Source: Pseudomonadota bacterium (lineage in GTDB: Bacteria > Pseudomonadota > Alphaproteobacteria > Caulobacterales > Caulobacteraceae). Taken from it: a stretch of DNA of 64,000 nucleotides. A program made the position numbers and the translations under genes. Where the stretch lies: contig JAKBBV010000003.1 in the NCBI GenBank assembly GCA_021808285.1, positions 1 to 64,000 of the forward strand. Direction: 5' to 3'. Of this stretch, positions 1 through 64,000 are shown in pieces. How positions within the stretch are numbered: the stretch's first letter is position 1; every line of letters starts with the position of its first letter. The notes below the pieces were generated by a model. That model was given only the letters and a program-made list of their open reading frames with translations, made no database searches and was not told the origin of the DNA.

Positions 1-87
1 CGACAGGGCCGAAAAGGCCAGGAAGGCCACGCCCAGGGGGCTCAGGACCCGATGCAGGGCGGTGGGGGCGGTATCGACCTCGTGCAT
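1..87 (-). CDS. N-terminus of a truncated protein (possible amino-acid permease-like membrane protein), runs off the window start
   Basis: Reverse-strand ATG at 87 opens MHEVDTAPTALHRVLSPLGVAFLAFSALS; only ~29 aa visible. Confidence 0.3.
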   Translation of the reverse strand, partial: MHEVDTAPTALHRVLSPLGVAFLAFSALS

Positions 88-470
88 GGATCGAGCTTTC
101 CGGGCGGCCGGCGGCGAAGTCAATCGAGAGGCGGCGACGGGCAACATCTTCCCCCAGGCCGAGACGGAATCGGGCGCGACGCCTCGCCAGCGATCATGCC
201 CCCTGGGCCCGCCCGGCCATTCGGTAACTTTCCAGACGCAAGTTCAGGAGCGGAATGACGGGAAGATCAGCGACAGGGGTTGACAATATGCAAAGACCCG
301 GCGCAAAATTCTGTCCTCCCTGCTCACACCTCCATGAACCGGAAACGGTCATGCCAGATTGTCTCGACCCCCGGCAGGCCCTGATCGCGCCCGTCGCCTT
401 GCGCTCGGGGCCTGAACCAGGACGAGGAACCAGGACGAGGAACGCGGCCAGACTTTGGCCAGGATGCGGC

Positions 471-525
471 CCATCCCGCAGCCATCCCGCAGCCATCCCG
501 CAGCCATTCCGCAGCCATTCCGCGG
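471..525. repeat. 11-bp tandem repeat (CCATCCCGCAG), 5 units with minor variants
   Basis: Direct reading: ccatcccgcag x3, ccattccgcag, ccattccgcgg. Confidence 0.85.
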
Positions 526-771
526 CCAATCCTGTTGCCATTTGTGGCCAGACATGTTCCCAAACTGGCCGCATGAATTGGCGCCAAAGACCCCATAATC
601 ACAAATTCTTCTTATATTATTCAATGTGTTATTTGTTTTCGAATCTAGCCGTGATTTCAAAAACCCTCGCGCGATCCGAAACGGACCCTCTGGAAGGCGA
701 TCCGCCCTCCCTCGCCGGAATTCCTTGGCGGCGAGTCTGGGCGGACGGCCCTGGCCGATGGCGCGGTCGGC

Positions 772-2697
772 TCAGCGGCGCGGCGGGTGATCCTCCGCCT
801 CGCCGGCGCGGTCGGCCGGGAGGACGGGCAGGATCAGCGCCGAGGGATGGGAGGCGTCGTGCAGGATCGTCTGGGTCGCCTTCACCGTCCGCGTCGTGGT
901 CGCCAGAGTCGCGCCGGTGTTGGGATTGGGATCGAACTGCGGATAGTCGCTGGAGGAGATCTCCAGGCGCAGGCGATGGCCCGCCTTGAACAGGTTGGCC
1001 GTGGGCCAGACATGGATCTCATAGCGATAGACCTGGCCGGGAACGATTGGGGTCGGCTGGGTCAGGCTCTGGCGATAGCTGGCGCGCTGGATGCCGTTGG
1101 CCAGGTTGATCGCCCGGCCGTCGGGAAACACGTCCACCAGCTTGGCGGTGAAGTCGGTATCCGGCGCGGTGGAGCGGGCATAGAGCACCACGGTGATCGG
1201 CCCCACCACCTCAAGGGGCTGGGTCAGGACGGCGCTGGAATAGACCAGGATGTCGGCCCTCTGCTCCAGACCCGACTGGTCGAACTGGCCCTGCGGCCCG
1301 CTGGTCCAGGAACAGCAGGAATGGCCGCCCAGGCTCGGGACGGGATTTGCGGGGTCATAGACGTAGGCATCGCTCGCCTGACCGGCCGCGACCGCGCCCG
1401 GCGCCGGCGTTCCTGGACCCTCAAGGCGGCCATCGCCCATGACCGAGGCGGCGTGGCCGTCGCTGGCCAGACGCCAGGTCTCGCTCACCGTTCCGGGCAC
1501 GGGCCAGGCCGCCGCGCGATGCCAGCGGCTCTCGCCCATGACGAAATAGTCCACCCGCGGGCCCGTGGCGACGCCGTTGTCCTCGCCTTTGAGGAAGTGG
1601 TCGAACCACATCAGCGTCAGCTCATTGACCGGGCTGTCGGCGACCTCGCCAAGGTCGTGCAGGCGGGGGCTGACGACGCTGTCGGGACGGCCCCAGCCGA
1701 TATGCTCCCAGGGGCCGATGACAATGCGCTGATCCGTCCGGGCCTCCGCCGTGGCGCCGTGGGCCTGGACGCCGTTGAAGTTGCGAAGCGCGCCGTCGAG
1801 GAAGGCGTCATACCAGCCGTCGAAGGCGAGCACCGGCACGGCGACCTTGTCCCAGCGTCTCTCGATGCTGAAGGCCCGCCAGTAGGCGTCATCGGTGGGG
1901 TGCTTGAGCGCGTCGAAGAAATAGGGCGCCCGGGCCGGATCGTCCGGGCCGAACACGGGCACACGGTCATAGGGCGTAAAGCCCATCCACCTGGCCATCT
2001 GGTGCGTCGCCTCGGTCAGCGCCGCTTCGGACGCGCCGTCCTGGCGGTTGATCGCCGCGGTGCGGGCGATGGTCTCGTCCATCCAGGGCTCGATGAAGGC
2101 GAGACGGAAGGCGCCGTCCTCATAGGTCCAGCCCTGATAATAGTCCGACGCCGTGTTCGAGGGGACGATGGCCTTGAGCGAGGGCGGCGCGGCTGTGGAC
2201 GCCAGCCACTGGGTCGCGCCCACATAGGAGGAGCCATACATCCCCACCCGGCCGTTCGATCCCGGCAGGCGCGCGGCCCACTCCACGGTGTCATAGCCGT
2301 CGTCCCGGTCGTGGGCATATTCGTAGAAGATCCCGTTCGAGGCCCCCTGCCCGCGGATGTCCTGAACCACAACGATATAACAGTGCGAGGCGTACCAGTC
2401 CGGCGTCTGGAAGCGGGAGGGCTGCACCTGCGCGGCGTCCTTGCCGTATTGGGTGCGCATGAGGATCACGGGGACCTTCTGATCGGTCGCCGGGCGATAG
2501 ACATCGGCGCGCAGGACCACGCCGTCGCGCATGGTCGCGGGCACATTGGAGGTCTTCTCCACCTTGCAGGCCCCGCGCCCTTCAGAGGGCGGCCAGGCGG
2601 CCCGGGCCGGGCCCGCCGAGCCCAGGCCGGCGGCGAGCGAAACCACGCCAAGACACAGAACCGCCGCCGCGCCGCCGCGCCCACCCTGATCCGCCAT
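772..2697 (-). CDS. CocE/NonD family hydrolase (X-Pro dipeptidyl-peptidase S15 type)
   Basis: Motifs MRDGVVLRADVYRP, GRVGMYGSSYVG, GPWEHIGWG, C-terminal jelly-roll typical of CocE/NonD; signal peptide. Confidence 0.9.
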   Translation of the reverse strand: MADQGGRGGAAAVLCLGVVSLAAGLGSAGPARAAWPPSEGRGACKVEKTSNVPATMRDGVVLRADVYRPATDQKVPVILMRTQYGKDAAQVQPSRFQTPDWYASHCYIVVVQDIRGQGASNGIFYEYAHDRDDGYDTVEWAARLPGSNGRVGMYGSSYVGATQWLASTAAPPSLKAIVPSNTASDYYQGWTYEDGAFRLAFIEPWMDETIARTAAINRQDGASEAALTEATHQMARWMGFTPYDRVPVFGPDDPARAPYFFDALKHPTDDAYWRAFSIERRWDKVAVPVLAFDGWYDAFLDGALRNFNGVQAHGATAEARTDQRIVIGPWEHIGWGRPDSVVSPRLHDLGEVADSPVNELTLMWFDHFLKGEDNGVATGPRVDYFVMGESRWHRAAAWPVPGTVSETWRLASDGHAASVMGDGRLEGPGTPAPGAVAAGQASDAYVYDPANPVPSLGGHSCCSWTSGPQGQFDQSGLEQRADILVYSSAVLTQPLEVVGPITVVLYARSTAPDTDFTAKLVDVFPDGRAINLANGIQRASYRQSLTQPTPIVPGQVYRYEIHVWPTANLFKAGHRLRLEISSSDYPQFDPNPNTGATLATTTRTVKATQTILHDASHPSALILPVLPADRAGEAEDHPPRR

Positions 2698-2730
2698 CCG
2701 CCTCGCCCCTCCGTCTGTGGCTCGTCGCCG

Positions 2731-3831
2731 TCAGTAAAGCACGGCCATGGCCGAGCGGTCGAAATCCATCAGCTCTCCGGTCCGGCCCTCGCGGATCTTC
2801 ACCGCCCAGAGCGGATCCTGCAGCACCGCGCGGCCCACGGCGACGAGGTCGAAATCGCCCCGGTCCAGGCGACGGATCAGCTCGTCCAGGGAGGCGGGCT
2901 TGGAGGCCTCGCCCCCGTAGGCGGCCACGAACTCGCCGGTCAGGCCCACCGACCCCACCGTGATCGTCGGCGCGCCGGTGATCTTCTTGGCCCATCCGGC
3001 GAAGTTGAGGTCCGAGCCGTCGAACTCCGGCTCCCAGAACCGGCGCTGAGAGCAGTGGAACACATCGGCGCCGGCCTCGGCCAGGGGCTGCAGCCAGGCC
3101 TCCATATCCTTGGGCGTGGGCGCGAGGCGCGCGGCGAAATCCTGCTGCTTCCACTGCGAGAGGCGGATGATGACCGGGAAGGCCGGCCCCACGGCGGCGC
3201 GCACCGCCTTGAGGATCTCGGCCGCGAATCGCGCCCGCTCGGCGATGGAGGGGCCGCCGAACAGGTCGGCGCGTTCATTGGTGCCGTCCCAGAAAAACTG
3301 GTCGATCAGATAGCCGTGAGCGCCGTGCAGCTCGACCGCGTCGAAACCCAGGCGCTTGGCGTCCGCCGCGGCGGCGGCGAAGGCGGAAATGGCGTCGGAG
3401 ACCTCGGCGTCCGTCATCGGTTCGCCGAAGCGGTGACCGGGGCTGGACAGGCCGGAGGGGCTGTCATAGGCGCCGGGCGGCGACCAGTCCTGCCGTCGGC
3501 TGCGCACGGCTCCCACGTGCCAGAGCTGTGGCGCGATGAAGCCGCCTTGCGCGTGAACCGCATCCGCCACACGCCCCCAGGCGGCCAGCTCCGCCTCGCC
3601 GTGGAAGCGCGGAATATCGGGGTCATTGAGCGAGGCCGGTCGGCTGACCCCGGTCCCTTCCGTGACGATCAGGCCGATCTGGGCCGCCGCGCGCCGGGCA
3701 TAGTAGGCCGCGACCTCTTCCGTCGCCACGCCTCCCGGCGACTTGGAGCGGGTCATGGGCGCCATGACCAGGCGATTGGGCAGGTCGAGCCCGTTGAAGG
3801 AAAAGGGCCGGAACAGGGATTCGACGCTCAT
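2731..3831 (-). CDS. NADH:flavin oxidoreductase / Old Yellow Enzyme family (alkene reductase)
   Basis: LFRPFSFNGLDLPNRLVMAPMTRS, FDAVELHGAHGYLIDQF, VAVGRAVLQDP. Confidence 0.92.
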   Translation of the reverse strand: MSVESLFRPFSFNGLDLPNRLVMAPMTRSKSPGGVATEEVAAYYARRAAAQIGLIVTEGTGVSRPASLNDPDIPRFHGEAELAAWGRVADAVHAQGGFIAPQLWHVGAVRSRRQDWSPPGAYDSPSGLSSPGHRFGEPMTDAEVSDAISAFAAAAADAKRLGFDAVELHGAHGYLIDQFFWDGTNERADLFGGPSIAERARFAAEILKAVRAAVGPAFPVIIRLSQWKQQDFAARLAPTPKDMEAWLQPLAEAGADVFHCSQRRFWEPEFDGSDLNFAGWAKKITGAPTITVGSVGLTGEFVAAYGGEASKPASLDELIRRLDRGDFDLVAVGRAVLQDPLWAVKIREGRTGELMDFDRSAMAVLY

Positions 3832-4047
3832 GGGGCTCCTGTGGGACGATCACGCCCGCGGCTCGGCGCGGCGCCGGGATGTAGGGGAGGACTATTGGAC
3901 TGGCGCGCGGATGATGTCACGCTGCGGCGTTGGGCGCGCCGAATGTTCAGCCTGGGTTCAGATTGGCGGAGCTAAGTGAGTCGAAGAGCGTCGCGTCGCG
4001 GGTCCACATTCCTGGCCCTGCGATGCGCCTGCGGAGAGGTTGGTCGA

Positions 4048-4617
4048 ATGGGTAAGCGTCTTCGGGCGGCCGCAGCCGTCCTTGCGGCCGGGGCGGCGGC
4101 GATGACCGCCGCGCCGGCCTTGGCCCAGTTCCACGGCGGTGGCGGCGGCGGCTTCCACGGCGGCGGCGGAGGGTTTCACGGCGGCGGAGGGTTTCACGGC
4201 GGTGGCGGCTTCCACGGCGGTGGTTTCCGTGGCGGCGGTTTTCACGGCGCTTACGGCGGTTTCCACGGAGGCTATGGCGGTTGGCGCGGCGGCGGTTGGC
4301 GCGGTGGCGGCTGGGGTTACGGGCACGGCTTCTACGGCGGCTGGCGCGGCGGCTGGGGCGGCTATGGCGGCTGGGGTTGGGGTGGGTTTGGCCTGGGTCT
4401 TGGACTGGGTTGGGGCCTCGGCTACCCCTGGGGCTGGGGGTACGATCCCTGGGCCTGGGGTTATGATCCCTGGTTCGCCGGCTGGTACGATGATTATGCG
4501 CCGGTCTACACCGCTCCGGCCGTGACCACGGTCACGCCTGAGGATTACGGCTGTGACGGCTGGCGCTGGGACGCCCAGGACGGCAAGTACGTCCCCGCGA
4601 AGGTGTCCTGCGACTGA
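4048..4617 (+). CDS. Exported glycine/histidine/tryptophan-rich low-complexity protein
   Basis: Signal peptide MGKRLRAAAAVLAAGAAAMTAAPALA followed by FHGGGG repeats and GWRGG repeats; C-terminal DGWRWDAQDGKYVPAKVSCD. Confidence 0.75.
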   Translation: MGKRLRAAAAVLAAGAAAMTAAPALAQFHGGGGGGFHGGGGGFHGGGGFHGGGGFHGGGFRGGGFHGAYGGFHGGYGGWRGGGWRGGGWGYGHGFYGGWRGGWGGYGGWGWGGFGLGLGLGWGLGYPWGWGYDPWAWGYDPWFAGWYDDYAPVYTAPAVTTVTPEDYGCDGWRWDAQDGKYVPAKVSCD

Positions 4618-4663
4618 GGCTGACCCGCGCCTGAAGCTGTCCTGGGGCTAAGTCCCCGTCGAA

Positions 4664-4687
4664 GGCGCGGCGGTCAGCCGCCGCGCC
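4664..4687. terminator. Strong GC hairpin between convergent genes, possible bidirectional terminator
   Basis: GGCGCGGCGG-TCAG-CCGCCGCGCC, 10-bp perfect arms, no clear U-tract. Confidence 0.45.
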
Positions 4688-4700
4688 CGCGAGGCTCAGC

Positions 4701-4991
4701 TCAGCCGACGGTGTCCAGCATCTCGATCTGAGGACGCCCGTCCATGTGCGGCCCCATTTCGCGGCCGATTTCCTTGAAATAGTCGGTCTGGCCGTGAGCG
4801 GCGAGGGCCTCCTGGTCGGCATAAAGCTCCAGTACGCGATAGGTATTGGCTTCCGCGCGGCTCTTGGTCAGCTGATAGAGCTTCGCCCCGGCCTCGTTGG
4901 CGCGGACCTTCTCGGCAAGCCTCGTGAATACGGCCTCGAACGCCGCGCCCTGTCCGTCCTTCACCTTGATGGTGGCGATGATGCCGATCAT
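4701..4991 (-). CDS. Putative quinol monooxygenase (antibiotic biosynthesis monooxygenase domain)
   Basis: MIGIIATIKVKDGQGAAFEAVF...RVLELYADQEALAAHGQTDYFKEIG. Confidence 0.85.
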   Translation of the reverse strand: MIGIIATIKVKDGQGAAFEAVFTRLAEKVRANEAGAKLYQLTKSRAEANTYRVLELYADQEALAAHGQTDYFKEIGREMGPHMDGRPQIEMLDTVG

Positions 4992-5143
4992 CGGGTCCTC
5001 CTGTTGTGATTTGCGGAGGAGCTATAGGACAGCCCGGGGGCCGCGGCCAGACGTGGGAGCGACTTGCGGAGCGACTTGGGGCGCGGCTTGGGACGTGGTT
5101 TCGAGCGCGGTGTCTCGGCGGCCGCTCGCAGCCCCGACAGGGA

Positions 5144-5464
5144 TCAGGCGGACTGATCCCAGCCGTAGGCGACCCAGGAGTGGCCCCCCAGGTGGCGGGC
5201 TTCGAGGACACCCTCCGGACCGGCGCTCCGGCTTCGGCCCTGGCGCGCCTTCACTCCGGCCATCGCGAAGGCCAGAACGACTGCGCTGATCGCACCCACC
5301 AGGATCAGGCCAAAGGCGACCAGCACCGCCAGCAGCGCCCCTATCGCCAGAGCCCCCGCCCAGGCCGCTCCGCCAAGCAGCGACCCGACGACCCTCGCGG
5401 GCGAGAAGCCTGACCCTCTGCGGGGAGCGGGACCCTGCGGCGACGCCGCAAACACCTCGGTCAT
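5144..5464 (-). CDS. Hypothetical membrane protein
   Basis: Hydrophobic segments WAGALAIGALLAVLVAFGLILVGAISAVVLAFAMAGV. Confidence 0.55.
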   Translation of the reverse strand: MTEVFAASPQGPAPRRGSGFSPARVVGSLLGGAAWAGALAIGALLAVLVAFGLILVGAISAVVLAFAMAGVKARQGRSRSAGPEGVLEARHLGGHSWVAYGWDQSA

Positions 5465-5588
5465 GAACGCCTCTTCCAGCGCCCTTCGCCGTATCGCCGG
5501 CTCGGCGCCTCTTTGCTAATGTGAACGTTCCAGTCCCAGCGTCAACAGGCAGCGATCGCCTTCAGGAGCGGGCCCCGATCACATTCCC

Positions 5589-5690
5589 GGGACAAGCGCC
5601 CGCCCTCACGCGGACGCGGGCCTGGGACAAGCGCCCGCCTTCAGGCGGACGGGGGCCTGGGACAAGCGCCCGCCTTCAGGCGGACGGGGG
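5589..5690. repeat. Three tandem 35-bp units with internal dyad (REP-like)
   Basis: gggacaagcgcccgcc[ct]tca[cg]gcggacg[cg]gggcct repeated at 5589, 5624, 5659; each carries CCGCC-TTCA-GGCGG-type symmetry. Confidence 0.8.
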
Positions 5691-5767
5691 AGGGCGACGC
5701 CTCTTGATCATCCCCTCGTCAGGACTAAACACCCAATCCGCAGCCTTCCGGCGCCAGAGACAGATCC

Positions 5768-6628
5768 ATGCCCCGTCGCCTTCTCCTCGTTTCCGGCCTG
5801 ATCGCCGCCCTCGGCCTCTGCGACGCCCATGCTCAGTCGCCGCCAGCCCAGCCAGGTCCTGCGGCAGGCGCCGTCACGCTGGACACTGGAGATCAAGGCG
5901 AACCCTTGCCCGCCAACGCGCCGAAGGACCCCTATTTCCTGGCTGCCTGGTGCTATGGGGCGCTCGATCAATACCTCTACATCTACGAGCAGATCATTCC
6001 TCAGCTCCAGGCGATCGATAAGGAGTTCGGCTCGAGCGTGAAGAACGAGGAGCGCCCCTACGCCTCCGACATGGCCGCCGCGCGCAAGGAGCTGAAGGTG
6101 CTCTCAGGGGCGGTCGAGGCCGCGGAAAAGGCCAGCATCCGGGTCATCGCGCCGCTGGGAGCGACGGAGGTCAGGGAGGGCCGCAATATCTGGTCGCTCG
6201 CCGAGACCGGCACGCGCCGCCAGCTCGCCGACGCCTGGCTGTCCTGGGCCTTGCCCGACGCCTGCGACGCCAATGCGCGGAGCCTCACCTCCCGTTCTGA
6301 GCTGCTCGGCGCGGCGCTGAAGTACAATGGACCTTCGGCGACGGACGTGCCGCCGGCCCCGGTGGTGGTCAAGGCTGACGAGGCGCCTGCGTCAACGCCG
6401 CCGCCGCCGACGCCGCCGACCAAAGCAGAGGCCGGCAAGGCCAAACCCGCCCCTCGCCGCGCCTCCGCCCTTCGCCACGCCCACGCCCACGCCCCGCGGC
6501 GCGCGCATGTGTCGCCGCCCGCCCCCGCGCCTGACGCTCCGGTGACCCCGGCCTCAAGCGACGCCAAGACGGACGAGGCCCTCGCGGCGCCGACGCCAGA
6601 ACCGGCGGCCGACGCTCCCCATCCCTGA
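5768..6628 (+). CDS. Exported hypothetical protein with Pro/Ala/His/Arg-rich C-terminal tail
   Basis: Signal peptide MPRRLLLVSGLIAALGLCDAHAQ; low-complexity tail KAKPAPRRASALRHAHAHAPRRAHV. Confidence 0.65.
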   Translation: MPRRLLLVSGLIAALGLCDAHAQSPPAQPGPAAGAVTLDTGDQGEPLPANAPKDPYFLAAWCYGALDQYLYIYEQIIPQLQAIDKEFGSSVKNEERPYASDMAAARKELKVLSGAVEAAEKASIRVIAPLGATEVREGRNIWSLAETGTRRQLADAWLSWALPDACDANARSLTSRSELLGAALKYNGPSATDVPPAPVVVKADEAPASTPPPPTPPTKAEAGKAKPAPRRASALRHAHAHAPRRAHVSPPAPAPDAPVTPASSDAKTDEALAAPTPEPAADAPHP

Positions 6629-6631
6629 GGC

Positions 6632-9259
6632 TCAGGCCTTGGCGTAGGCGAGGATCGGCGCCAGCCAGCGTTCCGCCTCGGAGAGGTCCCAACCCTTGCG
6701 GATGGCATAGTCCGCCACCTGGTCGCGTCCGATCCGGCCGACGCCGAAATAGTGCGCCTCGGGATGGGCGAAATAGATGCCGCTCACCGAAGAGGCCGGG
6801 GTCATCGCGAAGCTCTCGGTGAGCGCGACGCCGGTCGCCGCCGTCGCATCGAGCAGATCGAACAGGGTCGCCTTCTCGGTATGGTCGGGCTGGGCGGGGT
6901 AGCCCGGCGCGGGCCGAATGCCGCGATAGCGCTCGGCCAGCAACGCCTCCAGGTCGAAGCCCTCGTCCGGGGCATAGCCCCAGAGTTCGGTCCGCACCCG
7001 GTGGTGCAGCGCCTCGGCATAGGCCTCCGCCAGCCGATCGGTCAGTGAGGACAGGAGGATCGCGGAATAGTCGTCGCCCTTGGCGCGAAAGCTGGCGGCG
7101 ACGCCGCCGCGATCCGGCCCTGCGGTGACGGCGAAGCCGCCGATCCAGTCCTCCCCAGAGGGCGCCACGAAATCAGCGAGGGCGAGGTTGGCGCGGCCCT
7201 CCGACTTGGTCATCTGTTGGCGCAGGGTGTGCAAGCGCGCCCGGACCTGGGTGCGCGTCTCATCGGTCCAGACGACGATGTCATCGCCGTCCGAATTGGC
7301 GGGCCAGAAGCCGGCGACGCCTCGCGGCGCGAACCATTCCTCGGCGATGAGACGGTTCAGCAGGGCTTGACCATCAGCGAACAGGCTGCGGGCCGCGTCG
7401 CCAACCAGGTCATCCTCAAGGATCGCCGGATACCGGCCGACAAGTTCCCAGGCGGCGAAGAAGGGCGACCAGTCGATAAACGGCCGGATTTCCGCGAGCG
7501 AGAGATGAACCGGGCGCGCGCCAATGAAGGAGGGCCGAGGCGGCGGCGGCGAGGTCCAGTCTATGCGGAACGCATTCGCCCTCGCCTCCTGAAGGCCGGC
7601 GCGCGCCTTGCTGTCCTGACTGCGGGCGAACTGCTCGCGGATCTGCTCATATTCCGCGCGCGTTTCGGCCACGGCGCGCGCGCTCTCAGTTGGAGACAGT
7701 AGCGAGGACACCACGCCGACGGCGCGACTGGCGTCGAGCACATAGGTGGTCGAGCCCGAGGGATAGGCCGGGGCGATCTTCACCGCCGTGTGGGTGCGGC
7801 TCGTCGTGGCGCCGCCGATCAGGAGCGGGACCCTGAAACCGCGTCGCTCCATCTCCGAGGCCACGAACACCATTTCGTCGAGCGACGGCGTGATCAGGCC
7901 TGACAGTCCGATCGCATCGGCGCCGTGGGCCTGCGCCTCGTCGAGAATCCGGTCAGCCGGGGTCATGACGCCAAGGTCGATGACCTCATAGTTGTTGCAC
8001 TGCAGAACGACCCCGACGATGTTCTTGCCGATATCGTGGACGTCGCCCTTGACCGTGGCCATGACGATCTTGCCGGCGCTCTGCCGCGGGCCGTCTGACG
8101 CCTCGGTCTCCATGAACGGCAGGAGCCAGGCCACAGCCTGCTTCATCACCCGGGCCGACTTGACCACCTGAGGCAGAAACATCTTGCCGGCGCCGAAAAG
8201 ATCGCCCACCCGGTTCATGCCCGCCATCAAGGGGCCTTCGATCACGTCCAGAGGCCGGGTGGCCTTGAGCCGAGCCTCCTCGGTGTCGGCGTCGATGAAC
8301 TCCGTGATTCCATGCACCAGGGCGTGGCTCAGTCGCTCCTCGACAGCCGCTCGACGCCAGGCGTCGTCGACGGCCTTGGCCTCGGACTTGCCGCCCTTAT
8401 AGCGCGGCGCCAGCTCCACCAGCCGCTCGGTCGCATCGGGGCGCCGATTGAGGACCACGTCTTCCACCGCCTCGCGCAAAGCGGGCTCGATCTCGTCATA
8501 GACCGGCAGTTCGCCCGCGTTGACGATCCCCATGTCCATGCCCGCGGCGATGGCGTGGTAGAGGAACACCGAATGCATGGCGCGACGGACCGGCTCGTTG
8601 CCGCGGAAGCTGAACGACACATTCGACACCCCGCCCGAGACCCGGGCATAGGGCAGCTGCTGCTTGATCGCCCGGGTCGCCTCGATGAAGTCGACGCCGT
8701 AATTGTCATGCGCCTCGATCCCTGTGGCGATGGCGAAGATGTTGGGGTCAAAAATGACGTCCTCGGGCGGAAAACCGATCGTCTGGGTGAGCAGGCGATA
8801 GGCCCTGTCGCAGATCTCCACCTTGCGGGCGCGAGTATCGGCCTGGCCGGCCTCGTCGAAGGCCATGACCACCACCGCAGCGCCGTAGCGAAGGCACTTG
8901 GTCGCCTGGGTCAGGAAGGCGGCCTCGCCCTCCTTCAGGGAGATCGAATTGACGATGGCCTTGCCTTGGACGCACTTCAGACCGGCTTCGATCACCTCCC
9001 ACTTCGAAGAGTCGACCATGATCGGGACCCGGGCGATATCGGGTTCGGCCGCCAGAAGGTTGAGGAAGGTCGTCATGGCGCGGACGCTGTCGAGCAGGCC
9101 CTCGTCCATGTTCACGTCGAGAACCTGCGCCCCCGCCTCCACCTGCGCCCGGGCCACGGACAAGGCGGCGGCATAGTCGCCCTCGGTGATCAGCTTGCGA
9201 AAGCGCGCCGATCCGGTGACGTTGGTGCGCTCACCGATATTGACGAAGACAGGCCTCAC
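6632..9259 (-). CDS. metH: Methionine synthase, cobalamin-dependent, C-terminal portion (pterin-binding, B12-binding and AdoMet activation domains)
   Basis: [50 protein letters not shown], activation-domain [18 protein letters not shown]. Confidence 0.95.
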
Positions 9260-9317
9260 GGACGGGCGCTCCGGGGCCGTTGGCGGTCCATGGGACCCGT
9301 TTTGAGAACAGGGACCA

Positions 9318-10397
9318 TCACGCCAGCTCGAACGCCTCGAGACCGGACAGACGCAGGGCCGGCGTCATTTCCGGCGGCACGCGTGGGGACGCCCCCCTGG
9401 CCGCCTCGGCGATGGCGGCGATGTGCTCTGGCGTCGTGCCACAGCAACCGCCCAGAATGTTCACCAGTCCGCTGGCCGCCCACTCCCGAAGCTGGCCCGC
9501 CGTCTCCTCCGGTGTTTCGTCATATTGGCCAAAGGCGTTGGGTAGTCCGGCATTGGGATAGGCCGCCACCAGGGTGTCGGCGATGCGCGCCAATTCGGCG
9601 ACGTGCGGGCGCATGAGCTCGGCGCCCAGAGCGCAGTTGAAGCCCACGGCGAAGGGGCGCGCATGCCGGATGGAGTGCCAGAACGCGGCCACCGTCTGCC
9701 CGGACAGCGTGCGTCCCGAGCGGTCCGTGATCGTACCCGAAATCCACAGCGGCAGGGGCTCGAACCCCTCGTCCTGGAGATCGAGAATGGCCTTGATCGC
9801 GGCCTTGGCGTTCAGGGTGTCAAAGACGGTCTCCACAAGGAAGAGGTCCACACCACCCTCGTGCAGCGCCCTGGCCTGTTCCCGATAGGCTTCATAGACC
9901 GCGTCGAAACTCACCTGGCGCGCCCCAGGATCGTTGACGTCGCTGGACATGGAGAGCGTGCGGTTGAGAGGTCCAATCGAACCCGCCACGAATCTCGGCT
10001 TCTCCGGCGTTCGCTGCGACCAGGCCTCCGCGGAGGTGCGCGCCAGTCGCGCGGCGGCAAGATTGAGATCACGCACGGCGCTCTCCAGGCCATAGTCGGC
10101 CTGGCTGATGGCGGTCGCATTGAAGGTGTTGGTTTCGGCGATGTCGGCGCCCGCCTCGAAATAGAGGTCGTGCAGATTGGCGACGATGTCCGGCCTCGTC
10201 AGGCACAGGAGGTCATTGTCGCCCTTGAGCGGCATAGCGTGGTCCGCAAAGCGCTCGCCGCGGAAATCCGCTTCCTCCAGCCCTCTGCGCTGGATCATCA
10301 CGCCCCACGAACCGTCGAGCACCAGGACCTGGGTCTTGGCCGCGGCATGAAGGGCAGCGATGCGCTCAGCGCGGCCCTGTCTTGGATCGACGCTCAT
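9318..10397 (-). CDS. Homocysteine S-methyltransferase domain (N-terminal portion of a split MetH)
   Basis: [36 protein letters not shown] zinc motif; start at 10397 overlaps the metF stop. Confidence 0.93.
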
Positions 10398-11314
10398 GAA
10401 GCGATTTCCCGTACGCCCAGGACCCGGCAGATGGCGTAGACCAGGTCGGCCCTGTTGAGGGTGAAGAAATGAAAGTCCTCGAAACCCTCTTCCTGGAGGC
10501 GCGCGCACATTTCGGAAGCGACCGAGGCGGCGATCAACCTTCGGGTCTCGGGGTCCTTGTCGAGACCGTCGAACAGGCGACCGAGCCACGGCGGCAGGAC
10601 GACGCCGTTGGCCTCGGCCATGCGCCGCAATCCCTTGTAGCTCGAGACCGGCATGATCCCAGGCAGGACCGGGATCGTCACGCCCGCTCGCCGGATCCGC
10701 TCGATGAAGCGGAGAAAGCCGTCGACGTCGAAGAAGAAGTTGGTGATGGCGCGCGTGGCGCCGGCGTCGATCTTGGCCTTCAGGACGTCGATGTCGTGCT
10801 CAAGAGAAGGGCTTTCGGGGTGGACCTGAGGATAGAGCGCCACAGAGAGCTCGAAGGGAGCGATGGCCCGGATGCCCACCGCCAGATCGGTAGCGTTGGC
10901 ATAGCCGTCCGGGCGCGGTGAATAGGCGCCTCCGATCTGCCCCGGCGGATCGCCGCGAAGCGCGACGATGTGGCGCACGCCCGCATTCCAGTAGTCCCGC
11001 ACGATCTCGTCGACTTCGGACCGACTGGCGTCGACGCAGGTGAGGTGGGCGGCGGGCGCCAGGCGCGTCTCACGCAACATGCGCAGCACCGTCCGATGGG
11101 TCCGCTCCCGCGTGGAGCCGCCCGCACCGTAGGTCACCGAGACGAAACTCGGGGCAAGCGGCTCAAGACGCCGGATCGCGCGCCAAAGCTCCTCCTCGGC
11201 CTCGGGCGTTTTCGGCGGCGAGAACTCGAACGAGACGCGCGGCGGCGCATGCTGGCGCCCCTGCGTGCGGGCCACGGGGCCGAGCGCGGTCGCGGTCGTC
11301 GGTTGGGAGGTCAT
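10394..11314 (-). CDS. metF: 5,10-methylenetetrahydrofolate reductase
   Basis: [49 protein letters not shown]. Confidence 0.93.
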
Positions 11315-12282
11315 GCGATCCGCCTGAGATGCGACGGCGCGCGCTCGGCGCGCCATATCTTCACCGTCAAGCCGCCCGTGACATGCGGAGGAAGGGTCAC
11401 CGTCTCCGGCGCAGCCAGGCCCGACTCGGCGAGCCAGCGCTCCATCTCCGCGTCGCCGAAACCCAGGCGTCGATGCCGATGTTCGGCGCGCAGAAACTCA
11501 AGATCATGGGGCGCGAAGTCGACAATCAGAAGCCGGCCTCCAGGCCTGACAATCCGCGCCGCCTCCGCCACCGCCGCACCGGGGTCGGCAAGGTAGTGAA
11601 GCACCTGATGGATCATCACCAGATCCGCCTCCCCGGCGCCGAGGCCGGTCGCCAGAATGTCGCCGTGGCGAAGCTCGCAGGCGCGAAGTCCCACCGAAGC
11701 GACCTGGGCGCGGGCGATGTTCAGCATCTGGCGCGACAGATCGAGGCCAACAGCAGACGATGCCCGCTCGCCAAGAAGAGTGAGCATCCGCCCCGTGCCC
11801 GAACCGAGGTCGACCACGCGCTCGAAAGGCCCCTCCCCCGCCAATCTGAGAATGGCCGCCTCCACGTCGTCCTCAGCGGTGTAGAGCGAACGGATCTCAT
11901 CCCAGCGCGCCGCGTTCTCGGCAAAATACTGAGCCGCTTGTTGAGCCCGCTCCTCGGCCACTCCGGCCAGTCGTTCGAAATCGCGGCAGAGGGTCGGATC
12001 GTCTTGGGAAATGAGGGCGAGGATCTGATCGGCCAGCCCCCGGACGGGCGAGACCCGCGACAGGCGATAGAAGACCCAGGCGCCATCCGGAAAGCGCTCG
12101 ATGAGTCCGGCCTCCGCCAACAGCTTCAGATGTCGCGACACCCGAGGCTGACTTTGACCCAGGATGCGGCACAGCTCCAGAACCGCGAGCTCCTCCCGCG
12201 CCAGGAGCGCCAGGATGCGCAGACGCGTCGGCTCCGCTGCGGCGCGAAGCGCTCCTACCGCCTGATCGGACGAGATGGCCAT
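11311..12282 (-). CDS. sahR: ArsR-family regulator fused to SAM-dependent methyltransferase domain (SahR-like methionine-cycle regulator)
   Basis: N-terminal ArsR wHTH LRAAAEPTRLRILALL..RVSRHLKLLAEAGLI; C-terminal VVDLGSGTGRMLTLLGERA; first gene of operon with metF and split metH; ATGA overlap with metF. Confidence 0.8.
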   Translation of the reverse strand: MAISSDQAVGALRAAAEPTRLRILALLAREELAVLELCRILGQSQPRVSRHLKLLAEAGLIERFPDGAWVFYRLSRVSPVRGLADQILALISQDDPTLCRDFERLAGVAEERAQQAAQYFAENAARWDEIRSLYTAEDDVEAAILRLAGEGPFERVVDLGSGTGRMLTLLGERASSAVGLDLSRQMLNIARAQVASVGLRACELRHGDILATGLGAGEADLVMIHQVLHYLADPGAAVAEAARIVRPGGRLLIVDFAPHDLEFLRAEHRHRRLGFGDAEMERWLAESGLAAPETVTLPPHVTGGLTVKIWRAERAPSHLRRIA

Positions 12283-12285
12283 GGG

Positions 12286-12305
12286 ATATAAAGATATCTT
12301 TATAT
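12286..12305. promoter_or_regulatory. Perfect 20-bp palindrome ATATAAAGATATCTTTATAT (candidate SahR operator)
   Basis: Sequence equals its own reverse complement; 3 nt upstream of the sahR-like start codon. Confidence 0.8.
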
Positions 12306-12400
12306 GATGCCCCGTCAAGGCGATGGCGTGTTGGTCGTGCTCAGCTTATGAAATCCTCACGCGTCCAGGAGATCTGGCCGTCGCTGTTAGGGAGTGTCGC

Positions 12401-14599
12401 ATGATCCGCTGGAAGCCCGCCCTGGCCGCTCTGACGACGGCAACGCTCGCGCTTTGGACCTCCCCGCAAGCGGTTCACGCGGCCACCTCAGGCGACGAGG
12501 CCAGATGGGCCGCGGAAGCCTCGCGGGTGACCATCACCCGCGACGACTGGGGCATCGCTCACGTTCACGGAAAGTCCGACGCCGATGCCGTTTTCGGCAT
12601 GATCTACGCACAGGCCGAGGACGATTTTAATCGGGTGGAGACCAACTACCTCACCGCGCTGGGGCGACGCGCCGAGGTCGAGGGCGAGGGCGCGATCTGG
12701 GGCGATCTGCGGCAGAGGCTATTCCTCGATCCCAAGGTGTTGAGGGCCGACTACGACAAGAGCCCCGTCTGGCTGAAAACGCTCATGGACGCCTGGGCGG
12801 ACGGGCTCAACGACTATCTCGCCACGCATCCCGAGGTTCACCCCAAGGTCATTCACAGATTCGAGCCCTGGATGGCCCTGGCCTTTTCCGAGGGCAGTAT
12901 CGGCGGCGACATAGAGCGGGCCTCTCTCAAGGACATCGCGGACCTCTATGGCGGGCCGGACGCCGCCGCGGCCATTCCCGAGACGCCTCCTGGGCCGAAG
13001 GAGCCCTCAGGCTCCAACGGCATCGCCATCGCCCCGTCCAACACGCGGGATCACCACGCCCTGCTGCTGATCAATCCGCACACTTCCTTTTTCTTCCGCT
13101 CAGAGCTGCAGATGACCAGCGACGACGGCCTTGACGCCTACGGCGCCGCGACCTGGGGACAGTTCTTCATCTACCAAGGGTTCAATCCGCATCTGGGGTG
13201 GATGCACACCTCCAGCGGAGTCGACAATGTCGACCTGTTCGCGGAGCAGGTCGTGAAGAAGGACGGAAAGCTCTATTTCCGTTACGGCTCTGAGCTCCGG
13301 CCCGTCCATGTCTCCACCGTGACCCTGGCCTACCGCACCTCTGGCGGCAATCTCGCTCAACGAACATTCACAGTCTATCGGACCCATCACGGACCGGTGG
13401 TGGCCCGGCGCAACGGCGCCTGGATCAGCCTGGCCCTGATGAACACCCCGATCGCAGCGCTGGAGCAGTCGTTCCTGCGCACCAAGGCCGACACACTCGC
13501 CGACTATCTGAAAATCGCGGAACTCAAGGCGAACTCTTCAAACAATACGCTGTTCGCAGATGACAAGGGCGACATCGCTTATCTGCACCCCCAGTTCATC
13601 CCCGTACGCAACAACGGCTTTGACTACACGCGACCGGTGGATGGCGCGGATCCGGCGACGGATTGGCAGGGCCTCACCCCGCTCGATCAGATTCCGCACG
13701 TGATCAATCCGTCCTCCGGCTACCTGTTCAACACCAACGACTCCCCGTGGATGACGGCGGGGCCAGACGACAGCCCCAAGGCCGAGGACTTCCCGAGATA
13801 CATGGATCGCGTGGGTGAGAATCCGCGCGGCGTTCACGCCTTGGAGCTTCTCCAGGGACGGCGCGACTTCACCTTGGAAGGTCTGATGAAGGCCGCCTTC
13901 GATCCCTTCCTGCCCGTCTTCCCCGAGTTGATCCCGGACATGGTCACGGCCTGGAACATGCTTGCGGCGGATGATCCGACCAAGGAGCGTCTCGAAGGCT
14001 CGCTCGGATTGCTGCGGTCCTGGAACAACCGATGGAGCGCGGACTCACGGGCCACGACACTCGCCGTGTATTGGGCCGAAGCGCTGCGCGATCGCGTCCT
14101 CAAGAGTCGTCCCGGTCTGGAAGGCATGGCCCTGATAGAGGCCATGAAGGCTGTGGACCCGACGGAGCGTCTGGATCTCCTCGACGCCACAGCGCGGCGA
14201 CTGGACGCCGAGTTCGGGTCCATCCCTCGCTGGGGTGACGTCAATCGGTTCCAGCGGCTGGATGACGCGATCCAACCCCATTTCAGCGATGCCGGCCCGT
14301 CCATCCCGGTTCCCTTCACCTCCTCTCAGTGGGGATCGCTCGCGTCGTTCGGGGCCCGGACCTATCCAGGCACGAAGAAGCGTTATGGAACATCGGGCAA
14401 CAGTTTCGTCGCGGTCGTCGAGTTCGGTCCCAAAGTGCGCGCCTACGCGGTGACCGCGGGGGGCGAGAGCGGCCACCCGGGTTCGCCCCATTTCGACGAC
14501 GAGGCGCTCCGCTATGCCAGCGGCGACCTGAGGCCGGTCTATTTCTACCCCGACCAGCTGGTCGGCCACACTGAGCGCACCTACCATCCGGGAACCTAG
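12401..14599 (+). CDS. Penicillin acylase family protein (Ntn hydrolase; acyl-homoserine-lactone acylase-like)
   Basis: Signal peptide; VTITRDDWGIAHVHGKSDADAVFGMIYAQAEDDF; SGSNGIAIAPSNT (catalytic Ser after G); NPHTSF. Confidence 0.9.
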   Translation: MIRWKPALAALTTATLALWTSPQAVHAATSGDEARWAAEASRVTITRDDWGIAHVHGKSDADAVFGMIYAQAEDDFNRVETNYLTALGRRAEVEGEGAIWGDLRQRLFLDPKVLRADYDKSPVWLKTLMDAWADGLNDYLATHPEVHPKVIHRFEPWMALAFSEGSIGGDIERASLKDIADLYGGPDAAAAIPETPPGPKEPSGSNGIAIAPSNTRDHHALLLINPHTSFFFRSELQMTSDDGLDAYGAATWGQFFIYQGFNPHLGWMHTSSGVDNVDLFAEQVVKKDGKLYFRYGSELRPVHVSTVTLAYRTSGGNLAQRTFTVYRTHHGPVVARRNGAWISLALMNTPIAALEQSFLRTKADTLADYLKIAELKANSSNNTLFADDKGDIAYLHPQFIPVRNNGFDYTRPVDGADPATDWQGLTPLDQIPHVINPSSGYLFNTNDSPWMTAGPDDSPKAEDFPRYMDRVGENPRGVHALELLQGRRDFTLEGLMKAAFDPFLPVFPELIPDMVTAWNMLAADDPTKERLEGSLGLLRSWNNRWSADSRATTLAVYWAEALRDRVLKSRPGLEGMALIEAMKAVDPTERLDLLDATARRLDAEFGSIPRWGDVNRFQRLDDAIQPHFSDAGPSIPVPFTSSQWGSLASFGARTYPGTKKRYGTSGNSFVAVVEFGPKVRAYAVTAGGESGHPGSPHFDDEALRYASGDLRPVYFYPDQLVGHTERTYHPGT

Positions 14600-14720
14600 G
14601 AGCCATTCACGCGCTCGGAGGCTCACCGCGGCCTTCGCCCTCCACTCGGGGTTGAAGCGCTTCCGCGCGGTCGGATCGCCCGGCCGGTTTCCCCCTGGCC
14701 AGACGGCGCGTGCGGGCGGC

Positions 14721-15719
14721 TCACGGCCGCGCGCGGGTCACGCACGGTTCACCGGCGAAATGGCGCCTCAGACTCTCGACAGTCGAGGCGATCATGCGGG
14801 CGATGGCGGCGTCGGTCGCGCCCGCGTGATGCGGCGTGAGAAAGGTATTGGGCGTCTCCTTCCATCGGGTCGCCGGCGTGGGCTCGGTCTCGAACACGTC
14901 CAGCGCCGCCTGTCCGAGGCGTCCATCCTGAAGGGCGCGGATCAGCTCATCCTCGTCGATGACGCTGCCTCTGGATACGTTCACGATCAGGCCATGGGGA
15001 CCAACGGCCTCGATCACTGACCGCTCGATGAGCCGACGGGTATCCTCGCTCGCGCGGCAGGCGACCACGAGGATATCGCTCCATCGCGCCAGGGCGATGA
15101 GATCGGGTAAGCGGGGCCAAGGGGCTTGTGGCTTCTCGCGGGGGCCCCACCAGGCGACCTCCAGGCCGAAGGGTGCGCAGCGGCGGGCCACAGCGACGCC
15201 GATATCGCCCAGACCGACCACCCCCAGCCGGCGACCGGCAAGACTGCGGCTGATGGTCTTGGAGTCCGCCCGCCAGGCCCCGGCTCGCAGCTGTCGATCC
15301 CCGGAGTTCAGCTGTCGCCAGGCGCCGATCGCCAGACCCATGGCGTGGTCGGCGACATCCTCATGGTTCACGCTCGGCGAGTGGGTGACGAGCACACCGC
15401 GCGCCTCGGCCCAGGGGACGTCCACGCCGTCATAGCCCGTGGTGAAACAGGCGATGAGCTCTAGCCTCGGCATGCGCCCGACCAAGACCTTGTCGATGGG
15501 AAACTCGCCCGCGACCACCATTGCTTCGATCTGGGAGAGGTCGTCGGGTCCCTGTCCCTCCCAGAGTCGCCGCACCTGATAGTCCGCCTCAAGTCGCCCT
15601 TCCAGGAAGGCGAGATGCGGCTGGGCGATGGCGACGACCGGGCGAACTTGCGAATCCAGCGCGGAATCCTCCTGTAAGGCGAAACGATGCAGAGTTGGTA
15701 GGCCCGCGCAGAGCCGCAT
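14721..15719 (-). CDS. D-isomer-specific 2-hydroxyacid dehydrogenase
   Basis: GRRLGVVGLGDIGVAVARR, VNVSRGSVIDEDELIRAL, DVFETEPTP, TPHHAGAT. Confidence 0.92.
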   Translation of the reverse strand: MRLCAGLPTLHRFALQEDSALDSQVRPVVAIAQPHLAFLEGRLEADYQVRRLWEGQGPDDLSQIEAMVVAGEFPIDKVLVGRMPRLELIACFTTGYDGVDVPWAEARGVLVTHSPSVNHEDVADHAMGLAIGAWRQLNSGDRQLRAGAWRADSKTISRSLAGRRLGVVGLGDIGVAVARRCAPFGLEVAWWGPREKPQAPWPRLPDLIALARWSDILVVACRASEDTRRLIERSVIEAVGPHGLIVNVSRGSVIDEDELIRALQDGRLGQAALDVFETEPTPATRWKETPNTFLTPHHAGATDAAIARMIASTVESLRRHFAGEPCVTRARP

Positions 15720-15815
15720 CGCCTTTGATGACTTGACGCAACCCTGATTCAGGCTTGAGCGTTATAGACATAGACGGGGCAATCCGGAGCCCCGATATTG
15801 GGAGCTCGAACGACC

Positions 15816-16079
15816 ATGACAGCTAGACTCATCTTCGTTTCCGCCGCCGCCGCCCTCGTCGCCGGATCGGCGTTTGCCGCCGATGCGCCGGCCGCCAAAC
15901 CGGCCCATCACGCCATGCACCATAAGGTCAAGGCGGAGGAAATGTTCGCGCCGCCCGCGACGCCGATCCCCTATGCGGAAATGGCCAAATATGATGAGCC
16001 GGCGGCCAAGCCGATGGCGCATCACCACAAGGGGATGCACAAGGACATGAAGCCCAAGGCCGACGCGCCGAAATCCTGA
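15816..16079 (+). CDS. Small exported His/Met-rich protein
   Basis: Signal peptide MTARLIFVSAAAALVAGSAFA; HHAMHHK and MAHHHKGMHKDMK clusters. Confidence 0.65.
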   Translation: MTARLIFVSAAAALVAGSAFAADAPAAKPAHHAMHHKVKAEEMFAPPATPIPYAEMAKYDEPAAKPMAHHHKGMHKDMKPKADAPKS

Positions 16080-16178
16080 CGGGGCGTCTTCGTACGAAGC
16101 GAGGGGCGGGTCTTAGGCGGCCAGCCCCTTTCCTCGCCGCCGGCTAAACCTCGTCCGGTCCGACGAGGTCCGTGCCGG

Positions 16179-17840
16179 TTATCGGGCGAACTTCTGGAAC
16201 TTGAGACGATGGGGAATGAGGGACTCCGCGCCCAGACGGCGCTTCTTGTCTTCCTCATAGGCTTCGAAATTACCCTCGAACCACTCGACCGTTCCATCGC
16301 CCTCGAAGGCGAGAATGTGGGTGCACAGTCGGTCGAGGAACCATCGGTCGTGGCTGATGACCACCGCGCAACCGGCAAACTCCTCCAGAGCCTCCTCCAG
16401 ATTTTGCAGCGTCTCGATATCGAGATCGTTGGTCGGCTCGTCGAGAAGTATGACATTGCCGCCTGCGGTTAGGGTCTTGGCCAAATGAACCCTATTGCGC
16501 TCGCCCCCGGAGAGCAGGCCGACCTTCTTCTGCTGATCCGCGCCCTTGAAGTTGAATGATCCCACATAGGCCCGGCTGACCAACTCTCGCGAACCGACCT
16601 TGATGACGTCGAGGCCGCCGGAAATGGCCTGCCAGACTGTATCGTTGGGGTTGAGGTCGTCGCGGGTCTGATCGACATAGGCCAGCTTTACGGTCTCGCC
16701 GAGGCGCACTCCGCCGGCGTCAGGCGTCTCCTGCCCGGTAATCAGTTTGAACAGGGTCGATTTCCCGGCGCCGTTAGGCCCGATCACGCCGACGATGCCA
16801 TTTGGGGGCAGTCGGAAGGTCAGGTTGTCGAACAGCTTTCGGTCACCATAGCTCTTGGAGAGGCTCTGCGCCTCGATCACGACGTTGCCCAGGCGCGGCC
16901 CCGGCGGAATCTGGATCGTGGCGAAGGTCTGCTTCTCCCGCTCCTGTTCATTGACCATCTGATCATAGGCGGCCAGGCGCGCCTTGGATTTGGCCTGCCG
17001 CGCCTTGGGCGAGGAGCGAACCCATTCCAGCTCCCGGGCCATGGCCCTCTGACGGGCTTCGCTTTCGCTCTGCTCCTGACGGACGCGCTTTTCCTTCTGT
17101 TCCAGCCACTTTGAGTAGTTGCCCTCATAGGGCACACCACGACCGCGATCGAGCTCCAGCGTCCAGCGGGTGACCTGGTCGAGGAAGTATCGGTCGTGCG
17201 TCACCAGGATCACGCATCCTGGAAAGGCTTCCAGGTGATGCTGCAACCAAGCGACCGACTCCGCGTCCAGGTGATTGGTCGGCTCGTCCAGGAGCAGCAT
17301 GTCCGGCTTGGACAGAAGCAGGCGGGCCAAGGCGACGCGGCGACGCTCTCCCCCTGACAGCTTATCCACCGGCCAGTCGTCCGGAGGACAGCGCAGGGCG
17401 TCCATGGCCATCTCGATCTTGGAGTCGATGTCCCAGGTGTCTGTCGCGTCGATCTTCTCCTGCAGCGCCGTCATCTGTTCCATCAGTCCGTCCGAGTAGT
17501 CCTCGGCCAACTTGGCGGCGATGGCGTTATAGGCGTCGAAGGTCTTTTTCTCATCGCACCAGGCGATGACATTCTCGACCACGGTCAGGGCAGGGTCGAG
17601 CTGCGGTTCCTGCTCCAGATAGCCCATGCGCACCCCATCCGCGGCGCGGGCCTCGCCGGAGAACTCCTTGTCGATCCCGGCCATGATCTTGAGCAGGGTG
17701 GACTTGCCCGAGCCATTGACCCCCACCACGCCGATTTTCGCGTCAGGGTAGAAGGACAGCCAGATGTCCTCGAACACCTTCTTACCGCCCGGATAGGTCT
17801 TCGAAAGACCCTGCATCTGAAAGATATATTGCGCGGCCAT
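16179..17840 (-). CDS. ettA: Energy-dependent translational throttle protein EttA (ABC-F ATPase)
   Basis: MAAQYIFQMQGLSKTYPGGKKVFEDIWLSFYPDAKIGVVGVNGSGKSTLLKIMAG; two ABC domains with LSGGERRRVALARLL. Confidence 0.95.
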   Translation of the reverse strand: MAAQYIFQMQGLSKTYPGGKKVFEDIWLSFYPDAKIGVVGVNGSGKSTLLKIMAGIDKEFSGEARAADGVRMGYLEQEPQLDPALTVVENVIAWCDEKKTFDAYNAIAAKLAEDYSDGLMEQMTALQEKIDATDTWDIDSKIEMAMDALRCPPDDWPVDKLSGGERRRVALARLLLSKPDMLLLDEPTNHLDAESVAWLQHHLEAFPGCVILVTHDRYFLDQVTRWTLELDRGRGVPYEGNYSKWLEQKEKRVRQEQSESEARQRAMARELEWVRSSPKARQAKSKARLAAYDQMVNEQEREKQTFATIQIPPGPRLGNVVIEAQSLSKSYGDRKLFDNLTFRLPPNGIVGVIGPNGAGKSTLFKLITGQETPDAGGVRLGETVKLAYVDQTRDDLNPNDTVWQAISGGLDVIKVGSRELVSRAYVGSFNFKGADQQKKVGLLSGGERNRVHLAKTLTAGGNVILLDEPTNDLDIETLQNLEEALEEFAGCAVVISHDRWFLDRLCTHILAFEGDGTVEWFEGNFEAYEEDKKRRLGAESLIPHRLKFQKFAR

Positions 17841-17984
17841 GCGGCTCTCCGCTCCGGGACGGTTCGACTTTGGGGAACGGCGGCTCACATAGCGACGCGG
17901 CGGCCCGGCGCCAAGGCTTTGACCCGCGAAGGGGGGCCGCGAGCGCTGGGGCGACAACCGCCGAGCGACTTGGCATAAGGCGGC

Positions 17985-18707
17985 ATGACTCCGTCCTCGG
18001 CCCTGGTGCTGTTCTCCGGAGGTCAGGACTCGACCACGATCCTGGCCTGGGCTCTGACCCGGTACGCCCGGGTGGAGACGATCGGCTTCGACTACGGCCA
18101 GAGGCACCAGGTGGAGATGACGGCGCGATCGGTCGTGCGGGATCGCATCGCGGAGCGGTTTCCGGACTGGAGGGCGAGGCTGGGCGACGATCACCGGGTC
18201 GACATCCGCACCTTCGGCGCCATTGGCGAGACCGCGCTGACCTCACAACGGGCTATCGAGGCGGATGCGCGCGGACTGCCGACGACTTTCGTGCCAGGGC
18301 GCAATCTGGTTTTCCTGACCTATGCCGCCGCGGTCGCTGATCGGCGCGGGGCCTCGCGGCTGGTCGGAGGCATGTGTGAGACCGACTTTTCGGGTTATCC
18401 GGACTGCCGCCGCGCCACCCTCGACGCCATGGAGACGGCGCTGCGACTCGGCCTCGATCGTGAGCTTTCCATCGACACGCCCCTGATGCGTCTGACGAAG
18501 GCCCAGACCTGGGGCATGGCCAAGGCGCTCGGCGGCGAAGCGCTGATCGAGATCGTCCTGGAGGACAGCCATACCTGCTACCTGGGCGAGCGCGGTCTGC
18601 GCCACGACTGGGGTTATGGCTGTGGCGACTGTCCCGCCTGCACGCTGAGAGCGAAGGGTTACGCGGAGTGGGTGGCGGCGGGGCGTCCCGCCCTGGCGGG
18701 AGCCTAG
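17985..18707 (+). CDS. queC: 7-cyano-7-deazaguanine synthase
   Basis: [42 protein letters not shown]. Confidence 0.95.
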
Positions 18708-18716
18708 GCTGAAACC

Positions 18717-19349
18717 ATGAGTTATGCCGTCAAGGAGATGTTCCTCACGCTTCAGGGCGAGGGCGGCCAGGCCGGGCGCGCGGCGGTGTTCTGTCGGTTC
18801 TCGGGCTGCAATCTGTGGTCCGGGCGCGAGGCCGATCGGGCTAGCGCCGTCTGCACCTTCTGCGATACCGACTTTATCGGCGTGAACGGCGTCAATGGGG
18901 GCCGGTTCGCCAGGGCGGCCGACCTCACCGCCGCCGCCGAGAGGCTCTGGCGAGGGATCGGCGGATCTCGGCTCGTGGTCCTCACCGGAGGGGAGCCAAC
19001 CCTGCAGGTCGATGCTCACCTCATCGAGGCCTTTCATCAGCGTGGTTTCGAGATCGCCATGGAGACCAACGGGACCCTTCCGGTCCCGCCAGGCGTGGAC
19101 TGGATCTGCGTCAGTCCCAAGGCCGACGCGCCGCTGCGCCAGACCACGGGACAGGAGTTGAAGCTCGTCTTTCCTCAACCGAACGTCGATCCCGCCGCCT
19201 TCGAAGGACTCGCGTTCGAGAGATTCTCGCTTCAGCCCATGGACGGTCCGGACCGGGACGCCGCCGTCAGGGCGGCCATCGCCTATTGCTTGGATCACCC
19301 CCTCTGGCGGCTGAGCGTCCAGACCCACAAGGCGCTCGGGATCCCCTGA
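18717..19349 (+). CDS. queE: 7-carboxy-7-deazaguanine synthase (radical SAM)
   Basis: YAVKEMFLTLQGEGGQAGRAAVFCRFSGCNLWSG, VVLTGGEPTLQ. Confidence 0.95.
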   Translation: MSYAVKEMFLTLQGEGGQAGRAAVFCRFSGCNLWSGREADRASAVCTFCDTDFIGVNGVNGGRFARAADLTAAAERLWRGIGGSRLVVLTGGEPTLQVDAHLIEAFHQRGFEIAMETNGTLPVPPGVDWICVSPKADAPLRQTTGQELKLVFPQPNVDPAAFEGLAFERFSLQPMDGPDRDAAVRAAIAYCLDHPLWRLSVQTHKALGIP

Positions 19350-19367
19350 TTTCCTTGGGCCGTGACC

Positions 19368-20753
19368 TCAGGCCGGACGCCAGCTGCCGTGAAAACCGTG
19401 AGGAACGCGTCGCGGTATGCGCGCAATGGCTATCGGCCCGGCGGGCATGTCCTGGGCGTTGAATACCGCGAAGTCGCTTCGATCCTCGGCGCCGCGATAG
19501 ATCAAAGCCACGACCCAGCCATCGCCTTCATCGGCGCCGGCGCTTCGGGCCACGAAGACCGGCTCGCCCGTGAAATCGCCTTCCGGCAGCGTGAAGTCGG
19601 CACGCCGACCGCGTGCGTGGTCGAAATGAGAGAGCGTATCGAACCCCGTCCCCCCCGGACGGCGCCGATTGCCCGCGAACCAGCCATGCCGATAGGCGAG
19701 CCCGGAACGCCGCTCGTCGACGCGCGGAAACTCGCCCGCCAGGTCATCCAGCGGCTGACGCCGAACACGCCGCGCCGGATCGTCCAGATCGAGGGTCCAG
19801 CGGGTCAGCACCGCCTTGGTGCGCGGGGTCATGGCGCCGTCGACCCCGGGAAACAGGGGGGGAATCGGGTATTCCATGACATCGGCCTGGATCAGACGGC
19901 CCACTTCCCAGGCGTTCATCGGGTGGAAGACATAACAGGCCTCGACCTCGAACCAGACGAGGCTCTCGACGCTGGCGTTTCGCGCCATCACACCCACGTA
20001 TCCAGGCCGGTCATTCTCCCAGGCGACCACCGGCCGCCCGCTCATCGCCCGCTCGAGACTGAAGGTCAGCGGCAACACCGGGAAGAGGACATGGTTTTCG
20101 GTGACCAGGAAGTCGTGCGCCATGCTCGCATAGGGCGCCTGGAACGCATCCCGCCGAATGACCTTGCCGGCGCGGTCGGTCACCCCGTAGCTCATTCCCG
20201 GGCCAAGCGGGACCTCGCCGACGCCATAGGCGAACCAGATCATCTCGCCGGTCTTGGGATCGACTTTGGGGTGGGCCGTTACTGCGCCGCCATATTCGGT
20301 CGCATAGCCCAGCGACTCCAGAGTCGCCGGATCGAGTCCGAACGGCTGGTGCCCTTCCTCCAGGGCCAGGAGATGGCCTCCGTGCCAGACGATGTGGGTA
20401 TTGGCCACGCCGCCATCCGTTCCGAGGACGGAGGGATCCGTGAGCCTGGGATCGAAGCCGCCGAAAAGCGCCCTCCCCGCCGCGGCTTCGGCCCGCCATT
20501 TCGGCGTCCGCACATAGCGGTTGCGATAGCGCGCCTTGCCGTCCTCGACGAAGACGGCATGGATCATCCCGTCCCCGGTGAACCAGTGATAGTCGCCAAG
20601 CGGGGCAAACTGCGGATTGGGACCATTCCGGTAGAACGCCCCGGCGAGGTCCCGCGGCATTTCCCCGACCACCTCAAGGACGAAATCGGACTCATCGGCG
20701 ACCGGCGCGAAATTGCCCGACAGGTACGGATTGGCGGGCAGGGAACCATCCAT
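19368..20753 (-). CDS. Carotenoid oxygenase family protein
   Basis: NPYLSGNFAPV, GAFYRNGPNPQF, HWFTGDGMIHAVFVEDGKARYRNRYVRT, AHDFLVTENHVLFPV. Confidence 0.92.
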   Translation of the reverse strand: MDGSLPANPYLSGNFAPVADESDFVLEVVGEMPRDLAGAFYRNGPNPQFAPLGDYHWFTGDGMIHAVFVEDGKARYRNRYVRTPKWRAEAAAGRALFGGFDPRLTDPSVLGTDGGVANTHIVWHGGHLLALEEGHQPFGLDPATLESLGYATEYGGAVTAHPKVDPKTGEMIWFAYGVGEVPLGPGMSYGVTDRAGKVIRRDAFQAPYASMAHDFLVTENHVLFPVLPLTFSLERAMSGRPVVAWENDRPGYVGVMARNASVESLVWFEVEACYVFHPMNAWEVGRLIQADVMEYPIPPLFPGVDGAMTPRTKAVLTRWTLDLDDPARRVRRQPLDDLAGEFPRVDERRSGLAYRHGWFAGNRRRPGGTGFDTLSHFDHARGRRADFTLPEGDFTGEPVFVARSAGADEGDGWVVALIYRGAEDRSDFAVFNAQDMPAGPIAIARIPRRVPHGFHGSWRPA

Positions 20754-20787
20754 GGCGTTCTCCTCTAGGGTCACCGGATGAGATAAG

Positions 20788-20800
20788 TTTACATGGTAAA
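20788..20800. promoter_or_regulatory. Candidate TetR operator TTTAC-ATG-GTAAA
   Basis: Inverted repeat in the AT-rich 102-bp divergent intergenic between carotenoid oxygenase and tetR genes. Confidence 0.45.
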
Positions 20801-20855
20801 TTTTAAGCCTCCCTCCTAAAGCCTGTCAAGGCGTCGTCGACTCGGAGGCCGGGAC

Positions 20856-21500
20856 ATGCCCAAGATTCTCACCGACTCGGACGTCGCGGCCTTCCGCGAG
20901 CGGCTTTGCGCCGCGGCCTTGCCCCTGTTCGCCGGCCGAGGCCCCGAAGGCGTGACCATCCGCGACTTGGCGGCCGCTGTCGGGGTGAGCGCCATGACCC
21001 CCTATCGCTACTTCAAGGACAAGGACGCCATCCTCGCCGCGGTCCGAGCACGCGCCTTTGACAGTCACGCCGACGCCCTGGAGGCGGCTTATCGCCGAAG
21101 CCCTCCCGCCCGGCGCGCGACCAACCTGGCCAGGGCCTATGTGGATTTCGCGCTTCAAAACCCCGAGGCCTACAAGCTGATGTTCGATGTGCATCAGCCC
21201 AATGCGGCCGACTATCCCGACCTTGTCCGCGCCGGCGAGAGATCACGACGCACCATGACCCTTCAGCTCGACCCGCCGGAAGGGGCCCCGGCGCGCAAGT
21301 TGGACGCCACGCCCTCGCCTGGCGAGATGTTCACGGCCCACATCTACTGGGCCGCGCTCCACGGCCCGCTGATGCTCGCCTTGTCAGGCATGCTGCCCGA
21401 CGACATCACCCCGCGGCGGCTCGTCGACGCCCTTCTTCGAGCCCTCGATAAAGGCCTTCGCGACACGCCTGAGGCCCCCGCTGCAAACGTGTCGGCGTAA
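20856..21500 (+). CDS. TetR/AcrR family transcriptional regulator
   Basis: GVTIRDLAAAVGVSAMTPYRYFKDKDAILAAVRARAF. Confidence 0.92.
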   Translation: MPKILTDSDVAAFRERLCAAALPLFAGRGPEGVTIRDLAAAVGVSAMTPYRYFKDKDAILAAVRARAFDSHADALEAAYRRSPPARRATNLARAYVDFALQNPEAYKLMFDVHQPNAADYPDLVRAGERSRRTMTLQLDPPEGAPARKLDATPSPGEMFTAHIYWAALHGPLMLALSGMLPDDITPRRLVDALLRALDKGLRDTPEAPAANVSA

Positions 21501-21526
21501 GGCGCCCGGCTCGCCGTCACACCCCT

Positions 21527-22849
21527 GTGAACACGCCTCCAACTCCAGACCCGGGGACAGCGTTTGCGACATTGAGCCCGATGCGGCGGCTGCGCGCGAT
21601 CCTGGGCGGCGCCGCGGGCAATCTGATCGAATGGTACGACTGGTTCGCCTATGCCAGCTTCTCTGTCTATTTCTCGCACATCTTCTTCCCGCCGGGCGGC
21701 GAGATCGACCAGCGCCTGCAAGCCGCCGCCATATTCGCCATCGGCTTCATCGCCCGCCCGGTGGGCGCCTGGATCGCTGGCGTGGCGGCCGACCGTCATG
21801 GACGCAAACCGGTTCTGATCGTGTCCGTGGCCTTGATGTGCCTGGGTTCGCTTATTGTTGCGGTACTGCCCGGCTACGACGCGATCGGCCCGGCCGCGCC
21901 GGTGATCCTGACGCTCGCCCGTCTTATTCAGGGCCTGAGCCTTGGCGGCGAATATGGCGTCAGCGCCACCTACATGTCGGAGATGGCGGGCCGCTCGCGG
22001 CGCGGGTTCTGGTCGTCCTTCCAGTTCGTCACCCTGATCAGCGGTCAGATCGTCGCTCTGGCGGTACTCATTGTCCTGCAGCACACCTTGTCTTCGGCGG
22101 CCCTGCAGGACTGGGGCTGGCGCATCGCCTTCATCATCGGCGCGGCCCTCGCCATCGGCGTATGGGCTCTTCAATCCGGACTTGAGGAGAGCGCCTCGTT
22201 CACCCGCCGCTCCGGCGCGCCCTGGCGGCGCCGCTCCGGCGTCATGGCTCTCATCACGCGTTTCCCGCGCGAGACGGCGATCATCTTTGTCCTGACCTCG
22301 GCCGGGTCGCTGAGTTTCTATGCCTACACGACCTATATGCAGAAATATTTGACTGACACCGCCGCATTCTCGACCTCCACGGCCGCCGATCTCAACGCCA
22401 TCGCCCTCCTCGCCTTCGTGCTGGTGCAGCCCGTCTATGGGTGGCTAGGAGACCGCATCGGTCGACGTCGCGTTCTGGCCTTCGCCTTCGGCGCCGGCGC
22501 GCTCAGCGCCTGGCCGATATTCACCGGCATCGCCGCGGTCCGCTCACCAATGCTGGCCCTGGCCCTCATCTGCGCCGCCCTCTTCCTGCTGGCGGGCTAT
22601 ACCTCGGTCAATGCGGTGGTGAAGTCGGAGCTGTTCCCAGCGGAGATCCGCACCCTGGGCGTGGCCCTGCCCTATGCGCTCGGCAATACGGTCTTTGGGG
22701 GCACGGCCGAGCTGGCGGCCGAGAGCTTTCGCAAATGGGGGTTCGAGCCGGGCTTCTTTCTCTATCTGGCCCTCGTCCAGGCGGTGGGTTTTGGCGTCGC
22801 GCTGCGGATGCGCGACACCCAGGCGCAGAGCCTTATCGCCGAGGACTGA
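21527..22849 (+). CDS. MFS transporter, metabolite:H+ symporter (KgtP/MHS-like)
   Basis: GGAAGNLIEWYDWFAYASFSVYFSHIFFP, LARLIQGLSLGGEYG; GTG start. Confidence 0.88.
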   Translation: MNTPPTPDPGTAFATLSPMRRLRAILGGAAGNLIEWYDWFAYASFSVYFSHIFFPPGGEIDQRLQAAAIFAIGFIARPVGAWIAGVAADRHGRKPVLIVSVALMCLGSLIVAVLPGYDAIGPAAPVILTLARLIQGLSLGGEYGVSATYMSEMAGRSRRGFWSSFQFVTLISGQIVALAVLIVLQHTLSSAALQDWGWRIAFIIGAALAIGVWALQSGLEESASFTRRSGAPWRRRSGVMALITRFPRETAIIFVLTSAGSLSFYAYTTYMQKYLTDTAAFSTSTAADLNAIALLAFVLVQPVYGWLGDRIGRRRVLAFAFGAGALSAWPIFTGIAAVRSPMLALALICAALFLLAGYTSVNAVVKSELFPAEIRTLGVALPYALGNTVFGGTAELAAESFRKWGFEPGFFLYLALVQAVGFGVALRMRDTQAQSLIAED

Positions 22850-22877
22850 CAGGGTTCGGGCGTGGGGCGGCCCTCAG

Positions 22878-23216
22878 TTAAAGGCCGAGCTCCCTTCTGA
22901 CGGCCTTGGTCAGCTTGGCGACGACCAGGGCATGGGCCTCGCCGATCCAGGACGTCATCTCCTCGGGGGCAAACGGCGCCAGGTCGTCAAAGCGCACCCA
23001 GCCCGCCCGGGCGAGATAGGGCGCCGGCCGGGCGACACCGTTTTCAGTCAGAACCTCGAAGGCGATAGGGCTGACCTTCAGCGAGGCCCCGCGATCGGCG
23101 GCCAGAACGGCGAAGATGCGACCGCCGACCTTGTAAACGTCCGCGCCGCCCCATTGGACGACATGCTGCGCGCCAAGCCGCGATCTGCAGGCCGCATCGA
23201 AGGCCTCTGGCGTCAC
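22878..23216 (-). CDS. MmcQ/YjbR family DNA-binding protein
   Basis: QWGGADVYKVGGRIFAVL, PYLARAGWVRFDDLAPFAPEEMTSWIGEAHALVVAKL. Confidence 0.8.
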   Translation of the reverse strand: MTPEAFDAACRSRLGAQHVVQWGGADVYKVGGRIFAVLAADRGASLKVSPIAFEVLTENGVARPAPYLARAGWVRFDDLAPFAPEEMTSWIGEAHALVVAKLTKAVRRELGL

Positions 23217-23223
23217 GCCGCGA

Positions 23224-23877
23224 TCAGGCCTCGACCCCGGCGCCGGTCGGACAGCTCACGCCTGTCCCGCCGATGCCGCAATAGCCCTCGGGGTTCTTCG
23301 CCAGATACTGCTGGTGATAGTCCTCGGCGAAATAGAACGGTCCCGCCGACGCGATCTCGGTGGTGATGGCGCCTCGTCCTGCTGTGGTCAGGGCCTTCTG
23401 GTAGGCGTCGCGGGAGGCCAGCGCGGCGGCCATCTGCGCTGCGTCGCCCGTATAGATGGCAGAGCGGTACTGCGTGCCGTGGTCGCCCCCCTGGCGCATG
23501 CCCTGGGTGGGGTCATGGTTCTCCCAGAACACCTTCAAGAGATCGGCGAACGAGATCTGGCCAGGGTCGAAGACCACACGAACCGCCTCGGTATGCCCGG
23601 TCATGCCCGAGCAGACCTCGCGATAGGTCGGATTGGGCGTGAAGCCGCCCATATAGCCCACGGCCGTGACCCAGACCCCGGGCAGCTTCCAGAACACCCG
23701 CTCCACCCCCCAGAAACAACCCATGCCAAAATGCGCGGTCTGCGATCCCTCGGGATAGGGTCCCGCCAGGGGACGTGCGTTAATGAAGGAGAATTCGTCG
23801 GTGGGGATGGGTTGCGCGCGGCCGGGAAGCGCCGTCCTGGCGTCGGGCATGGACCCTGATTTTCCGAACAGCGACAT
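23224..23877 (-). CDS. msrA: Peptide-methionine (S)-S-oxide reductase MsrA
   Basis: [49 protein letters not shown]. Confidence 0.96.
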
Positions 23878-24048
23878 GGCGCTCTCCTCGCGCGGCTTTA
23901 TGGGACCCCAGAAATAGGGCGGCGCCCGAGGTTTGGCCACGCCTGCGCCGCAGGATCCGCCGCTTGTGACGTCGGTCGACCTGAGATATTTGCGCCCCTT
24001 CCTCACGCAAGCCCCGACTCTTGGGGCCCTGGCGATGGGGCCCGTGCT

Positions 24049-24138
24049 GGTGAGTTGGCCGAGTGGTTGAAGGCGCACGCTTGGAAAGCGTGTTTACGGG
24101 AGACCGTAACGAGGGTTCGAATCCCTCACTCACCGCCA
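24049..24138 (+). tRNA. tRNA-Ser(GGA), with encoded CCA
   Basis: Acceptor GGTGAGT/ACTCACC, anticodon stem-loop CACGC-TTGGAAA-GCGTG, long variable arm TTACGGGAGACCGTAA, T-arm GAGGGTTCGAATCCCTC. Confidence 0.97.
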
Positions 24139-24228
24139 TTTCATTCTTTGTCCGACTTATTGTCGCCGAGCCCTGCGTGGAAGGTGGCGTTGTTACGCCT
24201 GTGTGCGCTGACCGCTGGGGCTGAGTCC

Positions 24229-25758
24229 CTAAATCGCACGCGAATGGCGGCCGCTGTCCGGGTCGAAATCGACGTCGAAGGCGGCGCAGATGGAGCGGAC
24301 AAACGGCGCGCCCATTTCCGTGATGACCAGGCGACCTTCCGCAACCGATACGAGCCCTGCACGCTCCAGCAGGTCAGTGGCGCGCGAAAGTTCGTCGCGC
24401 ACCTCCGGGCTTGGTGAGAAGCGGACCAGCAGGGCGGACAGATTTGCGGAGCCATCGCACATCAACCGCTCGATGAGTTCGCCGCGAAGCCTGTCATCGG
24501 GTCGGAACGCAACGCCTCTCGCTGTTGGCAATCTGTCCTCGATCAAGGCCGCGCGCCAGGCGGCAAGGTCCGCGGTATTCTGGGCGAAGCCCTCAGGCAG
24601 ACGACTGATCGCTGAGACCCCCAGCCCGATCAGCGTGTCGGCCTGATCGGTGGTATAGCCCTGGAAGTTCCTCCTCATGGCCCCGGAGGCGTGAGCCCTG
24701 GCGAGGTCATCGGTTGGCAAGGCGAAATGGTCGAGCCCGATGCGCTGATATCCGGCGGCTTGGAGACGCTCGGCCGCGAGGGCGGCCTGCTCCAGCCGGG
24801 CCTCGGCGCCGGGCAGAGAGTCGGGAGCGAAAATCGTCTGGTGGCGCCTCAGGGCGGGGACATGGGCATAGCCGAACACCGCCAGTCGATCCGGGGCCAG
24901 GGGGAGCACCCGCTCCAGAGTGTCCAGGACATCCGCCGTCCTCTGATGCGGAAGTCCATACATCAGGTCCATGTTGATCGCGCCGATCCCTGCCCCCCTC
25001 AGAGAGGCCACGACGTCGGTCAGACGCTCGAACGCCAGCGGCCGGTGGATCGCGCGCTGCACGGGTTCGGCCAGGGTCTGGACGCCGACGCTGGCCCGGT
25101 TCAGTCCCTGGCGCGTCGCCTCGAAGATCCAGTCCCGGGTAACGAAGGAGGGATCGAGCTCCGCCGCGATCTCGGCCTCTGGCTCCAGCGCGAAGGCCCG
25201 GCGCAACACCGTGAACAGACGGTCCAGGCGCTCCACCGGCAGGCTGTCCGGAGAGCCGCCGCCAAAATGGAGCGCGCCCACGCGCGGCCGGCGGCCGAGG
25301 GCATTCGCCACCAGAGCGATCTCCCTCTCAAGGTCCTCGGCATACTGCGCGATGGGCTCAGGGCGACGGCTGACCTTCATCGAACAGCCGCAATACCAGC
25401 ACAGCCGCCGGCAGAAGGGCACATGGACATAAAGGGACACCGGATGGCCCGCCGGAACGGCGCCGAGCCATCGATGATGGCGGTCAGGACCAATGTCGGC
25501 GGTGAACTGCACGGCCGTCGGATAGCTCGTGTAGCGCGGGGCCTTGGCTGAGAGCAGCCGCGCGACCACCTCCGCAGGCGGATCGGCGCCCCTCTCTGCA
25601 TCCGAGGCCTCCGAGGCAAGGCGTGCCGGGCGGCGGCGATCGAGGTGTGAGGAGAGGGGCTCCGCGGCGGGCTCGCCGCCGTCGCGCGACCAGGATCCTG
25701 GATTATCTTGCGGAGCGATGAGGCGGCTTCCCAACCCTTCCTCGTCAAGCATGACCAT
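24229..25758 (-). CDS. hemN: Oxygen-independent coproporphyrinogen III oxidase
   Basis: SLYVHVPFCRRLCWYCGCSMKV radical SAM Cys motif, HFGGGSPDSL; start chosen at 25758 behind a GGAGGGAG RBS. Confidence 0.93.
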   Translation of the reverse strand: MVMLDEEGLGSRLIAPQDNPGSWSRDGGEPAAEPLSSHLDRRRPARLASEASDAERGADPPAEVVARLLSAKAPRYTSYPTAVQFTADIGPDRHHRWLGAVPAGHPVSLYVHVPFCRRLCWYCGCSMKVSRRPEPIAQYAEDLEREIALVANALGRRPRVGALHFGGGSPDSLPVERLDRLFTVLRRAFALEPEAEIAAELDPSFVTRDWIFEATRQGLNRASVGVQTLAEPVQRAIHRPLAFERLTDVVASLRGAGIGAINMDLMYGLPHQRTADVLDTLERVLPLAPDRLAVFGYAHVPALRRHQTIFAPDSLPGAEARLEQAALAAERLQAAGYQRIGLDHFALPTDDLARAHASGAMRRNFQGYTTDQADTLIGLGVSAISRLPEGFAQNTADLAAWRAALIEDRLPTARGVAFRPDDRLRGELIERLMCDGSANLSALLVRFSPSPEVRDELSRATDLLERAGLVSVAEGRLVITEMGAPFVRSICAAFDVDFDPDSGRHSRAI

Positions 25759-25811
25759 AGTCTCCCTCCGGTCCATAGCGAGATCGGATGCCCGGTCTCT
25801 GAGGTCTTCGC

Positions 25812-25825
25812 CTTGACCTGGGTCA
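25812..25825. promoter_or_regulatory. FNR/FixK-like box TTGACCTGGGTCAG
   Basis: Near match to TTGAT-N4-ATCAA family, about 54 bp upstream of the hemN start. Confidence 0.55.
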
Positions 25826-25916
25826 GATGCGGTCGGGGACGCCTGACCCACCTCCAGAAGGCTCCGCCGCGACGCACATCTTGCCTCGTCCCCGGACCGA
25901 GCGTAGCCACACTCTC

Positions 25917-27308
25917 ATGCGAGGATTGCGGGCGGGGTGGATCAGGGCTCTTGCGGGCCTGGCGGCGATGATAGCGGCCAGCGCTCAGGCCGCGATCCAG
26001 AACGTAACCCAGGGCCAGGCGGCGCCGGCGACCCTCTATGCCGATCTTACGGTCATCGACGGCACGGGCGCCCCGGCCCGCCCGCATCAGGACATCCTCA
26101 TTCGCGGCGAGCGCATCGTCGCCGTCGGTCCGCACGGCGAGATTGCCGTCCCATCTGGAGTGCGTCGCCTGAACATGTCGGGCCGTTTCGCCATCCCCGG
26201 CCTCATCGACAGCCACGTTCACCTCGCCACCCCGCCCGACCAGGCCCGGGCCAAGGCGGTCCTGCGCCGTGACCTCTATGGCGGGGTCACGGCCGTGCGC
26301 GACATGGCCGACGATCTCCGTCCGGTGGGCGAGCTGGCCCGGGAGGCGCGGGTCGGCGACATTCCTGCGCCGGACATCTTCTACGCCGCGCTCATGGCGG
26401 GCCCGCCCTTTTTCAAGGACCCGCGCGTTCGCGCCGTGAGCGTCGGGGCCAAGCTGGGTGCCGCGCCCTGGATGCAGGAGATCGACGATCAGACCGATCT
26501 GAGAACGGCGATCACCCTGGCGCGCGGGACCTCGGCGACGGCGATCAAGATCTATGCCGACCTCCCGGCCCGGCTCGTCCGGGCCATCACCTTGGAGGCG
26601 CACCGACAGGGTCTGAAGGTATGGGCGCATAGCGCGGTCTTTCCGGCCCGGCCGGAGCAGGTCATCGACGCCGGCGTCGATGTGGTCAGCCATGTCTGTT
26701 ATCTGGCCTATGAGGTTCAGCCGAAGATCCCGGCCGCCTATGAGGACCACACCCCCGTCGACGAGACACTCCTCGCCGCCCACGGCGACGATCCGGTCAT
26801 GTCTCGTCTGTTCCGAGACATGCTTGAACGCGGGGAGAGTCTCGACGCCACCGGCAGTCTGTTCGTCCGCTATGATGCGGAGCGCAAAGTCCATCCGGAG
26901 CGAGCGCCGCTGCGCTGTACAGGTCCGACGGTCATCCGCCTAACCCGGCAGGCCTGGCGGATGGGCGTGCCGATATCCACCGGGACCGACAATCTCGCCA
27001 ACTACAGTCATGCCTGGCCTGAGGTGGACGATGAGCTGTTCTTTCTGGCTCGTGACGTCGGCATGCCTCCTCTGCAGGTGATCCGCTCGGCCACCTTGAT
27101 CGGCGCACAGGCCGCCGGTCAGGCCGCCGAGATGGGCTCCATAGCGCCAGGAAAACTGGCCAATCTCGTGATACTCGACGCGGACCCACTGGAGGACATC
27201 GGCGCGATCCAGAACATCGACCTGACCATTAAGCGCGGACACGCCTATCCGCGGGCCGACTACATGCCCACCACCGCCGCCGAGATGGGGGAAACAGATG
27301 CCGATTGA
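25917..27308 (+). CDS. Exported amidohydrolase family protein (imidazolonepropionase-like)
   Basis: Signal peptide; GRFAIPGLIDSHVHLATPP; STGTDNLANYSH; GSIAPGKLANLVILDADPLEDI. Confidence 0.88.
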   Translation: MRGLRAGWIRALAGLAAMIAASAQAAIQNVTQGQAAPATLYADLTVIDGTGAPARPHQDILIRGERIVAVGPHGEIAVPSGVRRLNMSGRFAIPGLIDSHVHLATPPDQARAKAVLRRDLYGGVTAVRDMADDLRPVGELAREARVGDIPAPDIFYAALMAGPPFFKDPRVRAVSVGAKLGAAPWMQEIDDQTDLRTAITLARGTSATAIKIYADLPARLVRAITLEAHRQGLKVWAHSAVFPARPEQVIDAGVDVVSHVCYLAYEVQPKIPAAYEDHTPVDETLLAAHGDDPVMSRLFRDMLERGESLDATGSLFVRYDAERKVHPERAPLRCTGPTVIRLTRQAWRMGVPISTGTDNLANYSHAWPEVDDELFFLARDVGMPPLQVIRSATLIGAQAAGQAAEMGSIAPGKLANLVILDADPLEDIGAIQNIDLTIKRGHAYPRADYMPTTAAEMGETDAD

Positions 27309-28419
27309 CCGAAGGCAGCTCCTTGGCCTGGCGGCAAGCGCCGGCCTGGCCGGCATCGCGCAGGCGAAGCCGCCCGAAGACACCCTCTCCTCCTGGATCG
27401 TGATCAACGCCCTGGGCGATCTGGGCGATCCGAACCGGCCGTCGAACGGCACCGTCCCCGACCTGACGCCCCGGGTGCTGGCCGAGGCCCGAGCGTCTGG
27501 ACTGACCGCCGTGAATGTGACCCTCGGCTATGTCTCGGGGACGGGCGATCCTTTCGAGATGACGGCGCGCGATATCGCCACGACCGACGCCGTGATCGCG
27601 GCCCATTCAGACGTCGTCGCCAAGGTCCTGACCGCCGCCGATATCCGCAAGGCTAAGGCCGATGGTCGTGTCGGCCTGATCTACGGGTTCCAGAACGGCG
27701 CGATGATGGGCCACGACGCCTCGCGTGTGGATGTCTTCGCCGACCTCGGCGTGCGCGTCGTTCAGATCACCTACAATCCGGCCAACGATCTGGGGGATGG
27801 CGCGATGGCGCCTCAGAACCGTGGCCTCACCCCCTTCGGTCGGGAGGTCATCGCCCGGCTCAATGACCGCCGGGTCATGGTCGATCTCTCCCATAGCGGG
27901 GAGCGAACCTGCCTCGAAGCCGCGCAGGCCTCGCGGGCGCCGATCTCCATCAATCACACCGGCTGCCGCGCCCTGGCGGATTTGCCGCGGAACAAGACCG
28001 ACGCAGAACTTCGCCTCGTCGCCGAGCGCGGCGGGTTCGTCGGCATCTATTTCATGCCTTTCCTGAGCCTCTCGGGCCACGCTCATGCCGGGGACGTCGT
28101 CGCCCACATCGCCCATGCCGTGAAGGTCTGCGGCGAGGACCATGTGGGCATTGGAACCGACGGCGATGTCACCCAGATCGATGACCTCCAGACCTATCAG
28201 GCGGCCCTGGCCAGGGAGATCGCCCAACGCCGCGCCGCCGGGATCAGCGCTCTCGGTGAGCGGCCAGACACCTACCCCTTCGTGGTGGACCTCCGCGGCC
28301 CGGACCAGTTCCGCAAGCTCGCCGGACTGCTGAGGGCCGAGGGGTTCTCGTCCCGCCAGATCGAGAAGATCCTGGGCGGAAACTTCCTGCGTTATGCCGG
28401 GGAGGTCTGGGGAGCCTGA
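27298..28419 (+). CDS. Membrane dipeptidase (peptidase M19)
   Basis: MVDLSHSGERTCLEAAQ, PISINHTGCRAL, HVGIGTDGD; N-terminal DRRQLLGLAASAGLAG possible Tat signal; overlaps upstream gene. Confidence 0.9.
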   Translation: MPIDRRQLLGLAASAGLAGIAQAKPPEDTLSSWIVINALGDLGDPNRPSNGTVPDLTPRVLAEARASGLTAVNVTLGYVSGTGDPFEMTARDIATTDAVIAAHSDVVAKVLTAADIRKAKADGRVGLIYGFQNGAMMGHDASRVDVFADLGVRVVQITYNPANDLGDGAMAPQNRGLTPFGREVIARLNDRRVMVDLSHSGERTCLEAAQASRAPISINHTGCRALADLPRNKTDAELRLVAERGGFVGIYFMPFLSLSGHAHAGDVVAHIAHAVKVCGEDHVGIGTDGDVTQIDDLQTYQAALAREIAQRRAAGISALGERPDTYPFVVDLRGPDQFRKLAGLLRAEGFSSRQIEKILGGNFLRYAGEVWGA

Positions 28420-28442
28420 CAGGGGGGCTCCCCGGAATGGAT

Positions 28443-29237
28443 TCAGGCCCCACGAAAGAGCGGCGGGCGCTTTTCGAGAAAGCTCGCCACGCCCTCGCGA
28501 TGATCCTCCGTGCCCATGAGGTAGGTGATGGTCTGAATCGCCCAGGATCCGAGTTCGCGGGGGTCGCCATAGGCGCCGCGCCTCAAACCCTCCTTCATGT
28601 AGCGCAGCGCAAGAGGCGGATTGGCGGCGATGCGCAGCGCCAGGTCCCTCGCCCCGGACATGAGGTCGGCGTGAGTCGTCACGGTGGAAACGAGGCCGAT
28701 GCGCAGCGCTTCGGCGGCGTCGATCACATCGCCGGTGAACAGGAGTTCCGCCGCCTTGGCCGGACCGACGATGCTGGGCAACCTGTAGAAGCCGCCGACA
28801 TCGCAAACCAGGCCGCGCTTGATGAACAACTCCGCGAATCGTGCGCGCTCCGAGGCGAGGCGGATGTCGGCGTAAAGCGCCAGCTCCATGCCCCAGCCCA
28901 CGGCCGGGCCGTTGATGGCGGCGATGACCGGCTTGTCGCACTCCAGCGCCGCCATGGCCGCCGGCGTCGGGCGATGGCGTACGGTCGGGTTCGAAGCCGC
29001 CGCCGCGGAGCGGGGCGGGGCCATGATCTCGAGCACGTCGTCACCGGAACAGAAAGCCGGGTCGGCCCCGGTGACGATGACGCAGCGCACCTGTGGTTCC
29101 GCGACCACCTGACGGAAGGCCGCCTCGAGGCGGTCATAGGCGTCTCTATTGAGGGCGTTGCGCCGCTCCGGCCGGTTGAGGGTGATGGTGGCGACATGGT
29201 CGCTCACCTCGAACAGGACGCTGTCGGCGGCGGCCAT
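28443..29237 (-). CDS. Enoyl-CoA hydratase/isomerase family protein
   Basis: VATITLNRPERRNALNRDAYDRLEAAF, AFCSGDDVLEI, AAINGPAVGWGMELALYADIRLAS. Confidence 0.92.
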   Translation of the reverse strand: MAAADSVLFEVSDHVATITLNRPERRNALNRDAYDRLEAAFRQVVAEPQVRCVIVTGADPAFCSGDDVLEIMAPPRSAAAASNPTVRHRPTPAAMAALECDKPVIAAINGPAVGWGMELALYADIRLASERARFAELFIKRGLVCDVGGFYRLPSIVGPAKAAELLFTGDVIDAAEALRIGLVSTVTTHADLMSGARDLALRIAANPPLALRYMKEGLRRGAYGDPRELGSWAIQTITYLMGTEDHREGVASFLEKRPPLFRGA

Positions 29238-29268
29238 GGATCCCTCCCTCGCCCTTAGGGGCCCAGCC

Positions 29269-30498
29269 TCATTCCGTCGCGGGTTGCAGCCGCGGCAGAA
29301 GCAGGCTGATAAGGCCCACTCCCAGAAGATAACAGACAGAGGCATAGGCCAAGAGGGGACCATAGCCCCAGCCGCCGCCGAGCATGCGGCCCGCCACCTG
29401 CAGTATCACCAGTCCGGCCAGATTGCCGAGAAAGGCGCAGATAGAAATCGTCGTCGCCACATTCGCGCTGGGCACAATATCGGTGGTGAGGGCGAAGAGA
29501 TGTGTGGAATAGCCCTGATGTGCCGCAAGCGTCAGCGACAAGATCGCCGTCGCGACCACGGGGCCAGGCGCCAAGGTGGTCAGGGACAGCGGCAAGGCCA
29601 GGACGGCGCAGACCAGCATTCCGCTTTTGCGGGTGAAGTTCAGGCTTACCCCTCGCTCAAGCAGCATCCGGGAAGTCTGGCCCACGGCCAGGGCCCCCAT
29701 GGACGCGCTGAGGTACATCAGCGCCAAGGGACCGCCGAACTGGGCCAGACCCAGATGAAAGTCCCGGCTGAGAAGATCAGGAGCCCAGAAAAGCAGCAGC
29801 CACCAGACCTGATCGGAAAGCATCTTGGCCAAGGCGATGGCCCAGGTGCGTCTGTCGCGCAGAACCTGACGCCATGACCCGCGGTGTGCGGAGCCCGCTG
29901 CGAGGGGCTCGGCCAGGTCCAGCTTTCGATCGGGGCGCAGGGCCATCCACGCCGCGACCCAGATCAGACCCAGACCGCCCGTGACGGCAAAACTCGCGCG
30001 CCAGCCATAGGCGAGCGCCAGGACGGGAATCGCCAGCGGAGTGACGATGGCGCCCAGCCCATTGGCGGCGTTCATCAAACCCAGGGCAAGGCTGCGCTCT
30101 CCCGGGGAATAGGCGATCGCCATGGTCTTGATCGCCGTCGGCGTGCCCAGGGCTTCTGTGGCTCCGAGCGCAAATCGAGCCAGGCCAAAGGCCGCTGCGC
30201 CCTGGGCGATCGCATGGGCCGCCGCCGCCAGGCTCCATGTTCCCACGGCCAGGGGATTGGCGCGCCGCCAACCGATCGCGTCCACAAGACGCCCGGCGCC
30301 CAGCAAGGCCACAGCTGACGCCAGTTGGAACAGGGAGTTCAGATTGGCGTAGTCGACATCCGTCCAATGCAGGTCCTGCTGCAGACTCGGCTTGAGGACG
30401 GCGATGATCTGGCGATCTGCATAGTTGAGGATCCCAGCCGAGATGACCATCACCAGCAGGATGAACTTGGCGCCTCGCCACATCGAGGCTCCGGTCAC
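29269..30498 (-). CDS. MFS transporter; candidate sulfoquinovose/SQ-glycoside importer
   Basis: ILNYADRQIIAVLKPSLQQDLHWTDVDYANLNSLFQLASAV (ACS/hexuronate-like MFS); 4-bp overlap with the sulfoquinovosidase gene. Confidence 0.85.
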   Translation of the reverse strand: MTGASMWRGAKFILLVMVISAGILNYADRQIIAVLKPSLQQDLHWTDVDYANLNSLFQLASAVALLGAGRLVDAIGWRRANPLAVGTWSLAAAAHAIAQGAAAFGLARFALGATEALGTPTAIKTMAIAYSPGERSLALGLMNAANGLGAIVTPLAIPVLALAYGWRASFAVTGGLGLIWVAAWMALRPDRKLDLAEPLAAGSAHRGSWRQVLRDRRTWAIALAKMLSDQVWWLLLFWAPDLLSRDFHLGLAQFGGPLALMYLSASMGALAVGQTSRMLLERGVSLNFTRKSGMLVCAVLALPLSLTTLAPGPVVATAILSLTLAAHQGYSTHLFALTTDIVPSANVATTISICAFLGNLAGLVILQVAGRMLGGGWGYGPLLAYASVCYLLGVGLISLLLPRLQPATE

Positions 30499-32570
30499 GT
30501 GACCTCGCTCAAACCGAGGAAAAGCTTCGACCAGTCCGATCCCACCCGTAAGAAAATCGGCGGGCGACCCAAAGGGGCGTCGACCGTGACTTCAGTTCCG
30601 CCCGGATGGCTGGCGCCCGACCAGATGTGAGTCCAGCTCGCCCCGGCCGGAAGATACGCCGTCCAGTCGCGTCTTTCCGCCTCAAGCACCGGCGCGACCA
30701 GAAGGTCAGCCCCCAGCAGATAGGCGGTTTGGACATCGAAGGTGCGCGCATCGTCGGGGTGGTGCAGGAACAGGGGACGCTGCAGAGGCAGGCCTCGAGA
30801 GGACGCCTCATCCGATAGGGCTCGAAGATAGGGGCGCAGATGGCGATAGATGCGGGTCATCCGGGCGAAGTGCGCCAGGACCTGCGGATCCTCGTCGATC
30901 TGCAAATTCTGAGTGGGTCGATTGCCCTCGTGGGACCTCATCACCGCGGTGAAGGCGGCCATCTCCGCCCAGCGCATGATAAGCTCGGGCGTGCGGACAT
31001 TCCCAAACAGGCTTGTGTATCCGCCGATATCGCTGTGGTGGTAGGCGTTGCCCAGAAGCCCCGACGAAAGGGCGCCGCAGATGACGCTGGGAAGGCCGTC
31101 GTGTCGCGAAAAATCGACCGACTGATCGCCCGCCCATAAGAGGGGGCAGAAGGCTCCAACGCCGGTGAATCCGGCTCGCATGAAGAACAGGGTTTCGCCC
31201 GTCTTGCCGCGGCTGGCCACGCCCCGGGCATTGACTTCCGCCCAAAGCGTCGGCCAGGCGTTATGCGCCAGCATGGGATCCATGCCGCTCGCCAGGCGGA
31301 CATCATGGGGCAAGTATTCGCCGAAATCGGCCATCCATCCGGAGAGGCCGAAATCGATCATATTCTGGCCGATGACCGCGTCAGAGAACCATGCAGCCGC
31401 GTCCGGGTTGGTGAAGTCCACAATGCCGCAGTCGAATTCGCCGAAATCAACAACGTAGGGCGCCTCCGCATCGGGCCGAAGAGCAAGATAACCCCGCGCC
31501 TCCGCCACCGGATAAAGTTCGCCGTCGACACAGAGATAGGGGTTCACATAGCCTAGAAGGCGGACGCCCTCCTTCGCCAGGCGGGCGATCTCGCTGGGCA
31601 GGTTGGGATAGCGCGCGGGACTCCAGCTCCAGTCCCAGAACAGGCGCCGCCCGAACGTGGTCTGGCGAACTCCCACCCAATCCTCGCACCAGATGCCGGA
31701 TATGGCCGCGCCGGCCTTCTGGTAGGTCTGCAGCCGGTTCAGACTCTCAGCGCCGTCCTTGAGGCCGATGATGGCGCCGTTCAACACCCAGTCCGGGAGC
31801 GGCGGTTGGCGCCCGAATTTCAGGGACAAGGCCTCAACCAAGCTGATGAAATCCTCCTTCAGCGTGATCTCGACGCGGTCCGGGATCTCCCAGACCTCAA
31901 CCTCGTGGAAATCTGGATGTCGGAAGTCGAACGCGGAGTAGGCGGTCGTGACGACGTGCAGCGCATATCGGTCGGACGACAGGAAGGTCGGCTGCGGATA
32001 GTTGGTGCAATAATAATCGCCTCCCATACCTGACTGATCGGCCTGAAAGGTGATCAGCGAGCTCTTGTCACGCCCCACCCCCGGTTCCGATGTCCAGAGC
32101 GGGAATCGACGCCCTCGCAGGTCGAAATAGGACATCTGTTCGCCGCCGCCGAAGATGCGCTCCCCGGGCGAGGCGGCGAAACGCAGCCAAAGCCGGTTTT
32201 GACCGGGCTGCAGGCTCTCAAAAGCCAACCGCAGGTCGTCTCCGACCTCCTCCACCGTGATCGCCATGGACGGGGAGAGTTCCTGGCTCTGAGAGAGGCA
32301 TATCCTCACGGAGGCGCCCTCAACCCTGGCCTCGGCATGGGTCAGAGGCACGCGTGCGATCAGATAGTCCTCGATCTGGAAGTGCCCGCGATTCATGCGG
32401 ATGTCTGGCTCGCCCAGGCCGACGTAAGCAAACGGGCTTTGCGGCCGATGCCGGATGATCGTCCGGCCCGCGGCCGCCAGGTCGAATCCGCCATCCACGG
32501 GAACCAGTCGCATCGACGCCCTAATCCGCAAAGCAGGCCCCGGCGGGCGCCCGAACAGGTCGAATCTCAC
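30495..32570 (-). CDS. yihQ: Glycoside hydrolase family 31 sulfoquinovosidase (YihQ-like)
   Basis: Extended similarity to remembered E. coli YihQ: GIWCEDWVGVRQTTFGRRLFWDW, GGWMADFGEYLP-like GWMADFGEYLP (nucleophile), LLWAGDQSVDF (acid/base), YHHSDIGGYTSLF, RSHEGNRP; K/E/R/W at the sulfonate-recognition positions. Confidence 0.9.
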   Translation of the reverse strand: MRFDLFGRPPGPALRIRASMRLVPVDGGFDLAAAGRTIIRHRPQSPFAYVGLGEPDIRMNRGHFQIEDYLIARVPLTHAEARVEGASVRICLSQSQELSPSMAITVEEVGDDLRLAFESLQPGQNRLWLRFAASPGERIFGGGEQMSYFDLRGRRFPLWTSEPGVGRDKSSLITFQADQSGMGGDYYCTNYPQPTFLSSDRYALHVVTTAYSAFDFRHPDFHEVEVWEIPDRVEITLKEDFISLVEALSLKFGRQPPLPDWVLNGAIIGLKDGAESLNRLQTYQKAGAAISGIWCEDWVGVRQTTFGRRLFWDWSWSPARYPNLPSEIARLAKEGVRLLGYVNPYLCVDGELYPVAEARGYLALRPDAEAPYVVDFGEFDCGIVDFTNPDAAAWFSDAVIGQNMIDFGLSGWMADFGEYLPHDVRLASGMDPMLAHNAWPTLWAEVNARGVASRGKTGETLFFMRAGFTGVGAFCPLLWAGDQSVDFSRHDGLPSVICGALSSGLLGNAYHHSDIGGYTSLFGNVRTPELIMRWAEMAAFTAVMRSHEGNRPTQNLQIDEDPQVLAHFARMTRIYRHLRPYLRALSDEASSRGLPLQRPLFLHHPDDARTFDVQTAYLLGADLLVAPVLEAERRDWTAYLPAGASWTHIWSGASHPGGTEVTVDAPLGRPPIFLRVGSDWSKLFLGLSEVT

Positions 32571-32580
32571 CCAAAAGTTT

Positions 32581-32601
32581 GGGGAGGCGGGAAGCCTCCC
32601 C
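32581..32601 (-). terminator. Intercistronic hairpin between TonB-dependent receptor and sulfoquinovosidase genes
   Basis: GGGGAGGC-GGGAA-GCCTCCCC; on the minus strand followed by AAACTTTTGGG. Confidence 0.5.
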
Positions 32602-32615
32602 TGTTCGAAGTCAGA

Positions 32616-34904
32616 TCAGAAGTCCTTGTGGACGTTGAATCCCACATAACGGCTGTAGTCGCGGGGAATCCAGGTGACGAGACCTCCGAGATTTCCGTGA
32701 GCGAGAAAGGCGGAATAGTGGGTGTTGGCGAGATTCTTGACGACGAAATGCGCCGTCCATCCGCCCTGCGCGTCAATGAGGCCGATAGAGGCGTTCCAAA
32801 TGCCGTAGGCGGGCTGAACCGTGTCGGGAGTCTCAGTCAGCTGAAACTGGGTCTTGGACTGCCATTCCCAGTCGGTGTCGAGATCCAGATTGAGCCTTGA
32901 AGTCATCGGCGCCTGATAGTCAGCGTCCAGATGGCTCTTCCAGCGCGGCGCGAAAGGCATCGGCTGGCCGTTGATATTGCAGCTTATGGCCGCGTGTGCG
33001 GGGCAGGGGAAGTTGACCACATAAGCGTCGTCATAGGCGAGATCGCCGCTAAGGGTGAAAGCGTCCCAGATCTTGGCGATGACGTTGGCCTCAGCCCCGC
33101 GACTGGTCACCTCGCCGGCATTGATGAGGTTGGTGACCTGAGCCCCGTTCACGAGTTGCAGGAAATTCGCCTGATAGTTCTGGAAATTGGTGATGAAGCC
33201 CGAGAGGTTGGCCTGGAGGTGGTCGTCAAGAAGACGGGATTTCAGTCCAATCTCATAGGAGGTCGAGGTCTCCGGATTGAGCGGCGGCGTATTGGCCGCG
33301 CCCATATTGAAGAACACGTTGTAGGCTGGGCCCATATAGCCGCGCGAAACGGTGCCGTAGACGTTGACGTCCGAATTCACGTCGTACTGCAGGCCTGTGC
33401 GCCCTGCCCACCCCGTCTTGCTGACCGAGCCGTTGGTCGTGAAATTGCCAGCGATGCCAGGGGAGCCGGGGTTGGAGGTCGGGCTGTCGACCCGATTCTC
33501 ATAAAAACTCAGGTCGTCGTGGATCGCGCGAGCGCCCAGTATGAGCCGCAGCTTCTTGGTGAAGTTGACGTCGCCTTCGCCAAAAATCGCATAATTTCGA
33601 TCATTGGTGCCGTAGTCGGCGAGGCCGGACGAATTGAACGGGCCGGAGGCCAGAATCTGGTTGTCGGCTCTTTGATAGGTCTCATGATCGATCTCGTTCA
33701 TGAAGTAGAGACCCACGACGTAGTCGACGAAATGCCCCTTGGGCGACTCGAGCCGAACTTCCTGCGATATCTGATGAAAACGGAGGTGGCCGGTATCTCC
33801 CGCCTGAACGACACCCGGTTCCGGCGCTGATACGCCGTCAAAATCCTGGAACTGATCATTGTTCCAGAACCGGTAGGCCGTGATCGACGTGACCGTGAAA
33901 CCTTGCGGCAGCTTCCAGTCGAAAGTGCCTGACACCCCGCTATTGACGTCGGTGACCCGGCTGGTGAGGTTGGTGCTCACCGTCGTATTATTTGGGCCGG
34001 GCGTCACGCCGCCGGCGGCGATGGCGGCGCCGAGGGCCGCGTTCGTCGACACCGTGCCCAGCGGATAGGACTGCTGGCTATCACTGAGCCACACGCCGTT
34101 TGGCGTGGTGTCATGCTCGTGGGTGTAGTCCGCGCCCAGAGTGAACGTCAGATTGTCGGTGAGATCCGCCACGATCTTGGTGCGAGCGCCCCAATGCTCA
34201 TAGCCGTTCACATATTTTCCGTCATAGTTGTCGAAGACGTTTCCCTTGAAGCCGCCGTCGAACACAGACAACAGGGCCTGGACGTTTTTCGCCAGGGAGC
34301 CGGACACCCCTCCATCGATCCGATATTCCCCGCCGCTGTAATAGCCGCCATCAAAATAGCCCGTCGTGGCGGCCGTGGGATTGCGGGTGACGATATTGAT
34401 GACGCCGGCCGTTGCGTTCTTGCCGAACAGCGTGCCCTGGGGGCCCTCCAGCACCTCGATGTGATCGACGTCGGAGAAATCAACCGTGGCCTGGCCCGCT
34501 CTGGCATAGACGACGCCATCGATGACGGTGGAGACCGAAGGTTCGACGCCCGGCGAGGTCGAGATCGTGCCGATCCCGCGCACGAAGATTGTCCGGTCCT
34601 TGTTCGAGGCGCTGGTGCGGAAGTCCACGCTCGGCACAGTCGCGGAAATATCCTGGATGTCATTCAGGTTCTTCGCCGCCGCCGCGGCGCCCTGAACCAC
34701 ATCGACAGCCACCGGAACCTTTTCGAGAGATTCCGCCCGACGCCGGGCGGTGACGATGACCTCGCCGACCGTGGCCGTATTGGCCTCGGCTGAGGCGGAT
34801 CTGGGACTCTGATCAGAGCCGGACGTGGTCGCGGCGAGAGAGGCGCCGGCCGTCAGGGCGAGCGCGGAAGCCGTCACGAACAGCGGAATAGACAAACGAC
34901 GCAT
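32616..34904 (-). CDS. TonB-dependent receptor (candidate SQ/sulfoquinovosyl-glycerol outer-membrane transporter)
   Basis: VGEVIVTARRRAESLEKVPVAV TonB-box/plug, FVRGIGT, VEVLEGPQGTLFGKNATAGVINIVTRNP, C-terminal YVGFNVHKDF. Confidence 0.93.
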   Translation of the reverse strand: MRRLSIPLFVTASALALTAGASLAATTSGSDQSPRSASAEANTATVGEVIVTARRRAESLEKVPVAVDVVQGAAAAAKNLNDIQDISATVPSVDFRTSASNKDRTIFVRGIGTISTSPGVEPSVSTVIDGVVYARAGQATVDFSDVDHIEVLEGPQGTLFGKNATAGVINIVTRNPTAATTGYFDGGYYSGGEYRIDGGVSGSLAKNVQALLSVFDGGFKGNVFDNYDGKYVNGYEHWGARTKIVADLTDNLTFTLGADYTHEHDTTPNGVWLSDSQQSYPLGTVSTNAALGAAIAAGGVTPGPNNTTVSTNLTSRVTDVNSGVSGTFDWKLPQGFTVTSITAYRFWNNDQFQDFDGVSAPEPGVVQAGDTGHLRFHQISQEVRLESPKGHFVDYVVGLYFMNEIDHETYQRADNQILASGPFNSSGLADYGTNDRNYAIFGEGDVNFTKKLRLILGARAIHDDLSFYENRVDSPTSNPGSPGIAGNFTTNGSVSKTGWAGRTGLQYDVNSDVNVYGTVSRGYMGPAYNVFFNMGAANTPPLNPETSTSYEIGLKSRLLDDHLQANLSGFITNFQNYQANFLQLVNGAQVTNLINAGEVTSRGAEANVIAKIWDAFTLSGDLAYDDAYVVNFPCPAHAAISCNINGQPMPFAPRWKSHLDADYQAPMTSRLNLDLDTDWEWQSKTQFQLTETPDTVQPAYGIWNASIGLIDAQGGWTAHFVVKNLANTHYSAFLAHGNLGGLVTWIPRDYSRYVGFNVHKDF

Positions 34905-35007
34905 GGGGCCTCCCCTGGAACACTCACGACGGCGGAGCGTCCGCCGACGGCGCCGCTAAATGCGGTCATTAATTTACAGGATAAGGCCCCAGCCCTCAGA
35001 AAACAAG

Positions 35008-35026
35008 ACTTATATAAGACATAAGA
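35008..35026 (-). promoter_or_regulatory. Candidate SQ-regulon operator, site 1 (TCTTATGTCTTATATAAGT on minus strand)
   Basis: Matches sites at 36752 and 42860; ~104 bp upstream of TonB receptor start. Confidence 0.8.
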
Positions 35027-35027
35027 G

Positions 35028-35924
35028 CTATAAGAGAGAGCGAGGCCATAGCCCAAGGCCCGCCGACTGAACGGCATTCGGGACGAGGCGGACCAGTCCG
35101 GGCTGGCCTGGCAGATTGACAGCGTCGATGGGATGGGAGACGGGCTCCCAGCAAAACAGATCTCGCCCCCTAGGGCTGAAGAGGACCGCTCCGCGAAGAT
35201 CGGGAGAGGCCGTCAGACCCAAACCCCACCCCGCACCCGGCCATATGATGTCCGCCTCGGCTGCGATGTCTGCGAACGCGTGATCGAGCCCCTCCGGCGG
35301 CGTGCGGCCTGAGGCGAAGTCAAGGTCCGGGGGAACAGGGAGGCGACGCCGGGGAAGACTGTCGGCAGGCCCCTCCCACATCTCCTTTGCCTCGAAACGC
35401 AGACGCGCGGTTCGGCGTTGGGGAAAGAAGGGGTGAAACCCCAGTCCGAGAGGCTGAGCTTGACTCGCCAAATTGACGGCCGAGATGGTCATTTCTAGCC
35501 CAAGCTCAGAGAGCGCGAAATCGAGCCTCACCTTCAGCGGCCAAGGCCAGTCGTCATCGCCCTGGTGGTGGTGAGCAAGGCTCAGGCGCTCGCGCGTGGC
35601 GGAGATGATGTCGAATCTACGCTCCCAGGCGAAGCCATGGAGGGAATGAGGCGCCGCGAGGCGGTGCGGCCGAAGCCGAACTCGCCGGCCCTCCCAGACA
35701 AACGCGGCCTCAGCGATCCGATTGGAATAGGGCGCCAACCCATAGCAGCCGCCCTGGCCCGCCCCGCCCGGTCCTGAGCCGTCGAAAGCCAACGGGGCGA
35801 GAAAGTCGAAGACGACGCCGTCGCGCTCGACCCAGAACCGCGCCAGTCGCCCTCCAAGTCCGGGGCTCACCTCGGCGCGAAGGTTCCCGGCGGCAAGCCG
35901 GACAGTCTCAGGAGATGCCGCCAT
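35028..35924 (-). CDS. Aldose 1-epimerase family protein (candidate sulfoquinovose mutarotase)
   Basis: LGGRLARFW, LAPYSNRIAEAAF, HSLHGFAWERRFD, GLGFHPFFP; overlaps SDR gene. Confidence 0.85.
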   Translation of the reverse strand: MAASPETVRLAAGNLRAEVSPGLGGRLARFWVERDGVVFDFLAPLAFDGSGPGGAGQGGCYGLAPYSNRIAEAAFVWEGRRVRLRPHRLAAPHSLHGFAWERRFDIISATRERLSLAHHHQGDDDWPWPLKVRLDFALSELGLEMTISAVNLASQAQPLGLGFHPFFPQRRTARLRFEAKEMWEGPADSLPRRRLPVPPDLDFASGRTPPEGLDHAFADIAAEADIIWPGAGWGLGLTASPDLRGAVLFSPRGRDLFCWEPVSHPIDAVNLPGQPGLVRLVPNAVQSAGLGLWPRSLL

Positions 35925-36675
35925 CGACGATGAAGTCCTGGCCCGAGCATCCGCGGCTGTCGTCGGCCGCTAGGAAAAGGGCCATGGCCGCGACATCCTC
36001 AGGCGTCAGACGAAACTTGAGGGCCTGCGAGTCGATGAACTCCGAAACGGCCTCCGGCGTCGCCCAGAGCCTGTCCTGCCTGGCGGTGGCGATCGCTCCA
36101 GGGGCAATGGAGTTGATGCGAATCCCGCGCGAGCCGAACTCCTGGGCCAACGACCGCGTTATGCCATGGATCGCCGCCTTGGAAGCCGTATAGGCCACCA
36201 TTCCCGGACGCCGACGCCGCCAGGTGACCGAGCCCATATTGATGATCGAGCCCCCCTCCCCCATCAGGGCTGCCGCAGCCTGCAGCGCGAACACCTGCGA
36301 GCGGAGATTCACCGCCAGCAAGTAATCGAATTCCTCCAGGGCGAGCTCCGCCGCGGGCGTTCGCGTATCCAGGCCCGCATTGTTCACCAACACGTCCAGG
36401 CGTTCGCCGTGAGCGCTCCAGACATCGACGATCGCCGCCTTCAGGGCGGGCACATCGGTCACGTCCGCGGCGCGGAACCAAGGCCGGGGCAGGCCCTCCC
36501 CAGCCAGGCGGTCCATGAGTTCCTCGGCGGCCGCCGCATCGATATCGATAAAGGCCGTCTGGACCCCTTGCCGGGCAAAAGCCTCGACCACAGCCGCGCC
36601 GATGCCGCTGGCCCCTCCGGTCACAAGTCCCACCTTGCCCTTGAGACTAGGATAGAGCGCGGTGAACGCGGTCAT
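35908..36675 (-). CDS. SDR family oxidoreductase (candidate sulfoquinovose dehydrogenase)
   Basis: GKVGLVTGGASGIGAAVVEAF, LVNNAGLDTRTP, YTASKAAIHGITRSLAQEFGSRGIRINSIAPGAI; context of sulfo-ED genes. Confidence 0.82.
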   Translation of the reverse strand: MTAFTALYPSLKGKVGLVTGGASGIGAAVVEAFARQGVQTAFIDIDAAAAEELMDRLAGEGLPRPWFRAADVTDVPALKAAIVDVWSAHGERLDVLVNNAGLDTRTPAAELALEEFDYLLAVNLRSQVFALQAAAALMGEGGSIINMGSVTWRRRRPGMVAYTASKAAIHGITRSLAQEFGSRGIRINSIAPGAIATARQDRLWATPEAVSEFIDSQALKFRLTPEDVAAMALFLAADDSRGCSGQDFIVDGGIS

Positions 36676-36751
36676 GGCGCGGGCTTCCCTGATCTGGAAG
36701 GTCTCACCCATGGGCAGGTTGCATCCGGGTTTGCCATCGAACCCCCTATGG

Positions 36752-36770
36752 TCTTATGTCTGATATAAGA
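36752..36770 (+). promoter_or_regulatory. Candidate SQ-regulon operator, site 2 (TCTTATGTCTGATATAAGA)
   Basis: 18/19 match to site 3; in the divergent SDR/dehydratase promoter. Confidence 0.82.
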
Positions 36771-36795
36771 GTTATGACTTTGGGAGGCCAGCCCC

Positions 36796-38532
36796 ATGGA
36801 TGGCGACAGGCCGGATCGGCCCCGGCGCGCAAGACGAAGCGACCGATGGTTCGCCGCCGACGGGATGCGCGCTTTCGCGCATCGCTCACGCATGCAACAG
36901 GTGGGTTGGCGCCGGGAGGACTTCGTCGACAAACCGGTCATCGGGATTCTGAATACCTGGAGCGACCTTTCCACCTGCCATTCGCACCTGCGCGATCGCG
37001 CCGCATCGGTGAAAGCGGCCGTCCAACGCGCGGGCGGATTCGCCGCAGAGCTTCCTGCGCTGTCCCTGGGCGAGGTGCTGGTCAAGCCGACGACCATGCT
37101 CTACCGCAATCTCCTGTCCATGGAGGCAGAGGAGCTGATTCGCTCCCATCCCCTCGATGGCGTGGTGCTTATGGGCGGCTGCGACAAGACCACCCCTGGC
37201 CTGATCATGGGCGCCATCAGCGCCGGCCTGCCCTTCATCTACCTTCCCGCGGGGCCGACGCTCAACGGGTCCTGGCGCGGCGAGACCATCGGCACCGGCA
37301 CGCACACGAGACGCTATTTCGATGCCCTTCGCGCTGGCGAGATCAGTCAGGAGGAATGGAACGACCTTGAGACGCGGATGGTGCGATCGGTCGGGACCTG
37401 CAACACCATGGGCACGGCCTCGACCATGAGCCTCCTCGCCGAGGCCTTGGGATTGTCCCTGCCGGGCGCCGCGGCGACCCCCGCCGCCGACTCCGCCCAT
37501 GTGCGTCTGGCCGAGGCCACCGGCGCGCGCATCGTCGACATGGTCGAGGAGGACCTCCGCCCCAGCGACTTGCTGACCCGCGCCTCATTCGAGAACGCCA
37601 TCATTGCGCTGCACGCTATTGGCGGCTCCACCAATGCGGTGATCCATTTGACCGCCATGGCCGGACGGGCGGGCGTCGCCCTGGAGCTTGCGGATTTCGA
37701 GCGGCATTCCGGGCGCGTGCCGCTCATCGCAAACTTGATGCCGACCGGGCGATTCCTGATGGAGGACCTGTTCCTCGCCGGAGGATCGGACGGGCTGCTG
37801 CAACGTCTCGCCCCGTTGCTCGACCTGACCGCACAGACCGTCACTGGAGTGACCCTCGGCGAAGCGCTGGCCCCGGCCCGAATCCATAATCCTGACATCA
37901 TTCGTCCCCTGACCGATCCGGTCGCCCAGGCGCCGGCCCTGGCCGTGCTTCACGGCTCCCTGGCCCCTGACGGCTGCGTCATCAAACCCTCCGCGGCGCA
38001 CCCGGACTTACTGGTCCATCGCGGCCGGGCCGTGGTCTTCGAGACCTATGCCGATATGGCCGCCCGGATCGACGATCCCGATCTCGACGTGGACGAGACC
38101 AGTATCCTGGTGCTCAAGGGCGCGGGACCGCTCGGGGGTCCTGGAATGCCCGAATGGGGCGGCCTGCCGATTCCGCGTAAGCTGCTCGCCCGCGGCGTCA
38201 GGGACATGGTGCGCATCTCCGACGCGCGGATGAGCGGGACGCATTTCGGCGCCTGCATCCTGCATGTGGCCCCCGAGTCAGCCCTCGGCGGCCCGCTCGC
38301 CCTGGTGCGGAACGGCGACGAGATTGAGCTTGATACGCCGGCGCGCCGCCTCGACCTGCTCGTGGACGCGGCGGAATTGGAACGCCGCCGCCAGCAATGG
38401 ACGCCGCCGCCTCCGAAATTCCAGCGCGGCTATGGCGTGATGTTCAGCGCTCATATCCTGAGCGCACCGCGCGGCTGCGACTTCGATTTCCTGGAAGGCG
38501 CCGCGCCGACCGCCGAGCCCGACATCTACTGA
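36796..38532 (+). CDS. IlvD/Edd family dehydratase (candidate 6-deoxy-6-sulfogluconate dehydratase)
   Basis: GILNTWSDLSTCHSHLRDRAASVK, VLMGGCDKTTPGLIMG, GTCNTMGTASTMSLLAEALG, GGSTNAVIHLTAMAGRAG. Confidence 0.88.
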   Translation: MDGDRPDRPRRARRSDRWFAADGMRAFAHRSRMQQVGWRREDFVDKPVIGILNTWSDLSTCHSHLRDRAASVKAAVQRAGGFAAELPALSLGEVLVKPTTMLYRNLLSMEAEELIRSHPLDGVVLMGGCDKTTPGLIMGAISAGLPFIYLPAGPTLNGSWRGETIGTGTHTRRYFDALRAGEISQEEWNDLETRMVRSVGTCNTMGTASTMSLLAEALGLSLPGAAATPAADSAHVRLAEATGARIVDMVEEDLRPSDLLTRASFENAIIALHAIGGSTNAVIHLTAMAGRAGVALELADFERHSGRVPLIANLMPTGRFLMEDLFLAGGSDGLLQRLAPLLDLTAQTVTGVTLGEALAPARIHNPDIIRPLTDPVAQAPALAVLHGSLAPDGCVIKPSAAHPDLLVHRGRAVVFETYADMAARIDDPDLDVDETSILVLKGAGPLGGPGMPEWGGLPIPRKLLARGVRDMVRISDARMSGTHFGACILHVAPESALGGPLALVRNGDEIELDTPARRLDLLVDAAELERRRQQWTPPPPKFQRGYGVMFSAHILSAPRGCDFDFLEGAAPTAEPDIY

Positions 38533-38568
38533 ACTGACACCTCGCATCCCTTCCCCGGAGCCCGCCCC

Positions 38569-39366
38569 ATGGCCATGACCCCGCCCAATCGCTTCAAGTC
38601 CGCCCTCGCCGAGGGTCGGCGCCTGATCGGCGGCTGGTCGATGTCCGGTTCGGCCACCATTGCAGAGGCCCTGGGATGGAGCGGCGCCGACTTCGTGGTG
38701 CTCGATCTGGAGCATTCGCCGACCTCGACGCACGCGGTCCTGCCTCTGCTCCAGGCCCTTGATGCGAGCGGGGCGATTCCCGTGGTGAGGATGGCCAGTC
38801 ACGATCGGATCGCCCTCAAGCACGCCCTCGATCTGGGCGCCAACACGCTTTACTTTCCCTTCGTCGAGACTGCGGACGCGGCTCGCGGGATCGTCAGCGC
38901 CGCGCTCTACCCGCCACGCGGGACCCGAGGCTTCTCGCGCATGAACCGGGCCAGCCGCTACCTGGCGTTCGAGGACTATGGCCCCTCGGCGCATGACGAC
39001 CTCGTCCTCATCCCGCAGCTTGAGAGCCCGCAAGCCATCGCGCGCGCCGGTGAGATCGCCTCTGTGGAGGGTGTCGGCGCGGTGTTCGTGGGGCCCGGGG
39101 ATTTGGCCGTGTCGCTGGGTCTGATGGGTCAGATCGGCCACCCCAGGGTGCGCGAGCTCATGGCTGAGGCGGCGGCTGCGGCCCGTGCGGTCGGCAAGGC
39201 TTGCGGCACGGTGATGGGGGACCCGGAGAGCGCAGCCTGGGCCTTCAGCGTCGGCTACCAGTTCGTCTCCGTCTCCAACGACATGGCCGCTGTCGCCTCG
39301 CTCAGCCGAGCCCACCAGTCCCGCACCCGCGAACTCATGGCGAACTTGCCTGCGAGGGTCAGCTGA
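38569..39366 (+). CDS. HpcH/HpaI family class II aldolase (candidate 2-keto-3,6-dideoxy-6-sulfogluconate aldolase)
   Basis: GADFVVLDLEHSPTS, LDLGANTLYFPFVETADAAR, VFVGPGDLAVSLGLMGQ. Confidence 0.88.
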   Translation: MAMTPPNRFKSALAEGRRLIGGWSMSGSATIAEALGWSGADFVVLDLEHSPTSTHAVLPLLQALDASGAIPVVRMASHDRIALKHALDLGANTLYFPFVETADAARGIVSAALYPPRGTRGFSRMNRASRYLAFEDYGPSAHDDLVLIPQLESPQAIARAGEIASVEGVGAVFVGPGDLAVSLGLMGQIGHPRVRELMAEAAAAARAVGKACGTVMGDPESAAWAFSVGYQFVSVSNDMAAVASLSRAHQSRTRELMANLPARVS

Positions 39367-40285
39367 GATGCCGCAGGACGTTCTGGGCGGTCACCTCTGA
39401 AACCCGAAGGTTCGATTCGTCGCTGACCCCCGCGATATGGGGCGTAAGGATGAGGTTTGGCGTATCGGCGAATCGAGCGCCGGCTTCGACCGTCAGCGGC
39501 TCGACGTCGAACACATCCAGCGCCGCGCCGCCAAGATGTCCCTCGCGCAGAGCCTGGGCCAGGGCGTGCTCGTCCACCACGCCGCCCCTCGCCGCATTGA
39601 TGAGGATGGCGCCTCGCTTCATGCGCGCGAGAGCAGGGGCATCGAACATGCCCCGGGTTTGGGGCGTCAGCGGCACATGCAAGCTGACCACGTCGCAGGC
39701 CGCCAGGAGCTCATCGAGCGTCGCGATGCGTGCGGCGCCCGCCCAGGCGGCATCGCCGGCCGCAAGGAGGGAATCAAAGGCGCAGATCTCAAACCCGAGC
39801 CCCGCCGCCAGCCTCGCGGTCAGGCGCGCGATGGCCCCATAGCCCACCAGACCCAAACGCTTGCCCGCGCTCTCGCGGCCGATCAGCTTCATCCGCGGCC
39901 AGGCGCCCTGTTGCACGGCGTGGGAGGCAAGGTAAGCGCCGCGAAGGAGTACGAGCGCCATGGCGATCACATATTCGGCCACCGCCAGGTCATTGGCCCC
40001 CGTCGCCGGGCAGACAGCGACGCCCCGGGCTCGGCATGCCTCCAGATCGATATTGTCGAGCCCGACGCCCAATCGCCCGACCACCTTGAGCCGGGGAGCG
40101 GACGCCAGCAACGCCGCGTCGACCCGCGTGCGGTTCCTCACCAGGAGCGCCTCCGCATCTGACAGAGCGGCGAGAAGCTCGCCAGGTCGATCCACCAAGG
40201 TGTCGTCGAAGAGCAGGTCGCGGCCCGCGAAGGCAGACGCCACCACCTCCGCATCCATGAACTCGCTGATGACGATCTGGGCCAT
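39359..40285 (-). CDS. slcC: D-isomer-specific 2-hydroxyacid dehydrogenase (candidate (S)-sulfolactate dehydrogenase)
   Basis: GRLGVGLDNIDLEACRARG, LGLVGYGAIARLTARL, INAARGGVVDEHALAQAL, DVFDVEPL; adjacent to comC-like and suyAB genes. Confidence 0.82.
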   Translation of the reverse strand: MAQIVISEFMDAEVVASAFAGRDLLFDDTLVDRPGELLAALSDAEALLVRNRTRVDAALLASAPRLKVVGRLGVGLDNIDLEACRARGVAVCPATGANDLAVAEYVIAMALVLLRGAYLASHAVQQGAWPRMKLIGRESAGKRLGLVGYGAIARLTARLAAGLGFEICAFDSLLAAGDAAWAGAARIATLDELLAACDVVSLHVPLTPQTRGMFDAPALARMKRGAILINAARGGVVDEHALAQALREGHLGGAALDVFDVEPLTVEAGARFADTPNLILTPHIAGVSDESNLRVSEVTAQNVLRHLS

Positions 40286-40317
40286 GGGCGCCCGCTCCTC
40301 TAGAAACCGTCCAAGCC

Positions 40318-41316
40318 TCAGGCCGTCGCCAGGGTGACGAGTTCGGCGTGCAGCGACTCTGGGAGGGTCAGCCCCTGATCCTCGGCTTGACGGCGGGCGG
40401 CGAGACGCCTCTGGCCGGGAAGCCGCACGCCTTCCTCCGCCGTCGCGGCCGCTGCCAGAGCCCCAACCCTTTGGAGCACCCGCTCGCCGCCGAACGGCTC
40501 CGGATCAATCGCCAGGAGAACTTGACCCACCGCGGGCGGCCCCCCCACGTCGTCGAGGAAGGAGCTCGCCTCCCAACCGAAAGCGCCGCCGGCCAGTGCG
40601 CCCGCCATGAGCTCGACCATGAGAGCCAGGGCCGCCCCCTTGGCCCCGCCCATGGCGACCATAGCTCCCTGCAGCGCGGCCTTGGGGTCGGTGGTCGGTT
40701 GCCCTGACGCATCCACGGCCCAGTCGGCCGGAATGTCCCGTCCTTCCCGGGCGGCGGTCACAATCTTACCCCGCGCCGCCTGGGACAACGCCATATCGAT
40801 CACCAGAGGCGCCGCTCCGGGAATCGGGCTGGCGAACGCGACCGGATTGGTGCCCAGCATGGGCCGGCGACCGCCATGGAAGGCCATGGCCTTGGGCGAA
40901 TTGGCGAAGGCGAAAGCGAGGAGGCCCCGCTCGGCCAGGCGCTCCACGGGACCACCCGCCTGACCGAAGTGATGCGAGCGAACGATCGCGGCGATCGCCA
41001 CGCCATTGTCGTGGGCGGCGGCGACCAGAGCGGGCAGGGCCAGATCGATGGCCGGATAGGCGAAGCCATGGGCGGCGTCGACCCTCAGGGCTCCCGGACG
41101 GAGGCGCGACAGGTGAGGCGTGGCGAAGCCGTCCACCTTGCCGACGCGCGCTTGGGCCGCATAGGAGGCGACGCGCGACAGACCGTGGCCCGACTGCCCG
41201 TCCGCCTCGGCCCGGACCAGCGCCCGGGCGGTGGGGCCAGCCTGTTCCGGAGACACGCTGTTGGCCTCCAGCGCGGCCTGTACGAGGGACTGGGCGTCCG
41301 CAAGACTCAACTGCAT
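40318..41316 (-). CDS. comC: Ldh2/malate-lactate dehydrogenase family (candidate (R)-sulfolactate dehydrogenase)
   Basis: ALVRAEADGQSGHGLSRVASYAAQ, RSHHFGQAGGPVERLAERG, FANSPKAMAFHGGRRPMLGTNPVAFASP; context. Confidence 0.82.
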   Translation of the reverse strand: MQLSLADAQSLVQAALEANSVSPEQAGPTARALVRAEADGQSGHGLSRVASYAAQARVGKVDGFATPHLSRLRPGALRVDAAHGFAYPAIDLALPALVAAAHDNGVAIAAIVRSHHFGQAGGPVERLAERGLLAFAFANSPKAMAFHGGRRPMLGTNPVAFASPIPGAAPLVIDMALSQAARGKIVTAAREGRDIPADWAVDASGQPTTDPKAALQGAMVAMGGAKGAALALMVELMAGALAGGAFGWEASSFLDDVGGPPAVGQVLLAIDPEPFGGERVLQRVGALAAAATAEEGVRLPGQRRLAARRQAEDQGLTLPESLHAELVTLATA

Positions 41317-41329
41317 GGCCGGACCGGCG

Positions 41330-42499
41330 TCAGGCCGAGCGATACAGCTTGGTCATGACGAATTCCCGGTGGCCGAGCGCCTCAGCGGCCGTGAGGCGAC
41401 CGTTGGCCGTGCGACGGATCATCTCGATCAGGGCGTCGCCCGCCTGATCAATGGTCATCTCGCGCCGGACGATCCCGGAGACGTCCAGGTCGATGTGCTC
41501 CTCCATGACCCGTACGGTTCGCGGGTTTCCGGAGACCTTGATCACCGGCATGATCGGGTTGCCGATCACGTTTCCTTGGCCGGTCGGGAAGATGTGGACG
41601 ACATAGCCGGCCGCCGCCTGAAGTGTGCAGCATTCCGCCGCGGCGGACGAGGTGTCCATGAAATACAGGCCCGGTCCGCGTGCAGGAGCTTCAGCCGGCT
41701 CCAGCACGTCGATGAACTTCACCGACTTGCCGATCTTCTCGAGATTGCCGAGCGCCTTTTCCTCGATAGTCGTCAGACCTCCGGCGATGTTGCCCTTGGT
41801 CGGCTGGCTGTCGGAAAGGTCGGAGGTCTTGTGCGCTTCGATGACGTCGTCCTGATAGGCCCGCCAGGTCTTCATGAACTTTTCGGCGACCTGCGGCGAC
41901 GCCGCCCTGGCGGCGGCGAGATGCTCGGCCCCGGTCAGCTCGGATGTCTCGCCAAAGCAGCCATAGAGGCCGGCGGGAATGAGCTTGTCATACATGTTTC
42001 CGACCGTGGGGCAGGAGGCCAGACCCGTGGTCGTGTCGCTCTCACCGCATTTTGCGGCCACCCAGAGGTCGGTAAGGTCGACGGGCTCGCGGACCAGTTC
42101 TGAAGCCCAATGGACGAAGGTCTTCGCCTGGCGCGACGCCGCCGCGACGGTGGCGATATCGCCATTGCCCTCAATCCAGAACCCGGCCACGGGCTTGCCC
42201 GTGGCGGCGATGCCATCGACGACCTTCTGTGTCCACGCCGGTTCAATGCCGATGACCACGCAGGCCGCAACGTTCGGGTTGGCGCCTGTGCCGATCATGG
42301 TCCGGAAATGCAGCTCAAGATCTTCGCCGAACTGAAGCCGCCCATAGGCGTGCGGCAGGGCGATCGTGCCTTGGATATGGGCCGCTACAGCTTCGCAGGC
42401 CGCATTGGAGATGTCGTCGAGCGGCAGGATGACGACATGGTTGCGGACTCCTATCCGGCCGTTTTCGCGCCGATAGGCCCAGACGGTCTGCGTGCTCAT
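41330..42499 (-). CDS. suyB: (2R)-sulfolactate sulfo-lyase large subunit SuyB (UxaA-like)
   Basis: [107 protein letters not shown]. Confidence 0.9.
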
Positions 42500-42512
42500 C
42501 GTGGGCGGCTCC

Positions 42513-42803
42513 TCACCAGCGCTTGGTCTTGAGATTTTGGGTGTGGACGTGGTCGCCGACGGCGACCTCGCTCACGATACGACCGATGACTTCGCCATAC
42601 TTAATCGCGTCGTCGCCGCTCTTGAGTCCGGTCAAGGCGACCTTGTGGCCGATCGGAACATCGTGATTGCAGACCACAGTGAACTCGGAATTGTCGTCCA
42701 GGCACACGCCGAACAGCGATTGGCCGGCCTTCACTCCCTCGACCACGACGACCGCGACGTTGTCGCCCTTGTGGTGTACCAGGACGTGGGGGACCTGAGA
42801 CAT
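42513..42803 (-). CDS. suyA: (2R)-sulfolactate sulfo-lyase small subunit SuyA (SAF domain)
   Basis: [32 protein letters not shown]...[48 protein letters not shown]. Confidence 0.9.
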
Positions 42804-42859
42804 TTCACCTCCGCCTTTGGCCCGACCCCTCGGGGTCGGTTCGATGCTGACAGGCGCTA

Positions 42860-42878
42860 TCTTATGTCTTATATAAGA
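42860..42878 (+). promoter_or_regulatory. Candidate SQ-regulon operator, site 3 (TCTTATGTCTTATATAAGA)
   Basis: Contains perfect 12-bp palindrome TCTTATATAAGA; in divergent suyA/gntR intergenic. Confidence 0.85.
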
Positions 42879-42955
42879 GTCAAGAAAAGTCCTCGGGCCG
42901 GAAAACTTGGGGGATGATCGGCGATCCCAATAGGGCAAGGACCTTCGGAGGCGGC

Positions 42956-43681
42956 ATGGAGTCGATCGAGACGCCAGGATATCGACCCCTCTACAAGCAG
43001 GTCTACGACGTCATCGTCCGGCGCATTTCGCAGGGCGAGTGGCGCCCCGGACAATCCCTCCCGAGCGAGACCGCCCTGGCCAGGGATCTCTCCGTATCGC
43101 AGGGCACGGTCCGCAAAGTGCTTGATGCGCTCACAGCGGAGAAGCTGCTGGAGCGGCGTCAGGGCAAGGGCACCTATATCGCCGAGAACACCCAGGAGCG
43201 GGCTCTGTTCCGCTTCTTTCGCCTGTCGCGTCCTGGCGGCGAGCGCCTGATCCCTGACCGCGCCTGGGAGAAGGTCCGCCTGAGGCCCAGCCGGGCGCTT
43301 GAGCGACTGAAGCTTGATCTTGGCCGCACGGACAAGGTCATCGAAATTCGTCGCGTGCGGGCGATACTCGGCCGCCCCTGCATTCGCGAGACGATCATCG
43401 TGCCGGCCGCCCTGGCTCCGGGCCTTGAGAGTCTCGCTCCGCTGCCGAACACGCTCTATTCGCTTTATCAATCGCGCTACGGCATCAACATCACCCAGGC
43501 TCACGAGGAGCTCCGTGCCGGGCTCGCCGACGACGACGACGCCGCCGAGATCGACGTGCTGCCCGGACAACCCTTGCTGCTGATCGACCGCGTCGCGGTC
43601 TCGCTCGAAGACCGCAAAGTGGAGTGGCGCCAGAGCCGCTGCCAAAGCGCAGACATCGTCTACGCCGTAAATCTCACCTGA
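42956..43681 (+). CDS. GntR family regulator, UTRA domain (candidate SQ-locus regulator)
   Basis: PLYKQVYDVIVRRISQGEWRPGQSLPSETALARDLSVSQGTVRKVLDALTAEKLLERRQGKGTYI; UTRA C-terminus; start at 42956 behind GGAGG-like RBS. Confidence 0.92.
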   Translation: MESIETPGYRPLYKQVYDVIVRRISQGEWRPGQSLPSETALARDLSVSQGTVRKVLDALTAEKLLERRQGKGTYIAENTQERALFRFFRLSRPGGERLIPDRAWEKVRLRPSRALERLKLDLGRTDKVIEIRRVRAILGRPCIRETIIVPAALAPGLESLAPLPNTLYSLYQSRYGINITQAHEELRAGLADDDDAAEIDVLPGQPLLLIDRVAVSLEDRKVEWRQSRCQSADIVYAVNLT

Positions 43682-43723
43682 TCAGAGTCTCCTGGCTCCA
43701 ACCTGTCCCGATAAGGCCCACCC

Positions 43724-45172
43724 ATGTCCCAGACCTATCCCATTTTCGAGTCCTGCCTGATTGGAGGCGAATGGGTGGGCGCAGGCGCCGGCTCCGTCAT
43801 CCCCGTGCGAAACCCCTGGGACGGGCGCCAGATCGGGACCGTGCCTGACGCCGGACGCGCCGAGACGCGCGCGGCGATAGCGGCGGCGGACGCGGCCCTG
43901 GGACCCTGGAAGGCTATGACCGCGGCGGAGCGGTCACAGCTGATGCTGCGGCTGGCGGATCTCATGCTGGCGGAGAAGGAGTCGCTCGGACGCCTGCTCA
44001 CCCTGGAACAGGGCAAGCCGCTCAGCGAAGCGGTGGGAGAAGTCGCCTTCGGCGCCGCCTACGTCCGGTGGTTCGCGGAGGAGGCCAAGCGGGTTTATGG
44101 CGATATCATTCCCTCGCCCTGGCGAGGTCGTCGCATCCTGGTGACCCGGGAGCCGGTCGGGGTGGTCGGCGCGATCACGCCCTGGAATTTCCCAAACTCG
44201 ATGATCGCCCGCAAACTCGGCGCGGCCTTGGCCGCTGGATGCACCATGGTCATCAAGCCCGCCAGTCAGACCCCCTTCTCCGCCCTGGCCGTGGGCGATC
44301 TGGCGCTCAAGGCCGGGTTGCCCGCCGGCGTCGTCAATATCGTCACCGGCAAGGCCGCCGAAATCGCGGCGGAGATGTGCGAGAACCCGCGCCTGCGAAA
44401 GATCTCGTTTACAGGCTCCACAGAGGTCGGCCGGCGCTTGGCGGCCCAGGCGTCGGCTCATCTCAAGCGCACCTCCATGGAGCTTGGCGGCAACGCCCCC
44501 TTCGTGGTTTTCGATGACGCCGATATCGAGGCGGCCGTGAACGGCGCCATGGTCTCGAAGTTCCGCAACAGCGGCCAGACCTGCGTCTGCACCAACCGCT
44601 TTCTCGTCCAGTCCGGCATTCACGACGCCTTCGTCGCGCGTTTCTCCAAGGCTATCGGAGAGCTGAAGCTCGGCAATGGACTCGAGCCGGGCGTGGCCCA
44701 GGGGCCGCTGATCGACGAGAGCGCTGTGCTCAAGGTCGAGGCTCATGTGGCGGACGCTTTGGGCAAGGGCGCGATCCTGGTGCGCGGCGGCCGCCGCTCA
44801 AGCCTGGGCGGAAGCCTTTACGAGCCTACCCTCGTCACCGGCGCCAACTCCCAGATGCTTGTTGCCGGAGATGAGACGTTCGGTCCCTTGGCCGCCGTTT
44901 TCCGCTTTGAGACAGAGGCAGAGGCGATCGCCCTCGCCAATGCGACGGAATATGGCTTGGCCGCCTATCTCTACACACGCGATCTGGCCCGCGCCTTTCG
45001 CGTCAGTGAGGCCCTCGAATATGGGCTTGTCGGGGTCAATGAGGGACTGATCACCACCGAGGCGGCGCCATTTGGCGGCTACAAGGACTCCGGCTTTGGA
45101 AAGGAGGGCTCGAAGTACGGCGTGGAGGACTATGTGAACATGAAATACACCTGTCTCGGCGGTCTTGGCTGA
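43724..45172 (+). CDS. NAD(P)-dependent aldehyde dehydrogenase, GabD-like (candidate 3-sulfolactaldehyde dehydrogenase)
   Basis: TPWNFPNSMIARKLGAALAAGCTMVIKPASQTPFSA, FTGSTEVGRRL, MELGGNAPFVVFDDAD, NSGQTCVCTNRF. Confidence 0.92.
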   Translation: MSQTYPIFESCLIGGEWVGAGAGSVIPVRNPWDGRQIGTVPDAGRAETRAAIAAADAALGPWKAMTAAERSQLMLRLADLMLAEKESLGRLLTLEQGKPLSEAVGEVAFGAAYVRWFAEEAKRVYGDIIPSPWRGRRILVTREPVGVVGAITPWNFPNSMIARKLGAALAAGCTMVIKPASQTPFSALAVGDLALKAGLPAGVVNIVTGKAAEIAAEMCENPRLRKISFTGSTEVGRRLAAQASAHLKRTSMELGGNAPFVVFDDADIEAAVNGAMVSKFRNSGQTCVCTNRFLVQSGIHDAFVARFSKAIGELKLGNGLEPGVAQGPLIDESAVLKVEAHVADALGKGAILVRGGRRSSLGGSLYEPTLVTGANSQMLVAGDETFGPLAAVFRFETEAEAIALANATEYGLAAYLYTRDLARAFRVSEALEYGLVGVNEGLITTEAAPFGGYKDSGFGKEGSKYGVEDYVNMKYTCLGGLG

Positions 45173-45186
45173 CGTCCCCAACACAG

Positions 45187-46062
45187 GTGTCTGGCCCCGT
45201 CGAACTCGTCCTGGACTGCAAGGCCCTATTGGGTGAGTGTCCGCGCTGGCATAGCGTGGAATCGGCGCTCTATTTCGTCGACATCGCGCGGTGTCATCTT
45301 CATCGCCTCGATCCCACGACGGGTCGCCTGCGAACCCGTACTCTGGACGAGCCCGTGGGCAGCTTCGCCTTCCGCAAGGACGGCGGATTCGTCCTGGCCA
45401 TGCGTGACGGCTTCGCCCTGCTGGACTCTCTAGATGGCCCGGTTCGCCACCTGGGGCCCCGACTGCCGCCAGGCAACGGCGCGCGCTTCAATGACGGCCG
45501 GACCGATCCTTCCGGTCGTTTCTACGCCGGCACCATCGATCCCACGCGCGAGGCCTCCACGGCGGGCCTGTTCCGGCTGGATCCCGACGGGGCGGTGACC
45601 TGTTTATTCTCAGGCGCCCTGACCTCCAATGGCGCGGCCTTCTCCCCGGATGGAAAAATCTTCGCCTGGTCCGATACGCCAAGGCATGTGCTCTACGCCT
45701 TCGACGCGAATGCGGACACGGGCGCTCTTGAGAACCGCAGGGTCTGGCGGCGATGGCCACAGGGCGGCGGGCGGCCAGATGGGGGCTCCTTCGATCAGAC
45801 CGGGCGCTACTGGACGGCCCTCTTCGACGGCGGCCGCGTTGCCTGTCTCACGGCCTCCGGCGATATCGTTGAGGAGGTGAGGGTTCCCTGTCCGCGCCCC
45901 ACTATGGTCGCCTTTGGCGGGGCCGACGGACGCACCGCCTTCGTCACCACGGCCCGAGAGGGCCTGACCGAGGCTCAGTTGGCGCAATGGCCCCAATCGG
46001 GCGGGGTCTTTGCCTTCCGCGTCGACACGCCAGGGGTGAGCGAGCACCCCTTCGCCGGCTGA
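45187..46062 (+). CDS. SMP-30/gluconolactonase family protein (candidate 6-deoxy-6-sulfogluconolactonase)
   Basis: LLGECPRWHSVESALYFVDI, GNGARFNDGRTDPSGRFYAGTI, RPDGGSFDQTGRYWTALFDGGRV; GTG start. Confidence 0.9.
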   Translation: MSGPVELVLDCKALLGECPRWHSVESALYFVDIARCHLHRLDPTTGRLRTRTLDEPVGSFAFRKDGGFVLAMRDGFALLDSLDGPVRHLGPRLPPGNGARFNDGRTDPSGRFYAGTIDPTREASTAGLFRLDPDGAVTCLFSGALTSNGAAFSPDGKIFAWSDTPRHVLYAFDANADTGALENRRVWRRWPQGGGRPDGGSFDQTGRYWTALFDGGRVACLTASGDIVEEVRVPCPRPTMVAFGGADGRTAFVTTAREGLTEAQLAQWPQSGGVFAFRVDTPGVSEHPFAG

Positions 46063-46172
46063 GCGCCGGCCCGCGCCCACGCCGTGCGAGACGCGCGTTC
46101 TGCGCCCCTGGGGCCGCCGGAGGGCTCGCCCTTGGCGCCTGCCCCGCACATCTGGCAGAAGCCGCGAATATT

Positions 46173-46217
46173 CCAGGGCGTCGGCCAGGGCGTCGGCCAG
46201 GGCGTCGGCCAGGGCGT
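46173..46217. repeat. 12-bp tandem repeat CCAGGGCGTCGG, ~3.75 copies
   Basis: Direct reading at 46173, 46185, 46197, partial 46209. Confidence 0.9.
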
Positions 46218-46230
46218 GGGAACGGGACCG

Positions 46231-47004
46231 ATGAACGAGATCGCTGAGACTCAAGTCCAAAGCGCCTGGGCCCTCGCCGCCATGCTGGCCGGGGCGCCGG
46301 CCTTCGAGGCGCACCTGACGGCGCATCTGGGTCTGGTGCTCAGCGGCGAAGCGAGCGCAGATCTGAACATGCTGTTCCTGTGGTCGCCCCACGGCCTCCC
46401 CTCGCTTGCCGCCGCCTTGGCGCGGGCGAAGGAGCGAGGCCTGCCGCTCCTCCTCGTCACCCATCCCGATCTGCGCGACCCATCCGAAGCTGAGACGACA
46501 TCTTTCGGACTGACCCCGATCGCCAGGCCCCTGCCGCTGATGGTCCTTGATGATCTCAGCCAGAAGCCCCGCCAGTCGGCGGTCGAGGTCAGACCCGTAA
46601 GGGAGGCCGCGGAGGCTCGGGCAACGACAGGCCTGATCCACGCGGCCTTCGCCCTGCCCCGAGACTTGATTCAGCGGACGCTGGAGCCGAGCCTTGGGAG
46701 CCACTCCGACTGCCGCACCTTCATCGCCTGGCGCAGAGGCGAGGCCGTGAGTTCGGTGACGGTCACCGGGCGGGGACCTCGCGTCGGGCTTTGGTCTATG
46801 GCCACGGCGCCGCATCATCAGGGACGCGGCTATGGCGGCGAATTGCTCAAAGCCGTGATCGACCGCCTCCATCGCGAAGGATGCCGTCGGATCTATCTGC
46901 ATGCGACGGAGGCCGGGCTTCCCCTCTATCGCCGGCTCGGATTCCGCAGTCTGGCGGAGCAGTCCGTCTGGCTCAGCGAACCCTCAGGCTCGCTGCACGG
47001 TTGA
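46231..47004 (+). CDS. GNAT family N-acetyltransferase
   Basis: VTVTGRGPRVGLWSMATAPHHQGRGYGGELLKAVIDRLHREGCRRIYLHATEAGLPLYRRLGFR. Confidence 0.88.
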   Translation: MNEIAETQVQSAWALAAMLAGAPAFEAHLTAHLGLVLSGEASADLNMLFLWSPHGLPSLAAALARAKERGLPLLLVTHPDLRDPSEAETTSFGLTPIARPLPLMVLDDLSQKPRQSAVEVRPVREAAEARATTGLIHAAFALPRDLIQRTLEPSLGSHSDCRTFIAWRRGEAVSSVTVTGRGPRVGLWSMATAPHHQGRGYGGELLKAVIDRLHREGCRRIYLHATEAGLPLYRRLGFRSLAEQSVWLSEPSGSLHG

Positions 47005-47013
47005 GCTCCGGCG

Positions 47014-47733
47014 CTATCGCACGAAGCTCGCGCCATTGATGTCGAGCACGGCGCCGGTCATGGAGGCGGGCGCGTCCAGCGACAGATAGACGGCCGCATT
47101 CGCCACCTCCTCCGGATCCGCAACCCGCCCCAGCGGAATATCGCCAAGGAGCGCCTCGCCGCCGCGGCTCGCCAGGTAATCTTCCGCCATGCCCGTCATG
47201 ACGAAGCCGGGGCAGATCGCAAAGGCCAGAATGCCCTCGCGGGCATATCCCCTGGCCATCGATTTGGTCATTCCGATCATGCCTGCCTTCGAGGCGGCAT
47301 AGTGCCAGTGGGACGGCGAGTCCCCTCGATAGGCGGCGCGGCTGGCGATATTGACGACGCGGCCGGCCCGGCCGGCGCCGCGCCAGTGGAGGAGCGCCAA
47401 ACGACTGAGGTCGGCGCTAGCCTGAAGGTTGATCTGCAGCGTCCGGCTCCAAGCGGCGCGCCAGGCATCCGCCGACGCCTCCGGGGAGACGGCCTCGAAG
47501 ATACCGGCATTATTGACCAGAACATCGATCCGCCCCCCCAGGCGCTCCAAAGCCTGTTCCCAGAGCCTTTCAGGACCTCCAGGATCGGCCAGATCCGCCC
47601 CGATCTCGTCTTCGCTGGCATGGCGCGCATGACCGACCGCCTGAGCGCCTCGCAGCCTGAGAGCCGTCAGGATGGCGCGGCCAATTCCACGCGACGTCCC
47701 AGTTACCAGGACATGGGGGGAGGCGGCGTTCAT
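47014..47733 (-). CDS. SDR family oxidoreductase
   Basis: HVLVTGTSRGIGRAIL, LVNNAGIFE, HYAASKAGMIGMTKSMARGYAREGI; overlaps ribH. Confidence 0.9.
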   Translation of the reverse strand: MNAASPHVLVTGTSRGIGRAILTALRLRGAQAVGHARHASEDEIGADLADPGGPERLWEQALERLGGRIDVLVNNAGIFEAVSPEASADAWRAAWSRTLQINLQASADLSRLALLHWRGAGRAGRVVNIASRAAYRGDSPSHWHYAASKAGMIGMTKSMARGYAREGILAFAICPGFVMTGMAEDYLASRGGEALLGDIPLGRVADPEEVANAAVYLSLDAPASMTGAVLDINGASFVR

Positions 47734-48209
47734 GCCGCGCTCGCCGGGGCGCTGGCCATCTGGCGCACGCCTCTCAGGATCAATGCGGTCTCCAGACAGG
47801 CGGCGGCGGCTTCACGGCCTTTATTGCCGGCGTCATCGCTGCTGCGCGCCAAGGCCTGCTCGTCCGTATAGGTCGTCAGGACGCCGAAGGCGATCGGCGT
47901 CTCCGTCGCCAGCCCCGCGGTCATGAGGCCAAGACTCGCCGCCAGGCTGATGAACTCAAAGTGAGCGGTATCGCCCTTGATCACGCAGCCGAGGCAAATC
48001 ACGCCGTCATACAGCCCGGTCTTGGCCAGGGTCTGTGCGATCAGGGGCAGCTCATAGGCGCCGGGGGCCTCGAGCCGGTCCTGCTCCAGGACCGATAGAT
48101 GGTGTTCGGCGAGGTAGGCGAGCGCCCCGCGCACCAGGCCCTCGGTGATCTCGGGATTGAAGCGGCTGACAACCAGGGCCAGACGCGGAATGTCGAGGGT
48201 TTTGGTCAT
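47730..48209 (-). CDS. ribH: 6,7-dimethyl-8-ribityllumazine synthase
   Basis: LALVVSRFNPEITEGLVRGA, APGAYELPLIAQTLAKTGLYDGVICLGCVIKGDTAHFEFI. Confidence 0.94.
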   Translation of the reverse strand: MTKTLDIPRLALVVSRFNPEITEGLVRGALAYLAEHHLSVLEQDRLEAPGAYELPLIAQTLAKTGLYDGVICLGCVIKGDTAHFEFISLAASLGLMTAGLATETPIAFGVLTTYTDEQALARSSDDAGNKGREAAAACLETALILRGVRQMASAPASAA

Positions 48210-48211
48210 GC

Positions 48212-49435
48212 TCAGGCCGCCGTCAGGTCTAGTGTCGCTTTGGGGCCAAGACGGTGCCCCAGCTTGTCGCGTTTGGTTTCAAGATAGGCTTTGTTATGCG
48301 GGTTGGTCGCCGCGATCAGGGGAACTTCTTCAATGACGTCCACCCCGTACCGGGTCAGGTCGGCGGTCTTGCGTGGATTATTGGTCAGCAACCGCACCGA
48401 ACTGAGGCCGAGGCTCTTCAGAATCTGAGCTGCGACGCCAAAGTCCCTGAGATCCTCTTCGAAACCGAGGGCGTGGTTCGCCTCCACCGTATCGAGGCCT
48501 TCGTCCTGGAGCGAATAGGCGCGTATCTTGTTCAACAGGCCAACCCCCCTGCCCTCATGGCCGCGAACATAGATGACCGCGCCGTTGCCGCTATCGCTGA
48601 CCGCCTGCAACGACGCCTGAAGCTGGCTACCGCAGTCACAGCGCAGGGAGCCCAGCGCGTCCCCGGTCAGGCATTCGGAGTGCACGCGCACGAGGGCCCC
48701 GGGGGACAGCGGCCCCCTGACCAGGGCCAGATGCTCGACGCCATCCAGCCGGCTTCGGAAAGCCCGGACTTCAAGCGCCTCCCCCCCAAACCGGGATGGC
48801 AGGCGCGCGCGGGCCGCCTCCTCGACCAGGGATTCATGGGCGGTGCGGAATGCCGCCAGTTCTGCGATCGAATAGATCGGAATGCCGTGCTCGGCCGAGA
48901 AGCGTTCGAGGTCAGGCAACCGCGCCATCTCCCCGTCATCGCGCATGATCTCGCAGATCACGGCGGCGGGTCGCAATCCCGCCAGCCGGGCCAGATCCAC
49001 CGAGCCCTCCGTGTGACCAGCGCGAACGAGCACCCCTCCGTCGACCGCGCGAAGGGGAAAAATATGACCAGGAGAGACGAGGTCAGCAGGCGTCGCGTCT
49101 GGGGCGACGGCCGCGGCGATGGTGCGGGCTCGGTCAAAGGCCGAGATCCCGGTGGTGACGCCGTCTCGCGCCTCGATGGAAACCGTGAAGGCGGTCTGCC
49201 GCGGACTGGTATTGCGATCCGCCATCGGCGCGAGGCCCAGGCGATCGACCAGCGGCCCCTCCAACGCCAGGCAGATCAGCCCCCGGCCATATCGGGCCAT
49301 GAAGTTGACCTGGTCGGGCGTGGCGTGCTCCGCCGCGATCACGAGGTCGCCCTCGTTTTCTCTGGCTTCGTCATCGACGAGGATGATCATCTCGCCCGCC
49401 TTCAGGCGTTCGAGGGCGTCAGATATCCGCGACAT
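48212..49435 (-). CDS. ribBA: Bifunctional 3,4-dihydroxy-2-butanone-4-phosphate synthase / GTP cyclohydrolase II
   Basis: MIILVDDEARENEGDLVIAAEHATPDQVNFMARYGRGLICLAL; RVHSECLTGDALGSLRCDCGSQL, YVRGHEGRGVGLLNKI. Confidence 0.95.
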   Translation of the reverse strand: MSRISDALERLKAGEMIILVDDEARENEGDLVIAAEHATPDQVNFMARYGRGLICLALEGPLVDRLGLAPMADRNTSPRQTAFTVSIEARDGVTTGISAFDRARTIAAAVAPDATPADLVSPGHIFPLRAVDGGVLVRAGHTEGSVDLARLAGLRPAAVICEIMRDDGEMARLPDLERFSAEHGIPIYSIAELAAFRTAHESLVEEAARARLPSRFGGEALEVRAFRSRLDGVEHLALVRGPLSPGALVRVHSECLTGDALGSLRCDCGSQLQASLQAVSDSGNGAVIYVRGHEGRGVGLLNKIRAYSLQDEGLDTVEANHALGFEEDLRDFGVAAQILKSLGLSSVRLLTNNPRKTADLTRYGVDVIEEVPLIAATNPHNKAYLETKRDKLGHRLGPKATLDLTAA

Positions 49436-50028
49436 AGCTGCTCCACATATTTGGCGAAGACGTCGACCTCGACATTGATCTGCGCACCCAGGGCGAGGTC
49501 GCCTAGGTGGGTGTGGTCCCAGGTGTGGGGTATGAGCGTCAGTTCGATCTCGAAAACGCCGTCCGGACGGTCCGGTTCGCCAACTCGATTGAGGGTCAGG
49601 CTGATCCCGTCCAAGGCAATGGACCCTTTCTCGACGCAATACCGGCGAAGCGCAGCGGGCGCTCGAAGCACCATGCGCCGGGCGGGCGGCTCCTCGATCA
49701 CTGCGACCAAGGTCGCCCGGCCATCCACGTGGCCCTGGACGAGATGCCCTGAAAGACGCGTCTCAAGCGTCACAGCCCGCTCAAGATTGACCTTCGATCC
49801 GACCACGAGGTCGCCGAGATTGGAGCGCGCCAGGGTTTCGCGACTGACGAACACCTCCATCCGTCCGGTGTCGTCGGAAAAGGTCACGGTGAGACACACG
49901 CCGTTCACCGCGACGCTCTCGCCCAGGGCGAGGTCGGCGAAGCCCGTCATGATCGAGAGCTGACGATCCCCCTGTCCTGGGGTGACCGCCGCGACGCCGC
50001 CAACTCTTTCGATGATCCCGGAAAACAT
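49402..50028 (-). CDS. ribE: Riboflavin synthase alpha subunit
   Basis: MFSGIIERVG, VAVNGVCLTV, SGHLVQGHVDG, VEKGSIALDGISLTLNRV. Confidence 0.94.
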   Translation of the reverse strand: MFSGIIERVGGVAAVTPGQGDRQLSIMTGFADLALGESVAVNGVCLTVTFSDDTGRMEVFVSRETLARSNLGDLVVGSKVNLERAVTLETRLSGHLVQGHVDGRATLVAVIEEPPARRMVLRAPAALRRYCVEKGSIALDGISLTLNRVGEPDRPDGVFEIELTLIPHTWDHTHLGDLALGAQINVEVDVFAKYVEQLCRGYLTPSNA

Positions 50029-50033
50029 GGTCT

Positions 50034-51071
50034 TCAGTTCGCTCCGCGCGCGATGATCTCGACCCGGTCGGGTTCGCCCGTCCCGGCGCCTTGCCGGATC
50101 AGGACCTGCTCATCCCACAAACCGCGCGCCAGAAACGCCTCGCTGACTGTCGGACCGGCCTCGATCAGGGCCTCCAGGACCCCGCGGTCGGCGAAGGCCG
50201 CGAGCAGCGCGTCAATGTCGCCCGCCACCATGGGGTCGAAGCCCCTCGCCCGTGCGGCCTCCAGATAGGAAGACGGCGTGCGGCCCCGCCGATCGAGAAT
50301 GCCCAGCATACGGCGCTTGCCGGGATGGTCAGCGACCCGGCGAACCGTGAATTCTGGGCGATCCGCGAGGATCGTGCCGGACCCCGTGATCAGGCCGTCA
50401 GCTCTTCGCCGCAGGCGATGGGCGAGCTCCAATGACGCCTCAGAGGTGAAGGTCTTGAGGCCCTGCGGCGGGACCATGCCGCCGACGCGATCGAAGGCCC
50501 GCTTGACGGTCAGGAAGGGGCGCCGCCTTAGGCTCCAAACGGCGAAAGGCGCGATCAGACGGGCGGCCTGGGCGGCCAGCTCCTCACCGGGCCGCCCCAG
50601 GGTCTCGATCCGGCGCACTCGAAGTCCCGCAGCGGCAAGGCGCCTCGCCCCGCCGCCGGCCACCCGCGGGTTGGGATCCAATGCGCCGATCCACACCTCC
50701 TGGGCCCCACTCGCCAGAATCGCTTCGACGCACGGGGGCGTCCGGCCATGGTGATTGCAGGGCTCAAGCGTGACCACGACGGTGTGAATCCTATCGGCCA
50801 GACCCGCTGCCCTCACCTTCGACAGCGCGGCGGCCTCGGCATGGTCCTGGCCGGCCTTTTCGTGGGCGGCGACGGCCAACTCCCGGCCAGTCGCATCCAG
50901 GATCACACAGCCGACGGCAGGGTTGGGGGCCGTGGCTCCGGCAAAGGCTTCAGCTTCGGATAGGGCCCGCGCGAAGGCCGCCAGGATCGGATCCGGTCCG
51001 ATTGCGGACGGCGGCGTCAGGCCCCGTCGATCCAAGGGCGCCCGGCCAAGAAGGGGACCTGCGGTTGTCAT
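50034..51071 (-). CDS. ribD: Riboflavin biosynthesis deaminase/reductase
   Basis: GATAPNPAVGCVILD, DHAEAAAL, VVTLEPCNHHGRTPPC, ITGSGTILADRPEFTVR. Confidence 0.93.
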   Translation of the reverse strand: MTTAGPLLGRAPLDRRGLTPPSAIGPDPILAAFARALSEAEAFAGATAPNPAVGCVILDATGRELAVAAHEKAGQDHAEAAALSKVRAAGLADRIHTVVVTLEPCNHHGRTPPCVEAILASGAQEVWIGALDPNPRVAGGGARRLAAAGLRVRRIETLGRPGEELAAQAARLIAPFAVWSLRRRPFLTVKRAFDRVGGMVPPQGLKTFTSEASLELAHRLRRRADGLITGSGTILADRPEFTVRRVADHPGKRRMLGILDRRGRTPSSYLEAARARGFDPMVAGDIDALLAAFADRGVLEALIEAGPTVSEAFLARGLWDEQVLIRQGAGTGEPDRVEIIARGAN

Positions 51072-51130
51072 CGCGGTCGCTGTAGAGCCAAACTGGAACA
51101 AGTCCCAAGCTGAACCCAGCCCGAGGCCAT

Positions 51131-51142
51131 CTTACATGTTAG
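51131..51142. promoter_or_regulatory. Candidate operator CTTACATGTTAG (imperfect palindrome) in ribD/gntR intergenic
   Basis: ACATGT core with near-symmetric flanks in the 100-bp divergent spacer. Confidence 0.3.
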
Positions 51143-51172
51143 AGTTCGAGCTCACCTCATGACCCACGCGCG

Positions 51173-51877
51173 ATGAACCTCAACGCCCCCACGACCAACC
51201 GGATGAAAGGTCCCGCCAACGCCGTGGCCCCCGACGGGGCGTGGTCGGATGGACTGCAGAAGGCGCGTGTCTACGAGCAGATGCTGCTGGACATCATTCT
51301 GGGCGATCTCAAGCCCATGGCGGTCCTGGATGAGAAGGCGTTGGCTGTGAGCTACGCCGCGGGGGTCGCTGGCGTGCGCGAGGCCCTCAATCGTCTCGCT
51401 CTCGAAGGCATGGTCATTCGCCGGCCACGCGTGGGCACTATCGTCGCCCCTCTGGATATCGCCGAGGTGGAGAACGCCTTCGAGGTTCGTCACATGCTGG
51501 AGGCGCGCACCGCGGCTCTAGCCGCGCGGAACGCGCGCCCGGAGGACATCGTCGCCGTGCTCACAGCCTTTGACGACGCTGAGGCCGCCATCGCCGAATC
51601 GGACTTTCGCCGCATGCTGATGATGGACCGCGCCTTCCATCGCGCGGTGGCCATGGCGACCAACAATCCCACGCTCGCGCGATTCATCGTCTCGCTACAG
51701 AACGTGGCGACTCGCTTCTGGATCTGGCGGATGGAACAACAGAGTCCAGAGGAGCAGATGCGCGACGTGGCCCTTCACCGCGCCCTGGCCCAAGCCATCG
51801 CCGACCGAGACCCGGCAGCGGCCGAGGCCGCCGCCGCCAAGCTCGTGGGAGACCCGCCAAGCGCGTATAGGGATTGA
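51173..51877 (+). CDS. GntR family regulator, FCD domain
   Basis: ALAVSYAAGVAGVREALNRLALEGMVIRRPRVGTIVAPLD; FEVRHMLEARTAALAA; DRAFHRAVAMATNNPTL. Confidence 0.88.
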   Translation: MNLNAPTTNRMKGPANAVAPDGAWSDGLQKARVYEQMLLDIILGDLKPMAVLDEKALAVSYAAGVAGVREALNRLALEGMVIRRPRVGTIVAPLDIAEVENAFEVRHMLEARTAALAARNARPEDIVAVLTAFDDAEAAIAESDFRRMLMMDRAFHRAVAMATNNPTLARFIVSLQNVATRFWIWRMEQQSPEEQMRDVALHRALAQAIADRDPAAAEAAAAKLVGDPPSAYRD

Positions 51878-51958
51878 ATTGAGTCGTCGCCCTCCTCGTG
51901 CGTCGGGTCCTATTCCGGTTCACCCTCTCACCGTCGCCGTCGATGGAGGTCGGACAAC

Positions 51959-52696
51959 ATGGTCGTAAGACGCCGGTTTCCCTGGCGCCCTGCCGGGTCG
52001 GCAAGGGGGCATGCCAGCCGCCGCCGCACGATCGCACCACGACCCCCGCTTCGGCGCGGATTGCGCGGCCTGGCGCCGATTAGCCTGATCCTCGGCCTGG
52101 TCTTGGCGAATGCGGCCTGCTCCGCCCCCAATCCGGATCCGGCCGCCGCGCCGGGCGGGCACTACGAGCTTGACCCCGCCCATGCCAGCGTCACGGCCCG
52201 CGTTCTGCACATGGGGCTCAGCCGGTACACTCTGCGCTTCGACAAGCTGGCGGCTTCCTATGACTACGATCCTGCTCAGCCTGAGGCGACGCGGGTCACG
52301 GCGACGATTGAGGCCCGGTCCCTGGACACGGGGGACAAGGCGGACAGCGCCCGGTTCTCAGATTTGTTTCTCGACGCGGACGCCCATCCGATCATCCGTT
52401 TCGTCTCCACCGGGATGACCCGATCGGACCCGGATCATGGCAAGCTCGACGGCCTCTTGACCCTCGCGGGCGTGACGCGACCGATCAGCCTGGATGTCAC
52501 CTATAACGGAACTGAAGCGGAGATCGTGGGCGGCAGACGGATGGGCTTTTCCGCCCGGGCGACGATCCGACGCTCGGACTTCGGCGCAGCGCCGCTTCGA
52601 GCCTTCGTCGGGAACGAGGTCGATCTGGATCTGGAGTTGGAATTCGTCCGCCGGGGCGACGCCGCGCCCGCGCCCGCGCCCGTCGACGGCTCCTGA
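51959..52696 (+). CDS. YceI family protein (exported)
   Basis: HYELDPAHASVTARVLHMGLSRYTLRFDKL, GLLTLAGVTRPISLDVTYNG, GFSARATIRRSDFG. Confidence 0.88.
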   Translation: MVVRRRFPWRPAGSARGHASRRRTIAPRPPLRRGLRGLAPISLILGLVLANAACSAPNPDPAAAPGGHYELDPAHASVTARVLHMGLSRYTLRFDKLAASYDYDPAQPEATRVTATIEARSLDTGDKADSARFSDLFLDADAHPIIRFVSTGMTRSDPDHGKLDGLLTLAGVTRPISLDVTYNGTEAEIVGGRRMGFSARATIRRSDFGAAPLRAFVGNEVDLDLELEFVRRGDAAPAPAPVDGS

Positions 52697-52767
52697 CCCC
52701 GGGGGATGGCGGGCGCAAGGGTGTTCGGTCTAGGTTTGATGTCTGACGTGCAGGATGGGGACTGAAG

Positions 52768-55700
52768 ATGAACGGGCAAGCGGTTCGCAAGGGACGGCGG
52801 CAGGCGCTGATGGAGGCCGCCGGCGCGACCCTCGCCCTGCTCTGCCTGGCTCCGGCCGCAGCGGCCCATGCTGATGCAACCGCCACGCCCGCAACCGCCT
52901 ACGATGAGATGCGCTGGCGGCTCGTGGGCCCGTTCCGAGGCGGGTGGGCGACCATGGCGGTGGGAGTTCCGACGCGGCCCGACACCTTCTATTTCGGCGG
53001 CGCGGGCGGCGGCGTCTGGCGTACGGACGACGCCGGACGGACGTGGCGGTCCCTGTTCGACCAGGGCGGCGCCGCCAGCATCGGCGCCCTTGCCGTCGCG
53101 CCAAGCGATCCGAACACACTCTATGTCGGGGCCGGCCAACCCGAGCCGCGCTACGACGTCACCGCTGGCGAAGGCGTCTACAAGTCCAACGACGGCGGTC
53201 GCACCTGGACATCGCTCGGTCTGGCGGCGACCAAATATATCGGTCGCATCTGGGTCGATCCGAGGAGCGCCGACACCGTCCTCGTCGCGGCTCAGGGACA
53301 CTTCTTCGGGCCCAACCCCGAGCGGGGAGTCTATCGATCCGTCGACGGCGGCAAGACCTGGGCCCAGACTCTCAAGATCGACGACGACACGGGCGTTCAG
53401 GACCTGGCCAGCGATCCGGCCGACCCCGATGTGATTTTCGCCGCCGCCTGGCAGGTCCGGCAGTATCCCTGGCAGAGCTATTTCACTCCCGCCGCGGGAA
53501 TGGAAAGCGCCATCTACAAATCGACCGACGGCGGACGAAGCTGGACCAAGCTGGCCGGCGGGGGCTGGCCTGGCGGCTCTCTGGGACGCATCGGACTTGC
53601 CGCAGCCCGCCTCGCCAATGGCCAGACCCGGGTCTACGCGGACATCGACTCGGAGACGGCAGGGGGGCTCTGGCGATCTGACGATGGCGGCGCCCATTGG
53701 TCCCGCGTCAATCCGACCCGGGCGTTCACCAGCTACTACGCCAGTCGCCTGACCGTGGCGCCGGATGACCCCGACACCGTCTATACAGTCGGTCAATCGA
53801 TCCGCCGCTGCACGCAGGGCGGAGCCGTGTGCACGATCATTCGCGGCTCGCCCGGCGGCGACGACTATCATTTCATCTGGATCAACCCGCTTCACCCCGA
53901 CCACATCATCACCGGGAGCGACCAGGGCGCAGCGGTGAGCGTCGATGGCTGGAAGACCTGGTCGAGCTGGTACAATCAACCCACCGGGCAGTTCTATCAC
54001 CTCGCCGCGGACAACAGCTTCCCTTACCGGATCTATTCCGGCCAACAGGACAGCGGCACAGTCGGCATCGCCAGCCGCACCGACTACGGCGGACCGGGAA
54101 TCCGGGACTGGCGGCCGGTCGGCGGAGATGAACGGGATTTCGACATCCCGGACCCGACGGATCCGGCGATCGTCTACACTTCGGGGCTCGGCGGCCGGGT
54201 CAGCCGCTTCGACGGCCATACCGGCGACGTTTCCGATATCTCGCCCTGGCCCGTTTCAACCTACGGCAAACGTCCCACCAGGGTGCCCCACCACTTCAAC
54301 TGGGTCATGCCCCTCGTCCTCTCCCGAACCGGGCCAACCACGCTCTACGCCGGCGGCGAGGCCCTGTTCGCCAGCAGCGATGGCGGCCGCAACTGGATAA
54401 CCATCGGCGATGATCTTGTGGGCAAGGCGCCTGGCGCGCGGGACTGCGAGGGCCAGCCGACCCCGGAGGAGGCCAAGGACTGCGGCTACGGCACGATAAC
54501 GGCGATCGAGCCCTCGGCGCGGCACGCAGGGGAAATCTGGGTGGGAACGGACGATGGGCTGATCCAATTGACCCGCGACGGGGGCGCTCATTGGGTCAAT
54601 GTGACGCCGCCCGGTCTCAAGCCCTGGACCCGAATCGACTCGCTTGATGTATCCCAACTCGCCGACGGGGTGGCCTATGTGGCCGCTGACGCCCAGCGGC
54701 TGGATGATTTCGAGCCTCATATCTGGCGGACCCAGGACTACGGCGCGACCTGGACGCAAATCGGCGGGGGGCTGCCGGCGGGACATTTCATCAGCGCCAT
54801 TCGAGCCGACCCCAAAAAGGCAGGCCTCCTCTATGCTGGCTCGGATCAGACGGTCATGGTCTCGTTCGACGATGGCGCACATTGGGGATCCTTACGGCAG
54901 AACCTTCCCACGGCCTGGGTGCGCGATCTTCTCGTGCACGGCGATGATCTGATCGCGGCGACGCAGGGTCGAGCGATCTGGGTCATGGATGATCTCGGCG
55001 CACTTCGCCAAATCGAGCCCGGGACCGCCAGCGCCCAGGTGAGCCTGCTCCAACCCGCGCCGGCCCTGCGCTGGCGAGGCGACAATAACAAGGACACCCC
55101 TCCTCCGCCCGAAACGCCGCTCGGTGAGAACCCGCCGGCCGGCGCGGTCATCGACTATGTTCTGGGCCCGGCGACGAGGGGACCGGTGACGCTGGAGATC
55201 CGCGACGCTTCGGGAGCGCTCGTCCGTCGTTTCTCCAGCGACAGCCCACCCGATCCGGCCAAGGGCGACATCTATTTCCAGAAGGGCTGGACCCGGCCCG
55301 ACGCGCGGCTCTCCGCCGAACCCGGCGCCCATCGCTTTATCTGGAACCTGCGCTATCCGCGTCCCCGCGCCGTTCACTACGATTACGCCATGGGGATCAC
55401 GTGGCGGGAAGGCACATATCTGACGCCGCAGGGTCCCATGGCGCTCCCAGGCGCCTACACGGTGACGCTCAAGGCGGATGGCCTCAGCCGGACTGAGCCT
55501 CTGCAGGTGACGATGGACCCGCGCGAGCGGGTCCCGTTGGCGGACCTCAAGGCCGGCCTCGATTATTCGCGCCAGATCGTTGCGGCGCTGGAGACGACAT
55601 GGCGCGGGGCCGGTGAAACGGGACCGGTCAGGTCGCAGATCGAGGCGCTGACGCAGAAGCTGAAAGGCCCCGACAACACGACGCTCGCGGAAAGGGCGCA

Positions 55701-56007
55701 GGCCATCGCCGCGGCGCTCGGCGCGCCCTCGGAGCCGGACAGTTTTGACAGCCTGGATTCAGCGCTCGTCTATCTGGAGGTGGCCGCTGAGGGCGCGGAC
55801 GCGCCGCCGACCGGGCCGCAGAAGGCTGTCCTCGCCGACCTCCTGACCAAGCTGTCGGCGCGAGAGGCCCGCTGGACACAGATCGAGACGACGGGGATTC
55901 CTCAACTGAATGCGGCTCTGGTCTCAGCCCATCTGCCGGTGGTGACGGTTCCGGGGGATGCCGCGTTCAAAACGGACGACGAGGATAATGGCGTCGACCT
56001 GCCCTGA
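52768..56007 (+). CDS. Exported BNR/VPS10-like (sortilin-type) beta-propeller protein
   Basis: Multiple SxDGGxxW repeats (KSNDGGRTWTSL, RSVDGGKTWAQ, KSTDGGRSWTKL, RSDDGGAHWSRV, ASSDGGRNWITI). Confidence 0.85.
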   Translation: MNGQAVRKGRRQALMEAAGATLALLCLAPAAAAHADATATPATAYDEMRWRLVGPFRGGWATMAVGVPTRPDTFYFGGAGGGVWRTDDAGRTWRSLFDQGGAASIGALAVAPSDPNTLYVGAGQPEPRYDVTAGEGVYKSNDGGRTWTSLGLAATKYIGRIWVDPRSADTVLVAAQGHFFGPNPERGVYRSVDGGKTWAQTLKIDDDTGVQDLASDPADPDVIFAAAWQVRQYPWQSYFTPAAGMESAIYKSTDGGRSWTKLAGGGWPGGSLGRIGLAAARLANGQTRVYADIDSETAGGLWRSDDGGAHWSRVNPTRAFTSYYASRLTVAPDDPDTVYTVGQSIRRCTQGGAVCTIIRGSPGGDDYHFIWINPLHPDHIITGSDQGAAVSVDGWKTWSSWYNQPTGQFYHLAADNSFPYRIYSGQQDSGTVGIASRTDYGGPGIRDWRPVGGDERDFDIPDPTDPAIVYTSGLGGRVSRFDGHTGDVSDISPWPVSTYGKRPTRVPHHFNWVMPLVLSRTGPTTLYAGGEALFASSDGGRNWITIGDDLVGKAPGARDCEGQPTPEEAKDCGYGTITAIEPSARHAGEIWVGTDDGLIQLTRDGGAHWVNVTPPGLKPWTRIDSLDVSQLADGVAYVAADAQRLDDFEPHIWRTQDYGATWTQIGGGLPAGHFISAIRADPKKAGLLYAGSDQTVMVSFDDGAHWGSLRQNLPTAWVRDLLVHGDDLIAATQGRAIWVMDDLGALRQIEPGTASAQVSLLQPAPALRWRGDNNKDTPPPPETPLGENPPAGAVIDYVLGPATRGPVTLEIRDASGALVRRFSSDSPPDPAKGDIYFQKGWTRPDARLSAEPGAHRFIWNLRYPRPRAVHYDYAMGITWREGTYLTPQGPMALPGAYTVTLKADGLSRTEPLQVTMDPRERVPLADLKAGLDYSRQIVAALETTWRGAGETGPVRSQIEALTQKLKGPDNTTLAERAQAIAAALGAPSEPDSFDSLDSALVYLEVAAEGADAPPTGPQKAVLADLLTKLSAREARWTQIETTGIPQLNAALVSAHLPVVTVPGDAAFKTDDEDNGVDLP

Positions 56008-56029
56008 CCCATCTGATTGGAGCTATCGC

Positions 56030-57619
56030 ATGAGCCGCACCCTGATCCTGGCGCTGGGTCTGATCGGCCTCGCGGCTTCGGCCCATGCCCAGACCAGCGG
56101 GTCCAGGGCCCACCGTTGGTGGGAGGACATCCGCATTCTCGCCAGCGATCATATGCAGGGCCGCCTGACCGGGACGGTCGGATATGACCGCGCCGCCGCC
56201 TTCGTGATCGAGCGGTTCCAGGGCATCAACCTGATCCCGCAGGGCGACTCCCACACCTTCCTGCAGGAGGTCCCGTTCGAGACCCAGAGCATCGACCAGC
56301 AGGCCTCGCGGGCCGAGCTGACGTCAGCCCGTGGCGCGACCACCCGTCTACAGGTCGGAGAAGACATGCTGATTTCCGCCGGCGGCGGGCCGCGGGCCTT
56401 GAAATATGAAGCCCCACTGGTCTTCGCCGGGTACGGCCTTCACCTGCCTCAGCTGGGATATGACGATTTCAAGGGCCTGGATGTGCGAGGACGCATCGTG
56501 GTCGTCATCTCTGGCGGCCCAGCGAATCTGCCAGGCCCGGCCAAGGCCGCCGCGCGATCCGAGCGCCTGAAATTCCTGGGTCAGGCCGGCGCCGCCGGCC
56601 TCATCACCCTGACCACGCCCCAACAGGTCGAAATCCCCTGGCCGCGTCTGAAGCTGCTCGCGTCGCAGACGGGGATGTACCTTGCCGACGCCAAACTGAG
56701 GGACACGCCGGACGGGCTCTTCTCAGCCACGGTGAACCCTCAAAAGGCCGCGCTTCTGTTCGCCGGGTCCGACCAGAGCTTCGACACATTGGCGCGACTC
56801 GCCGACGCTTCGGCCCCCGTGCCGACATTCCCGCTGCCACAGCATCTCAGGGTCAGCGTCGCGGCGACGCGCGGGCGCATCCAGTCACCCAATCTGGTGG
56901 CCAAGCTGGAAGGCGCCGATCCGACTCTTAAGCGGGAATATGTGGTCGTCTCGGCCCACCTGGACCATCTTGGCGTCGGCCGGCCGATCCACGGCGATCC
57001 GATCTATCACGGCGCCATGGACGACGGATCGGGCGTCGCCAGCGTTCTGGACATCGCGCGCCATCTCAGCCTTGGTCCGCGTCCCAAGCGCTCGATCCTG
57101 TTTGTTCTATTCACCGGAGAGGAGAAAGGGCTGTTGGGGTCTCACTATTTCGCAGAGCGCCCGACGGTCCCTAGGGACGCCATCGTCGCCGACCTCAATA
57201 TGGACATGCCCCTTCCCCTCTGGCCGCTTCATTCGGTGATCGCTCAGGGAGACAAGGAGAGCACACTCGGCGCTGTGGCCGCCAAGGTCGCGCAGGAACA
57301 GACCCTCGTCCTCCTGGCCGACCCTGTCCCCGACCGGAACAGCTTCGTGCGCACCGATCAGTTCAGTTTTGTCCGCGCGGGCATACCCGCCTTGGCCTTC
57401 AAGTTTGGCTTCCCCAGGGGCTCACGCGAGTTCGAGATCGAGCATGCCTGGCGGGCGAACCGCTATCACTCGCCGCTGGACAACATTACCCAGCCTGGCG
57501 TGCTGCCCGCCGAAGCGGTCAAGCTGGATGACTTTATCGCCGACATCGCGGTGCGGGCCGCCGATGATCCCGCGCGTCCAGCCTGGCTGCCGACCAGCAT
57601 CTTCCGGGCAGGTTCCTGA
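56030..57619 (+). CDS. M28 family metallopeptidase (exported)
   Basis: Signal peptide; YVVVSAHLDHLGV, GAMDDGSGVASVLDIARHL, FTGEEKGLLGSHYF, NLDMP-like LNMDMP. Confidence 0.9.
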   Translation: MSRTLILALGLIGLAASAHAQTSGSRAHRWWEDIRILASDHMQGRLTGTVGYDRAAAFVIERFQGINLIPQGDSHTFLQEVPFETQSIDQQASRAELTSARGATTRLQVGEDMLISAGGGPRALKYEAPLVFAGYGLHLPQLGYDDFKGLDVRGRIVVVISGGPANLPGPAKAAARSERLKFLGQAGAAGLITLTTPQQVEIPWPRLKLLASQTGMYLADAKLRDTPDGLFSATVNPQKAALLFAGSDQSFDTLARLADASAPVPTFPLPQHLRVSVAATRGRIQSPNLVAKLEGADPTLKREYVVVSAHLDHLGVGRPIHGDPIYHGAMDDGSGVASVLDIARHLSLGPRPKRSILFVLFTGEEKGLLGSHYFAERPTVPRDAIVADLNMDMPLPLWPLHSVIAQGDKESTLGAVAAKVAQEQTLVLLADPVPDRNSFVRTDQFSFVRAGIPALAFKFGFPRGSREFEIEHAWRANRYHSPLDNITQPGVLPAEAVKLDDFIADIAVRAADDPARPAWLPTSIFRAGS

Positions 57620-57640
57620 GGAACAGGGGGGGCTGAGACT

Positions 57641-58684
57641 TCAGCCGAAACGGTGCGTGACGCCCCAGGGATCTGTGATCTCGAGCGCGGCCTCAGAATC
57701 TGAGACGACGTAGTCGGGTCCCACCGGGACCTTGCCGTGACCGCCCGGTATGTCGAGCACAAAGGTGGGCTGGCACAGGCCCGAGACGCGGCCTCGCAGC
57801 CGGCGAACCATCTCCCGGCCCTCCGCCAACGGCACGCGGAAATGACCGCTGCCAGGGGCGGGATCGAGATGGTGAAGGTAATAGGGCCGGATCCGAGTCT
57901 CGACGAGCGCGCGCATCAGCGACTCAAGCACGATCGGATCGTCATTGACGCCGCGCAGAAGGACCGTCTGACTCAAGAGGACGATCCCGGCATCGACCAG
58001 CCTGGCGCAGGCGGCCCGAACCTCAGAGGTCAGCTCCCTCGGATGGTTGACGTGCAGCGCGAGATAGGTCGCCTTTCGCCCACGCTTGAGCGCCCGGATA
58101 AGGGCCGGTGTGATGCGTTCCGGCGCCACGGCGGGCGCCCGGCTATGCACGCGAAGAACCCGCAAATGGGTGATTTCGGCCAGTTCCCGCGTCAGGGCCT
58201 CCAGGCGCCTGGCGGAGAGGATCAGAGGGTCCCCCCCGGTCAGGATGACCTCCCAGATGTCGCGATGTTCGCGGATGTACTGGATCGCGGCGCTCAGCGC
58301 GTCCGGCGACAGCGCCTCGGCCTTGCCAGGGCCGACCCGGTCGCGCCGAAAGCAGAAGCGGCAGTAGCTCGCGCAGACGTGCGTGGGCATGAGCAGGACC
58401 CTGTCCGGATAGCGGTGCACGATCCCCGGTAGCGGGCTCTTGATGAGATCACCTGTGGGATCTGTCATCTCGTCGGGCGAGGCTTCGAGCTCGGCGGCCC
58501 CGGGCAGAAACTGAAGGGCGACGGGATCGGCGGGGTCGGAGCCCTCGATCAGCGCTGCGCTGAGCGGCGTGATGGCGACGGCATAACGCGCCGCGACCGC
58601 CTCCAAGGCGCGACGGTCCTCGGGCGAAGCCAGGCCCGCCTCGATCAGGGCGTCTATGCTGCGAAGTGTCGGGGCAACGCTCAT
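57641..58684 (-). CDS. epmB: Lysine 2,3-aminomutase-like EF-P beta-lysylation protein
   Basis: YPDRVLLMPTHVCASYCRFCFRRDRVG, VILTGGDPLILSARRLEALT, YYLHHLDPAPGSGHFRVP. Confidence 0.9.
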   Translation of the reverse strand: MSVAPTLRSIDALIEAGLASPEDRRALEAVAARYAVAITPLSAALIEGSDPADPVALQFLPGAAELEASPDEMTDPTGDLIKSPLPGIVHRYPDRVLLMPTHVCASYCRFCFRRDRVGPGKAEALSPDALSAAIQYIREHRDIWEVILTGGDPLILSARRLEALTRELAEITHLRVLRVHSRAPAVAPERITPALIRALKRGRKATYLALHVNHPRELTSEVRAACARLVDAGIVLLSQTVLLRGVNDDPIVLESLMRALVETRIRPYYLHHLDPAPGSGHFRVPLAEGREMVRRLRGRVSGLCQPTFVLDIPGGHGKVPVGPDYVVSDSEAALEITDPWGVTHRFG

Positions 58685-58695
58685 CGGGGCCGGCC

Positions 58696-59751
58696 TTAGT
58701 CTGTTTGCGGGACACTCGTCCACTGCACGTCCGAAACCCGCTCCACGCCCGCCGCCAGCATGGCCAATCGATCGAATCCCAGGGCGGCGCCCGATGCGGG
58801 AGGCATGCGGGCCAGAGCCGCGAGGAACCCCTCGTCCAGCGGATAATCCAGGCCGTAAACGCGTTGCTTTTCCGCCATTTCCGCTTCGAAGCGGCGGCGC
58901 TGTTCCACCGGATCGGTGAGTTCGCCGAAGGCGTTGGCCAGCTCGACGCCGCAAACATAGAGCTCGAACCGCTCCGCGACCCGGGCATCCTCGGGCTTTA
59001 GGCGCGCCAGAGCCGCCTCGCAGGCGGGATATTCGCACAGCAAGGTCGGGCGACCGACACCCAGATGCGGCTCGATCTTCTCCACCAGGACACGGCTGAA
59101 GATATCCGACCAGGTGTCGTTGTCCGCTGTCCTGACGCCCACCTTCTGCGCCCGATCCCGAAGATCGTCGCGATCCGTCTCTCCCCCGGCGCCAATTGAG
59201 CTCAGAAGATCGATGCCCGCGAAGCTGTCGAAGGCCTGAGCCAGGGTCACGCGTTCCGGCGTCGCGGCGGCCTCAGCTTGTCGCCCCCGAAACCGAAAGA
59301 CGTCCCGCCCCGCCAGTCGCGCGGTCAGGCGCAACAGGTCCGCGCAGTCCTCCATCAGGCGCTCATATGGCTCCTCGACGCGGTACCACTCCAGCATGGT
59401 GAACTCCGGGGCGTGCAGGTCGCCGCGCTCCCGGTCCCGCCACACCCGGGCGAGCTCGAAGATCCGCCTCTCGCCCGCCGCCAGAAGACCCTTGCAGGCG
59501 AATTCGGGGGAGGTTCGCAGATAGAGCGGCGCCACTCGCCCATCCACGGTCGTCACGCGTGCGGCGATTCCATGCAGATGCGCCTCATTGCCCGGCGACA
59601 CGCCCAGGCTCGCGGTCTCGACCTCGACGAATCCCTGGGTCTCAAAGTGATCTCGCACCGCGCGATTCAGCGCGCTCCGCAGGAGCAAGCCGGAACGGCG
59701 CAACCCATGATGCTCCAGCGGTCCAAGACCACGGGCCGGACCGCCGCTCAC
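58696..59751 (-). CDS. epmA: EF-P--(R)-beta-lysine ligase (class II LysRS-like)
   Basis: [95 protein letters not shown]. Confidence 0.92.
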
Positions 59752-59877
59752 GACGTCCGCTCAGGGGCGGGGAACCGCAAGCCCTTCTCAGAGTGGCTGC
59801 ACGCAGTGTATCGGAACCGGGAGTTCACAGGCTCGGGCCGCTCTCGCCCGGCCCGACGCGCAGATTTCGAGGTCGTT

Positions 59878-60447
59878 TTGGTCAAGGTCGCCGCCAGTTC
59901 GCTCCGTAAGGGCTCCGTCGTGGACATCGATGGGAGGCTCTATGTCGTCCTATCGATGGAGAATATCCATCCTGGCAAGGGTACGCCCGTGACCCAGCTC
60001 GACATGCGACGGATCGCCGACGGGGTGAAGGTGTCCGAGCGCTATCGCACGACCGAACAGGTGGAGCGCGCCTTCGTCGATCAACGCGACTATAACTTCC
60101 TGTATCAGGACTCCGACGGCTACCACTTCATGAACCCCGAGACCTATGATCAGGTCGCGGCCCCGGCTGACCTGATTGGCGAGGCCGCGGTTTATCTTCA
60201 GGAGGGCATGACGGTGGCGCTCTCCCTCCACAACGATATCCCTATCGCCATAGAACTGCCGACGCGGGCCACGCTGGAGATCGTCGAGACTGAGCCCACG
60301 GTAAAGGGCCAGACGGCCTCGGGTTCCTACAAGCCCGCTCTGTTGTCGAACGGCGTCCGCACCATGGTGCCGACCTATCTCGCCACAGGCGCCAGGATTG
60401 TCGTCATGACCGCCGATGGCTCTTACGTCGAGCGCGCCAAGGACTGA
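59878..60447 (+). CDS. efp: Elongation factor P (TTG start)
   Basis: (M)[50 protein letters not shown] loop lysine. Confidence 0.93.
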
Positions 60448-60457
60448 CGCGTCGCGA

Positions 60458-61435
60458 CTATTGCTCGCCGCGCGGCATGGCGGCGCGCACCGCCGGGTCG
60501 AACCCGCTGGCCGCCCATTCCCCCTGCGCCGTGTTCCAGTGCGAGAAGAACAGCCGGATCTTCGGGTCCGGGTGGCGGGCCAGTCGCTCAGGGAACAGGT
60601 TCCAATCCGTGAGCGCCGGCGTTGGCGGGCGGACGTAACGGTCGGTGGTGGGGAGCGCACTTCTGAGCCAGCCGCCGCGCGCGTAATACTGATGCCAGGT
60701 GCGACGCCTCTCATCGCCGTTTCCGTCGAGACGCGTGTGAAAGGTGGCTGTGTCATAGAGGATGCAGGTCCCGGCGGGCCCATAGAGGGGGACCTCCTGG
60801 TAATCGTCTCCCAGCCCGGCAAATGCCTCCTGCAGGGTCTCGAACCGATTGGAGCGCGGAACCACGCAAAAACACGGTGTCCCTGGCCCCGTATCGGTCA
60901 GGTAGTGGATCGCGCACAGCCAGTCGCAAGGCATGTAGGGCCGCCGGACCAACCGGTCCTCCCGCACTGCGTCGTGATGGAAGTTCATCGCCCCGGCTCC
61001 AGCGCCCTTGGGCGTCTCACGGAAGTTGAATTCCGCGAACCGAACCCGCTCTTCCCCGCCGAGGAGCCGCGAGACAATGGGGAACGAACTTGGATGCCGG
61101 GTGAACGGGTCCAGTTCCGGATAGTCGAGCAGCGGTTGGGAAAAGATCAGACCCTGATTGCGATGATGCGGCTTGCGGCGGTCGCCTAGTCCCCAGGCGT
61201 CCGGACGCTCAGCTTGGGTCCGATCAAAGAAGGCGTTGAGGACGCCGAGCTCCTCGACCGACAGGCAGCCGCCCAGGACCACATAGCCCTCCGCCTCGAA
61301 GAACCCGGCGGCGGCCTCGGCCTGGGTGTGGGGATCGAACAGCCGGACCGGTCCGGACGCGCGTTTGCCAAATCCCTGAGCCGCCTTCGTTGGGTCGCCA
61401 CTGAGGTTGGGCTGGCGCTCCAGAACAATGCTCAT
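60458..61435 (-). CDS. Phytanoyl-CoA dioxygenase (PhyH) family protein
   Basis: FEAEGYVVLGGCLSVEELGVLNAFFDRT, NFHHDAVREDRL, HYLTDTGPGTPCFCVVPRSNR. Confidence 0.8.
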   Translation of the reverse strand: MSIVLERQPNLSGDPTKAAQGFGKRASGPVRLFDPHTQAEAAAGFFEAEGYVVLGGCLSVEELGVLNAFFDRTQAERPDAWGLGDRRKPHHRNQGLIFSQPLLDYPELDPFTRHPSSFPIVSRLLGGEERVRFAEFNFRETPKGAGAGAMNFHHDAVREDRLVRRPYMPCDWLCAIHYLTDTGPGTPCFCVVPRSNRFETLQEAFAGLGDDYQEVPLYGPAGTCILYDTATFHTRLDGNGDERRRTWHQYYARGGWLRSALPTTDRYVRPPTPALTDWNLFPERLARHPDPKIRLFFSHWNTAQGEWAASGFDPAVRAAMPRGEQ

Positions 61436-61522
61436 GCCAATCTCCGCTCAGGCCCGCACGCCTCAAGGTCCAGGGTGGAGGATGCCCTCACCTCCACGAT
61501 GGACGCAACCCGCCCCCAGGCC

Positions 61523-62263
61523 TCAGGCTTTCAGCGTCTCTTCAAGAAGCGCCAGAAGTTCACGCCAGTGTCGTTCGGCCGCCACCTCATTATAGACCGG
61601 CATGTCCGGCGGCGCGTAGCCATGCAAGGCGCCCTCATAGATCTCGACCCGGCTGTCTACCCCGGCCGCGTCGAGGGCCGTGCGCAGTCGGTCGGCCTGC
61701 TCCGGAGGAAAACCCGCGTCCTGGTCGGCGCCGGCGATATAGACCTTCGCCCTGATCTTCGGCGCGAGGAGGTGAGGGCTGTCAGGCTCGTCCGTCGCCA
61801 GCCGGCCGCCATGGAAGCCGGCCGCCGCAGCGATCCGGTCGGGATAGGCGCCCGCGGCGCGAAGGGCCAGAGCCGCGCCCATGCAGTAGCCGGTGCAGCC
61901 GACCTTCGTCCCTTTCACCTGAGGCTGGGCGGCCAGCCAGTCGAGGAAGGCCCCGGTGTCGCGAGTCGACTTTTCCGGATTGGTCGAGCCCATGAACTTG
62001 CCGAACACCTCCCGCCGCTTCTCCTCGCTGGCCATGGCCTCCTTGAGATTGATCGGCTCATAAGGACCCACTCGCCAGAACATGTCAGGCAGAAGGACGA
62101 AGTAGCCATGACTGGCCAGGCGTTCGCACATCTCGAACATGGCCGGCCGGATCGCCGGGGCGTCCATATAGAAGATTACGGCTGGCCAGGGGCCTTCACC
62201 CCCGGGGATAAAACTGAAGGCGCGGGCCTCGCCATCGGGAGTGGGAATGGCGTGTTGCGTCAT
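61523..62263 (-). CDS. Dienelactone hydrolase family protein
   Basis: PWPAVIFYMDAPAIRPAMFEMCERLASHGYFVLLPDMFWR, VGCTGYCMGAALALRAAG. Confidence 0.9.
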   Translation of the reverse strand: MTQHAIPTPDGEARAFSFIPGGEGPWPAVIFYMDAPAIRPAMFEMCERLASHGYFVLLPDMFWRVGPYEPINLKEAMASEEKRREVFGKFMGSTNPEKSTRDTGAFLDWLAAQPQVKGTKVGCTGYCMGAALALRAAGAYPDRIAAAAGFHGGRLATDEPDSPHLLAPKIRAKVYIAGADQDAGFPPEQADRLRTALDAAGVDSRVEIYEGALHGYAPPDMPVYNEVAAERHWRELLALLEETLKA

Positions 62264-62331
62264 GGGCATGGGGCAATCCTTGCAATCGAGAGTGAGACAC
62301 TCAAAAGACACAGCGACTTCTGGCGCCGTCC

Positions 62332-63267
62332 TTACTTCACCAGAGCAGAGACCTCGGCCACCTCACGCGCGCTCAGGCTCCAGGCGCCAGCGGCGGCGTT
62401 GGCCCTGACCTGTTCCGGCCGGGTGGCGCCCGCAATGACCGAGGATACGCTCGGTTGGCCCAGAAGCCAGCCAAACGCCAGATCGAGGAGTGTGCGGCCT
62501 CTAGCCTCCGCCCAAGCCTTGAGCGCATCGACCTTGTCGAAGGCCTTGTCGTTCAGCGCGGCCTGGCCGCGAGGCCCGAACGCCGCCAGCCGGGTTCCTT
62601 CGGGCGGAGCCTCTCCGCGCACATACTTGCCGGTGAGCAGACCCGAGGCGAGGGGGAAGAAGGGCAACAAGCCCAGGCCGAACCGTTCGCAGGCGGGCAT
62701 CACTTCGAACTCCACCTTGCGCTCCAGAAGGCTGTAATTGTTCTGGGCGGAAACGAACCGGTTCAGATGCCCCTCACGCGCCGTCCAGTCCGCGTCGGCG
62801 ATCTGCCAGCCGGAGAAGTTGGAGTTCCCCAGATATCTCACCTTACCTTGACGCACGAGATCATCGAGGGCGCCCAGCGTCTCCTCGATCGGGGTGTCGG
62901 GATCGGGGCGATGCATCTGGTAGAGATCGATATAGTCCGTTCCCAGACGGCGCAGGCTCGCGTCCACGGCGCTCATGACATAGCGGCGCGACCCACCCCG
63001 CTGATCCGGACCTGGCCCCATCGGGCTGGCGAACTTGGTGGCAATCACCACTTCATGGCGTTTTCCCTTGAGTGCTGTTCCCAGCATGATCTCGGACTTG
63101 GAGCCGCCATAGACGTCGGCGGTGTCAAAGAAGGTGATCCCCTCGTCGAGGCAGGCCTGAACGACCGCGGTGGCCGCCTCCTGGTCGATGCGCATGCCAA
63201 AATTGTTGCAGCCCAGGCCGACTTCGCTGACCTTCAGACCGCTCGCGCCAAGCCGCCGATATTCCAT
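62332..63267 (-). CDS. Aldo/keto reductase
   Basis: MEYRRLGASGLKVSEVGLGCNNFG, FFDTADVYGGSKSEIMLGTALKG, IDLYQMHRPDPDTPIEETLGALDDLVRQGKVRYLGNSNFSGWQ. Confidence 0.94.
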   Translation of the reverse strand: MEYRRLGASGLKVSEVGLGCNNFGMRIDQEAATAVVQACLDEGITFFDTADVYGGSKSEIMLGTALKGKRHEVVIATKFASPMGPGPDQRGGSRRYVMSAVDASLRRLGTDYIDLYQMHRPDPDTPIEETLGALDDLVRQGKVRYLGNSNFSGWQIADADWTAREGHLNRFVSAQNNYSLLERKVEFEVMPACERFGLGLLPFFPLASGLLTGKYVRGEAPPEGTRLAAFGPRGQAALNDKAFDKVDALKAWAEARGRTLLDLAFGWLLGQPSVSSVIAGATRPEQVRANAAAGAWSLSAREVAEVSALVK

Positions 63268-63362
63268 CGCCGCGCGCCTCCCTGTTCGTGTCGTAATAGG
63301 TTGGTAGCCTAACAAACAATCGCCGTCGTGGGCAACGCCTCTTCACTCTGAGGGACATTCAC

Positions 63363-64000
63363 TTGACTGACATCTGCGACATGACCGCGACAGACCTCGC
63401 CTCGGGGATCGCCGCTGGCCGGATCTCGGCGCAGGAGGTGATGACGGCCTCGCTTGAGCGCATCGCGCGCCTCGATGGCGCGGTGAACGCCTTCTCGCAC
63501 CTGCGCCCAGCGGACCAACTGCTCGAAGAGGCCTGCGCGGCGGACGCGGCGCGGGCCAAGGGCGAGGCGCTCGGTCCCCTGCATGGGCTGCCGCACGCTG
63601 TGAAGGATTTACAGGCGGTCGCAGGACTCCCGTTCACCCGCGGATCACCGATCTTCCGGGAGTCGGTCGCGCGCGAAGACAGTCTGATGGTGCAGCGCCT
63701 GCGCGCCGCAGGCGCCATCATCATCGGCAAGACCAACACACCCGAGTTCGGTCTGGGCTCTCACACCTTCAATCCCGTCCATGGACTGACGCGCAATCCC
63801 TATGACCCGTCCCGTTCCGCCGGCGGAAGCAGCGGCGGAGCCGCGGTCGCCCTGGCCCTGCGTCTCGCGCCCTCGGCTGACGGGAGCGATTATGGCGGCA
63901 GCCTGCGCAACCCGGCCGGCTGGAACAATGTCTTTGGCCTGCGTCCGAGCATTGGCCGCGTGCCGTCTCCGGAACGCCCCGACCGTCACTCCTGGTCGCC
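63363..64000 (+). CDS. Amidase family protein, 5' part (runs off window end)
   Basis: Translation gives TDICDMTATDLASGIAAGRISAQEVMTASLERI...GLPHAVKDLQAVAGLPFTRGSPIF...IIIGKTNTPEFGLGS...PYDPSRSAGGSSGGAAVALA (amidase signature); not in ORF track because no stop in window. Confidence 0.9.
   Translation, partial: MTDICDMTATDLASGIAAGRISAQEVMTASLERIARLDGAVNAFSHLRPADQLLEEACAADAARAKGEALGPLHGLPHAVKDLQAVAGLPFTRGSPIFRESVAREDSLMVQRLRAAGAIIIGKTNTPEFGLGSHTFNPVHGLTRNPYDPSRSAGGSSGGAAVALALRLAPSADGSDYGGSLRNPAGWNNVFGLRPSIGRVPSPERPDRHSWS

What the first reader, a model, noticed from the sequence alone, without database searches (positions are those of the whole stretch)
30495..32570. GH31 enzyme carries a KERW-type sulfosugar recognition signature
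The protein shows GAIIGLKDGAE, GIWCEDWVGVR, TTFGRRLFWDW, GWMADFGEYLP and WAGDQSVDF. By alignment from memory with E. coli YihQ, the positions of the QQRW sulfonate-binding set read K, E, R, W, the variant reported for Agrobacterium-type sulfoquinovosidases. The nucleophile and acid/base Asp motifs are intact. This distinguishes it from generic alpha-glucosidases.
Basis: partly seen in the sequence, partly recalled or inferred. Interest (0 to 1): 0.75.

Follow-up and report, generated by a model that had tools for sequence, protein, structure and literature searches.

The report
One-regulon sulfoquinovose mineralisation with KERW sulfoquinovosidase
The gene is, as predicted, an enzyme that cuts the plant sulfosugar sulfoquinovose from its glycosides, and it sits in one co-regulated gene cluster that appears to let a single bacterium break the sugar down all the way to pyruvate and sulfite, a job usually described as shared between two species.

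Summary
The GH31 protein (30495-32570, minus strand) aligns without gaps at the key sites to solved sulfoquinovosidases: K271/E296/R309/W312 = AtSQase K245/E270/R283/W286 = EcYihQ Q262/Q288/R301/W304, with nucleophile (D415), acid/base (D482) and Tyr518 kept. All 80 nearest homologues read KERW; the organism's own ordinary GH31 does not. Alone this is a new member of a known subtype. The larger result is its context. Bases 29269-46062 encode a complete sulfo-Entner-Doudoroff pathway interleaved with a sulfolactate-desulfonating module (SlcC-like, ComC-like, SuyB, SuyA), a GntR/UTRA regulator, a TonB receptor and an MFS carrier. A near-identical operator lies at three promoters (SQase operon, sulfo-ED genes, SuyAB/GntR) and nowhere else in the 2.9-Mb genome at two mismatches or fewer. 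The same tandem recurs, with other gene orders, in at least seven other genomes, and its SuyB falls in one clade. Published sulfo-ED organisms excrete sulfolactate or DHPS; a tandem with SuyAB is described for sulfofucose but, in the literature I could search, not for sulfoquinovose. No function was assayed. Verdict: new variant of a known kind.

The parts
29269..30498 (-). MFS carrier, candidate inner-membrane importer of SQ or SQ-glycerol
   Evidence: PF07690, nearest NCBIfam model a D-galactonate transporter, below cut-off; TBDT-SQase-MFS order conserved in L001, L002, L005, L014, L094, L096 and L099
30495..32570 (-). GH31 sulfoquinovosidase, KERW subtype (K271, E296, R309, W312; D415 nucleophile, D482 acid/base, Y518)
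32616..34904 (-). TonB-dependent receptor, candidate outer-membrane entry for SQ glycosides
   Evidence: PF07715+PF00593; conserved next to the SQase
35008..35026 (+). operator copy 1 (ACTTATATAAGACATAAGA), upstream of TBDT-SQase-MFS
35028..35924 (-). aldose-1-epimerase family, candidate SQ mutarotase
   Evidence: PF01263
35908..36711 (-). SDR, SQ 1-dehydrogenase
   Evidence: best PDB hit P. putida SQ 1-dehydrogenase 9gwu, E 1.2e-71; all 10 checked catalytic, cofactor and substrate residues conserved, including sulfonate-site Arg152/Arg154
36752..36770 (-). operator copy 2 (TCTTATATCAGACATAAGA) between the divergent SQDH and SG dehydratase genes
36796..38532 (+). IlvD/Edd-family dehydratase, sulfogluconate dehydratase candidate
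   Evidence: PF00920, the family named for SG dehydratase in PMC9594981
38569..39366 (+). HpcH/HpaI aldolase, KDSG aldolase candidate
   Evidence: PF03328, the family named for KDSG aldolase
39359..40285 (-). D-2-hydroxyacid dehydrogenase, SlcC-like (S)-sulfolactate dehydrogenase candidate
   Evidence: PF02826; 68% identical to the gene of the same place in the M. oryzae SuyAB cluster
40318..41316 (-). Ldh_2 family, ComC-like (R)-sulfolactate dehydrogenase candidate
   Evidence: PF02615; best NCBIfam model is L-sulfolactate dehydrogenase NF040650, below its cut-off
41330..42499 (-). SuyB, large subunit of (R)-sulfolactate sulfo-lyase
   Evidence: 66% identical to the UxaA-family protein beside hpsN/hpsO in C. 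pinatubonensis; other UxaA-type relatives at about 40% or less
42513..42803 (-). SuyA, small SAF-like subunit, 96 aa from ATG at 42803 after an AGGTG ribosome site
   Evidence: conserved before suyB in all tandem loci
42860..42878 (-). operator copy 3 (TCTTATATAAGACATAAGA) between the divergent suyA and gntR genes
42914..43681 (+). GntR/UTRA (HutC-type) regulator of the cluster
   Evidence: PF00392+PF07702; operator occurs with its homologues
43724..45172 (+). aldehyde dehydrogenase, sulfolactaldehyde dehydrogenase candidate
   Evidence: PF00171; hits RlGabD 8c54 at E 1.1e-173 with Arg171/Arg289/Cys295 equivalents, also shared by succinate-semialdehyde dehydrogenases
45187..46062 (+). SMP-30/gluconolactonase family, sulfogluconolactone lactonase candidate
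   Evidence: PF08450, the family named for SGL lactonase

Best explanation
The protein is a KERW-type GH31 sulfoquinovosidase at the head of a single regulon that takes sulfoquinovose (SQ) glycosides to pyruvate and sulfite in one cell. Proposed route: a TonB receptor and an MFS carrier bring in SQ-glycerol; the SQase frees alpha-SQ by a retaining double displacement (D415, D482), with K271/E296/R309/W312 gripping the sulfonate. Then mutarotase, SQ dehydrogenase, lactonase, dehydratase and aldolase give pyruvate and sulfolactaldehyde, which is oxidised to (S)-sulfolactate. Instead of being excreted, this is inverted through sulfopyruvate by the SlcC-like and ComC-like dehydrogenases and cut by SuyAB to pyruvate and sulfite. 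A GntR/UTRA regulator probably controls all modules through one shared operator. Shown by computation: homology, conservation of catalytic and sulfonate-site residues, linkage, operator sharing. Inferred: substrates, reaction directions, repressor logic, sulfite fate.
For: KERW and catalytic residues align to solved SQases; best fold matches are all SQases. SQDH keeps 10 of 10 checked PpSQDH residues. All five sulfo-ED families, SuyA/B, ComC-like and SlcC-like genes lie within 17 kb. Three operators with at most 1 mismatch in the genome, all in this cluster, including the suyAB promoter. In loci with the GntR homologue, 15 operator hits in 101 kb against 2 in 1.48 Mb without it. Tandem repeated in L005, L008, L009, L014, G001, G008 and G236, mostly with other gene orders. 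All 8 tandem SuyB in one 9-member clade, SH-aLRT 99. Two TauE-type sulfite exporter family genes exist in the genome.
Against: No activity data. The SLADH match does not separate sulfolactaldehyde from succinate semialdehyde. The ComC-like gene scores below the NCBIfam cut-off. In G001 and G008 the cluster is split over contigs, and in G236 the two halves are about 14 kb apart. One relative, G025, carries the SuyB clade without this SQase. TauE genes are not in the cluster, and no SorA-type sulfite dehydrogenase was found.
Confidence: 0.82

Rival explanations
1. Ordinary sulfo-ED cluster that excretes sulfolactate; the SuyAB module beside it serves sulfolactate, cysteate or DHPS taken up from outside, and adjacency is incidental.
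For: Published sulfo-ED organisms excrete sulfolactate or DHPS; SuyAB modules exist alone in other genomes, e.g. the M. oryzae plasmid and G025.
Against: suyAB shares the operator with the SQase and sulfo-ED promoters; the association recurs in distinct gene orders; unlike the M. oryzae cluster, no dedicated sulfolactate carrier or TauE lies in the module.
Confidence: 0.12
2. The cluster degrades sulfofucose rather than sulfoquinovose, as in Paracoccus wurundjeri.
For: That tandem has the same module pairing.
Against: Its diagnostic dehydratase families PF13378/PF02746 are not found; the dehydratase here is PF00920, the SQ type. An SQase is present, and characterised SQases do not cut PNP-alpha-sulfofucoside. 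SQDH matches the SQ enzyme.
Confidence: 0.02
3. The GH31 enzyme is a generic alpha-glucosidase whose resemblance to sulfoquinovosidases is only by descent.
For: GH31 holds many glucosidases and xylosidases.
Against: Sulfonate-site residues kept in 81 of 81; own-genome GH31 differs; nearest by fold and sequence are all SQases.
Confidence: 0.02

Closest known systems
Agrobacterium tumefaciens GH31 sulfoquinovosidase (PDB 5ohs, 5ohy, 7ofx)
   Same: About 61-62% identical, same KERW set, same catalytic Asp pair, same fold
   Different: In A. tumefaciens the SQase serves an oxidative sulfo-ASMO/SMO pathway with an SQGro ABC transporter (PMC9594981); here it serves sulfo-ED plus SuyAB with a TonB receptor and an MFS carrier
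E. coli YihQ (PDB 5aed, 5oht)
   Same: Same family, catalytic residues, and Arg/Trp/Tyr of the sulfonate site
   Different: QQRW instead of KERW; sulfo-EMP context
[quoted passage not shown]
   Same: All enzyme families from SQ to sulfolactate
   Different: Those are described as exporting sulfolactate; this cluster continues with SlcC-like/ComC-like/SuyAB
Tandem sulfofucolytic-sulfolactate sulfolyase pathway, Paracoccus wurundjeri (PMC12421959)
   Same: ED-type sulfosugar cleavage coupled to SlcC/ComC-SuyAB in one bacterium
   Different: Other sugar, other dehydratase family, ABC transport, no glycosidase found and no classical SLA dehydrogenase; here an SQ-type dehydratase, an SQase and a GabD/SlaB-type dehydrogenase are present

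Membership tests
GH31 sulfoquinovosidase, KERW subtype | GH31 fold and catalytic Asp nucleophile and acid/base | tested here: met
   D415, D482 aligned to EcD405/EcD472; TM 0.90-0.96 to solved SQases
GH31 sulfoquinovosidase, KERW subtype | K/E/R/W at the four sulfonate-site positions and the conserved Tyr | tested here: met
   K271, E296, R309, W312, Y518. The roles of these residues are from my own knowledge of the YihQ/AtSQase papers; the AtSQase paper is not held in the library
GH31 sulfoquinovosidase, KERW subtype | hydrolyses SQ glycosides, negligible activity on glucosides | not testable with these tools
   needs an enzyme assay
Sulfo-ED pathway | SQ dehydrogenase (SDR), SGL lactonase PF08450, SG dehydratase PF00920, KDSG aldolase PF03328, SLA dehydrogenase | tested here: met
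   all families in one cluster; SQDH residues 10/10
Sulfo-ED pathway | sulfolactate (or DHPS) excreted as end product | not testable with these tools
   presence of SuyAB in the regulon predicts otherwise
SlcC/ComC-SuyAB sulfolactate desulfonation | split SuyA+SuyB next to D-2-hydroxyacid and Ldh_2 dehydrogenases | tested here: met
   41330-42803 with 39359-41316; compare the M. oryzae and C. pinatubonensis loci
SlcC/ComC-SuyAB sulfolactate desulfonation | ComC-like protein above the curated L-sulfolactate dehydrogenase cut-off | tested here: inconclusive
   best model NF040650, 185.6 bits against a cut-off of 500
Tandem sulfofucose pathway | SGal dehydratase PF13378/PF02746 | tested here: not met
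   dehydratase is PF00920; criterion from PMC12421959
Sulfo-SMO/ASMO pathway | SQ flavin monooxygenase in the cluster | tested here: not met
   no such family among the cluster proteins scanned

The most novel reading that the evidence does not exclude
A dedicated tandem sulfo-ED plus sulfolactate-lyase regulon mineralises sulfoquinovose within one cell. It is shared by at least two alphaproteobacterial families and by MAGs labelled Gammaproteobacteria, carries its own SuyB lineage, and is governed by a GntR/UTRA regulator acting on a TCTTATATAAGAYATAAGA operator; I found none of this described for sulfoquinovose.
Probability: 0.72. Interest if true: 0.6.

Novelty: new variant of a known kind. 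Interest (0 to 1): 0.52.

Why it matters
[quoted passage not shown] The 2025 sulfofucose paper calls coexistence of both tiers in one bacterium unusual and names only a Klebsiella case with unresolved mechanism (PMC12421959). This cluster, with a shared operator that marks its boundaries, gives a direct genetic hypothesis and named genomes in which to test one-cell mineralisation.

Tried and rejected
Generic GH31 glucosidase: rejected by residues, fold and own-genome contrast. Sulfofucose pathway: rejected by the dehydratase family. Altronate/galactarate dehydratase for SuyAB: rejected because the nearest plasmid relatives, which include sulfonate clusters, are 61-78% identical while the next group is at about 40% or less, and because the subunits are split and lie beside two sulfolactate-type dehydrogenases. 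SorA-type sulfite dehydrogenase (PF00174): searched, not found. A TauE exporter in the regulon: two exist but lie on other contigs with no operator. Direct distance measurement in the model: coordinates are not exposed, so position is argued from alignment and fold search. SLADH specificity from Arg171/Arg289: these are shared by succinate-semialdehyde dehydrogenases, so not discriminating. The primary AtSQase structure paper is not held. A look at the next 20 kb of the Opitutaceae contig showed no clear sulfoglycolysis genes.

Full report
Observation. It belongs to GH31 (three Pfam domains) and scores 906 bits against the PRK10426/YihQ equivalog model, cut-off 553.

Sulfonate-site residues. 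In the HMMER alignment to PDB chains the query aligns without local gaps at these sites. Query 271/296/309/312 fall on 262/288/301/304 of E. coli YihQ (Q, Q, R, W) and on 245/270/283/286 of the Agrobacterium enzyme (K, E, R, W); the chain numbers are counted from the alignment lines. The nucleophile D415 and acid/base D482 match EcD405 and EcD472; D482 sits exactly where 5ohs carries Asn instead of Asp. Y518 matches EcY508. The roles of these residues in sulfonate binding are from my own knowledge of the YihQ and AtSQase papers; the AtSQase paper is not in the library. In 80 homologues from 80 genome loci plus the window, all seven positions are identical; the same genome's other strong GH31 (L081) reads ASRF at the four positions. 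An AlphaFold2 model (mean pLDDT 84.6, pTM 0.88; some loops are of low confidence) has only sulfoquinovosidases as its 23 best PDB matches, TM 0.90-0.96; the next GH31 enzymes drop to about 0.7 or less.

The surroundings. From 29269 to 46062 the window encodes MFS, SQase, TonB receptor, aldose-1-epimerase, SDR, dehydratase (PF00920), HpcH/HpaI aldolase, D-2-hydroxyacid dehydrogenase, Ldh_2 dehydrogenase, SuyB, SuyA, GntR/UTRA, aldehyde dehydrogenase and SMP-30 lactonase. These are the families named for the sulfo-ED pathway in PMC9594981 plus the SlcC/ComC-SuyAB module. The SDR has the P. putida SQ 1-dehydrogenase as best solved relative and keeps all ten checked residues that PMC12133307 names for cofactor, catalysis and SQ binding, including the sulfonate-site arginines 152 and 154. 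SuyB is 66% identical to the protein beside hpsN and hpsO in C. pinatubonensis and 78% to one in a M. oryzae plasmid cluster with TauE, both dehydrogenases and a molybdopterin oxidoreductase; the next group of relatives is at about 40% or less. SuyA should start at ATG 42803, 96 aa.

A shared operator. The 19-mer TCTTATATAAGACATAAGA occurs at 42860-42878 (suyA and gntR, divergent), with one mismatch at 35008-35026 (TonB receptor-SQase-MFS) and at 36752-36770 (SQDH and dehydratase, divergent); shuffles give none. In the whole 2.9-Mb genome the 17-base core has no other site at two mismatches or fewer; at three there is an overlapping copy in the suyA-gntR gap and one site elsewhere. Across the 80 loci, the six that carry the GntR homologue have 15 hits at two mismatches or fewer in 101 kb; the other 74 have 2 in 1.48 Mb. 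In L005, L008, L009 and L014 the sites sit in the suyA/dehydratase gap and before the SQase or TonB receptor. This ties SQ release, sulfo-ED and sulfolactate cleavage into one regulon; that the GntR protein binds the site is inferred.

Distribution. The tandem is found in L005, L008, L009 and L014 (MAGs), in G001 and G008 of the same genus (split by contig ends), and in G236 of another family of the class, where both parts lie on one 3.4-Mb contig about 14 kb apart. In a survey of 395 genomes of the class, SuyB occurs in 36, this SQase in 4, and both only in G000 and G236. The non-tandem SuyB examined, apart from G025, are 66-78% identical to the window's, tandem ones 87-94%; a tree puts all eight tandem SuyB in one nine-member clade (SH-aLRT 99), the ninth being G025, which lacks this SQase. 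A common origin with later transfer is the simplest reading, since four of the carriers are labelled Gammaproteobacteria or only Proteobacteria; MAG binning errors could blur this.

Comparison with the literature. Reviews describe sulfo-ED as ending in exported sulfolactate, and Vibrio sulfo-ED ends in DHPS. PMC12421959 describes a tandem for sulfofucose and calls coexistence of both phases in one bacterium unusual, citing one mechanistically unresolved Klebsiella case. PMC13372026 screened genomes for SuyAB/SlcC/ComC but discusses the carriers as secondary degraders. I found no description of a sulfoquinovose sulfo-ED/SuyAB tandem in the open-licence library; subscription papers could not be searched.

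What is not shown. No activity, no transport substrate, no repressor effector. SLADH identity rests on context. Sulfite must leave or be used: no SorA-type dehydrogenase was found; two TauE-type proteins and a sulfite/nitrite-reductase-type protein exist elsewhere in the genome.

Noticed in passing
L074:299-21118 (Opitutaceae MAG contig): Two SQases, a TonB receptor and an esterase lie near a block of ROK, phosphoglycerate-kinase-like, GAPDH-like, LarA-type racemase-like, SuyB and SuyA genes. This suggests, unverified, ATP-yielding oxidation of sulfolactaldehyde and sulfolactate inversion by a LarA homologue instead of SlcC/ComC.
   Followed up: partly
L001, L002, L099; also sphingomonad loci such as L044, L045, L050, L056: A TonB receptor-SQase-MFS set occurs without nearby sulfo-ED genes, so this looks like a portable uptake-and-hydrolysis module joined to different downstream pathways.
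   Followed up: partly
L098 (G025): Lone SuyA-SuyB-ComC-like genes of the tandem SuyB clade beside a LysR regulator and a P450, in a genome without this SQase.
   Followed up: partly
L046 (Elstera litoralis): SQase next to SQDH, dehydratase and aldolase but no lactonase match on the stretch held, agreeing with the lactonase-free sulfo-ED that PMC13372026 reports for Elstera.
   Followed up: no
window 25827-28419: An amidohydrolase followed by an M19 dipeptidase, both plus strand, near the cluster edge; no link to sulfosugars seen.
   Followed up: no
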